This document shows, in pieces, positions 1-39,850 of a stretch of 39,850 bases of DNA. The stretch is taken from NCBI GenBank assembly GCA_027490955.1, contig JAIXXB010000036.1, forward strand, positions 1 through 39,850. Reading direction: 5' to 3'. Positions within the stretch are counted from its first letter, which is position 1, and every line of letters starts with the position of its first letter. Source of the stretch: Rhodobacter sp. GTDB taxonomy: Bacteria > Pseudomonadota > Alphaproteobacteria > Rhodobacterales > Rhodobacteraceae. Under the pieces are notes generated by a model, which saw only the letters and a list, made by a program, of their open reading frames with translations, was not told the DNA's origin and searched no databases. A program made the translations under genes and the position numbers.

Positions 1-121
1 CCGACCCGCTGCACGCGATGAGGGCTCCGCGCGCCGGGCGATTGCTCAACCCGCGCAAATAGGCGTAAATGACCAAAGGACTCCAGTTATGACTGGATGA
101 AAGATCGGTGGAAGGTCAGTT

Positions 122-2962
122 GTGACCATCGCAGGTGGTCTGGGTGTGGATCAACTGCGCTTGGTTGAAGTCAACGATGGCGATTCGGGCAGCGTGGTGA
201 ACAATTTTGCGGGCGATGGCAACACGATCGACCTTGCCTTGCTGAATGTCGATCAATTCATGACCAGCAGCAGTCGCCTGCGCCTGACCGACTTGATCGA
301 GAATATCCAATCAAGCGAAGGGACCGATACTGTTAAGGGCAATTCACTGAACAACATCATCCTTTCGCTGGGCGGAAGTGATTCTGTCAGAGGCGAGGCG
401 GGCAATGACACCATCCGCTCGGGCGCAGGTTTTGACACTGTCTATGGCGGCCTTGGCAATGATAGCATTCAATTGGGCACGGATGACGATTTTGCCTTCG
501 GCGAAGACGGCAATGATGTGCTTGATGGGCAAGAGGGGAACGATTTCCTACACGGCGGCGCAGGCAATGATTTGCTGCTGGCTTGGACTGGCGATGACGT
601 GGTGTTTGGCGACGCAGGCAACGACACGATCGACGGCTGGACAGGTGCAGATCTGATCTATGGCGGCGAGGGACGTGACATCATCACCGCCGATGCCGCT
701 GATACAGGCGTGGAATTTTCCTTTAATGATCAGGTCTTTGGGGGCACTGGCAACGATGAAATCAGCGCAGGCGGGGGCGATGATACCGTTTATGGCGGGG
801 ACGATAACCTTGCGCTGACAATTGCAGACAATGACTTTGTAAACACCGCCTCTGGCAATGATCTGGTCTATGGCGGCTGGGGCAATGACACGGTTGTTTC
901 GGGCGAAGGTGCCGATACGGTTTATGGCGGCGTGGGCAGTGACAGTGTGGAAGCGCAGCAAGGCGCTGATCTGGTCTTTGGCGGCGATGGTAACGATACG
1001 ATCGACAGTTGGTATGGGGCCGATACGCTGTTTGGTGGGGCTGGCAACGATGTGATCTATGCGGGCAGTGAAACCGACAGCGTGTCCAACGATGTCATCT
1101 ATGGCGACGAAGGCAATGACCGCATCTATGCGGGGCTTGGCGCCGATAGCATCTTTGCAGGGGCTGGCTCTGATCTGATCTATGGCGGCGGCGGCGCGGA
1201 TTATTTCTATATCTCGACCCAATTGACAGACGGCAATGACACGATTGCCGATTTCGATGCAGCGACCGACATTATAGAAATTGATTCGCTGAACATCACC
1301 AATATGACCCAGTTGCAGGCGGCGATGACGGGCAGCGTCATTCGTCTAAGCCCAACAGATGGCGCATCTTCGCCGACTTTGACGCTGGCAGGTGCAAGCT
1401 TTGCAAACCTAGACCCAGCGCGGATTATCTTCACCCGCTATGTGGAAATTGTGGAAGGAACCTTGGGTGCGGATCTGTTGACGGGAAGCAACTTTAAAAA
1501 CATCCTCACCGGCGGCGACGGCAATGACACGATCTATGGCCTTGGTGAAAATGACAGCCTTTACGGGGCTGCGGGCAATGATCTTTCCTATGGCGGCACT
1601 GGCAATGATCTTCTGGAAGGCGATCTGGGCAACGACATCTTCTACGGCGGCCTAGGTGCGGATCAGATCCTTGGCATGGGCGACAATGATTTGGGTTATG
1701 GGGACGAAGGCAATGATCTTCTGAATGGGGACGAGGGCCGCGACACGCTGTATGGCGGGGCCGATTCAGATTCTCTCTTTGGCGGCGCTGGAAATGACGT
1801 TGTTGCAGGTGATGATGGGGTCGACGTGGTAGATGGCGGCCTAGACGCAGACACGTTGTATGGCGGCGGCGGGAATGATGGGCTCGTCTCTGGCCATGGC
1901 TCTGATCTGGTATATGGCGGTGATGGGAATGACCTCGTACATGAAGCCGTTGATATGAGCGGATTCATCGGCGGAAATGATACCATTTACGGCGGTGATG
2001 GCGACGATATCGTTTTTGAAAGTGACAATCTCGGCGCGGATCTGCTCTACGGCGGTGCCGATCGCGACTCTTTGTATTCAAACAATTCGGCGGGGCAACT
2101 GGGTGCAGACACGCTCTATGGCGAATTGGGCAATGATGTGTTGGTTGTCCAAGGTGTTGGGGGCACGGCGTTGCTGTTTGGTGGTGACGGAAATGATGTG
2201 CTGTCGGGCGGCACCATGGCCGACACGCTGTATGGCGGGGCAGATGATGATGCCCTATCGGGTGGTGACGGCAACGATCTGATGTTTGGCGGCGCGGGCA
2301 ATGATCGCGTGAACGCCGATATTGGCGGGGCCGACACATTATATGGTGAATTGGGCAATGATCGCTTCACGGGTGGCTTGTCTGGGCAAATCGCCAATGC
2401 CTTGATCTATGGCGGCGATGGGCATGATGAATTCATCGATTTTTCAAATGCGGATTCCGATACGATCTATGGCGGGCTGGGCAATGACAATTTCAGCGGG
2501 TCCAGCGGCGGCAATGACGTGGCCTATGGCGAGGACGGCGATGATGTGATTGGCCGCATCAAAACCATCTATGGCGGGATCGGCAATGACAGCATCTTTG
2601 GCCAGCATACAGGTGGCTCTTATCTGGACGCGGGTTCGGGGACGGATACGCTGCTGGGCGGTGATGGCGCTGATACCTTTATCGGCGGGGTGGGCGATGA
2701 TTCCATCTCAAGCTCTACCGATGGGTTTGCCGATGTCTTTGTCTTCCGCACGGGCGAGGGCAGCGATACGGTCTCGGGCTTTGAAATTGCGCAGGATCGC
2801 ATTGATCTTACGGGGGCTGGCCTTGCCAATTTTGCCGCGGTGGAGGCGGCGATGGTGGATGGATCAGGCTTTGTCACGCTGACCATCAGCGGCGGCGGGT
2901 CGGTGCAATTCGTCGGGCTGACCGAGGCGCAGTTTACCGCGGCAAACTTTATCTTCGGTTAG
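122..2962 (+). CDS. Large RTX calcium-binding protein, putative type I secretion substrate (RTX paralogue 1)
   Basis: A 946-residue acidic protein made almost wholly of glycine/aspartate nonapeptides of the GGxGxDxxx type (YGGxGNDxL repeated dozens of times), the calcium-binding beta-roll of RTX exoproteins. No N-terminal signal peptide is visible. The last 80 residues (ADVFVFRTGEGSDTV, then a hydrophobic ending NFIFG) resemble the C-terminal target region of type I secretion substrates. A similar module (ADYFYIS, DFDAATDIIEIDS) is embedded at about residues 358-440, followed by more repeats. The start is GTG at 122, with GGAAGG at 110-115 six bases upstream and an in-frame stop at 98; a small hairpin (82-97) lies before it. 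The N-terminus matches the middle, not the start, of the neighbouring paralogue, so the protein may be 5'-truncated. No adhesin or enzyme domain is recognised; the function is probably cell-surface or extracellular, and is inferred. Confidence 0.85.
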   Translation: MTIAGGLGVDQLRLVEVNDGDSGSVVNNFAGDGNTIDLALLNVDQFMTSSSRLRLTDLIENIQSSEGTDTVKGNSLNNIILSLGGSDSVRGEAGNDTIRSGAGFDTVYGGLGNDSIQLGTDDDFAFGEDGNDVLDGQEGNDFLHGGAGNDLLLAWTGDDVVFGDAGNDTIDGWTGADLIYGGEGRDIITADAADTGVEFSFNDQVFGGTGNDEISAGGGDDTVYGGDDNLALTIADNDFVNTASGNDLVYGGWGNDTVVSGEGADTVYGGVGSDSVEAQQGADLVFGGDGNDTIDSWYGADTLFGGAGNDVIYAGSETDSVSNDVIYGDEGNDRIYAGLGADSIFAGAGSDLIYGGGGADYFYISTQLTDGNDTIADFDAATDIIEIDSLNITNMTQLQAAMTGSVIRLSPTDGASSPTLTLAGASFANLDPARIIFTRYVEIVEGTLGADLLTGSNFKNILTGGDGNDTIYGLGENDSLYGAAGNDLSYGGTGNDLLEGDLGNDIFYGGLGADQILGMGDNDLGYGDEGNDLLNGDEGRDTLYGGADSDSLFGGAGNDVVAGDDGVDVVDGGLDADTLYGGGGNDGLVSGHGSDLVYGGDGNDLVHEAVDMSGFIGGNDTIYGGDGDDIVFESDNLGADLLYGGADRDSLYSNNSAGQLGADTLYGELGNDVLVVQGVGGTALLFGGDGNDVLSGGTMADTLYGGADDDALSGGDGNDLMFGGAGNDRVNADIGGADTLYGELGNDRFTGGLSGQIANALIYGGDGHDEFIDFSNADSDTIYGGLGNDNFSGSSGGNDVAYGEDGDDVIGRIKTIYGGIGNDSIFGQHTGGSYLDAGSGTDTLLGGDGADTFIGGVGDDSISSSTDGFADVFVFRTGEGSDTVSGFEIAQDRIDLTGAGLANFAAVEAAMVDGSGFVTLTISGGGSVQFVGLTEAQFTAANFIFG

Positions 2963-3112
2963 GTTCGGGCGCGTGCAGACCTGCGCGCGCCCGTTTGTCT
3001 GCGCCTCTTTTTCTGCGCCCGATTCCCTGTGCGCGATTTCCTGTGCTCGCAGGATATTCGGTTCAAGATCCGCGCAAACCATCGACCCATTTGCCCCTGA
3101 AAGTGATATGCC

Positions 3113-6100
3113 ATGTCCAGACGCACCAAAGCACGGGTTACAGGCACTGCAGCAGCAGAGAGTTTGGCAGGTACCACCGCCGCAGACACGATCAGCGCGC
3201 TGGGCGGCAATGACACGATCGTCGGCGGCCTTGGGGGCGATACGATTTACGGCGGCACGGGCAATGATCTGATCGCGGCCTATCTTGCAGGCGACAGCGC
3301 GCTGAATGACACGCTGGATGGGGCAAATTGGCTGTCTGGCGATGCGGGCGATGATCAATTGGCGGGCGCTGGGCGCAACGATGTTTTGATCGGCGGCATT
3401 GGCAATGACACAATCGCAGGCGGCGATGGCGCGGATGTGTTGCACGGCGATCTAGAGGCAGATTCGGCCACAGGCGGGGCCAGCACCGATACGGCTTCGG
3501 GCCTTGATCTATTGTCGGGCGGGCTGGGCAATGACCGCATCTATGGCGGGGCCAAAAACGATACGCTGGCGGGCGATGAGGGCGCCGATATGCTGTATGG
3601 CGGGCGCGATGATGATGCGCTTGATGGCGGGGCGGGCAATGACAGGGTGTTTGGCGGCCATGGCAATGACAGGCTCAGCGATAGCGATGGCGATGATCTG
3701 CTGGATGGCGGCGATGGCAGTGATCTGATCTATAATGCGGCGGGCAATGATACTGTCTTTGGCGGCGCTGGGGCGGACGAGATCGATGCATTTGCCACGG
3801 GCGCGGGCGAAGATCGCCTGTATGGCGGGGCAGGGGACGACACGCTTGAAGGCGGCGGCGGCAATGATCTGATCTATGGCGGCGCGGGCCATGATTACGG
3901 CCACGGCGGCAGCGGCAACGACACGCTGTATGGCGATGTCGGCAATGACCTGCTGATCGCGGGGGCGGCAAGCGATGCGCGCAGCGCCATTTTTGGCGGT
4001 GATGGCAATGACACGCTGTATCTTGGGCTGGGCAGCGGCAGGGTCTTGGGCGGGGATGATACGGATAGTTTGGTGATATCCAATGTCACGCTGGCGGGCC
4101 AATCGGTCTTTGGCCAAAGCATCACGCTGGATTTGGCCAATATCACCACCACGCAAGCTGTGTCTGCCAACCTCTCGCTGCGCCTATTGGATGCGGTTGA
4201 AAATGCCACAGGCGGCAGTGCCGATGATACGATCCGCGGCAATAGCCTGAACAATCTGCTGCGCGGCGAGGGCGGGCAGGATCAGCTGACAGGCGAGGCA
4301 GGCAGTGACACGCTGTATGGCGAGAATGGCAATGACAGTCTGCTGGGCGGCGCGGGCAATGACCTGCTGTATGGTGGGGATGGCACGGATCGCGCAGAGG
4401 GCGGGGCCGGCGCGGACACGATCTATGGTGGCGCTGGGCTGGATCTGATCTATGGCGGCGATGGGGATGACCGCCTGTTTGCAGGTGCAGATGGGGGCAC
4501 GCTGCTGGATGGCGGGGCGGGCAATGATCTGCTGACTTCCGATAGCGGGGCGGATCAGATCTATGGCGGTTTGGGCAATGACACGATCTATGGCGGCGCT
4601 GGTCTGGATGTGATCTATGGCGGCGACGGGGATGACCGCGTGTTTGCAGGTGCCAGTGGGGGCGTGCGGCTGGACGGCGGGGCGGGCAATGATCTGCTGT
4701 CCTCGGATAGCGGGGCAGATGTCATCTATGGCGGGGCAGGGCTGGACAATGTTCTGGCGGGCGCGGGCAATGACAGCGTTGATGCAGGCGATGGTGCAGA
4801 TACTGTTCTGGGCGGCGCGGGGGCTGACACGCTTTTGGGCGGGCTGGGCAATGATACGCTGCGCGGCGAAGCGGGGCTGGATCTGGTCTATGGCGGCAGC
4901 GAGAGCGATTGGCTGTTTGGCGGCGATGATGCCGACATTCTTTACGGCGAAAACGGCGCAGATGTTTTGTATGGCGAGGCGGGGATAGACGAGCTGAATG
5001 GCGGCGATGGCGGTGATCTGATCTATGGCGGCGATGGGCGTGACACTCTGTTGGGCGATGCGGGGGATGACACCCTGTTCGGCGATGCAGGGCTGGGCGA
5101 GTTGTATGGCGGCAGTGGCAACGATCTTGTCTACGGCGGCAGCGAAGGCGATATCATCTCGGGCGATGCGGGCAATGACACGCTGCGCGGCGATGCGGGC
5201 AATGATCAGATTTTCGGGGGCTTTGACGCCGATCTTGTCTATGGCGGCGGCGATCAAGACAGGATTTACGGCGGTGATGGCAATGATTCGCTGTTTGGCG
5301 AGGCGGGCCATGATGTGCTGGACGGCGAAAACAACGATGATCTGATCGTGGGCGATCTGGGCAATGACACCCTATATGGCGGTAATGACGGCGATGACAC
5401 GTTGCGCGGTGGGGCCGACAATGATGCGATTTATGGCGGCGCAGGCAATGATCTGATCGAAGGCGGCGATGGGGCCGATACCATCAGTTCGGGCTATGGG
5501 TCTGACCGCATCTATGGCGGCGCTGGGGCGGATTATTTCTATATCGATGGGCGTCAGCCTGTGGGCAATGACACGATTTTCGATTTTGATGCCGCCACTG
5601 ACATTTTGGAAATCGATTCCACCACCATCACCTCGATGACCCTATTGCAGGCCGCGATGACAGGCTCCTCCATCGCGCTGACCACGCTGGATAGCTTGAC
5701 CCTGTCGGGGATTACCTTTGCCAACCTGAACCCTGCGCGGGTGATTTTCACCAACAGTTTGGTGTTGATGACAGGCACCAATAATTCCGAAGTGCTGACG
5801 GGCAGCGCAATCCAAGACAATATCGATGCGCTAGAGGGCGATGATACCCTGTATGGCGGGGCAAATAATGACCTGCTTTATGGCGGGGGCGGAAATGACG
5901 CCCTTTACGCGGGCGATGGCAATGATGTGCTGGACGATGGGGCGGGCAATGATCTGCTTTATGGTGGCGACGGCGCGGACAGCCTTGATGCCAGAACAGG
6001 TGTTGACACGCTCTATGGCGGGTTGGGTAATGATTTCATGCGCGGCGCGGTCAGCGAAGGGGCAAGTGATGTGCTTTATGGCGATGGCGGCGATGATTAT

Positions 6101-7066
6101 ATCGCCATTCGCGCCGCAGGTGCGCTTGCCGCCTATGGGGGCGAGGGGAACGATACGCTCTTTGCCAATGCGGCGAATGATCTGCTCTATGGCGATGGCG
6201 GCGATGACCATCTTCAGGCTTTTGGGGGGAACGATACCCTATATGGTGGGGACGGGGCCGACAGACTTACACCGGGCGCGGGCGATAATTTCATCTATGC
6301 GGGCGCGGGGAATGATAGTGTTTCGGGCGATTCGACGGGCGGCGATCTGATCTATCTGGGCCTTGGCGATGACAGCCTATTTTGGGGTGATGGCGCCGAT
6401 ACCATTTATGGCGAAGAGGGCAATGATACCATTCAATCTGGAGGCGGCGTCGATATTGTCTATGGCGGCGCGGGCAATGACAGCCTGACCATCGGAACGG
6501 GCCAAGACACGCTATATGGCGGCGCGGGCAATGACGTTCTATCGGGTGGGTCACAAGAGACCATGGCCGACCAGATGTTTGGCGAAGCGAATGACGATGT
6601 TTTGAACGGGCGGCTGGGCAATGATACGCTCTATGGCGGCGATGGGGCAGATCGGCTGGAAGGCGGCGCGCATGATGACGTTCTTTACGGCGGCAATCAG
6701 GATGATGTGCTGTATGGCGGAACGCAGAATGATATGCTGATCGGGGATGGCGGCAACGATATCATTTATGCCGGATCGCAGGCCAGCAACGACGCTGATA
6801 CCCTTACGGGCGGCGCAGGCAGCGACCAATTTGTGTTCTTCAATTATGGCGGCAACGATGTGGTGACAGATTTCACCAGTGGCCAAGATGTGATCGTCAT
6901 AAGGTCAAACGACGCGAATAGCCTTGCCAGTTTCCTTGCGCAATTAACCGATTTGGGCGCGGATATGCAGTTTGTTTCCATCACCACGGGAATGACGATT
7001 ATCTTCCAAGGCGTATCTGATGCCAGCGTCTTCCAAGCGGGGGATTTCGTCTTTCTGACGACCTAG
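3113..7066 (+). CDS. Very large RTX calcium-binding protein, putative type I secretion substrate (RTX paralogue 2)
   Basis: A 1317-residue protein of dense RTX nonapeptides, 150 bp downstream of its paralogue and on the same strand. Order of parts: short basic N-terminus (MSRRTKARVTGTAAAESL) without a signal peptide; RTX block to about residue 315; a non-RTX insert (about 316-385) ending in a DDTIRGNSLNN motif also seen near the N-terminus of paralogue 1; a long RTX block; an embedded module at about 805-890 (ADYFYIDGRQP, DFDAATDILEIDS) like that of paralogue 1; more RTX; and a C-terminal region (SDQFVFFNYGGNDVVTDF, ending DFVFLTT) typical of type I secretion substrates. A 165-bp internal duplication lies at 4421-4734. 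Export would need an ABC transporter, membrane fusion protein and TolC-type porin, none of which are in this window. No catalytic domain is visible. The weak ribosome site makes the exact start less certain. Confidence 0.87.
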   Translation: MSRRTKARVTGTAAAESLAGTTAADTISALGGNDTIVGGLGGDTIYGGTGNDLIAAYLAGDSALNDTLDGANWLSGDAGDDQLAGAGRNDVLIGGIGNDTIAGGDGADVLHGDLEADSATGGASTDTASGLDLLSGGLGNDRIYGGAKNDTLAGDEGADMLYGGRDDDALDGGAGNDRVFGGHGNDRLSDSDGDDLLDGGDGSDLIYNAAGNDTVFGGAGADEIDAFATGAGEDRLYGGAGDDTLEGGGGNDLIYGGAGHDYGHGGSGNDTLYGDVGNDLLIAGAASDARSAIFGGDGNDTLYLGLGSGRVLGGDDTDSLVISNVTLAGQSVFGQSITLDLANITTTQAVSANLSLRLLDAVENATGGSADDTIRGNSLNNLLRGEGGQDQLTGEAGSDTLYGENGNDSLLGGAGNDLLYGGDGTDRAEGGAGADTIYGGAGLDLIYGGDGDDRLFAGADGGTLLDGGAGNDLLTSDSGADQIYGGLGNDTIYGGAGLDVIYGGDGDDRVFAGASGGVRLDGGAGNDLLSSDSGADVIYGGAGLDNVLAGAGNDSVDAGDGADTVLGGAGADTLLGGLGNDTLRGEAGLDLVYGGSESDWLFGGDDADILYGENGADVLYGEAGIDELNGGDGGDLIYGGDGRDTLLGDAGDDTLFGDAGLGELYGGSGNDLVYGGSEGDIISGDAGNDTLRGDAGNDQIFGGFDADLVYGGGDQDRIYGGDGNDSLFGEAGHDVLDGENNDDLIVGDLGNDTLYGGNDGDDTLRGGADNDAIYGGAGNDLIEGGDGADTISSGYGSDRIYGGAGADYFYIDGRQPVGNDTIFDFDAATDILEIDSTTITSMTLLQAAMTGSSIALTTLDSLTLSGITFANLNPARVIFTNSLVLMTGTNNSEVLTGSAIQDNIDALEGDDTLYGGANNDLLYGGGGNDALYAGDGNDVLDDGAGNDLLYGGDGADSLDARTGVDTLYGGLGNDFMRGAVSEGASDVLYGDGGDDYIAIRAAGALAAYGGEGNDTLFANAANDLLYGDGGDDHLQAFGGNDTLYGGDGADRLTPGAGDNFIYAGAGNDSVSGDSTGGDLIYLGLGDDSLFWGDGADTIYGEEGNDTIQSGGGVDIVYGGAGNDSLTIGTGQDTLYGGAGNDVLSGGSQETMADQMFGEANDDVLNGRLGNDTLYGGDGADRLEGGAHDDVLYGGNQDDVLYGGTQNDMLIGDGGNDIIYAGSQASNDADTLTGGAGSDQFVFFNYGGNDVVTDFTSGQDVIVIRSNDANSLASFLAQLTDLGADMQFVSITTGMTIIFQGVSDASVFQAGDFVFLTT
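4421..4734 (+). repeat. 165-bp tandem duplication inside RTX paralogue 2
   Basis: Two near-identical copies begin at 4421 and 4586 (period 165 bp, 55 residues). Each encodes the order IYGGAGLD, IYGGDGDDR, FAGA, LDGGAGNDLL, SDSGAD. Differences are scattered, mostly silent or conservative, so the duplication is not brand new. It is a larger unit than the 9-residue RTX repeat and shows how this gene grows. Confidence 0.8.
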
Positions 7067-7081
7067 GGTCAGGACCTATTA

Positions 7082-7140
7082 CCAATACCCCGCCAAAACC
7101 TTTGGTCATCACGGTTTTCTTGCGCTGGCGGGGGTATTGG
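7082..7140. terminator. Long imperfect hairpin between convergent genes (bidirectional terminator candidate)
   Basis: The arms CCAATACCCCGCCA (7082-7095) and TGGCGGGGGTATTGG (7126-7140) are complementary with one bulge. An inner pair, AAAACC (7095-7100) and GGTTTT (7113-7118), extends the stem. It sits between the stop of RTX paralogue 2 (7066) and the stop of the opposing SDR gene (7156), where a shared terminator is expected. There is no clean T-run. Confidence 0.6.
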
Positions 7141-7155
7141 GAATGGGTTCCGAGC

Positions 7156-7812
7156 CTAGATCAGCGCGATGATCTTTTCCGCCTCGGCGCGCGGATCGGC
7201 CAGTTTGCTGCGATCTTCGCCGGGGTAAAACCGCGCGCGGGTGGCGGTGGGCATGGGGGCGGGGGTGGTGATGATCACGCGCGGGCCTGTTTTGGCGGTT
7301 TCCGCCGCCCAAGACTGCGCCAGCGCGATTTGCGCGGCCTTACTGGCCCCATAGGCGGCAAAAAACTTGCTTCCGCCGCGCGGATCATCGGTGAACAGGG
7401 CCGTGCCCGCCCCTTCGCGCAGCAAAGGCTCGACCATGGGAATTAGGTTGCCCGTGGCGCGAATATTGGTGGCGATGGATTTATCCCAATCTTTGCCGTC
7501 CAGCGATCCTGCAGGGGCCAGCGGGGCCACATGCACCGCCGTATGCGCCCAAAGCTGCAACGCGCCCCAGCGTTGGTGGATGTTCAGGCACAGATGCTGC
7601 ATCGCGCCTGTGTCGGTGATATCCATCGGGGCCAGCGTTAGCGCGCCAGCGCCGGGGCTTTTATGACCCTTCACGCGGTCGTCCAATTCCTCGAGCGCAC
7701 CTGCGGTGCGCGCCACGGCCACCACATGCCAGCCGCGCAGGGCCAGCCCCTCGGCCAAAGCAGCGCCAAGGCCGCGCGATGCGCCTGTGATCAATGCAAT
7801 ACGCTGGGTCAT
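7156..7812 (-). CDS. Short-chain dehydrogenase/reductase (SDR) family protein
   Basis: This 218-residue protein has a Rossmann-fold start with the cofactor motif TGASRGLG at residues 9-16 and the SDR YxxxK pair in AAYGASKAA (Tyr154, Lys158). An Asn at 116 (ATNIRA) fits the fourth catalytic residue. The usual catalytic Ser before the Tyr is not obvious: that stretch reads ALFTDDPRGGSKFF, so activity may be altered or Thr may substitute. The NNAG motif is also degenerate (WAHTAV). The substrate cannot be told from sequence; an NAD(P)-dependent oxidoreductase is expected. It is read in the same direction as purF but is separated from it by two other genes, and it converges on the RTX gene with a hairpin between. 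Confidence 0.85.
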   Translation of the reverse strand: MTQRIALITGASRGLGAALAEGLALRGWHVVAVARTAGALEELDDRVKGHKSPGAGALTLAPMDITDTGAMQHLCLNIHQRWGALQLWAHTAVHVAPLAPAGSLDGKDWDKSIATNIRATGNLIPMVEPLLREGAGTALFTDDPRGGSKFFAAYGASKAAQIALAQSWAAETAKTGPRVIITTPAPMPTATRARFYPGEDRSKLADPRAEAEKIIALI

Positions 7813-7913
7813 CGGATATCCTTCATCGGGCGGTTTGGCGCAGAGGTGCCTCCGGCGGGGATATTTTAGCCAAAGTGAAAGCGCAAGGGGTGCGCTGGGC
7901 GGCGCGGCGGGGG

Positions 7914-8270
7914 TTAAGCTGCGGCCAATTCGCGCTGGCGTTGGGCGATGATGGCGGCAATCAGCGCGCGGGGGGGCAGGTTTTCGGGGGTAAACATGAG
8001 GCCTGATTTGCTGGTTTTGAAGGGTTTGCAGTTGATTTTGTCGATCACGCTGCCCGAATGGGGGTAAAGCCCGATATGTTTGGCAAAGGCGGCATAGCCG
8101 ATGACCATTTTGCCGCCCCGTTGCGGTTGGCGCAGGCCCGGCATGGCGTAGGACATCACTTCGATATGGTCGGGCAAAATCGCCTGCAGCGTGGCGCGCA
8201 ACTGCATCAAAGCTGCGGCAAAGGCGGGCTTTTGCGCCGCAATATAGGCGTCAACCTCGGCGCAGAGCAA
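7914..8270 (-). CDS. DUF1801 domain protein (YdhG-like)
   Basis: A protein of about 118 residues matching the DUF1801 pattern: an N-terminal helix VDAYIAAQKPAF, then LPDHIEVMSYAMPGLR, GKMVIGYAAFAKHIGLYPHSG and a C-terminal LPPRALIAAIIAQR helix. The biochemical role of the family is not established. I prefer the TTG start at 8270 because AAAGGTG lies just upstream and the domain begins there. A longer reading from an ATG at 8360 would add 30 unlike residues and overlap the divergent SRPBCC gene. The two genes are divergent, so the gap 8271-8349 probably carries both promoters. Confidence 0.72.
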   Translation of the reverse strand: MLCAEVDAYIAAQKPAFAAALMQLRATLQAILPDHIEVMSYAMPGLRQPQRGGKMVIGYAAFAKHIGLYPHSGSVIDKINCKPFKTSKSGLMFTPENLPPRALIAAIIAQRQRELAAA

Positions 8271-8349
8271 TGTTTCACCTTTCTTAGGATTGCCGCGAAA
8301 CGGCCATAATTTTTTGGCACTGCCTGCGCAGATGGTAAAGGAGCCTTGG

Positions 8350-9003
8350 ATGATGCGCAAATTTTCCTTTCAAAAAGCGGCGAAAAAGCACCTTGGTGAT
8401 GGCGGCGCGCAAGATGTCTATGCTGTTGAATTCACCTGCCAGACGCAAAAAAGCCTAGACGAGGTTTGGGCGGCTTTGGTTAAGCCTGACAAGATTGCCC
8501 AGTGGATGGGGCCTGTATCGGGCAAGCTGGCCAAGGGCGGTGCGTTTCAATTGGGCGATCGGGCCGAAGGGCGCATCACGCAATGCGAGCCAAAGCGCCG
8601 CTTGGCCTTTGATCTGATGCGCGGCCCATCGCGCCAAGGGGTTGAGATTACCTTTGGCGAAGATGGTAAGGGCAAATCCAAACAGCGCGTGATCGCGGTG
8701 AAAATCACCGCCCATGTGCAAGATTTGCCCGCAGGCACGTGGGACAGGTTGGGGCCTGCCGCCTTGGGCATGGGGTGGGAATTGCTGGCCCAAGCCTTGC
8801 TGGACTATCTGGCAGGCGGCGCATCTGCACCCCCGCGCAAAGGCGGCACCACGGCCTTTGCCGCCAGTGCCGAAGGGCGCGCCTTTTGCAGCGCGGCATT
8901 TGAAGGATGGCGCGCGGCGGCCCTTGCGGGCGGCGCAGGCAGCGCCATTATGGCAGGGCCAGCGCCATCGGTGCTGGAGGTCTATACAGGGCTGCACCCG
9001 TAA
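8350..9003 (+). CDS. SRPBCC (AHSA1-like) domain protein
   Basis: A 217-residue protein. The N-terminal part, EVWAALVKPDKIAQWMGPVSG with GGAFQLGDRAEGRI and RRLAFDL, is typical of AHSA1/START-like (SRPBCC) hydrophobic-ligand-binding domains. The rest (GTWDRLGPAALGMGWE and a Gly/Ala-rich tail) resembles the C-terminal extension common in alphaproteobacterial members. Ligand and function are unknown. The start at 8350 is chosen because AAGGAG at 8337-8342 is seven bases upstream; an upstream in-frame ATG at 8290 lies inside the opposing gene. The stop is only 10 bp from the stop of purF, so the two genes converge with almost no spacer. Confidence 0.78.
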   Translation: MMRKFSFQKAAKKHLGDGGAQDVYAVEFTCQTQKSLDEVWAALVKPDKIAQWMGPVSGKLAKGGAFQLGDRAEGRITQCEPKRRLAFDLMRGPSRQGVEITFGEDGKGKSKQRVIAVKITAHVQDLPAGTWDRLGPAALGMGWELLAQALLDYLAGGASAPPRKGGTTAFAASAEGRAFCSAAFEGWRAAALAGGAGSAIMAGPAPSVLEVYTGLHP

Positions 9004-9013
9004 GGAGCCGCGC

Positions 9014-10477
9014 CTATTCGGCTGCTTTCATTTCAAAGCCTTCGGCGATTTTATCTGAAGGGGCCACGGGGTATTGGCCCGAAAAGCAGGCATCGCAATA
9101 TTGCGGGCTTTGCGCATCGCGCCCGCCCGCTTCGCCCGCCGCGCGGTAAAGCCCATCCAGCGAGATGAATTTCAGGCTATTGACCCCAATCCAATCGCGC
9201 ATTTCATCCTCGCTCATCGAGGCGGCCAGCAATTTGCTGCGCTCGGGCGTGTCAACGCCGTAAAAGCAGGGCCATGCCGTGGGCGGCGAGGCGATGCGAA
9301 AATGCACCTCTGCTGCGCCTGCCTCTAGGATCATATCCTTGATCTTGCGGCTGGTGGTGCCGCGCACCACAGAATCATCCACCAAAATCACCCGCTTGCC
9401 CTTGATCAGGGCGCGGTTGACGTTCAGCTTTAGCCGCACACCCATGTTGCGGATTTGCTCGGTCGGTTCAATAAAGGTGCGGCCCATATATTGGTTGCGG
9501 ATGATCCCCATCGCATAGGGGATACCCGATTGCTGGCTATATCCAATCGCCGCAGGCGTGCCAGAATCGGGCACGGGGCAGACCAAATCGGCGTCCACGG
9601 GGGCCTCTTTGGCCAGTTCCACACCAATTTGGCGGCGAGTCTCGTACACCGAACGGCCCCCCAGAATACTATCGGGGCGGCTGAAATACACATGTTCAAA
9701 GATGCAAAACCGCGATTTGGCAGGGGCAAAGGGGCGCGTGCTGGCCACTTTGCCATCTTCGATCACCACCATTTCACCCGGCTCGATTTCGCGCACAAAT
9801 TCTGCACCGATAATGTCCAGCCCGCAGGTTTCCGATGACAGCGCCCATGCGCTATCGCCAATGCGGCCCAGCACCAGCGGGCGCACGCCCAAAGGATCGC
9901 GCACGCCGATCAGCTTGGTGCGCGTCATCGCCACCACCGAAAACGCACCTTCCACGCGGCGCAGCGCGTCTTTGATGCGTTCGGAAATATTCGATTGGAT
10001 CGACCGCGCCATCAGATGAATGATACATTCACTGTCGGATGAGGATTGAAATATCGAACCCCGTTCAATCAATTCGCGCCGCAGGGCTGCGGCATTGGTG
10101 AGGTTGCCATTATGGGCAATCGCCGCCCCGCCCATGGAAAACTCGCCAAAAAAGGGCTGCACATCGCGAATGGCCGTGGCCCCTTTTGACCCTGCCGTGG
10201 AATAGCGCACATGGCCAATTGCCAATTGGCCCGGCAGTGTATCCATCACATCGGGTTTGGTGAAGTTATCGCGCACATAGCCAAAGCGGCGGGCCGAATT
10301 GAACCCCGTCTGGGGCGCATAGCTGACGATGCCGCCCGCCTCTTGCCCGCGATGTTGCAGCGCATGCAGGCCAAGGGCGACAAAGTTTGAGGCATCTTGA
10401 ATTCCGATCACGCCGAAAATGCCGCATTCTTCCTTTAGCTTATCATCGTCAAAAGGATGAGAGAGGAAAGGGCGCAT
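9014..10477 (-). CDS. purF: Amidophosphoribosyltransferase
   Basis: First step of purine biosynthesis: PRPP plus glutamine gives 5-phosphoribosylamine, glutamate and pyrophosphate. The 487-residue protein has an N-terminal Ntn glutaminase domain with nucleophile Cys18 in KEECGIFGV (a short propeptide is presumably removed), and a C-terminal phosphoribosyltransferase domain with the PRPP loop VILVDDSVVRGTTS (about 363-376). Four cysteines at about 258 (FCIFEHVYF), 404 (WPCFYG), 461 and 464 (YCDACFSG) match the Fe-S cluster ligands of the Bacillus-type enzyme, so an oxygen-sensitive cluster is likely. The start at 10477 (MRPFLSHPFDDD) fits the family better than the ATG at 10507. It lies 55 bp downstream of cvpA, the classical pairing. 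Confidence 0.97.
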   Translation of the reverse strand: MRPFLSHPFDDDKLKEECGIFGVIGIQDASNFVALGLHALQHRGQEAGGIVSYAPQTGFNSARRFGYVRDNFTKPDVMDTLPGQLAIGHVRYSTAGSKGATAIRDVQPFFGEFSMGGAAIAHNGNLTNAAALRRELIERGSIFQSSSDSECIIHLMARSIQSNISERIKDALRRVEGAFSVVAMTRTKLIGVRDPLGVRPLVLGRIGDSAWALSSETCGLDIIGAEFVREIEPGEMVVIEDGKVASTRPFAPAKSRFCIFEHVYFSRPDSILGGRSVYETRRQIGVELAKEAPVDADLVCPVPDSGTPAAIGYSQQSGIPYAMGIIRNQYMGRTFIEPTEQIRNMGVRLKLNVNRALIKGKRVILVDDSVVRGTTSRKIKDMILEAGAAEVHFRIASPPTAWPCFYGVDTPERSKLLAASMSEDEMRDWIGVNSLKFISLDGLYRAAGEAGGRDAQSPQYCDACFSGQYPVAPSDKIAEGFEMKAAE

Positions 10478-10532
10478 GGCAACTCCGCTGATCGGTGAAA
10501 CAGGCAAGAAAGGGGCCGCGTGGCCCCTTTGG

Positions 10533-11111
10533 TCAGTTTATCGTGGTGCTGGCACTGGGCTGCGCGCAAGAGGCCGTCAGCTCTGCGTAGCGGGTTTTCA
10601 GCCATTCTGGCGCTTCGGTCGGCACGGCTTGGTTCAAATTGGCGGTAAACGAGGAGAAAATCTGCGCCGAGCGCGAGTTTTCAACAATGGCCGCCGTGCC
10701 ATCGGGGATGATACGGTCATAGACCAGCAAGGCGATGCCAACCAGCAATATGCCGCGCAGCGCGCCGAACAAAAAGCCAAGCCCTTGGTCAATTCCGCCC
10801 AAGGCCGAGCGCTGCACAAAAGACGACAGCAGCGGCGTGAAAATGGCCGCGATGATCAGGCCCAGCGCGAAAACCGCCGCAAAGGCTGCAAAGATTGACA
10901 ATTCGCAGCTTTCGCCCAGAAAATCGCCCACAACAGGGATTTCGCGCACCAAGGGCTGGGCCATATCTGCAAAGGTAAAGGCGAAGATCGCCGCACCAAT
11001 CCATCCCAGAATGGACATGCCCTCGCGCACCAATCCGCGCGAATATGCCAGCAGCGCAGAAAGCACGATTATCGCAGCAACCCCTGCGTCAACTAATGTA
11101 AATCCGTCCAT
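10533..11111 (-). CDS. cvpA: CvpA family membrane protein
   Basis: A 192-residue inner-membrane protein with four predicted hydrophobic segments (about residues 8-24, 32-50, 72-95 and 110-132) and the family signature ALLAYSRGLVREGMSILGW near the N-terminus. The last 60 residues are soluble. CvpA is linked genetically to colicin V production and purine operons in E. coli, and homologues have been tied to envelope stress tolerance; the molecular activity is unclear. It sits between radA (42 bp upstream) and purF (55 bp downstream), all on the minus strand, so co-transcription is likely. Confidence 0.92.
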   Translation of the reverse strand: MDGFTLVDAGVAAIIVLSALLAYSRGLVREGMSILGWIGAAIFAFTFADMAQPLVREIPVVGDFLGESCELSIFAAFAAVFALGLIIAAIFTPLLSSFVQRSALGGIDQGLGFLFGALRGILLVGIALLVYDRIIPDGTAAIVENSRSAQIFSSFTANLNQAVPTEAPEWLKTRYAELTASCAQPSASTTIN

Positions 11112-11153
11112 CCACGTCTCCCTGTGCGGCCATTCTTGCGCCGCCTTGCTGCC

Positions 11154-12512
11154 TTAGCCTGCGCCAAACATTTCGCCGACAAATCCCGTCAGATCGGCCA
11201 TTTGCCGCAACGCCATACCACCCTGTGATCCAAGTTTCGACCCCTTAGGTGCGATGGCTTGGGTAAAACCAAGTTTTGCCGCCTCTTTCAACCGATTTTC
11301 TGTCTGCCCCACGGGGCGCAGCGCGCCAGACAGGCTGATCTCGCCAAAAAGCACGGATTCGGCGGGCAGTGCGACATCTTCGCGCGCCGACAGAATCGCG
11401 GCAGCCACGGCCAAATCGGCTGCAGGTTCGGTCACGCGCATTCCGCCTGCCACGTTCAAAAACACATCCAACCCCGCAAAGGGAATACCGCAGCGCGCCT
11501 CGAGCACGGCCAGAATTGTGGACAAGCGCCCGCTGTCCAGCCCCACCACAGTGCGGCGCGGTGTGCCAAGGGGCGATGGGGCGACCAGCGCCTGAATTTC
11601 GGTCAGCACGGGGCGGGTGCCTTCGATTCCTGCAAAGACCGCCGATCCTGCCGATGGCGTGCCGCGTTCCGATAGGAACAGCGCCGAAGGGTTGGCCACC
11701 TCGACCAAACCGCCACCACTCATTTCAAACACGCCAATTTCATCGGCGGGGCCAAAGCGGTTTTTCACCGCGCGCAGGATGCGGAATTGATGCCCGCGCT
11801 CGCCTTCGAAATACAGCACGGTATCGACCATATGTTCGACCACGCGCGGGCCTGCGATTTGCCCGTCTTTGGTGACATGGCCGACCAAAATCACCGCCAC
11901 CCCGCGCCGTTTGGCAAAGGTGACCAGTTCATGCGCGGCAGCGCGCACTTGTGAGACGGATCCGGGCGCGCTGTCGACAGTGTCCAGCCACATGGTTTGA
12001 ATGGAATCGATGATGGCAAGGCCCGGGCGCTCGGCATCCAGCGTGGTTAGGATATCGCGCAGGTTGGTTTCTGCGCCCAGCGCCACGGGGGCCGATGTGA
12101 GGCCCAGTCGCTGCGCGCGCATTTGCACTTGGGCTGCGGCCTCTTCGCCCGAAATATACATCGCTTTGACGCCTTGGCGCGCAAAACTGGCCGCCGCTTG
12201 CAGCAGCAGGGTTGATTTGCCAATGCCCGGATCGCCGCCCACCAAAATCGCCGAGGCAGGCACAAGGCCGCCGCCCAAAACGCGGTCAAGTTCGGCAATG
12301 CCCGACGAGACGCGCGGCGGTGCATCGGCCTGCGTGGCCAAATCGGTCAGATGCATTGCCCGCCCCTTGCCGCCCAGCGCCTTTGGCCCCGCTGATAGGG
12401 GCGCTTCTTCCACCAGCGTGTTCCACGCGCCGCAGCCTTCGCATTTGCCAATCCATTTGCGATGCGCCGCGCCGCAGACTGTGCAGGTGAAATTGGGGGA
12501 AGATTTGCTCAT
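11154..12512 (-). CDS. radA: DNA repair protein RadA (Sms)
   Basis: A 452-residue branch-migration ATPase acting in recombinational repair. Visible parts: an N-terminal zinc finger with Cys10, Cys13, Cys24 and Cys27 (CTVCG, CEGCGAW); a RecA-like core with Walker A GGDPGIGKST at 92-101; the RadA-specific KNRFG motif at 250-254; and a C-terminal Lon-protease-like domain (LDVFLNVAGG, EPAADLAVAAAI). The length is normal. The ATG at 12512 is chosen because the zinc finger starts ten residues later; a 62-residue upstream extension in frame is unrelated to the family. It lies 31 bp after the PqiA-like gene and 42 bp before cvpA. Confidence 0.97.
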   Translation of the reverse strand: MSKSSPNFTCTVCGAAHRKWIGKCEGCGAWNTLVEEAPLSAGPKALGGKGRAMHLTDLATQADAPPRVSSGIAELDRVLGGGLVPASAILVGGDPGIGKSTLLLQAAASFARQGVKAMYISGEEAAAQVQMRAQRLGLTSAPVALGAETNLRDILTTLDAERPGLAIIDSIQTMWLDTVDSAPGSVSQVRAAAHELVTFAKRRGVAVILVGHVTKDGQIAGPRVVEHMVDTVLYFEGERGHQFRILRAVKNRFGPADEIGVFEMSGGGLVEVANPSALFLSERGTPSAGSAVFAGIEGTRPVLTEIQALVAPSPLGTPRRTVVGLDSGRLSTILAVLEARCGIPFAGLDVFLNVAGGMRVTEPAADLAVAAAILSAREDVALPAESVLFGEISLSGALRPVGQTENRLKEAAKLGFTQAIAPKGSKLGSQGGMALRQMADLTGFVGEMFGAG

Positions 12513-12543
12513 GGTCTGGTCATGCCCTTTTTCGGGGTGCGCT

Positions 12544-12996
12544 TCAAGGGCGGGGTTGGGCCAATGGGGGCAATGGGCGCGGTTGGGCCAGTGACAGCGC
12601 AAGCGAGGCCAAAACGCAGCCTGTGAACAGATACAGCCCCCATGCCGCCTGCACAGTGACATGCCCCGCGCCTTTGGCGATGACGATGTAAAGGGCAATC
12701 AGAAAGATATCTGCCATGGCCAGTTTGCTGGCCAATTGCAGGGCAGGGGCAGCGCGGGCGGGCAGGCGGCCATAGGTCTGCGCCAGCATTGCCAGCAGCT
12801 TGCCATAGGGGGCAAGAATTGCAAACAGGGTGACAACCGCCGCCAGCCAAATATCACTGCGCCACAACTCGGCCAGCCCCGATAGGATGGATATTTCCCG
12901 CATTCCAAAAATCGGCAAGATCGCCGCCCGCATCAGCGGCGCAGCCCATGCGATGGGGCATAGGATCAGCAGGGCGATGATCGCCCAGCGGCGCAT
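12544..12996 (-). CDS. PqiA-like (paraquat-inducible protein A) membrane protein, single domain
   Basis: A 150-residue protein with four hydrophobic segments. The core WLAAVVTLFAILAPYGKLLAML and ASKLAMADIFLIALYIVIAK resemble one half of PqiA, whose family works with MCE lipid-transport proteins. E. coli PqiA has two such halves, with cysteine motifs that are absent here. The gene starts in a TGATG overlap with the end of the MlaF-like ATPase gene, so it is translationally coupled to a lipid-transport ABC system. A role in envelope lipid trafficking is inferred from that context. The C-terminus ends in a proline-rich LAQPRPLPPLAQPRP repeat. Confidence 0.8.
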   Translation of the reverse strand: MRRWAIIALLILCPIAWAAPLMRAAILPIFGMREISILSGLAELWRSDIWLAAVVTLFAILAPYGKLLAMLAQTYGRLPARAAPALQLASKLAMADIFLIALYIVIAKGAGHVTVQAAWGLYLFTGCVLASLALSLAQPRPLPPLAQPRP

Positions 12997-13742
12997 CAGC
13001 GCACCGATTCAATCGGCCCGTCGCTGCGGCCATGGATGAATTGCTGCAAATAGGGGTCGGTGGCCGCGTCCATTTGCGCCACTGGCCCTGTCCATTGGAT
13101 CACCCCGCCATGCAGCATGGCGACGTTATCGGCAATGGCGCGCACCGATGACATATCATGGGTGATGGTCATGGCAGTTGCGCCCATCTCCACCACAATT
13201 TCGCGGATCAACGCGTTGATGACGCCTGACATGATCGGGTCAAGCCCCGTTGTCGGCTCGTCAAAAAAGATAATCTCAGGTTCGGCAGCGATGGCGCGGG
13301 CAAGGCCCACGCGCTTTTGCATGCCGCCCGACAATTCGGCAGGCACCAGATCGGCCACCGAGGGCTTCAGCCCCACGCGGCGCAGCTTTTCAATGGCAAT
13401 TTCGCGCGCCTCATCCTTGGGCCGCGCCAGCGGGCCGCGCATCAGGCGGAAGGCGACGTTTTCCCAAACCTTCAGGCTGTCAAACAGCGCGCCGCCTTGG
13501 AACAACATGCCAAAACGGGCCAAAAACGCCTCACGCTCGGCCTTGCGCACATCTTGCCCGTCCAGCGCGATCAGCCCCGCATCAGGGCGCACCAGCCCAA
13601 GGATGGATTTGAGCAGCACCGATTTGCCCGTGCCAGACCCGCCAATGACCACCATCGACGTGCCGCGCGCGATGGTCAGATCAACCCCGCAGAGCACTGC
13701 GTTGGCCCCGAATGTTTTATGCACGCCTGAAAGGGTGATCAT
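12996..13742 (-). CDS. mlaF: ABC transporter ATP-binding protein, MlaF-like (phospholipid transport)
   Basis: A 248-residue ATPase with Walker A GGSGTGKS (34-41), Q-loop FQGGALFDSL, signature LSGGMQKR (137-144), Walker B IIFFDEPTTGLDP and switch His195. The FQGGALFDSLKVWENV stretch and LSGGMQKRVGLARA are characteristic of the MlaF/Ttg2A family that drives retrograde or maintenance phospholipid transport across the Gram-negative envelope. It overlaps the permease gene by four bases (ATGA) and the PqiA-like gene by one (TGATG), giving a tight operon. MlaD, MlaB and MlaC are not in this window; a partner elsewhere is required for a full complex. Confidence 0.9.
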   Translation of the reverse strand: MITLSGVHKTFGANAVLCGVDLTIARGTSMVVIGGSGTGKSVLLKSILGLVRPDAGLIALDGQDVRKAEREAFLARFGMLFQGGALFDSLKVWENVAFRLMRGPLARPKDEAREIAIEKLRRVGLKPSVADLVPAELSGGMQKRVGLARAIAAEPEIIFFDEPTTGLDPIMSGVINALIREIVVEMGATAMTITHDMSSVRAIADNVAMLHGGVIQWTGPVAQMDAATDPYLQQFIHGRSDGPIESVR

Positions 13743-14536
13743 GATCCGAACAACACCGAGGTTAGGATGAAATTGGCGGCCAGTATCAAGATCGAGGCGC
13801 TGGCCACCGCCCCCTTGGTTGCCCCGCCCACGCCCTGCGCGCCGCGGCCTGAATTCATGCCATAATAACAGCCGATCAAAGTTGCAATAAAGCCAAATAC
13901 CGCCCCTTTGATCAGCGACGAGATGACATCCGTGCTTTCCAGAAAATCCACTGTGTTTTTGATGTAAGTGGCGGGGTTAAACCCAAGCTGCCCCGTGGCC
14001 ACCAAAAAACCGCCCATGATGCCGATGATATCGCCAATGCCCACCAAAAGCGGCACGCAGAAAAACCCCGCCAGAACGCGCGGCACAGTCAGGTATTTCA
14101 TCGGGTTGGTCGATAGTGTGACAAGGGCATCAAGCTGCTCGGTCACTTTCATCGTGGCAATTTCTGCCGCAATGCTGGATGTCACGCGCGCAGCAATCAT
14201 CAACCCCACCAGCACGGGGCCAAGTTCGCGCACCATCCCAATGGCCACGATTTGCGGCACCACCGCCTCGGCGGAAAAGCGTTGCCCACCTGCATAGATT
14301 TGCAAAGCCAGCGCGCCGCCTGTGAAAATGGCCGTCAGCCCCACCACGGGCAGCGACAGCCAGCCCACATTCAAAAGCGCGCTGGCAAATTCGCGGCCAT
14401 AAAACGGTGGGCGCAGCATATGGCCCAGCGTTTGCGCGGCATAGATGCTCACCCGCCCCAAGGCCGCAAGCCCTGCCAAAGCAGGGCGGCCAAGGGCGGC
14501 AAAGCCAGAGGAAATCGGCGTGCGGGCCTGCGTCAT
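13739..14536 (-). CDS. mlaE: ABC transporter permease, MlaE-like
   Basis: A 265-residue MlaE-family (formerly DUF140) permease with several transmembrane helices. Recognisable blocks are GREFASALLNVGWLSLPVV, FTGGALALQIYAG, MVRELGPVLVGLMIAARV and the cytoplasmic EIATMKVTEQLDAL loop that contacts the ATPase, then YYGMNSGRGAQGVG near the C-terminus. The domain partner is MlaF, directly downstream with a 4-bp overlap. It starts three bases after the alr stop codon, so it is probably expressed from an alr promoter. Confidence 0.92.
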   Translation of the reverse strand: MTQARTPISSGFAALGRPALAGLAALGRVSIYAAQTLGHMLRPPFYGREFASALLNVGWLSLPVVGLTAIFTGGALALQIYAGGQRFSAEAVVPQIVAIGMVRELGPVLVGLMIAARVTSSIAAEIATMKVTEQLDALVTLSTNPMKYLTVPRVLAGFFCVPLLVGIGDIIGIMGGFLVATGQLGFNPATYIKNTVDFLESTDVISSLIKGAVFGFIATLIGCYYGMNSGRGAQGVGGATKGAVASASILILAANFILTSVLFGS

Positions 14537-14539
14537 GGC

Positions 14540-15589
14540 TTATAAATCTCCCTTGCGGTAATGCCGCCGATAGCGCGCGCCAAGCGAAGTTAGGATTTCA
14601 TACCCAATTGTCCCTGCCACTTCGGCAAGTTGATCTATGCCTTGGTGGGGGCCAATAATGTCTAGATATTCAGGCACTTGCTGCAAATGGGTGATGTCAA
14701 CAGTGATCAAATCCATCGACACGCGCCCAATCAGCGGGCAGGGCACATCGCCATGCCACAGCGTGGCTTTGTTTGACAGCGCGCGCATCAGCCCATCGGC
14801 ATAACCGCCCGCCACAGTGGCAGTGGTGGTTGGCAAATCTGCCATCCAACCCTGCGCATAGCCCACAGTCTCGCCCGCATTCACCTCGTGGGTTTGGATC
14901 ACGGGCAAAGACAGGCGCACAGCAGGGGCCGCCCCCGTAAAAGGCGCGCCGCCATAGAGGCCCACACCCGGACGGGTCAGGTCAAAGTGATATTTTGGCC
15001 CCAGCAAAATGCCCCCAGTGGCGGCCAAACTGCGCGGCACGCCTGTGCCTTCGGTCATGGCTTGGAACAGGATCAATTGGCCGTGGTTCATCGCGTTATC
15101 AGGCGCGTCGGCGCAGGCCAGATGCGACATGATCAGTTCAGGGCCTGCGTCCAGCACGAAAGGGGCCACGGCCTCCCATTCGGGTTCTTTCATGCCAAGG
15201 CGGTTCATCCCCGTATCCAGTTGAATGCCAAAACCCGCGCCAGGCAGGCTTTCCAAATGGCGGGTGATTTGGTCAATGGAATTCAGCATCGGCGTCAGGT
15301 CAAGATCGCCGATCATATCGGTATCGCCCGCCATATGGCCCGACAGGATGTTGATCTGCGGGCCTGGCCCAAGGCTTTGGCGCAGCGTTGCGCCCTCTTC
15401 TGCGGTGGCCACGAAAAAGCGCCGCGCCCCCGCCCCCGCCAAGGCACGCGCCACCCGCGCCGCGCCAAGGCCATAGGCATCCGCCTTGACCACTGCGGCC
15501 GTTTGCACGCCAGACGCAGATGCCCGATCCAGCGCGCGCCAATTGGCCGCGATGGCATCCAAATCCACTGTCAAAACACCCGTGCCCAT
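14540..15589 (-). CDS. alr: Alanine racemase
   Basis: A PLP enzyme that makes D-alanine for peptidoglycan. The 349-residue fold-type III protein has the PLP lysine Lys35 in [13 protein letters not shown], the RPGVGLYGG block, the catalytic tyrosine region ETVGYAQGW (Tyr244) and the GYADG motif. The start at 15589 ([10 protein letters not shown]) has AGAGGTG just upstream; an ATG at 15610 has none. It is the first gene of the long minus-strand block and diverges from the MprF-like gene. The 174-bp divergent gap holds a 14-bp GC palindrome at 15623-15636 (CCCCGCGCGCGGGG). Confidence 0.95.
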
Positions 15590-15763
15590 AGCACCTCTTT
15601 GCTGCTGCACCCGTTTTCACCGCCCCGCGCGCGGGGTCAAGTGGATTTTATCCCTTGGGCGGCGCGCCGTGCAGCATAGGCGAGATTTCGGTAAAGTTTT
15701 AAACCTTAACGGGCTGTTTGCTTTGCGCGGCTAACGTGGTGGTGCAGGTCAGCGGGGGTATCG

Positions 15764-17971
15764 ATGGGGTTTGGGTTTGGGCAGGGGCAGCGCGCGGCCA
15801 TGCGTGCGCTGGCGGCAGAGGCGGATTTGGGCGATGTGTTTGGCCCGCCCCCGCCTGAGATTGGGCCTGTGGCGCGCGCGGCACATGCCAGATCGCCGCG
15901 CATCATGGGGCAGGGTTTGCCTAAGTTTCGCCCCTCCCTCCTGCGCCCCTCCCTGCGCCCAATGCTGCGCCCAATGCTGCGCCTGATGGGGATGCTGGCC
16001 ATTTCGGCGCTGTTTGTCTTTCTTTTGACCCAGCGCTTGGCGGATGTTGATGTCTCCGCCACTTGGGCCGCCATCGGGCATGTGCCACCTGCCGCATGGG
16101 CGGCAGCACTGGCGCTGACCGCGGGGGCATTTTGGGCCGTGGGCCAATATGACGCTGAGCTGCACCGCCATTTTGAAACAGGGGTCGGCGCGCGCGCGGC
16201 GCGCAGGGCGGGCACCTGCGCCATTGCCGTCAGCCAGACCATCGGGCTTGGCGTGGTGACGGGGGCGATTTTGCGCTGGCGCATGTTGCCAGATCAGTCG
16301 TTTTGGCTGGCATCGCGCCTGACAGTGGCGGTGGCGCTGTCGTTTTTGGCGGGTTGGGCGGTGGTGACATCGGCGGCGGTTGTGGTTTTGGGGATGGGCG
16401 GTTTTGTGGGCTGGGCTTGGGCGGTGCTGGGCGCGGCGGGGCTGGCGGTGGCGCTGTGCCTTTATGCGCCGCCCGCGCCCTTTCGCTGGCCGAATCTGGG
16501 CACGATTTCGGCGCTGGTTATGCTCTGCGCGGTCGATACATTGGCGGCAGGCTGCGCGCTGTATGTGCTGATCCCCGCTGATCTGGGCCTATCGCTGGCG
16601 GCGTTGCTGCCTGCGTTTTTGCTGGCCTATGGGGCGGGGCTTTTGTCGGGCACGCCAGGCGGCATTGGTGCCTTTGAGCTGTCGCTTTTGGCGCTGTTGC
16701 CCGATGTTCCCGAAGCGCCGCTTTTAACCGCCGTGCTGTGCTGGCGGCTGGCCTATTTTGTTGCGCCTGCCCTGATTGGGGCGGCCGTGGCCATGCGCGG
16801 GCCACGCGCCGATGCGGATGATGCTGCGGCTGACACTGCGGCTGACACTGCGGCTGGTACTGCGGCTGATGGTGCGGCGAAGACAGCTTTGGCATCTGCG
16901 CGCCTGTTGCGCGATACACAAAGCTGCCCTTGGGCCGCAACGGCGCGCAAACCCGCCGAATATGGTCTGCTAGCGCAGGGCGAGCATCGGTTCCTATCGG
17001 CCAGAGGTTCGGGCTGGATGGTGGCCCCGCGCGGCCATGTTTTGGTGGCCATGCTTGACCCTGTTTTGCACCCAAACAGCCCCTGCGCCGCTACAAAGCT
17101 GCTGGATGTCCTTGCGCATCACGCCAAGGCCACGGCCCGCATGCCTGCCCTGTATAAGGTGTCGGCGCGCAACGCGGCGCGGGCGCGCGCGTCGGGCTGG
17201 CGCGCCATCCGCATCGCCCGCGAGGCGGTTCTGACCCCTGCAGGCTTTGACCTTGCCCTGCCAGCGCGCGCTGCATTGCGCCGCAAACTGCGCCGCGCCG
17301 AGGCGGCGGGCGTGGTGGTTGAACATCTGGGTCAAGACCAACTTCCCATGGCAACCCTTGCCCAGATTGCGCAAAATTGGGCGCGGCTGCATGGCGGTGA
17401 AAGGGGGTTTTCCATGGGGCGCTTTGCCGAACCCTATATCCGCCAGCAGCGCGTCTATGTGGCGCGGGTGGGTGGGGTGATCCTTGGCTTTGTGACATTT
17501 CACACCAGCGCGCGGGAATGGGCGTTGGATTTGATGCGCGCGCAGGCAGGCCTGCCCGATGGCGCGATGCATGCGCTGGTGATCGCAGCGCTGCGCGATG
17601 CGGCCAGCAGCGGCGTGGCCCGTCTGTCGCTGGCAGCCGCGCCTGAAAGCGCCTTTGCAGCGGCTGGCGGAGGGGCAGGTAGGGCGCTGCGCCATCTTGC
17701 GCCGCTGTTGCGGGGGCTGCGCCTTGATACGGGGCAGGGGCTGCGCCAGTTTAAGGACAGCTTTGCGCCGCATTGGCAGGGCCGCTATCTATGCGCGCGC
17801 AGTCGCCTTGCGCTGCTTGCGGCGGCTGCGTCGATCGCGCGGGCCGTGGCATTTCCGCGCAAATTGCCAAACCTGCCGCAAGACAATGCGAAAACCGAAC
17901 CCATCTGCGACAATCGGTTTGCTCTGCCTGTTGCAATCTGGCATGGAAAGACCAAGATTTCCGCCAATTAG
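15764..17971 (+). CDS. MprF-like membrane protein with phosphatidylglycerol lysyltransferase (DUF2156) domain
   Basis: A 735-residue protein. An N-terminal cytosolic stretch of about 75 residues contains a short repeat (LRPS/LRPM), followed by roughly eight hydrophobic segments to about residue 345 with a YGAGLLSGTPGGIGAFE block like the flippase part of MprF. A low-complexity Asp-Thr-Ala-Ala linker (about 353-372) then leads to a DUF2156 domain from about residue 399: YGLLAQGEHRFL, GWMVAPRGHVLVAML, LRRKLRRAEAAGVVVE, RGFSMGRFAEPYI, GVILGFVTFH. This family transfers an aminoacyl group from tRNA to phosphatidylglycerol, lowering membrane negative charge and raising resistance to cationic peptides. 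It is shorter than the usual 14-helix MprF of about 860 residues. The amino acid used cannot be read from sequence. The start has only a weak ribosome site; the N-terminus may be shorter. Confidence 0.82.
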   Translation: MGFGFGQGQRAAMRALAAEADLGDVFGPPPPEIGPVARAAHARSPRIMGQGLPKFRPSLLRPSLRPMLRPMLRLMGMLAISALFVFLLTQRLADVDVSATWAAIGHVPPAAWAAALALTAGAFWAVGQYDAELHRHFETGVGARAARRAGTCAIAVSQTIGLGVVTGAILRWRMLPDQSFWLASRLTVAVALSFLAGWAVVTSAAVVVLGMGGFVGWAWAVLGAAGLAVALCLYAPPAPFRWPNLGTISALVMLCAVDTLAAGCALYVLIPADLGLSLAALLPAFLLAYGAGLLSGTPGGIGAFELSLLALLPDVPEAPLLTAVLCWRLAYFVAPALIGAAVAMRGPRADADDAAADTAADTAAGTAADGAAKTALASARLLRDTQSCPWAATARKPAEYGLLAQGEHRFLSARGSGWMVAPRGHVLVAMLDPVLHPNSPCAATKLLDVLAHHAKATARMPALYKVSARNAARARASGWRAIRIAREAVLTPAGFDLALPARAALRRKLRRAEAAGVVVEHLGQDQLPMATLAQIAQNWARLHGGERGFSMGRFAEPYIRQQRVYVARVGGVILGFVTFHTSAREWALDLMRAQAGLPDGAMHALVIAALRDAASSGVARLSLAAAPESAFAAAGGGAGRALRHLAPLLRGLRLDTGQGLRQFKDSFAPHWQGRYLCARSRLALLAAAASIARAVAFPRKLPNLPQDNAKTEPICDNRFALPVAIWHGKTKISAN
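15941..15988 (+). repeat. Four 12-bp tandem repeats in the MprF-like gene
   Basis: Units CTGCGCCCCTCC, CTGCGCCCAATG, CTGCGCCCAATG and CTGCGCCTGATG lie head to tail and encode LRPS, LRPM, LRPM, LRLM just before the first membrane helix. In-frame length change here would alter a positively charged juxtamembrane linker. Confidence 0.85.
16823..16870 (+). repeat. Four 12-bp tandem repeats in the inter-domain linker of the MprF-like gene
   Basis: Units of the form NCTGCGGCTGAC repeat four times, with a fifth degenerate unit to about 16880. They encode an Ala/Thr/Asp-rich linker between the membrane part and the DUF2156 domain. It looks like a second slippage-prone tract in the same gene. Confidence 0.85.
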
Positions 17972-17980
17972 GGGGCCAGA

Positions 17981-18997
17981 ATGGCACAGGATGCGCTATC
18001 AAAACTGCTGGACAGCCGTGATTGGCTGATGGCCGATGGGGCCACGGGCACCAACCTGTTCAATATGGGCCTGTCTTCGGGCGAGCCGCCCGAGTTTTGG
18101 AATGTCGATCAGCCGCAAAACATCCGCACACTGTACCGCAACGCTGTCGAGGCGGGCTCGGACATCTTTTTGACCAATACCTTTGGCGGCAATGCCAGCC
18201 GCCTGAAACTGCATGGCGCGCAGGGCCGTGTGCGCGAGTTGAACCGCATCGGCGCAGCCCTTGGCCGCGAGATTGCCGATACGGCGGGTCGCCCCGTGGT
18301 GGTTGCAGGCTCGGTTGGCCCCACGGGCGAGATTTTTGAACCCATGGGCACGCTGACCCATGCCATCGCGGTTGAGATGTTCCATGAACAGGCCGAAGGG
18401 CTGAAAGAGGGCGGCGCAGATGTGCTGTGGGTGGAAACCATTTCCGCGCCTGAGGAATATGCCGCTGCCGCCGAGGCGGCCAAACTGGCAGGCATGCCGT
18501 GGTGCGGCACGATGAGTTTTGATACCGCTGGGCGCACGATGATGGGCGTGACTTCGGCGGCAATGACCGAAATGGTGGAAAAGCTGGATTATCCGCCCTT
18601 GGCCTTTGGTGCCAATTGCGGTGTGGGATCATCTGATTTGATGCGCACTGTGATGGGCTTTATCACCGCAGGCACGCAGCGCCCTGTGATCGCCAAGGGC
18701 AATGCGGGCATTCCGAAATATCACGATGGCCATATCCATTACGATGGCACGCCCGAATTGATGGGCGAATATGCCGTGATGGCGCGCGATGCGGGCGCGC
18801 GCATTATCGGCGGCTGCTGTGGCACTATGCCCGAACATCTGCGCGCCATGCGCCGCGCTTTGGAAGAAACCCCCAAAGGCACCCCGCCGAGTTTGGATGA
18901 TATTGCAGGCAAATTGGGCGCGTTTTCGTCCGCCTCGGATGGTACGGGCGACATATCGGGCGAGCCAAAGCGCGAGCGGCGCGGGCGGCGCGGATAA
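17981..18997 (+). CDS. bmt: Betaine--homocysteine S-methyltransferase
   Basis: A 338-residue zinc-dependent methyltransferase that makes methionine from homocysteine using glycine betaine. The N-terminal LMADGATGTNLFNMGL and TNTFGGN blocks and the three zinc cysteines, Cys213 (GANCGVG) and Cys279/Cys280 (GGCCGT), define the homocysteine S-methyltransferase fold. The GSVGPTGE block is also typical. The betaine specificity is family knowledge from close roseobacterial annotations, not shown by the motifs alone. It follows the MprF-like gene by 9 bp. The last 20 residues are a basic tail (EPKRERRGRRG). A double hairpin follows the stop. Confidence 0.88.
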   Translation: MAQDALSKLLDSRDWLMADGATGTNLFNMGLSSGEPPEFWNVDQPQNIRTLYRNAVEAGSDIFLTNTFGGNASRLKLHGAQGRVRELNRIGAALGREIADTAGRPVVVAGSVGPTGEIFEPMGTLTHAIAVEMFHEQAEGLKEGGADVLWVETISAPEEYAAAAEAAKLAGMPWCGTMSFDTAGRTMMGVTSAAMTEMVEKLDYPPLAFGANCGVGSSDLMRTVMGFITAGTQRPVIAKGNAGIPKYHDGHIHYDGTPELMGEYAVMARDAGARIIGGCCGTMPEHLRAMRRALEETPKGTPPSLDDIAGKLGAFSSASDGTGDISGEPKRERRGRRG

Positions 18998-18998
18998 G

Positions 18999-19045
18999 GG
19001 GGGGCCTATGCGGCCCCCCGCTGCTAAAGCCGCAGCTTTAGCAGC
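18999..19045. terminator. Two adjacent hairpins between convergent bmt and mnmA
   Basis: First stem: GGGGGGCC (18999-19006) with GGCCCCCC (19012-19019), loop TATGC. Second: GCTGCTAAAGC (19020-19030) with GCTTTAGCAGC (19035-19045), a perfect 11-bp stem with a 4-base loop. They start directly after the bmt stop and lie 43 bp from the mnmA stop. Neither has a T-run on the plus strand. Confidence 0.75.
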
Positions 19046-19087
19046 CCCCCCCGCAGGATATTTGCAAAAAGAAGAAGCGCGGCGCGT

Positions 19088-20221
19088 TTATTTGCCGCGC
19101 CAAATCCAGCCGCCACCCAAAACGCGGCTGCTGTTTTCTTGGTAGAACACGCAGGCCTGCCCCGCCGAAACGCCGTCTTCTGCGGTGAGCAATTCCACCG
19201 CGCCTTCGGTATCGGAAATGGGGCGCAAAATGGCAGGGCGCGGTGGGCGGGTTGAGCGCACCTTCACCTCGATCTGCCATTCATCGCGCGAGGTCAGCGG
19301 CGCATCGCCAAGCCAGTTGATTTCCCGCAGCGGGATGGTGCGAATGGACAATGCCGCCTTTGGCCCCACGATGACGCGGCGCAGGTCAGGGTCAAGTTTG
19401 ACGACGTAAAGCGGCTCTCCCAGCCCACCTATGCCAATGCCTTTGCGCTGGCCAATCGTATAGTGGATGACACCCGCGTGCTGGCCCAAAACGCGGCCCT
19501 CCAGATCGACAATCTCGCCCGGCTCTGCACTGCCAGGGCGCAGTTTTTCGATGACGGCGGCGTAATCGCCATTGGGGACAAAGCAGATATCCATGCTGTC
19601 GGGCTTGTCCGCCACGGGCAGGCCATAGCGCTGCGCCAGCGCCCGCGTCTCGGCCTTGGAGGTGAGATGGCCCAAGGGAAAGCGCAGAAAGGCCAGTTGT
19701 TCGGCCGTGGTCGAAAACAGGAAATAGCTTTGATCGCGGGCGGCATCGGCGGCGCGGTGCAATTCTGGCCCTGCGCCCATTTTGCGCTGAATGTAATGGC
19801 CCGTGGCCATGCAATCTGCGTTTAAGTCTTTGGCGGTGCTGAGTAAATCTTTGAACTTTACCCTTTCGTTGCAGCGAATACAGGGCACGGGCGTGGCCCC
19901 TGCCAGATAGGCATCGGCGAATTCTTCGATCACCGCTTCGCGGAAGGTATTCTCGTAATCCAGCACGTAATGGGCAAAGCCCATGGTTTCGGCCACGCGC
20001 GCGGCATCGGCAATATCGCGCCCCGCGCAGCAGGCGCCCTTTTTCGCCAGCGCTGCGCCGTGGTCATACAGTTGCAGCGTCACGCCCACAACGTCATAGC
20101 CCTCGGCGGCCAGTTGCGCCGCCACGACCGAACTGTCCACGCCACCCGACATGGCCACAACCACCCGCGTGTCCTGCGGCGGCTTGGCAAAGCCCAGCGA
20201 ATTTAGCGGCGCATCCAACAT
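19088..20221 (-). CDS. mnmA: tRNA 2-thiouridylase MnmA
   Basis: Adds sulfur to U34 of tRNA for Lys, Glu and Gln, using ATP and a persulfide relay. The 377-residue protein has the PP-loop SGGVDSS (25-31), the catalytic cysteine region [13 protein letters not shown] (Cys114) and partner Cys213 in [11 protein letters not shown], the pair that forms the disulfide in the reaction, plus the [10 protein letters not shown] motif. The start at 20221 ([12 protein letters not shown]) fits the family; an ATG at 20293 adds 24 unrelated residues. It is divergent from sciP and convergent with bmt. Confidence 0.96.
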
Positions 20222-20358
20222 GAAATGTCCAATTGGTTGAGGAGAGATTGCGGCAATATCGTGGCAATATAGGAAAATGCTATGCACTCTCAACCCCTCT
20301 GTTCACCGTTGATTAAGGCTGGCGCGGCATTCTTGCCCCAATGAACGAGGATGAACCC

Positions 20359-20637
20359 ATGTATCTGAAAAAAGTTGACGGCCCGCGACAGGTTGCTTTG
20401 CCTGACGGCACCATCCTGACGCGCGCCGATTTGCCCAGCCCCGAAACCCGCCGCTGGGTAGCTTCGCGCAAGGCGATCGTGGTAAAAGCAGTCAAACACG
20501 GGCTTTTGACCGAATCAGAGGCGAAGGAACGCTACAATCTTTCGGACGAAGAATACGCCCTGTGGGTGGCTGCGATTGAAAAGCATGGCGAAAAAGCCCT
20601 GCGTGTGACAACGATTCAAAAATATCGACAACTTTAG
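20359..20637 (+). CDS. sciP: SciP-like CtrA inhibitor (DUF1153)
   Basis: A 92-residue helix-turn-helix protein of the DUF1153 family: MYLKKVDGPRQVALPDGT, ADLPSPETRRWVASRKA, then the HTH LLTESEAKERYNLSDEEYALW. In Caulobacter SciP binds CtrA and blocks it from activating transcription. Here it lies directly upstream of ctrA (95 bp), so regulator and inhibitor are adjacent. The start at 20359 is chosen because GAGG precedes it by about nine bases and family members begin MYLKK; an ATG at 20341 is possible but has no ribosome site. A GANTC site (20613-20617), the CcrM methylation sequence, lies near its 3' end. Confidence 0.88.
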   Translation: MYLKKVDGPRQVALPDGTILTRADLPSPETRRWVASRKAIVVKAVKHGLLTESEAKERYNLSDEEYALWVAAIEKHGEKALRVTTIQKYRQL

Positions 20638-20664
20638 ATTGTTTTCTTGGTTTTCTTCGTCAAG

Positions 20665-20679
20665 GTAACCAGCAGTTAA
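20665..20679 (+). promoter_or_regulatory. CtrA-box-like site upstream of ctrA
   Basis: GTAA, seven bases, TTAA (then CC) lies 54 bp before the ctrA start. The Caulobacter CtrA consensus is TTAA-N7-TTAA, so this is one mismatch from it and suggests autoregulation. Based on consensus match only. Confidence 0.5.
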
Positions 20680-20732
20680 CCATTTGCCGCCATTCTCGTT
20701 AACGAAGAAGGCTCAGATACGGAGAACCCGAC

Positions 20733-21443
20733 GTGCGAATTTTACTGGTAGAAGACGATCCGACAACCTCGCGCAGCATAGAATTGATGCTGACCCATGC
20801 GAATTTGAATGTATTTTGTACCGACCTTGGCGAAGACGGAATCGATCTTGCAAAGCTGTATGATTATGATCTGATCCTGCTGGATCTGAACCTACCAGAT
20901 ATGAGCGGGCATGAAGTGCTGCGACAGCTGCGCCTTGCCCGTATCGAAACGCCGACTCTGATTTTGACGGGCGCGGATGATACAGAGAATAAGATCAAAA
21001 GTTTTGGGTTTGGCGCAGATGACTATCTGACCAAACCTTTCCACCGCGAAGAATTGGTTGCGCGCATTCACGCGATCATCCGCCGTTCCAAGGGGCACAG
21101 CCAATCGGTGATCCGCACGGGCGCGGTGAATGTGAATCTTGATGCCAAAACAGTCGATGTGGGCGGGGCCACTGTGCATCTGACGGGCAAGGAATATCAG
21201 ATGCTGGAATTGCTTTCGCTGCGCAAGGGCACCACGCTGACCAAAGAGATGTTCTTGAACCATCTCTATGGCGGTATGGACGAGCCTGAGTTGAAAATCA
21301 TCGATGTGTTTATTTGTAAGCTGCGCAAGAAATTGGCCGAGGCGACGGGTGGGCAAAACTATATCGAAACGGTTTGGGGCCGCGGCTATGTGCTGCGCGA
21401 ACCCAGCGCGGACGAGGAAACACGGCTGGCTGCCAGCGCCTGA
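20733..21443 (+). CDS. ctrA: Cell-cycle response regulator CtrA
   Basis: A 236-residue OmpR-type response regulator. The receiver domain starts [10 protein letters not shown], with phospho-acceptor Asp51 ([13 protein letters not shown]), Thr at about 79 and Lys101 (DDYLTKPF); the winged-helix DNA-binding domain carries [29 protein letters not shown] and [11 protein letters not shown]. The match to CtrA is very strong. In Rhodobacterales CtrA mainly controls motility, gene transfer agent release and related traits. The C-terminus ends in small hydrophobic residues (RLAASA), like the ClpXP-sensitive tail of Caulobacter CtrA. The start is GTG at 20733 with GGAG about eight bases upstream. Confidence 0.97.
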
Positions 21444-21455
21444 TCTTTACCAATC

Positions 21456-25722
<4,267 letters not shown>

Positions 25723-25830
25723 CGGGCGATTTTCGCGCGCACCCCCCTTAGTTCGCAAATGTTCTTAAAAAGTTCTTGACGCATGGGTTAAGATATGAGA
25801 ACAATATAGCAACAAGAAAGGGAGGCTTCT

Positions 25831-25953
25831 ATGAAATTCAAAACCAAAATCGCCGATCAATCCCGCCACGCTGCCCTGATCGAGGATGCGATTGGCGCTG
25901 TATCGCTGTTTGTGTTGTTGTTTGCTTGGCTTGGCTTTACTGGCCCGTTCTAA
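25831..25953 (+). CDS. Small single-pass membrane protein, 40 residues
   Basis: The product is MKFKTKIADQSRHAALIEDA followed by one hydrophobic helix (about residues 20-38). Support comes from a perfect GGAGG five bases before the ATG, a strong terminator at 26037-26072, and a resemblance to short conserved roseobacterial proteins with the same charged start and single helix. The function is unknown. TTGACG at about 25775 could be part of its promoter, but no well-spaced -10 box is seen. Confidence 0.65.
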   Translation: MKFKTKIADQSRHAALIEDAIGAVSLFVLLFAWLGFTGPF

Positions 25954-26036
25954 GCCTTTGCTGCTGTTTTTGCCTGCGTTCTGCTGATCGCGCGCCGTCT
26001 GTCCCGTCTGCGCTTGTTCGATCAAGAATGCCACTT

Positions 26037-26072
26037 CCGCCGCCATCCTTGTGATGCGCGGCGGTTTTTTTT
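26037..26072 (+). terminator. Rho-independent terminator
   Basis: The stem CCGCCGC (26037-26043) with GCGGCGG (26058-26064) is extended inside by CATC/GATG and followed by eight T (26065-26072). It ends the transcript of the 40-residue gene. The T-run overlaps the stop codon of the opposing Fe-S scaffold gene. Confidence 0.88.
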
Positions 26073-26502
26073 ATGCGGCGGCGCAGGCCTTTATCGTGGC
26101 ATCGATACATAGCAAAATCGAAGCGTGGCGGTTCTTATAGGCTTGGGCGGCACGCAGCACTTCGTATTCGGCAAAAGGGGCAGGGGGCGGGGCCGCGCCC
26201 TGCGCCAGCATCATCGCCACTTGGGCGCGCAGATTTGGCAAATCGGCCACGTTTTGCCCAATCACGCCCGCGCCAAATATCGCAGCCGAGGCTTGCCCCA
26301 AAGCGCAGGCTTTCACGCTTTGCGCAAAGCCCGTGATCTGCCCGCCCTGCACCGCCACCTCGACCGACACTGTCGATCCGCATTGCGGCGAGCGCGCCGT
26401 GCCATGGCCCGTGGCGCCCTGCAGCCGCCCCAAATGCGGAATCTGCGTGGTCAATTCCAGTATCCGCGCCGAATACAGCGCAATCAAATCGCCATCGCTC
26501 AT
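26071..26502 (-). CDS. Iron-sulfur cluster assembly scaffold protein (IscU/NifU-N-like)
   Basis: A 143-residue protein of the NifU N-terminal family: GATGHGTARSPQCGSTVSVEV with Cys41 and VKACALGQASAAI with Cys66, the two best-conserved ligand positions of IscU/SufU scaffolds. The usual third cysteine is not in its normal place; a late one occurs near the C-terminus, so function as a scaffold is probable but not certain. The start at 26502 has AAGGA about six bases upstream; longer readings run through the opposing hisI. It is divergent from hisI, with an 87-bp shared promoter gap. Confidence 0.82.
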   Translation of the reverse strand: MSDGDLIALYSARILELTTQIPHLGRLQGATGHGTARSPQCGSTVSVEVAVQGGQITGFAQSVKACALGQASAAIFGAGVIGQNVADLPNLRAQVAMMLAQGAAPPPAPFAEYEVLRAAQAYKNRHASILLCIDATIKACAAA

Positions 26503-26589
26503 CACTTTTCCTTTTGTTTGGGTTAAGATATGCCCAAAACACGCCGCCGAAAAGCCCCGCCCAAACAGCCCCACCGCCAAGGAGTTTTC

Positions 26590-26943
26590 ATGTTTGATCC
26601 TGCCAGCCTGACCTATGATGCACATGGCCTGATCCCCTGTATCGCACAGGATCACGCCACGGGCGAGGTTTTGATGTTTGCGTGGATGAACGCACAGGCC
26701 GTGGCGCAAACGTTGGACACGGGGCGAGTGACATATTGGTCGCGTTCGCGGCAGGCGTTTTGGGTCAAAGGGGAAACATCGGGCCACAGGCAATTGCTGG
26801 TTGATCTGCGCATCGATTGCGACCGCGATTGCCTGCTGGCGCTGGTCGATCAAAGCGGCCCTGCCTGCCACACGGGCCGCCAGTCTTGCTTTTTCACCGC
26901 CATTCGTGCGGGCGATGAGGTAGAGTTAAGCAAACCCTTATAG
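26590..26943 (+). CDS. hisI: Phosphoribosyl-AMP cyclohydrolase
   Basis: The third step of histidine synthesis, opening the adenine ring of PR-AMP. The 117-residue monofunctional enzyme has the family blocks VLMFAWMNAQAV, TYWSRSRQAFWVKGETSG, the metal-binding DCDRDCLLALVDQSGPACHTG and a SCFF end. The HisE pyrophosphohydrolase half is absent, as usual in alphaproteobacteria. The start at 26590 has AAGGAG at 26579-26584. The 3' end overlaps the convergent gluQ by six bases. Confidence 0.95.
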   Translation: MFDPASLTYDAHGLIPCIAQDHATGEVLMFAWMNAQAVAQTLDTGRVTYWSRSRQAFWVKGETSGHRQLLVDLRIDCDRDCLLALVDQSGPACHTGRQSCFFTAIRAGDEVELSKPL

Positions 26944-27768
26944 ACCGACCATGCGGCGAATATCGGCGGGGCTGGCCCCTTGGCTGCGGTATGTTGACAG
27001 CGCGCGCGCATCATCGCGCTTGGCCAACCGCTTGCCCGCCTCGTCGCGGATCAGGCGGTGGTGATGATAGATCGGCGTGGGCAGGCCCAGCACCTGCTGC
27101 AAAAGCGCGTGAATGCGCGTGGCATCAAACAAATCGGCCCCGCGCAGCACATGGGTAATGCCTTGGGCGGCATCGTCCAACACAACTGACAAATGATAGG
27201 ACGTGCCCATATCGCGCCGCGCCAGCACCACATCGCCGATGGTGGCAATGTAATCTTGCGCGTGGGTGACAATCTGGCCCGCCAGCCCTGCGCCCGTTTC
27301 GGTGAAAACTGTCTGCCGCGCCAGCGCCGCCATATTCAGCCGCAAGGCCGCGCTATGTGGCCGCGCCCCTGCGGGGCTGCAGCGGCAGGTTCCTGGATAA
27401 ACGGGGCCATCTGGGCCGATCACCCCTTCTTGCGGGGCCGATAGCGCCGCCTCGATATCGCGCCTTGTGCAGGTACAGGGATAAATCACCCCCTGCGCCC
27501 AAAGCTGATCCAAGGCTGCATCATAGGCCGCTTGGCGGGTGGATTGGCGCATCACCTCGCCATCCCAAGACAGCCCCAGCCAGTGCAAATCTTCAAGAAT
27601 CTGCGCCTCCCATAGGGGGCGGCAACGGGTGGCATCAATATCTTCGATCCGCAGCAGAAACGCGCCGCCCTGCGCGCGGGCCAGATCATGCGCCAGCAGC
27701 GCCGCATAGGCATGGCCCAGATGTAAAGGGCCTGTTGGGCTGGGGGCAAAGCGCGTTACAAAAGCCAT
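26938..27768 (-). CDS. gluQ: Glutamyl-Q tRNA(Asp) synthetase
   Basis: A truncated glutamyl-tRNA synthetase paralogue that puts glutamate on queuosine-34 of tRNA-Asp. The 276-residue protein begins [14 protein letters not shown] (HIGH-type motif at 16-19), has a zinc site from cysteines in YPCTCTRRD and GTCRC, and a KMSKS-like KRLAKRD, and then stops without an anticodon-binding domain, the hallmark of GluQ. Its start overlaps the end of trmFO by 13 bases, so it is probably co-transcribed with it. The pairing of two tRNA-modification genes is sensible. Confidence 0.94.
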
Positions 27769-29084
27769 TGCGCAAAGGACGCCTTGGCGCGGTCTGTATA
27801 GGCTTTGTAGCGGTCTTTGCGCCCGCGCCGCCCGCCGCGCGCCTCGACAGGGGGGAAGAGGCCAAAGTTCACATTCATCGGCTGAAAGGTTTTCGCATCC
27901 GCCCCGCCCGTGATATGGGTAATCAGCGCGCCCATGGCCGTATCTGGCGGCGGCGGCGGCAGATGGCGGCCCTGTATTTCTGCCGCAGCCATGCGCCCTG
28001 CCACCAAACCCATCGCGGCAGATTCGACATAGCCCTCTACCCCTGTGATTTGCCCTGCAAAGCGGATATTGGGCCGCGATTTCAGCCGCATTTGGCCATC
28101 CAGCAGGGTGGGCGAATTGATGAAGGTATTGCGATGTATCCCGCCCAGCCGCGCAAACTGCGCCCCCGCCAGCGCAGGGATCATGCGCAATACTTCGGTC
28201 TGCGCGCCGTATTTCATCTTAGTCTGAAAGCCGACGATGTTATACAATGTGCCCAATTTGTTATCGCGGCGCAGTTGCACCACGGCATAGGGGCGCTCGG
28301 CGCTGTGCGGGTTCGTCAGGCCGACGGGCTTCATTGGCCCAAAGCGCAGCGTTTCGCGCCCGCGCTCGGCCATCACCTCGATCGGCAGGCAGCCATCGAA
28401 ATATCCCGCCGTCTCGCCTTCGTGAAATTCGGTTTTTTCGGCGGCCAGCAGCGCATCGATAAAGGCCTCATATTCGGCCTTTGTCAGCGGGCAGTTCATA
28501 TAGGCGGTCTGCTCGTCTTCCGTTTCGCCCTTGTCATAGCGCGACTGCATCCAAGCCTTTGTCATATCAACAGAATCGGCGTAAACGATGGGGGCAATCG
28601 CATCGAAAAACGCAAGCTGATCCGCCCCCGTATGCGCGCGAATGGACGCAGCCAACGCGCCAGAGGTCAGCGGCCCTGTCGCGATAATCCATGTGCCGTG
28701 ATCGGGCAGTTCGGTGATTTCCTCATAGCTGGCCGAGATCAGCGGATGGGCCATCAGACGCGCGGTGACAGTCTGGGCAAAAGGATCACGATCCACCGCC
28801 AGCGCCCCACCCGCAGGCAGGCGGTGCTGGGTGGCAGCCTGCATGATCAGCCCCTGCGCCGCGCGCATTTCCCAATGCAACAGGCCAACGGCGTTCTGTT
28901 CGTCATCATCAGATCGGAAAGAGTTCGAGCAGACCATTTCCGCAAAATCGCCCGTGCGGTGCGCAAAAGTGCCCACTTTGGGCCGCATTTCGTGGATCAC
29001 CACGCGCACGCCCATCTGCGCCGCCTGCCAAGCGGCCTCGGACCCTGCCATGCCGCCACCGATGATGTGAATTGTATTCTCCAT
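27756..29084 (-). CDS. trmFO: Folate/FAD-dependent tRNA m5U54 methyltransferase TrmFO
   Basis: Methylates U54 in the T-loop of tRNA using methylene-tetrahydrofolate and FADH2. The 442-residue protein starts [20 protein letters not shown] (FAD-binding Rossmann motif) and carries [40 protein letters not shown]-like [14 protein letters not shown] and [17 protein letters not shown], all diagnostic. An ATG three codons upstream (29093) is an alternative; neither start has a clear ribosome site. The upstream 490 bp contain no gene, so its promoter is there. Confidence 0.96.
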
Positions 29085-29585
29085 GCGCTGCATTTAGCCC
29101 GCGATGGCGCAAAAGGGAAGGGCGCAGGCCCAAGGCGCCGCATTGCCAAAGGGCCAAGGGCACGGCGGCACCCACCCTTGCGCAGGGCTCGCTTCGCGCG
29201 CGCTGGGGCATTGCAAAATGGCGAAGGTCAAGTTCAGCAGCAGCCGATGGGTGTGATCCCGTCCAGTGGCGCGCAGGCTGAGGCGCAAATGCAGTATGGA
29301 ACAGATTATTGCGGCCATGTTATTTGGTGCAATTTGCACGTGCTTGGCCCGATAATTTGCACGCGCGGCGCAATTCAAAGACTTGGGGCAATATGGATTA
29401 CAGGCTAAACGTGCGTTTTAAAAATAAGCGCGCCCATAAATTGCGCGAGGTTTTCTATTTTGAAAAGGTTTCGACCCTGTTCACCCATAGCGTTAAACAA
29501 TTTCCGCAAAAACCTATGCAGAACGGGCTTGAAAGATACCATTAACGCTGGTGCTAAACTTCGCTGCCAACACCTGCGGCAAAAA
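29085..29585. other. Gene-free stretch upstream of trmFO
   Basis: About 500 bp without a convincing gene. A 50-codon reading at 29393-29545 (plus) lacks a ribosome site and family resemblance. The stretch contains the palindrome described at 29327. GC content falls towards the right, and the last part is the terminator region of the small exported protein gene. Confidence 0.5.
29327..29363. promoter_or_regulatory. Palindrome with a repeated AATTTGCACG element
   Basis: GTGCAA-T-TTGCAC (29327-29339) is a perfect palindrome with a one-base centre. Its right part, AATTTGCACG, recurs 23 bp on (29354-29363), about two helical turns away. This looks like a pair of operator sites for an unknown regulator in the gap upstream of trmFO; which gene it serves is unclear. 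Confidence 0.35.
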
Positions 29586-29614
29586 GTAAGGGTGGCAAAG
29601 CCTGCCACCCTTAC
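29586..29614 (-). terminator. Rho-independent terminator of the small exported protein gene
   Basis: A perfect 12-bp stem GTAAGGGTGGCA / TGCCACCCTTAC with a 5-base loop. On the minus strand it is followed directly by TTTTT (29581-29585 read in reverse). It lies 15 bp after the stop of the 60-residue gene. Confidence 0.9.
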
Positions 29615-29628
29615 AATCGCTAGAAAAA

Positions 29629-29811
29629 TCAAGCGTTGCTTGCAGCCAAAGCCAAAGCAACCAGCAAAAGCAGTGGTACAACGTAGCCGCCAGCCGAGGA
29701 CGAGGTGTCTGCGACAACTGCTGCTGCTTCGGTGACAGGCTCTGCTGCGCCGCCTGCAAATGCCGAGGTAGCAGCCATCGAGAAAGCAGCGGCCAATGCG
29801 ATTTTTTTCAT
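29629..29811 (-). CDS. Small exported membrane-anchored protein, 60 residues
   Basis: A signal peptide MKKIALAAAFSMAATSAFA with likely cleavage before GGAAEPV, a short acidic linker (EPVTEAAAVVADTSSS), then a hydrophobic C-terminal helix (YVVPLLLLVALALAASNA). Proteins of this design are common in Rhodobacteraceae; no function is known to me. GGAG lies seven bases before the ATG and a strong terminator follows, so it is a real, separately transcribed gene. It is the last core gene before the island. Confidence 0.8.
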   Translation of the reverse strand: MKKIALAAAFSMAATSAFAGGAAEPVTEAAAVVADTSSSAGGYVVPLLLLVALALAASNA

Positions 29812-30090
29812 GTTTATCTCCAGAATGAGTATGTCAATTTAAAAGATGACGAAATAACGCTTTCGCCAGGCTCTTAAGGCCTAGATCAATTGTGACGAAA
29901 TCCAAACGAAAAAATGGCCGCTTTTGGCAGGCCTATTCTTTGGGGATGTGAATATTATTCCAACGTATAGAATAAAATAACCTTTGCCCTAAATCTGAAT
30001 AACGCATGTAGGCAAAACGGCGCGACAGCATCTGGCGATTGAACGCGCCATCACAGCCGTGGCTTGCTGCCGTTTAGGGATTTGGAAAAT

Positions 30091-30136
30091 TGGCTCCGAC
30101 GGTAGGGATCGAACCTACGACCAATTGATTAACAGT
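30091..30136 (-). other. Attachment site: 3' fragment of tRNA-Asn(GTT)
   Basis: Read on the minus strand this is the 3' part of a tRNA-Asn: anticodon loop CTGTTAA, then the variable region, the T-arm GGTTCGATCCC, the acceptor strand CGTCGGA, G and an encoded CCA. Similarity stops at the anticodon stem: the bases that should form its 5' half (30137 on) do not pair, and no D-arm follows. This is what remains after a phage or island integrates into a tRNA gene; the intact copy should lie at the island's other end. Confidence 0.85.
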
Positions 30137-30215
30137 TATAGTGGTTGTTATAGAAAACAAGTGGTTATACGGTGCTTTATATCTCCGCTTTATAACTACA
30201 GGTTCCTCAAATCCC

Positions 30216-31421
30216 ATGACAAACCTTCCATCCGCAATCAATCTTTACAGGGGCTTATCGATCTACAAGGTCGCTGGGTCGATGAAATGGTACGTTCGCA
30301 TTTGGGATCGTCGGACCAAGAAGTATTTGGTCAAATCGACGGGTGAGGATAGTTCGATCAAAGCGAGGGCTGTGGCTCAGGAACTTGCGCTGTCGATGCT
30401 TAGATCAGAGCCAGTGATCGAAAGCCGTTTCACTTTCCGACATTTCGCCTTGAAACTGCTGCATAAATCTCGGCTGCAAGGCAAAGCTGGTGATCGTAGC
30501 GATGGCTACGTCAAATCGATCCACTGGGCTGTCCAGAACGAGGACTGGGGGCTGCTGAGGCATTTTGGTGAAATGGATGTTCGAACGCTGAAGACAAACA
30601 CTTACCAAGACTACATCACCGATCTTGGCAAAAAGCGTCCTGACCTTGCATCTTCAAGCAAAAACACCTTGATGGCTGCTTTTCGGAACGTTTTGAAGAT
30701 TGCCCGTGATGAGGGGGTGATCGACAACATTCCCGCAACCCCAAGGGTGAAGATCAAGGACAATCCCCGCCCATTTTTCCGATTTGCCCCGCTTGTTGCA
30801 AAGGACGACGACGCTTACCAAAAGCTGCTCAAGGCTGTGAAGCAGATGGCAGGGCAGGGGGTTCAGGTGCGTGGTCTGATGGTCGATGATGAGTTTTACG
30901 ACCTTTTGCTTTTCTTGACCCATTCCTTTGTTCGTCCGATTATGTCCGAGCTATATGCGATCAAACATGCAGACGTTGCGGTTGCGAATGACCCAAGACG
31001 GCTGATTGTTACCGTTCGTGATGGAAAGACTGGGTTTAGGGCAGCAAACACCATGGAGGCGGCTGTTTCTGTTTATGAACGAATTCGGCAGCGTCATCCT
31101 ACGGCCAAGCCAGATGACTACATTTTCTATCCACACTGGGCGAACCGCACCACCGCATCCAGCATGGTTCAGCGGCTGTTCAATGAGGTGCTGCGGAAAT
31201 CTGAGCTGGAAATCGATGCCGTGACTGGCAAGACGCATACGCTCTATTCCTTGCGTCATACGGCGATTTGTATGAGGATCATCAACAGTCATGGCAAGGT
31301 GAACATCTTCAACCTAGCCAAGAACGCTGGCACTTCAGTCGACCAGATCGAACGGTTTTACGCAAAATACCTGCCATTGTCGAAAGAGATGGCGAAGAAC
31401 CTGCAAAGTTTCGGGGAGTGA
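30216..31421 (+). CDS. Tyrosine recombinase / integrase of the island
   Basis: A 401-residue site-specific recombinase. An arm-binding/SAM-like N-terminal half is followed by the catalytic domain with Arg240 (THSFVRPIMSEL), a beta-hairpin Lys271 (RDGKTGFR), the Y-x-x-R-H box (LYSLRHTA, Arg347, His348) and nucleophile Tyr382 (QIERFYAKYLP). The first His of the usual HxxR box is Tyr here, a known variant. I chose the ATG at 30216; an upstream ATG at 30141 would start almost inside the tRNA fragment, and neither has a strong ribosome site. Position 80 bp from the att fragment and direction away from it are typical of tRNA-targeting integrases. Confidence 0.92.
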   Translation: MTNLPSAINLYRGLSIYKVAGSMKWYVRIWDRRTKKYLVKSTGEDSSIKARAVAQELALSMLRSEPVIESRFTFRHFALKLLHKSRLQGKAGDRSDGYVKSIHWAVQNEDWGLLRHFGEMDVRTLKTNTYQDYITDLGKKRPDLASSSKNTLMAAFRNVLKIARDEGVIDNIPATPRVKIKDNPRPFFRFAPLVAKDDDAYQKLLKAVKQMAGQGVQVRGLMVDDEFYDLLLFLTHSFVRPIMSELYAIKHADVAVANDPRRLIVTVRDGKTGFRAANTMEAAVSVYERIRQRHPTAKPDDYIFYPHWANRTTASSMVQRLFNEVLRKSELEIDAVTGKTHTLYSLRHTAICMRIINSHGKVNIFNLAKNAGTSVDQIERFYAKYLPLSKEMAKNLQSFGE

Positions 31422-31484
31422 GGTTCGAGAGCAACCGAGCTTCCATCAAACTGCTGGTATATTTTATAAAATTAGGAGGCAGCA

Positions 31485-32165
31485 TTGAGCACGACACTGT
31501 CACTTTGGAACCGTTGGTGCGAGGCGCAGAACATCTTGGCGGACTCGGTGCCGCTGTTCGACTGCGACGACAGCGGCAGGGTTCGCACGAGGCGTATTGG
31601 TAGCTCAAATCCAAGACCTGTGCTGTGTCGCCACCCTGAGATGGACGCCCTGATGCTGCGGCAGACAGCGCTTTTGGTGGAAGACTGGAAATCCAAGCAA
31701 AATCAATATGACGGGATCATCTACATGATGTTTGCCCCTCAAACTAATGGCGAAATCCTACCGCTCTATATCGGCAAGGCGGAGACGCTGGGCAAAGGGG
31801 ATGGCAATCTATCGGCAAATCTAATCCGCATCGACAAGGATCGGTCAAAATTCGCTCGATGGGGTGACAACTATCAATACCATATTGGTGACCTCAGCGC
31901 TGCGGCTTTGGCTGGGCATCCTGTCGACAAGATCAGCCCAAAGTATTCACGTTGGGCGGCAGATCTGTTTGATGAAATCCCGTCAGAAAACCCAAGGCTA
32001 AAGGAAGATGTGCGTTTCTGGGTCAAAGCATGGAAGACCACAGACATCGGCATCTGGTCCGAGATGAGCCCAACAAGGCTGACCTTCTTGGAGTATCTGT
32101 TGATCGGTGTTGCAAGTTCGATCTTTGGGGATAGGCTGCTGAATGCCGAGGGACGTAACCGCTAA
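31485..32165 (+). CDS. GIY-YIG nuclease domain protein
   Basis: A 226-residue protein. Its core has GIIY at 77-80, LYIGK at 94-98, a candidate catalytic Arg125 (FARWG), the metal-binding Glu203 (LTFLEYLLIGVA) and Asn220 (LLNAEG), the order of catalytic residues in I-TevI-type nucleases. The first 70 residues (LWNRWCEAQNILADSVPLF, RHPEMDALMLRQT) form an unrecognised extension. The start is TTG at 31485, set by TAGGAGG about six bases upstream. It lies 63 bp after the integrase gene on the same strand. It could be a homing-type or defence nuclease, or a DNA-processing helper of the island; its target is unknown. Confidence 0.8.
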   Translation: MSTTLSLWNRWCEAQNILADSVPLFDCDDSGRVRTRRIGSSNPRPVLCRHPEMDALMLRQTALLVEDWKSKQNQYDGIIYMMFAPQTNGEILPLYIGKAETLGKGDGNLSANLIRIDKDRSKFARWGDNYQYHIGDLSAAALAGHPVDKISPKYSRWAADLFDEIPSENPRLKEDVRFWVKAWKTTDIGIWSEMSPTRLTFLEYLLIGVASSIFGDRLLNAEGRNR

Positions 32166-32223
32166 ACGGTGATCGTTCAGCATCAAACCCGTTGTCTGGT
32201 TGGGCATACCATCGGACAGCGGA

Positions 32224-32240
32224 CCCATCATAACGATGGG
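32224..32240 (+). promoter_or_regulatory. Small hairpin overlapping a ribosome site
   Basis: CCCATC (32224-32229) pairs with GATGGG (32235-32240) around ATAAC. The GGG of the right arm is part of GGGAGAG, the Shine-Dalgarno of the gene starting at 32249. The stem could reduce its translation. Confidence 0.4.
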
Positions 32241-32248
32241 AGAGTTCT

Positions 32249-32623
32249 ATGGCTACCAAACCAAATTTCGTATTCGTTGACGTTCCAGAACGCCCAAAGG
32301 CAAATTCGATTGCTGTCAAACGGCAGCGGCTGATCGAAGGGCTGACAAAACAGGCAGCCGAGGTCAAACGGTTCGAGCAAGGGCATTGGACACCCCGCAA
32401 TTGGTTCTGGGCGGATGACAGCGGCAAGTTCTATCTGGAAGTGCGTTATGCCAAAAAGCCGTTGGTGATCAGCGAGGGCAAGTCAGCGATCCTTTGCCAA
32501 TCGCTGGACGACGTAGCCGCCAAAATCGAACAACTAAAGGCAATCGTCAAAGTTGGGGGCTTAGACCCTCAGATTGAGGCAGCGTCTGGGGCTATTCGCT
32601 CTCGGTTCAAGAAGTCCAAGTGA
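32249..32623 (+). CDS. Hypothetical protein, possibly DUF6641 family
   Basis: A 124-residue soluble basic protein. Central block: EVKRFEQGHWTPRNWFWADD, GKFYLEVRYAKKPL, then LDDVAAKIEQLKAIV and a basic C-terminus IRSRFKKSK. From memory this resembles the DUF6641 family, often found beside the GIY-YIG type seen just upstream, but this needs a profile search. GGGAGAG is five bases before the ATG, within a hairpin. It is probably co-transcribed with the GIY-YIG gene (83-bp gap). Its stop codon abuts the stop of the convergent serine recombinase with no spacer. Confidence 0.65.
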   Translation: MATKPNFVFVDVPERPKANSIAVKRQRLIEGLTKQAAEVKRFEQGHWTPRNWFWADDSGKFYLEVRYAKKPLVISEGKSAILCQSLDDVAAKIEQLKAIVKVGGLDPQIEAASGAIRSRFKKSK

Positions 32624-33262
32624 TCAGATCAACCCTGCTGCTGTCGCAAAGCTAAGCACTGTGGCAGGATACCATTTTGTTGCCTTGGGCGTTTTGACAT
32701 TCGCATCGTTCAGCCGACGAGCCGTTTCAGATGCTGACGGTGATTGATCCCAAATCTGTTTGAACGCTGTCAGATTGGTTTCCACAAAATCATACTTTTG
32801 CTGTTTGCGAACCTTGGCAAGTGCCTTGGCATTAACCCCCAGCACCGTTCCCCGCTTCTTAGCCTCAGCAAGGGCTGCTCGGGTCCGTTCAGATATCTGA
32901 CGACGTTCTTCCTCGGCAAAACAAGCCAGAAGGTGCAGGAAGAATGTGCTGACATTGGGATATTCACAAACAACCAATTCAATCCCTTGGTCGATGATCC
33001 CAGAGATGAACGACACCTTGCGAGAGAACCGATCCAGCTTTGGGATCAACAGCTTTGCCTTGGTCTTCTTGACGAGGCTGATTGCCTTCCACAGCTCTAG
33101 CCGTTTGTCATTCTTGCCAGACTCGATTTCCGTGAATTCGGCTGTGATCGTATCGGTCGGCTGGATGAAACGGTTCACCATCGCCCGCTGGGCATCAAGA
33201 CCTAATCCTGATCGACCCTGACGCTCAGTCGATACCCGATAATAGACCACATATTCGACCAT
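32624..33262 (-). CDS. Serine recombinase (resolvase/invertase type)
   Basis: A 212-residue small serine recombinase. Catalytic Ser11 lies in YYRVSTERQG, followed by GLGLDAQ, PKLDRFSRKV (catalytic Arg region), and AEEERRQISERTRAAL of the long E-helix. The C-terminal 60 residues are a compact helix-turn-helix (SASETARRLNDANVKTP). That size fits resolvases or invertases rather than the large serine integrases. GGGGGC lies before the ATG. No crossover-site pair was identified nearby. It may resolve multimers of a replicating form, or have arrived with a separate insertion. Confidence 0.9.
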   Translation of the reverse strand: MVEYVVYYRVSTERQGRSGLGLDAQRAMVNRFIQPTDTITAEFTEIESGKNDKRLELWKAISLVKKTKAKLLIPKLDRFSRKVSFISGIIDQGIELVVCEYPNVSTFFLHLLACFAEEERRQISERTRAALAEAKKRGTVLGVNAKALAKVRKQQKYDFVETNLTAFKQIWDQSPSASETARRLNDANVKTPKATKWYPATVLSFATAAGLI

Positions 33263-33296
33263 CTTCTTGCCCCCGTAACCGACAAACCAACGTCTG

Positions 33297-33806
33297 TCAG
33301 GTACGATCCCTCAAAATCGGGAATGGTGGCAACAGCAAATGGACAGGTCCCAAGCGGTTCCGTGCCTCAATATAGTGCTTCCGTTTGATGTCATCTGGAT
33401 ACACTTTGTGATAATCAATTATTATGTTTTCATAAGCGCAGTCCAAACGATTACTGCGCCTCAAAAAGTTAAGCCCGTAGGTTTTGGGCGGCTTATCAAG
33501 CAGGTCCAATATCACAGCCATAGCGCCATCTGTTTTTATCTTTCGTCGAGTGTATGTGGCAAATCTACGTCTTCCCACGTCCCCGCTTAAGACCTTCTCG
33601 TAGGCTTCAACATATCTCATAAAATCATTATGGAAATCAGACTTGCCCTCTTGTTCGGTCAACAAAATTTCGGTTATTCGACGTCGACCCGCTTGAGCCG
33701 CATAGTCATTTTTCCAGCGCTCAGCGTTCCTGATGAAATTCTTAACACGACTGGTAGAATGCATCTTGGCAACATGAGCATTGATTTCAGCGTCACTAAA
33801 GCGCAC
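33297..33806 (-). CDS. Hypothetical protein, 169 residues
   Basis: Not recognised. A charged, mostly helical protein rich in Arg/Lys (FIRNAERWKNDY, RRRITEILLTEQEG, TYTRRKIKTDGAM) with no signal peptide or membrane segment. The GTG start is supported by GGGAGAGG close upstream. It lies 34 bp before the serine recombinase gene on the same strand, so the two may be co-transcribed. A DNA-binding role would fit the charge but is a guess. Confidence 0.6.
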   Translation of the reverse strand: MRFSDAEINAHVAKMHSTSRVKNFIRNAERWKNDYAAQAGRRRITEILLTEQEGKSDFHNDFMRYVEAYEKVLSGDVGRRRFATYTRRKIKTDGAMAVILDLLDKPPKTYGLNFLRRSNRLDCAYENIIIDYHKVYPDDIKRKHYIEARNRLGPVHLLLPPFPILRDRT

Positions 33807-33879
33807 GTCACCCTCTCCCCCAACGTTTTGGAAATCGTGTCACAACTACGATCTAAAGCAAGAGTTTTCAGGTTTCAGG

Positions 33880-34125
33880 CTACCCGATCTTTGACCTCAC
33901 GCTAGTCATCAACTGTTGGTCATTCGTGCCAACAGCGATCCCAAGCCCGTTAAGGTAAGCTAACAGCTTGTTTTGTTGACCTATCAAGACGTTCTGTTTG
34001 GCAACATCGACTTCACGATCAATCTGGATTGACAGGTTTCTAACCTTTAGCACCAAACCTGCTGTCACAGCCTTCGTCCACAACGGATAGCTGCCCTCGT
34101 TCAAGAACTGTTTGAACGTCTTCAT
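33880..34125 (-). CDS. Hypothetical small protein, third gene of the RHH-led operon
   Basis: An 81-residue product starting MKTFKQFLNEGSYPLW, a pattern reminiscent of short phage head-associated peptides, then a central hydrophobic/helical region (VLKVRNLSIQIDREVDVAKQ). No family is recognised. Its ATG overlaps the previous stop (ATGA), so translation is coupled to the gene before it. This coupling is the main evidence that it is real. Confidence 0.6.
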   Translation of the reverse strand: MKTFKQFLNEGSYPLWTKAVTAGLVLKVRNLSIQIDREVDVAKQNVLIGQQNKLLAYLNGLGIAVGTNDQQLMTSVRSKIG

Positions 34126-34304
34126 GATCGAATCACAATCACCGATACAGCACCTTGACGGCTGTAACGGTCCAACGCTTTGTTGACGGCTTTAACATCA
34201 TCAACCGACAGAATCTCGAACACTTCAAGCTTTGGGTTCTGTAACGCTATGATCGACCTTGCTAACGAATGCTTGTTTGTTGGTGTTATAACACTTGAAA
34301 TCAT
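34122..34304 (-). CDS. Hypothetical small protein, second gene of the RHH-led operon
   Basis: A 60-residue protein with alternating strands and helices (VFEILSVDDVKAVNKALDRY, AVSVIVIRS); no family recognised. It overlaps both neighbours by four bases (ATGA at each end), a strong sign of a translationally coupled operon. Confidence 0.6.
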   Translation of the reverse strand: MISSVITPTNKHSLARSIIALQNPKLEVFEILSVDDVKAVNKALDRYSRQGAVSVIVIRS

Positions 34305-34585
34305 AATTTAAACCTCTCATCCCATTCATATTCGTCATCAAACAGTATGCTAACAGGCTGTTCGAATTCTAAGGGAATGTTAGCGGCTTTAATGGGCTTT
34401 GTTATTGGATTAATTAACTGTTCGATACGTTTGCTGTCTTCAAGGTTCTTAAGCTCTTGTCGGCAATACAGGTCTAACAGTCTGTTAACAATGGATGTTC
34501 TGGAAATGTGTTTGTATTTGGCTATCAGGTCTAGGTTATGTTTAAGGTGTGTGGGAATGTTAAAGTTCATTAACTGGTAGTCCAT
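34301..34585 (-). CDS. Ribbon-helix-helix (CopG-like) protein
   Basis: A 94-residue protein. Residues 1-45 fit a ribbon-helix-helix DNA-binding domain: a beta strand YQLMNFNIP, helix THLKHNLDLIAKY, turn, helix SRTSIVNRLLDLYCRQEL. The C-terminal half is acidic (FDDEYEWDERF) with no known domain. TAGGAG lies seven bases before the ATG. It leads a three-gene coupled operon and faces the upstream AT-rich repeats, which may be its operator. By analogy with plasmid CopG it could control the nearby Rep gene; this is an inference from position. Confidence 0.72.
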   Translation of the reverse strand: MDYQLMNFNIPTHLKHNLDLIAKYKHISRTSIVNRLLDLYCRQELKNLEDSKRIEQLINPITKPIKAANIPLEFEQPVSILFDDEYEWDERFKL

Positions 34586-34688
34586 GTGATGCTCCTAATG
34601 TTAGCTTCGCAAATGGTGGAGAGGTTTTGGAGGCTGTAAAGATGTTGCGAATGTTATTTGGTAGATGTTTTTGGGGTTATAAGCGGTT

Positions 34689-34743
34689 GGTGTTAATTGA
34701 TGTGGATTATTGAAAGGTATTAAGGATTGTAGGAAGGTGTTAA
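34689..34743 (+). repeat. Three GGTRTTAA direct repeats upstream of the RHH operon
   Basis: GGTGTTAA at 34689, GGTATTAA at 34716 and GGTGTTAA at 34736 lie in a strongly AT-rich stretch between the RHH gene and the Rep gene. Spacing is 27 and 20 bp. They could be operators for the RHH protein or iteron-like sites. Confidence 0.45.
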
Positions 34744-34781
34744 GTATTATTGGCAGCATTTAGATAATACTTTAAATTAAA

Positions 34782-34802
34782 GGTCCAGAGACGCTCTGGG
34801 CC
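34782..34802 (-). terminator. Rho-independent terminator of the Rep gene
   Basis: The stem GGTCCAGAG / CTCTGGGCC has a 3-base loop (one G-T wobble). Read on the minus strand it is followed by TTTAATTTAAAG. It lies 47 bp past the stop of the HUH Rep gene. Confidence 0.7.
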
Positions 34803-34849
34803 AATGTGGGGCAGATTGAATGATGATTGGGCTTACTTGGAGTCTATAC

Positions 34850-35326
34850 TCAACGAAGTTCGAAGCACGTGGAGTTCGACCAATCAATACAATTTGAATA
34901 TTCTGTTTTGGTTCTTGTTTTCAGGCAATAATCAATCCAGCCAAGCTCACGCAGCTCGGTTGTGGGGAATTCGAAATGGCTTTGCTGATAGCCGTAACGG
35001 GTGGAGGTCCAGCAGTTTTGTGCCAGTAGGATGAAGTCAGTGGCAGGGATGTGCTGAGGACGTTCGATCACACAATGGATGTGGTGACGATGGGTCTGGT
35101 CCTGTTCACGGACGACGAACATCGACAGCTTGATGCCGTAACGTTTGAATTTTGATCCAAAACATTTGGCGTTCAGTTTGTTGGCAAAGTGGCGGAAGTT
35201 TTGCTGGGACAGTGTATCCGTGATCCATTGCCCATCGACCACTTGGCGTTGGGTAAGCGTGATGTTGACAGGGTTTGGGACCCTGTGTTCGAGGTAGTAG
35301 GCCTTGAAATCTGTGGGGGAGAGCAT
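34850..35326 (-). CDS. HUH-family rolling-circle replication initiator (Rep)
   Basis: A 158-residue protein with the three ordered motifs of rolling-circle Rep proteins: motif 1 NITLTQR (21-27), motif 2 HHIHCVIE with the metal-binding pair His82 and His84 (HIH), and motif 3 DYCLKTRTK with nucleophile Tyr133 and Lys136 (YxxK). A single catalytic Tyr is seen. It nicks one strand at an origin and stays bound to the 5' end; no helicase domain follows, so a host helicase would be needed. It resembles small Reps of phage- or plasmid-related elements more than Y1 transposases. The ATG has no strong ribosome site. Codon use is AT-rich, unlike the core genes. Confidence 0.78.
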   Translation of the reverse strand: MLSPTDFKAYYLEHRVPNPVNITLTQRQVVDGQWITDTLSQQNFRHFANKLNAKCFGSKFKRYGIKLSMFVVREQDQTHRHHIHCVIERPQHIPATDFILLAQNCWTSTRYGYQQSHFEFPTTELRELGWIDYCLKTRTKTEYSNCIDWSNSTCFELR

Positions 35327-35734
35327 GGGTTAAGGTATTGTTGTTAAAGGGACATACCTATTTATACGACCTTTACCTTATCTTTAGCGGTCAAGTGAAA
35401 ATAAATGTAATAAATAGCAAATGTGAGCAGACTATGCCAAAAATGACTTTTATTGTCTATTGAAACAAAATACTTCTGGAGTAATCTGGTGATCAATGTT
35501 CTTTCCTTATACGTCCGTGCACAACAATTTTGCACCGTAGCAACCTTTCGAGGTTTACAGAGATCCGTTGCGCTCCCGCAAGATGCAACCATTGGGATTA
35601 CTATACGAATGATAAAAAGCTGTTGACTAGGCGTAAATATTAAAATTACAGATAGACGTGGGTATACTCAAGAAAACATGCCGCAAAGTACTTGGAAGGG
35701 TATGTTCGGAGGCGTAAGCGAGTGAGAATTATAC
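35327..35734. other. AT-rich gap between Rep and a divergent exported-protein gene
   Basis: About 400 bp with no gene I can support. It should contain the Rep promoter and possibly the replication origin. A small inverted repeat TTGCG-CTCC-CGCAA lies at about 35569-35582, with GCAACC repeated on both sides; the nick site is not identified. GGAGG lies about 21 bp before the next gene's ATG. Confidence 0.4.
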
Positions 35735-36775
35735 ATGAAAAATTTGCAACTTATAGGCTGCATCGCATTCCTGGGTGCGACTACAGTTTCACATTCTGAA
35801 GAAATTTCAGGGTCGGCATTCTATTCTGGTGCATGGTCTGGGGCAGCATATACAGAAGACGATACTGGAAAATGGTCTCATTGTGCTATCCTTGCAAGTT
35901 ACGAACATAATGGATTTGATCTCATTATTTCACTAGATAACCAATATGACTTGGGCATCGGATTGTCTAACCCAACAGATCCAGTATTTTCAGGTCACCA
36001 GGAACTTCAAATTGTAGCAAAAGTTGATAATTTCGATCCAATGTTTGCGACCGCTCAGGTCATCGACGACTTCTTCGCAGGAGTTTGGTTTGATGACTTG
36101 GATGCGGCAATGTTGCAAATCGCAAAAGGGAACCTTCTTACACTTTCATCAAAAATTGGTACTGAGACTTTTGGCTTAGAGGGTACGTACAAAGCACTTA
36201 ACGAAACATATGCTTGTGCAAGAGCCTATCAAAATTTTGCAACAGTGCCGGAAGTTGAGCAACAACCCAGCGATTTGAATGCATGGAATCCAACTGCTGA
36301 AGAAACTGCGGCAATGTATCAGATATCATCCAAGATTATATCTGACCTGAGACTTGAAAACTTCATGTTCCTCACTGGAGAGGATAACTTCATTTCTGGC
36401 GGAAAAGGTGTGATGTGGGAAGCCAGAGAGGGGCAAATTCTAGGCGGTGTATTCGTCGGGCGTGAGCGTGGAGCTTTGGACCTTCAACAAATAATGTCAG
36501 AAGACATTGCTACATTATCAAAGCTTTGCGCCGATGGAGACCTAGCTTTGATCAATTCGAAGTATCTAGTGGACGGAGTTTCGACAGTCCAAGTTAAAGG
36601 TGTGTGCGATAGCTTAGCAGAACCGTTCAACCTTTATCTTACAAAGCAAAACATAAACGAAGTTTTGGTAGAAACTCTAATTTTTGATTATGAAAAGTCA
36701 TCAGCAGAGGGAAGCTACGACCCTGATATGGGAAAGAACGCCGCAATTATTTCGGTAAACTACTTGAACAAATAG
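35735..36775 (+). CDS. Hypothetical exported protein, 346 residues
   Basis: Not recognised. The N-terminus MKNLQLIGCIAFLGATTVSH is a signal peptide, with cleavage likely just before EEISG. The mature part is acidic, probably two domains joined by a linker (about 165-185, EVEQQPSDLNAWNPTAEETA). Cysteines occur at Cys49 (SHCAIL), in the linker region (YACARAY), and in CADGD and GVCDS, enough for disulfides in the periplasm. Divergent from Rep. Codon use and low GC mark it as acquired. Periplasmic or secreted location is the only firm inference. Confidence 0.7.
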   Translation: MKNLQLIGCIAFLGATTVSHSEEISGSAFYSGAWSGAAYTEDDTGKWSHCAILASYEHNGFDLIISLDNQYDLGIGLSNPTDPVFSGHQELQIVAKVDNFDPMFATAQVIDDFFAGVWFDDLDAAMLQIAKGNLLTLSSKIGTETFGLEGTYKALNETYACARAYQNFATVPEVEQQPSDLNAWNPTAEETAAMYQISSKIISDLRLENFMFLTGEDNFISGGKGVMWEAREGQILGGVFVGRERGALDLQQIMSEDIATLSKLCADGDLALINSKYLVDGVSTVQVKGVCDSLAEPFNLYLTKQNINEVLVETLIFDYEKSSAEGSYDPDMGKNAAIISVNYLNK

Positions 36776-36882
36776 CTGACATGAAGTTCATCTGAGTAAC
36801 ACGATTGAATATTCTTTGGTATATGCGTATTATTGTGGCAAAATCACAGACTTCTGCAACATTTCGCTTTGCTTTCGAAAAT

Positions 36883-37038
36883 TCAGTCTGTCGGTTTCTT
36901 CAATGATTTAATATCAAGATTTTCATTATCAAAAATTGACGGAGATTGTGATGGCTTTATATATGCTTCTGGATCGAATATCAAGCCAATGATTTTTGGT
37001 AGGGCAATAAGAACTAAACCAATAAGAATTCGTCTCAC
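36883..37038 (-). CDS. Possible small membrane protein, 51 residues
   Basis: It has a GTG start with GGAGG five bases upstream, then RRILIGLVLIALPKIIGLIF, a basic start and single hydrophobic helix, and a soluble tail (DPEAYIKPSQSPSIFDNENL). An ATG four codons earlier is possible but has no ribosome site. No homologue is recognised. The opposite-strand reading here lacks a ribosome site. Confidence 0.45.
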   Translation of the reverse strand: MRRILIGLVLIALPKIIGLIFDPEAYIKPSQSPSIFDNENLDIKSLKKPTD

Positions 37039-37054
37039 CTCAGCCTCCATATAA

Positions 37055-37454
37055 TCAGTTTAACAAGTCTCTTTTTATAATATGTTTTCGTTAGACACAT
37101 CAAGTGAACTTGATATAACCTATACTACCGCCCAACAATTGGGTTGGAATTTTTCAATTGATCTAATTGATGGACCAGTTGAGGTTAGCAAATAGCAAAC
37201 GAATTTCGGTTCTGGTTCTGCCTTTTAATGGAAACATATTGGGCTCTGCATTGTTTTGAGTACCACTAGACCGAAGATCACTCGCTCACTGGAGTTCGCA
37301 TCAATTGCTGTTACCTTGAAGTCCATCTGATGGGACAGCGATGCGAGACGGTTGATGATACAGTTAGTGAGGCGAGCGAGTACTTTAATGCCTCATTGAA
37401 ACGATTAGTAAAAGTCGATATCGTTACGAGATGGCAAAATCAGGGCGGCAAGAA
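37055..37454. other. Gene-free stretch with a possible structured RNA
   Basis: About 400 bp of AT-rich DNA with no coding sequence I can support. It includes the nested inverted repeats described at 37278-37381, immediately before the cysteine-rich exported protein gene. Confidence 0.45.
37278..37381 (+). ncRNA. Candidate structured RNA or leader (nested stems)
   Basis: Outer stem ACTCGCTC (37280-37287) with GAGCGAGT (37374-37381); inside it TCGCATC (37296-37302) with GATGCGA (37340-37346); inside that a weaker GTCC/GGAC hairpin (37321-37336). Three nested complementary pairs in about 100 bases are more than expected by chance. No known RNA family is recognised. Being 74 bp upstream of the next gene, it could be a 5' leader. 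Confidence 0.35.
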
Positions 37455-37736
37455 ATGAAACATAAACTATGTTTAGCTGTTGCGTTGGTCTTGGTGGCTC
37501 TTCCAGCAAATGCAGAGTGCGTTTGTGCGTGTGTGGGCGGTGCCGTTGTACCGCTTTGCGAAAGCTCAATTGATCTTACACCGATTTGTGCTCCACGCAT
37601 TTGCCCCTTGGTGCCGCTAAGTATCGAACCGATCGCACCGCCAAGGCTTGCGCCGTTGGGGACCACCACTTGCATTCAAAAGCAGGTCTACAATGAATTA
37701 ACCAAACAGTATGAATGGCAGCAAATCTGTTATTGA
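37455..37736 (+). CDS. Cysteine- and proline-rich exported protein, 93 residues
   Basis: The start at 37455 gives a clean signal peptide, MKHKLCLAVALVLVALPANA, with cleavage before ECVCAC. The mature part of 73 residues has nine cysteines (ECVCACVGG, PLCESS, PICAPRICPLV, TTCIQKQ, QQICY) and a proline stretch (PLSIEPIAPPRLAPLG). Proteins with this layout occur in roseobacterial islands; the function is unknown to me. Disulfides in the periplasm are expected. Small secreted peptides of this kind could be bacteriocin- or adhesin-like, but nothing here proves it. Confidence 0.72.
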   Translation: MKHKLCLAVALVLVALPANAECVCACVGGAVVPLCESSIDLTPICAPRICPLVPLSIEPIAPPRLAPLGTTTCIQKQVYNELTKQYEWQQICY

Positions 37737-37779
37737 TCGCAGCAACATTGACTATAACAATCGATAGGGTGTAAATTCA

Positions 37780-37989
37780 ATGAGTATTGTTCGAAAGCTC
37801 TTTCGCTTAAGCTTGGGCTTAGGGTTTACAAAAGGTAATTTGCAAAGAGTGTTTGAGGCTGCGTCAATTAATATAGAAAGAAATGACTACCTAAATATGT
37901 ACAAACAAGCATACGCTAAGCATAGTAGAATGCGAAGCACAGAAGACATGAAAATTGAAACGCATACAAAGTCAGACTCTCCGCCTTGA
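37780..37989 (+). CDS. Hypothetical small basic protein, 69 residues
   Basis: Starts MSIVRKLFRLSLGLGFTKGN with an amphipathic helix, then LQRVFEAASINIERNDYLNMYKQAYAKHSRMRS, positively charged throughout; no family recognised. Only a weak AGGG is upstream. It lies 43 bp after the cysteine-rich gene, same strand, and could share its transcript. Confidence 0.45.
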   Translation: MSIVRKLFRLSLGLGFTKGNLQRVFEAASINIERNDYLNMYKQAYAKHSRMRSTEDMKIETHTKSDSPP

Positions 37990-38044
37990 GTAAATTAGCA
38001 AATCTTAATTAGAATAAATTTATAGGCATAGCGTTTACAAGCTG

Positions 38045-39481
38045 TCAAAAGATCGCAATTAATACAGCTAGAAAAATTCCGCCACCTAGCAGCCAATTTG
38101 AAACAGATGACAGCCGCTTGATCTGAAGACGCAATGACAAAAACTCATCCGAAAGAGCATTTAGTTGCTTCTCTTCACTTTCTTGGATCAAATCTCGAAG
38201 CGAAATTAAATTCAACACTTTCTCGCCTTGCGCAATCCACTCAGATTCGTCATCCCTTTTCATAAACTCAGGATTCTTTTTTTTGATTTCCTTTAGCATT
38301 CCTGAGTACATGCTGATGTAAATAAGGTCCCCAGGATTTTTTCTGTCAATCTCTAGGCAAAGTTCGTGCAATCTCTCTCTAAATTTCGAGTTGCGCTGAA
38401 TACTTGGGTTCATCAAGAGATGCCGAACAGAGATCTCATTATCTTTTTGAAAGACATAGTCAATGTCTTCGAGAGACCAGTTGCGCAAATATCTGTAGGA
38501 ACACGCTCTGTAAGCAATATCTGGATTCTGAAAATACTCAAGATTAGATCTGTTCTGACCGAAATAATCTGTCATTATATTTCTATAAATTGAATATCTT
38601 ACACTCTCAAAAGCATTTAGAGAAACAGCTGCCGTTTTCGTCTTTTGCTCGTCACCGTCAATTATCCATCGCTTAGCCACATCAAAACTATCAAAATGGC
38701 GTCGCTTATCGACTGTCTTCTCAAGAAGTTCCGTCAATGCCCAAGCAATTGGCATCGTAACGGGCAAACTTTTAGCCAAATCCCATATCGTATGAAATAA
38801 TTCGTCATAATAGTACTCAGTTAATCCGCTCATGAGGTAATCATTTTCATCAAAGGGCTCAGATACTCTCCTGTTTCGAGAAAGACCAATCAATACTCGC
38901 AGCTTGCGGTCTTCCGTCAGCGACGCCCATGCGTTGTTCTCAGCTTTAAGAAACTCAGTCAAGAAATGCGCATCAATAGTTTCGTTGGAGAAAAGAACTT
39001 CGACTTCTTGGTCGCACAGGTTCACAACCCAATTATTAATTCTCTCCTTTTCCTCGTCACTTAAAAAATCCCAGCTCGCAAACTCAGATTTGGTGAAAAA
39101 TGCTACTGGTATCCTCTGGTTCGGGTAAGACTGATATAGAGTTTTGTTAAAAAGACAAGCTAATTTAAGTGGTAAGTTCTCTGACTCCTGAGCTTTGGCA
39201 AACAGCTTTTCCAATGTTTTTCCATGCTTGCAATGCTGAGCAAGCGTTAAATCTAAAAAGCTATCATTTCGGTCAAGTAAAGATGCTTCTGTTTCGAAGT
39301 CAATAAAGTTATCATTCTGGTAATGTAAGATTACACCTGTTCTGAAATCAACGTAGTCGTTTAACTCTGCGTTTTTAGGAGCGTCGACGAAAAATTCTCG
39401 GATGAATTCGTTTGATCCGCTCAGAAGCTCCGCCTCAACTACCAAGGCTTTTGGCTTGCGTTTTGAATTATCCGACATCAT
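38045..39481 (-). CDS. Hypothetical tail-anchored helical protein, 478 residues
   Basis: A large acidic, nearly all-helical protein with no recognised domain. The last 20 residues form one transmembrane helix (NWLLGGGIFLAVLIAIF), preceded by a charged coiled-coil-like stretch (ESEEKQLNALSDEFLSLR). The rest would face the cytoplasm. AAAGGTG precedes the start; ATG codons at 39481 and 39478 are adjacent. The AT-rich composition fits recent gain. A membrane-anchored sensor or defence effector is possible only by analogy with island cargo; it could equally be a phage-related protein. Confidence 0.65.
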   Translation of the reverse strand: MMSDNSKRKPKALVVEAELLSGSNEFIREFFVDAPKNAELNDYVDFRTGVILHYQNDNFIDFETEASLLDRNDSFLDLTLAQHCKHGKTLEKLFAKAQESENLPLKLACLFNKTLYQSYPNQRIPVAFFTKSEFASWDFLSDEEKERINNWVVNLCDQEVEVLFSNETIDAHFLTEFLKAENNAWASLTEDRKLRVLIGLSRNRRVSEPFDENDYLMSGLTEYYYDELFHTIWDLAKSLPVTMPIAWALTELLEKTVDKRRHFDSFDVAKRWIIDGDEQKTKTAAVSLNAFESVRYSIYRNIMTDYFGQNRSNLEYFQNPDIAYRACSYRYLRNWSLEDIDYVFQKDNEISVRHLLMNPSIQRNSKFRERLHELCLEIDRKNPGDLIYISMYSGMLKEIKKKNPEFMKRDDESEWIAQGEKVLNLISLRDLIQESEEKQLNALSDEFLSLRLQIKRLSSVSNWLLGGGIFLAVLIAIF

Positions 39482-39534
39482 GCACCTTTTTTGAAAATTA
39501 TGACATAAGCATGTTATATAAATCCTGAAAAACT

Positions 39535-39765
39535 TTAAGGTCTATTCTCAATATGGGCTTCTGCCTTCTTGATGTCAGAAAATCTCAACTCATCAACCCA
39601 ATAATAATTACGAGACTTGCGTATAGTTTGCCCCTTATATTCAGTGTAATCTATACTTTTCTCGAATTCCATCGCTGCATTCCCATTATCGGATCTTGTT
39701 TGGGTCTTCAGCCGCAAATATCGTGCGACAGTGCTAGGGTCAGAACCCATTAAAGTTCTTGTCAT
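39535..39765 (-). CDS. Hypothetical small protein, probably cut at its 5' end by an IS
   Basis: The conserved-looking core is residues 32-76 (SIDYTEYKGQTIRKSRNYYWVDELRFSDI), resembling short YKGxxIRK-type proteins found in mobile elements. The first ten residues seem to be coded by the IS end (39737-39765), so the real N-terminus is probably lost. An internal ATG (39672) might still start a 45-residue product. Confidence 0.4.
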   Translation of the reverse strand: MTRTLMGSDPSTVARYLRLKTQTRSDNGNAAMEFEKSIDYTEYKGQTIRKSRNYYWVDELRFSDIKKAEAHIENRP

Positions 39766-39850
39766 GGCCAGTTTTCACTGATTCATTTGTGTCACCTTGG
39801 GGGTGTCAAATGAGTGATCTTTACTGGCTTACGGACGAACAAATGGCGCG
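39737..39850 (+). mobile_element. IS5-family insertion sequence, left end (partial)
   Basis: The left end is probably at GGGTCAGAACCC (39737), next to CTAG, a target type seen with this IS family; an inner terminus near 39771 is also possible. A transposase start follows at 39810. The element continues past the window. Confidence 0.6.
39810..39850 (+). CDS. IS5-type transposase, N-terminal fragment (runs off the window)
   Basis: The first 13 residues, MSDLYWLTDEQMA, match the well-known start of IS5-type transposases common in Rhodobacteraceae. Only the start is visible, so completeness cannot be judged. Confidence 0.8.
   Translation, partial: MSDLYWLTDEQMA

Follow-up and report, generated by a model that had tools for sequence, protein, structure and literature searches.

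A tRNA-Asn island with a rolling-circle initiator behind a T4-type late promoter motif, probably carried inside T4-type viruses to new bacteria

Background

The nearest published system among those compared with the island described here is PICMI of the Vibrionaceae, which, like the island, is a small marine integrated element with an integrase, a replication gene and defence cargo; it likewise has no capsid-remodelling genes, and it relies on a virulent-phage helper and concatemer packaging, as we infer for the island (PMC10803314). The same paper describes the PLE satellites of ICP1, to which the island would be similar as a satellite of a virulent phage, and Charybdis is a marine element of ~4.6 kb in which no plasmid or virus hallmark proteins are recognised (PMC12324425). 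The late promoters of T4 and KVP40 have the sequence TATAAATA and those of cyanophage S-PM2 the sequence NATAAATA, the T4 late promoter being read by gp55 with gp45 and gp33 (PMC1524935, PMC2984593). The internal proteins of the T4 head have N-terminal peptides that are removed by gp21, which cleaves after a glutamate (PMC3012670, PMC9958956, PMC5694885).

The window analysed here is the entire contig C41 (39,850 bp) of a 2.96-Mb genome in 42 contigs. A preliminary description of positions 34301-35326 had been confirmed in part as to its observations and supported in part as to its interpretation when the analysis was complete. We propose that the island is a phage satellite that would make its rolling-circle Rep only once a T4-type phage starts late transcription, a reading that we hold with reasonable though not high confidence, and its sequence suggests that it probably rides inside T4-type viruses to new bacteria.

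Results

The island is inserted in tRNA-Asn

The placement of the locus in a tRNA-integrated island is borne out by 46 exact bases common to window positions 30091-30136 and the tRNA-Asn(GTT) of contig C42, which belongs to the same genome (Table 1). ARAGORN found no whole tRNA in the window, as expected because the copy there is the distal attachment site; the intact tRNA-Asn, at the island's other end, stops 818 bases from the end of C42. GC content is 0.447 in the island and 0.60 in window positions 1-30090. The gene adjoining tRNA-Asn was found in 12 of 14 congeners, with tRNA-Asn beside it in all 12 such loci; in two of these the contig stops at the tRNA (L114 and L115), and in nine of the ten that continue past it homology to C42 ends at most 4 bases from the tRNA 3′ end, the tenth (L105) extending ~97 bases past that end. 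From this comparison and the 46-base repeat, the element therefore spans position 30091 to the end of C41 and then continues on C42, for no less than 9.7 + 0.8 kb on the two sides of a gap, and since the ends of C41 and C42 showed no overlap when compared, the middle of the element is missing. An empty-site test from the trmFO-like flank found no tRNA in the flanks (up to ~1.5 kb) of any of 13 congener loci, so that flank is not syntenic. The att repeats establish that the element is integrated.

Perfect tRNA repeats also bound relatives of 4.7 kb at tRNA-Thr (L007), 8.2 kb at tRNA-Asn (L019) and 7.1 kb at tRNA-Ala (L020). Exact tRNA repeats of 45-46 bp occur in these three, in the window and in G059, where the att core occurs three times and one end has an intact tRNA-Asn; in five of the eight loci with a nearby tRNA (L009, L010, L046, L048 and L049), a second att copy was absent from the stretch examined. 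The longest reading frame of the window integrase opens at 30141, and homologues begin near the start given in Table 1; the protein is 76% and 60% identical to the integrases near Rep in L005 and L007, respectively. The serine recombinase may serve in monomer resolution. As is asked of a satellite, the island has an att and a recombinase of its own.

Table 1. Features of the island in the window
Feature	Position	Strand	Remarks
Distal attachment site	30091..30136	-	exact copy of tRNA-Asn positions 30-75
Tyrosine integrase	30216..31421	+	phrog_1, 1.4e-19; Pfam match below cut-off
Small accessory gene	32249..32623	+	phrog_31551, unknown; relatives near rep in 9/31 loci including the window
Serine recombinase/resolvase	32624..33262	-	Pfam/PHROG; relatives in 3/31 loci including the window
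Unknown 169-aa gene, possible cargo	33297..33806	-	no Pfam/PADLOC family; one noise-level PHROG match
ORF4a	33880..34125	-	81-aa helical protein, start MKTFKQFLNEG
ORF3	34122..34304	-	60 aa, conserved, function unassigned; 10/31 loci
RHH-type regulator (Arc/CopG-like)	34301..34585	-	weak Arc/CopG PHROG matches, E 0.001-0.08; 19/31 loci
Three GGTRTTAA repeats	34689..34743	+	sole copies in the window
Candidate double-strand origin	34759..34802	-	hairpin 34782-34802 and 24-nt motif CTTTAATTTAAAGTATTATCTAAA 34759-34782
HUH rolling-circle replication initiator (Rep)	34850..35326	-	158 aa, one catalytic Tyr; NITLTQR, HHIHC, YCLK
TATAAATA, T4-type late promoter motif	35359..35366	-	40 nt upstream of rep start
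346-aa gene, probable cargo	35735..36775	+	signal-peptide-like start by eye; no family
478-aa gene, probable cargo	38045..39481	-	hydrophobic C-terminus by eye; no Pfam/PADLOC family; noise-level PHROG matches

Rep is a minimal initiator resembling the microvirus ORF2/G2P type

The motifs by which Rep had been recognised as a compact HUH protein (motif 1, HIH and YxxK) are present, and residues T25, E74, H82, H84, W106, Y133 and K136 are invariant across 21 aligned Reps. Its AlphaFold2 model (mean pLDDT 90.7) gave 96 matches in BFVD at E ≤ 0.001, with a probability of 1.00 for microvirus-type Reps; six of the best 50 of these 96 are named, and all six are replication proteins, two of them from microviruses. 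Against the PDB, none of 1172 matches reached E ≤ 0.001 and ranks 1 and 2 were non-HUH proteins, while the top 20 contained parvovirus NS1, AAV Rep, PCV2 Rep, RAYT and geminivirus Rep, with the ISHp608 transposase just below; a PDB search by sequence profile returned nothing useful. The Pfam family REP_ORF2-G2P (PF23343) was matched by all 21 Rep members at E ≤ 0.01 (best 1.3e-08), the window Rep scoring 24.1 bits, under the gathering cut-off of 27.8 bits. Rep resembles the microvirus ORF2/G2P type, and the predicted structure has the HUH-like fold of a rolling-circle initiator. The confident model, the identity of the named viral matches and the conserved neighbours uphold the earlier view of a rolling-circle Rep on an integrated element.

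A Y1 transposase (IS200/IS605, RAYT) was considered and rejected because the known end of the element is the tRNA att repeat of a tyrosine integrase and rep is internal; the comparison with terminal hairpins covered the hairpin next to rep only.

A decayed or cryptic provirus of an ssDNA phage (microvirus or inovirus type) is favoured by the matches of Rep to PF23343 and to microvirus Rep folds, and the preliminary description had raised an ssDNA-phage-like system. Despite the type of its Rep, this was not borne out: no capsid, pilot, inovirus or other structural family was found among the window proteins scanned with Pfam and PHROGs, so that a full structural gene set of its own is absent from these (the element has an unsequenced gap), the 4.7-8.2 kb elements bounded by perfect att repeats have other genes instead, and a tblastn search of 50,697 phage records gave no match to the window Rep. 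We regard a provirus of this kind as highly improbable.

Related Reps occur in records of several bacterial lineages

For comparison, 27 Rep loci were used, from records of Proteobacteria, Opitutae and Nitrospiraceae and from one marine contig. Left out were duplicates (L001-L004, L022, L029-L036, L044 and L047), incomplete loci (L024, which has TATAAATA, L027 and L037) together with the second Rep ORF of L021, distant Reps (L038-L043 and L045) and loci found later (L063, a copy of L062, and L078-L089). Seven later loci left five that could be tested, as L078 looks identical to L011 and L083 is cut off, and neighbour counts refer to 31 loci, namely the 27 plus L086-L089. Some of these Reps are close relatives of one another, so the counts do not represent independent events.

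With the own genome counted throughout, Rep matches were found in 4 of 101 near genomes, in 15 of 394 family genomes at E ≤ 1e-4 (10 of these below 1e-20) and, at E ≤ 1e-10, in 6 of 385 class genomes and 3 of 398 phylum genomes. A scan of GTDB contigs gave 21 loci, with record titles that include Sphingomonadales, Pseudidiomarina, SUP05, SAR92, Seongchinamella, Burkholderia, Opitutae and Nitrospiraceae, the taxonomic assignments of MAGs being the depositors' own. Near rep, the 31 loci have a second small tyrosine recombinase in 13 cases and a window-like integrase in 10. The order Rep, RHH, ORF3, ORF4 recurs in other loci, and the genes co-occur; in L081/L086, from another family, Rep, a 134-aa ORF, RHH, an ORF3-sized ORF (identified by position only) and ORF4a follow one another, an integrase lies behind rep, and a tRNA-Arg is found ~7 kb further on. 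Four contigs of IMG/VR bear the module too. They have large serine recombinases, identified as such by eye; two of the four are 99.97% alike, and cargo is swapped in the three compared. Searches of viral contigs for Rep relatives gave 3 matches with the pattern, 35 with A1 and 93 with A6, none of them a relative.

A T4-type late promoter motif precedes rep

The window has a single copy of TATAAATA, both strands counted. This motif, the most telling feature of the locus, lies at 35359-35366, outside the interval that the preliminary description covered.

Across the family, 16 of 27 loci have TATAAATA in the 100 nt before rep, compared to 3 of 845 other ORFs, and 21 of 27 have NATAAATA there, compared to 7 of 845, the controls being mechanical ORFs of at least 100 aa from the same loci and not all genes. 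In 300 Markov shuffles no 8-mer was found in more than 5 loci, and TATAAATA averaged 0.46. It is the sole copy on either strand in 10 of the 16 loci, in stretches of 5.6-40 kb, and it starts 28-56 nt before rep in 13 of the 16 (18 nt in L014 and L015, 23 nt in L018), distances that rest on assumed start codons. Six loci have no NATAAATA within 100 nt of rep (L006, L007, L012, L019, L021 and L026); L019 instead has its one TATAAATA in 20 kb at 73 nt upstream of its ORF4b. The five independent testable loci found later have TATAAATA in two cases and CATAAATA or GATAAATA in two, and in the two distant Reps with the upstream region recovered plus L085, TATAAATA was found in none of the three and GATAAATA in one.

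In the T4 stretch examined, the motif lies upstream of 7 of 20 genes checked, starting 35-36 nt before genes 18, 20, 22, 24 and 53 (32-36 nt when gene 9 is included) and at 22 and 81 nt before gene 19; none was found upstream of gene 23 or the ip genes among these 20, and the stretch has 17 copies where 7.1 are expected. The marine T4-like phage Melnitz has it upstream of 4 of 11 genes, including gp18, gp22 and gp23 (39 and 42 nt before the last two), with 14 copies compared to 3.4 expected in one 49-kb stretch and no enrichment in a second (4 copies, 4.4 expected). For S-ShM2 the figures are 2 of 10 genes and 7 copies compared to 2.8 expected. In phiM9, a T4 relative that infects an alphaproteobacterium, 49 kb had no copy (0.1 expected), so not every T4-type phage would serve as a helper. 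A gp23-like match was present in 2493 of 50,697 phage records, some of them not T4-type.

The position of TATAAATA or NATAAATA at the distance from rep expected of a T4-type late promoter strongly suggests that rep is under T4-type late-promoter control. The same genes could also belong to an element of the integrative mobilizable or plasmid-like kind, which would excise in the ordinary way and then replicate by rolling circle, with TATAAATA acting as a host -10 box: IMEs and integrated plasmids typically have an integrase, an att, a Rep and an RHH, and the exact TATAAATA is missing from 11 of 27 Reps and NATAAATA from 6. An ordinary -10 box would, however, be expected as TATAAT with a -35, and these upstream regions have TATAAT in 1 of 27 loci and TTGACA in none compared to the exact TATAAATA in 16, in records assigned to three phyla. 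Relaxase or conjugation families were likewise absent from the 10 window proteins scanned, and none of 72,556 plasmid records gave a relative in tblastn with the window Rep. An element of this kind is, in our judgement, improbable, and the late promoter reading is preferred.

A conserved hairpin and motif follow rep

Directly past rep lies a hairpin, followed in fixed register by the 24-nt motif CTTTAATTTAAAGTATTATCTAAA. The hairpin is more stable than shuffles in the window (p = 0.003) and at p ≤ 0.05 in 24 of 27 loci, and the 24-nt motif reached p ≤ 0.01 in 23 of 27 loci in a leave-one-out test, in which each locus was scored by a matrix built without that locus to avoid circularity. The motif core is an exact TATTACC in three of the 27 (L005, L011 and L062) and less exact elsewhere, and is reminiscent of nick sites of CRESS-DNA viruses. 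Rep may nick at this element.

A Rep terminator had been assigned here, and the stable hairpin followed by CTTTAATT does resemble one. Were the element an intrinsic terminator only, with the true origin elsewhere, nothing beyond the T-tract would need to be conserved, yet in the leave-one-out test conservation goes on past it in fixed register. This suggests a candidate origin, and terminator and origin may coincide; that the element is a terminator alone seems to us unlikely, though it deserves some weight.

RHH leads two coupled genes

Genes rep, RHH, ORF3 and ORF4 share the minus strand, so the RHH gene is not divergent, contrary to what had been stated. The gap between rep and RHH is 264 bp and not the 265 bp first given. 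RHH does lead two coupled genes, ORF3 and ORF4 each overlapping the preceding gene by 4 bases; neither had anything above noise in Pfam, PHROGs or NCBIfam. The three GGTRTTAA repeats reported between rep and RHH are present and clustered, and since at least three copies occurred somewhere in 7 of 100 shuffled windows, their count is weak evidence and the clustering alone is notable. The repeats may act as an RHH operator, and RHH would probably autoregulate its own operon.

ORF4 begins like a T4 internal protein

ORF4a or ORF4b, two different bodies, was found near rep in 14 of 31 loci (ORF4a in 9, ORF4b in 5). ORF4a proteins start with MKTFKQFLNEG (window), MKSFRTFIAEG, MIRFKSFISEG and MKRFKTFIEEG, among others. 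ORF4b is a different protein near rep, with starts MIGFKQF...LEEG (L020), MIGFKEF...LDER (L009) and MKNFTDF...LNES (L007); it stands after RHH in L009 and L020, but in L007 and L025 it is oriented divergently with respect to rep. In T4, IPII and IPIII begin MKTYQEFIAEA and IPI begins MKTFKEF, and Melnitz carries MQGFKTFLSEAK. The protease gp21 prefers [LI]xE, and this tripeptide was found within residues 6-19 of 11 of 12 ORF4 proteins compared to 53 of 759 control ORFs, the set of 12 excluding the near-copies L063, L088 and L089, the 41-aa ORF of L080 and the L006 and L050 relatives, whose starts lie inside longer ORFs. A pattern modelled on the ORF4a start matched 7 of 2553 ORFs, namely four ORF4a proteins, two T4 internal proteins and one other; it was built after ORF4a was known, and only its rarity elsewhere and the T4 matches count. 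With the strict pattern, the stretches of S-ShM2 and phiM9 and one of the two Melnitz stretches gave no ORF. At the level of sequence, the start of ORF4a resembles the capsid-targeting sequence of T4, with a prohead-protease-like site after it. A model of the protein built on four sequences predicts helices with no more than moderate confidence (pLDDT 75.8).

Scans of viral contigs with ORF4a led to L062, L063, L088 and L089; L064-L068 matched over 18-24 residues only and were dropped. In tblastn against phage records, ORF4a had no match and ORF4b had weak matches in 33 records (E ≥ 0.3; residues 21-95 among the matches listed), which were judged to be chance; a shortened ORF4b query gave none. 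ORF4b as a single query gave 25 matches, none a relative.

Defence genes among the cargo

Models of the PADLOC defence library were matched by 10 of 20 cargo proteins, which come from six of the nine elements examined: type I restriction-modification in L005 (HsdM/HsdS) and L088 (HsdR/S/M, plus PDC-S57), BrxL in L009 and DNA methyltransferases in L019, L020 and L062. No defence model was matched by the proteins scanned from the window (four), L089 (one) or L086 (one). A capsid, packaging or excisionase gene was not named among the proteins scanned (10 in the window, others in part).

Discussion

The satellite-like character suggested in the preliminary description is supported by the late promoter motif and by the head-targeting-like N-terminus, and from the arrangement we infer helper induction, the nick site, packaging, ORF4 delivery and the role of RHH. 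In the proposed cycle, the tyrosine integrase would insert the element into the 3′ half of tRNA-Asn, where rep would be silent or low in the resident state. On infection by a T4-type myovirus, late transcription by gp55/gp33/gp45 would fire TATAAATA upstream of rep, and Rep, a minimal HUH nuclease like those of microvirus ORF2/G2P, would nick the hairpin and 24-nt element that follows its own gene, and so drive the excised circle into rolling-circle replication. The headful motor of the helper could package the concatemers, which the recombinases of the element could then resolve to monomers in the recipient, and ORF4, with its head-targeting-like N-terminus, may travel within the helper head. 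Rolling-circle concatemers taken up by headful packaging of the T4 type would need no satellite packaging gene, which fits the gene content of the island. We know of no helper phage for these hosts.

If this is correct, induction would follow a simple rule in which the helper sigma factor reads the island promoter and no relay regulator is needed. Satellites could put their own proteins inside the head of the helper, and restriction systems, BrxL and similar genes would have a route between marine bacteria. The combination of TATAAATA, an HUH Rep, the hairpin and 24-nt motif and a small MxxFxxF protein would serve as a search signature. Whether a widespread family of T4-phage satellites exists in Proteobacteria and in metagenome-derived records assigned to Opitutae and Nitrospiraceae, each with Rep behind a helper late promoter and a delivered capsid-targeted protein, is a broader idea that we offer tentatively, at slightly less than even chances. 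Such an element would copy itself just as heads are being filled, and the two bodies behind the same kind of start would be swapped delivered proteins, as T-even phages swap internal proteins.

Comparison with known systems

Titles and abstracts of the open-licence literature yielded no satellite with a T4-type late promoter, which is not proof, and no paper of that literature had 'TATAAATA', 'satellite', 'late promoter' and 'phage' together. The PLE satellites are integrated elements. The main text of a PLE paper (PMC7567579) is without TATAAATA, whereas the island has it before rep. Tycheposons (PMC10872708) are similar as marine, tRNA-bordered cargo elements with a tyrosine recombinase; the words 'rolling', 'satellite' and 'late promoter' are absent from the main text of that paper, while the island has an HUH Rep and the promoter motif. 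Microvirus ORF2/VP4 and G2P Reps (PF23343) share the HUH fold and the single Tyr with the island Rep, which differs in its 158 aa, its score under the Pfam cut-off and the lack of accompanying capsid genes among those seen.

The T4 internal proteins IPI-IPIII (PMC3012670, PMC9958956, PMC5694885) resemble ORF4 in the M-K-x-F/Y-x-x-F start and, for IPII and IPIII, in the IAE, and like ORF4a and ORF4b they place diverse bodies behind one conserved start. ORF4 differs in that it is encoded by a bacterial island, no sequence relation was found between its bodies and the internal proteins, and its delivery is putative. PICMI has AlpA and a primase and lies beside fis, whereas no AlpA or primase family was found among 10 window proteins and the insertion is in tRNA-Asn, so that the island falls outside the definition of PICMI; in their place it has an HUH Rep, a tRNA att, the late promoter motif and a head-targeting-like protein.

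Possible additional insertion sites

The core of the tRNA-Asn att site is present three times in contig C1 of genome G059 (positions 1289335, 1325716 and 1378730), which suggests that two islands, of ~36 and 53 kb, lie there in tandem. In the window, 1 kb (29093-30090) separates the trmFO-like gene from the att site and, since this stretch past its first 32-34 bases was absent beside the trmFO-like gene in 13 congener loci, it may contain another insertion. By eye, one end of the IMG/VR contig L062 (10580-10729) resembles the glmS 3' end, and at locus L011 a GlmS-like gene (7645-9525) stands upstream of Rep; glmS is perhaps a second insertion site.

Other genes and Rep reading frames

A second, conserved tyrosine recombinase of 198-200 aa has relatives in 13 of the 31 loci surveyed. 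A cargo slot between the small protein gene ORF4a and a methyltransferase gene was seen in L062, L088 and L089, with flanks ~88-95% identical among these contigs and inserts that differ.

Recombinase relatives and cargo-slot inserts
Feature	Locus	Coordinates	Content
Second tyrosine recombinase	L007	10864-11463	
Second tyrosine recombinase	L019	11623-12222	
Second tyrosine recombinase	L020	12896-13492	
Second tyrosine recombinase	L086	5762-6364	
Cargo-slot insert	L062		341+411-aa genes
Cargo-slot insert	L088		type I RM plus PDC-S57
Cargo-slot insert	L089		673-aa gene

The 7.3-kb contig L021 carries two Rep-family ORFs (272-742 and 2305-2934). The Rep of genome G177 looks frameshifted, as it is spread across two overlapping frames (L050, 9703-10154). 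At the start of the window (122-7066, + strand), two long ORFs with repeats rich in glycine/aspartate appeared RTX-like by eye.
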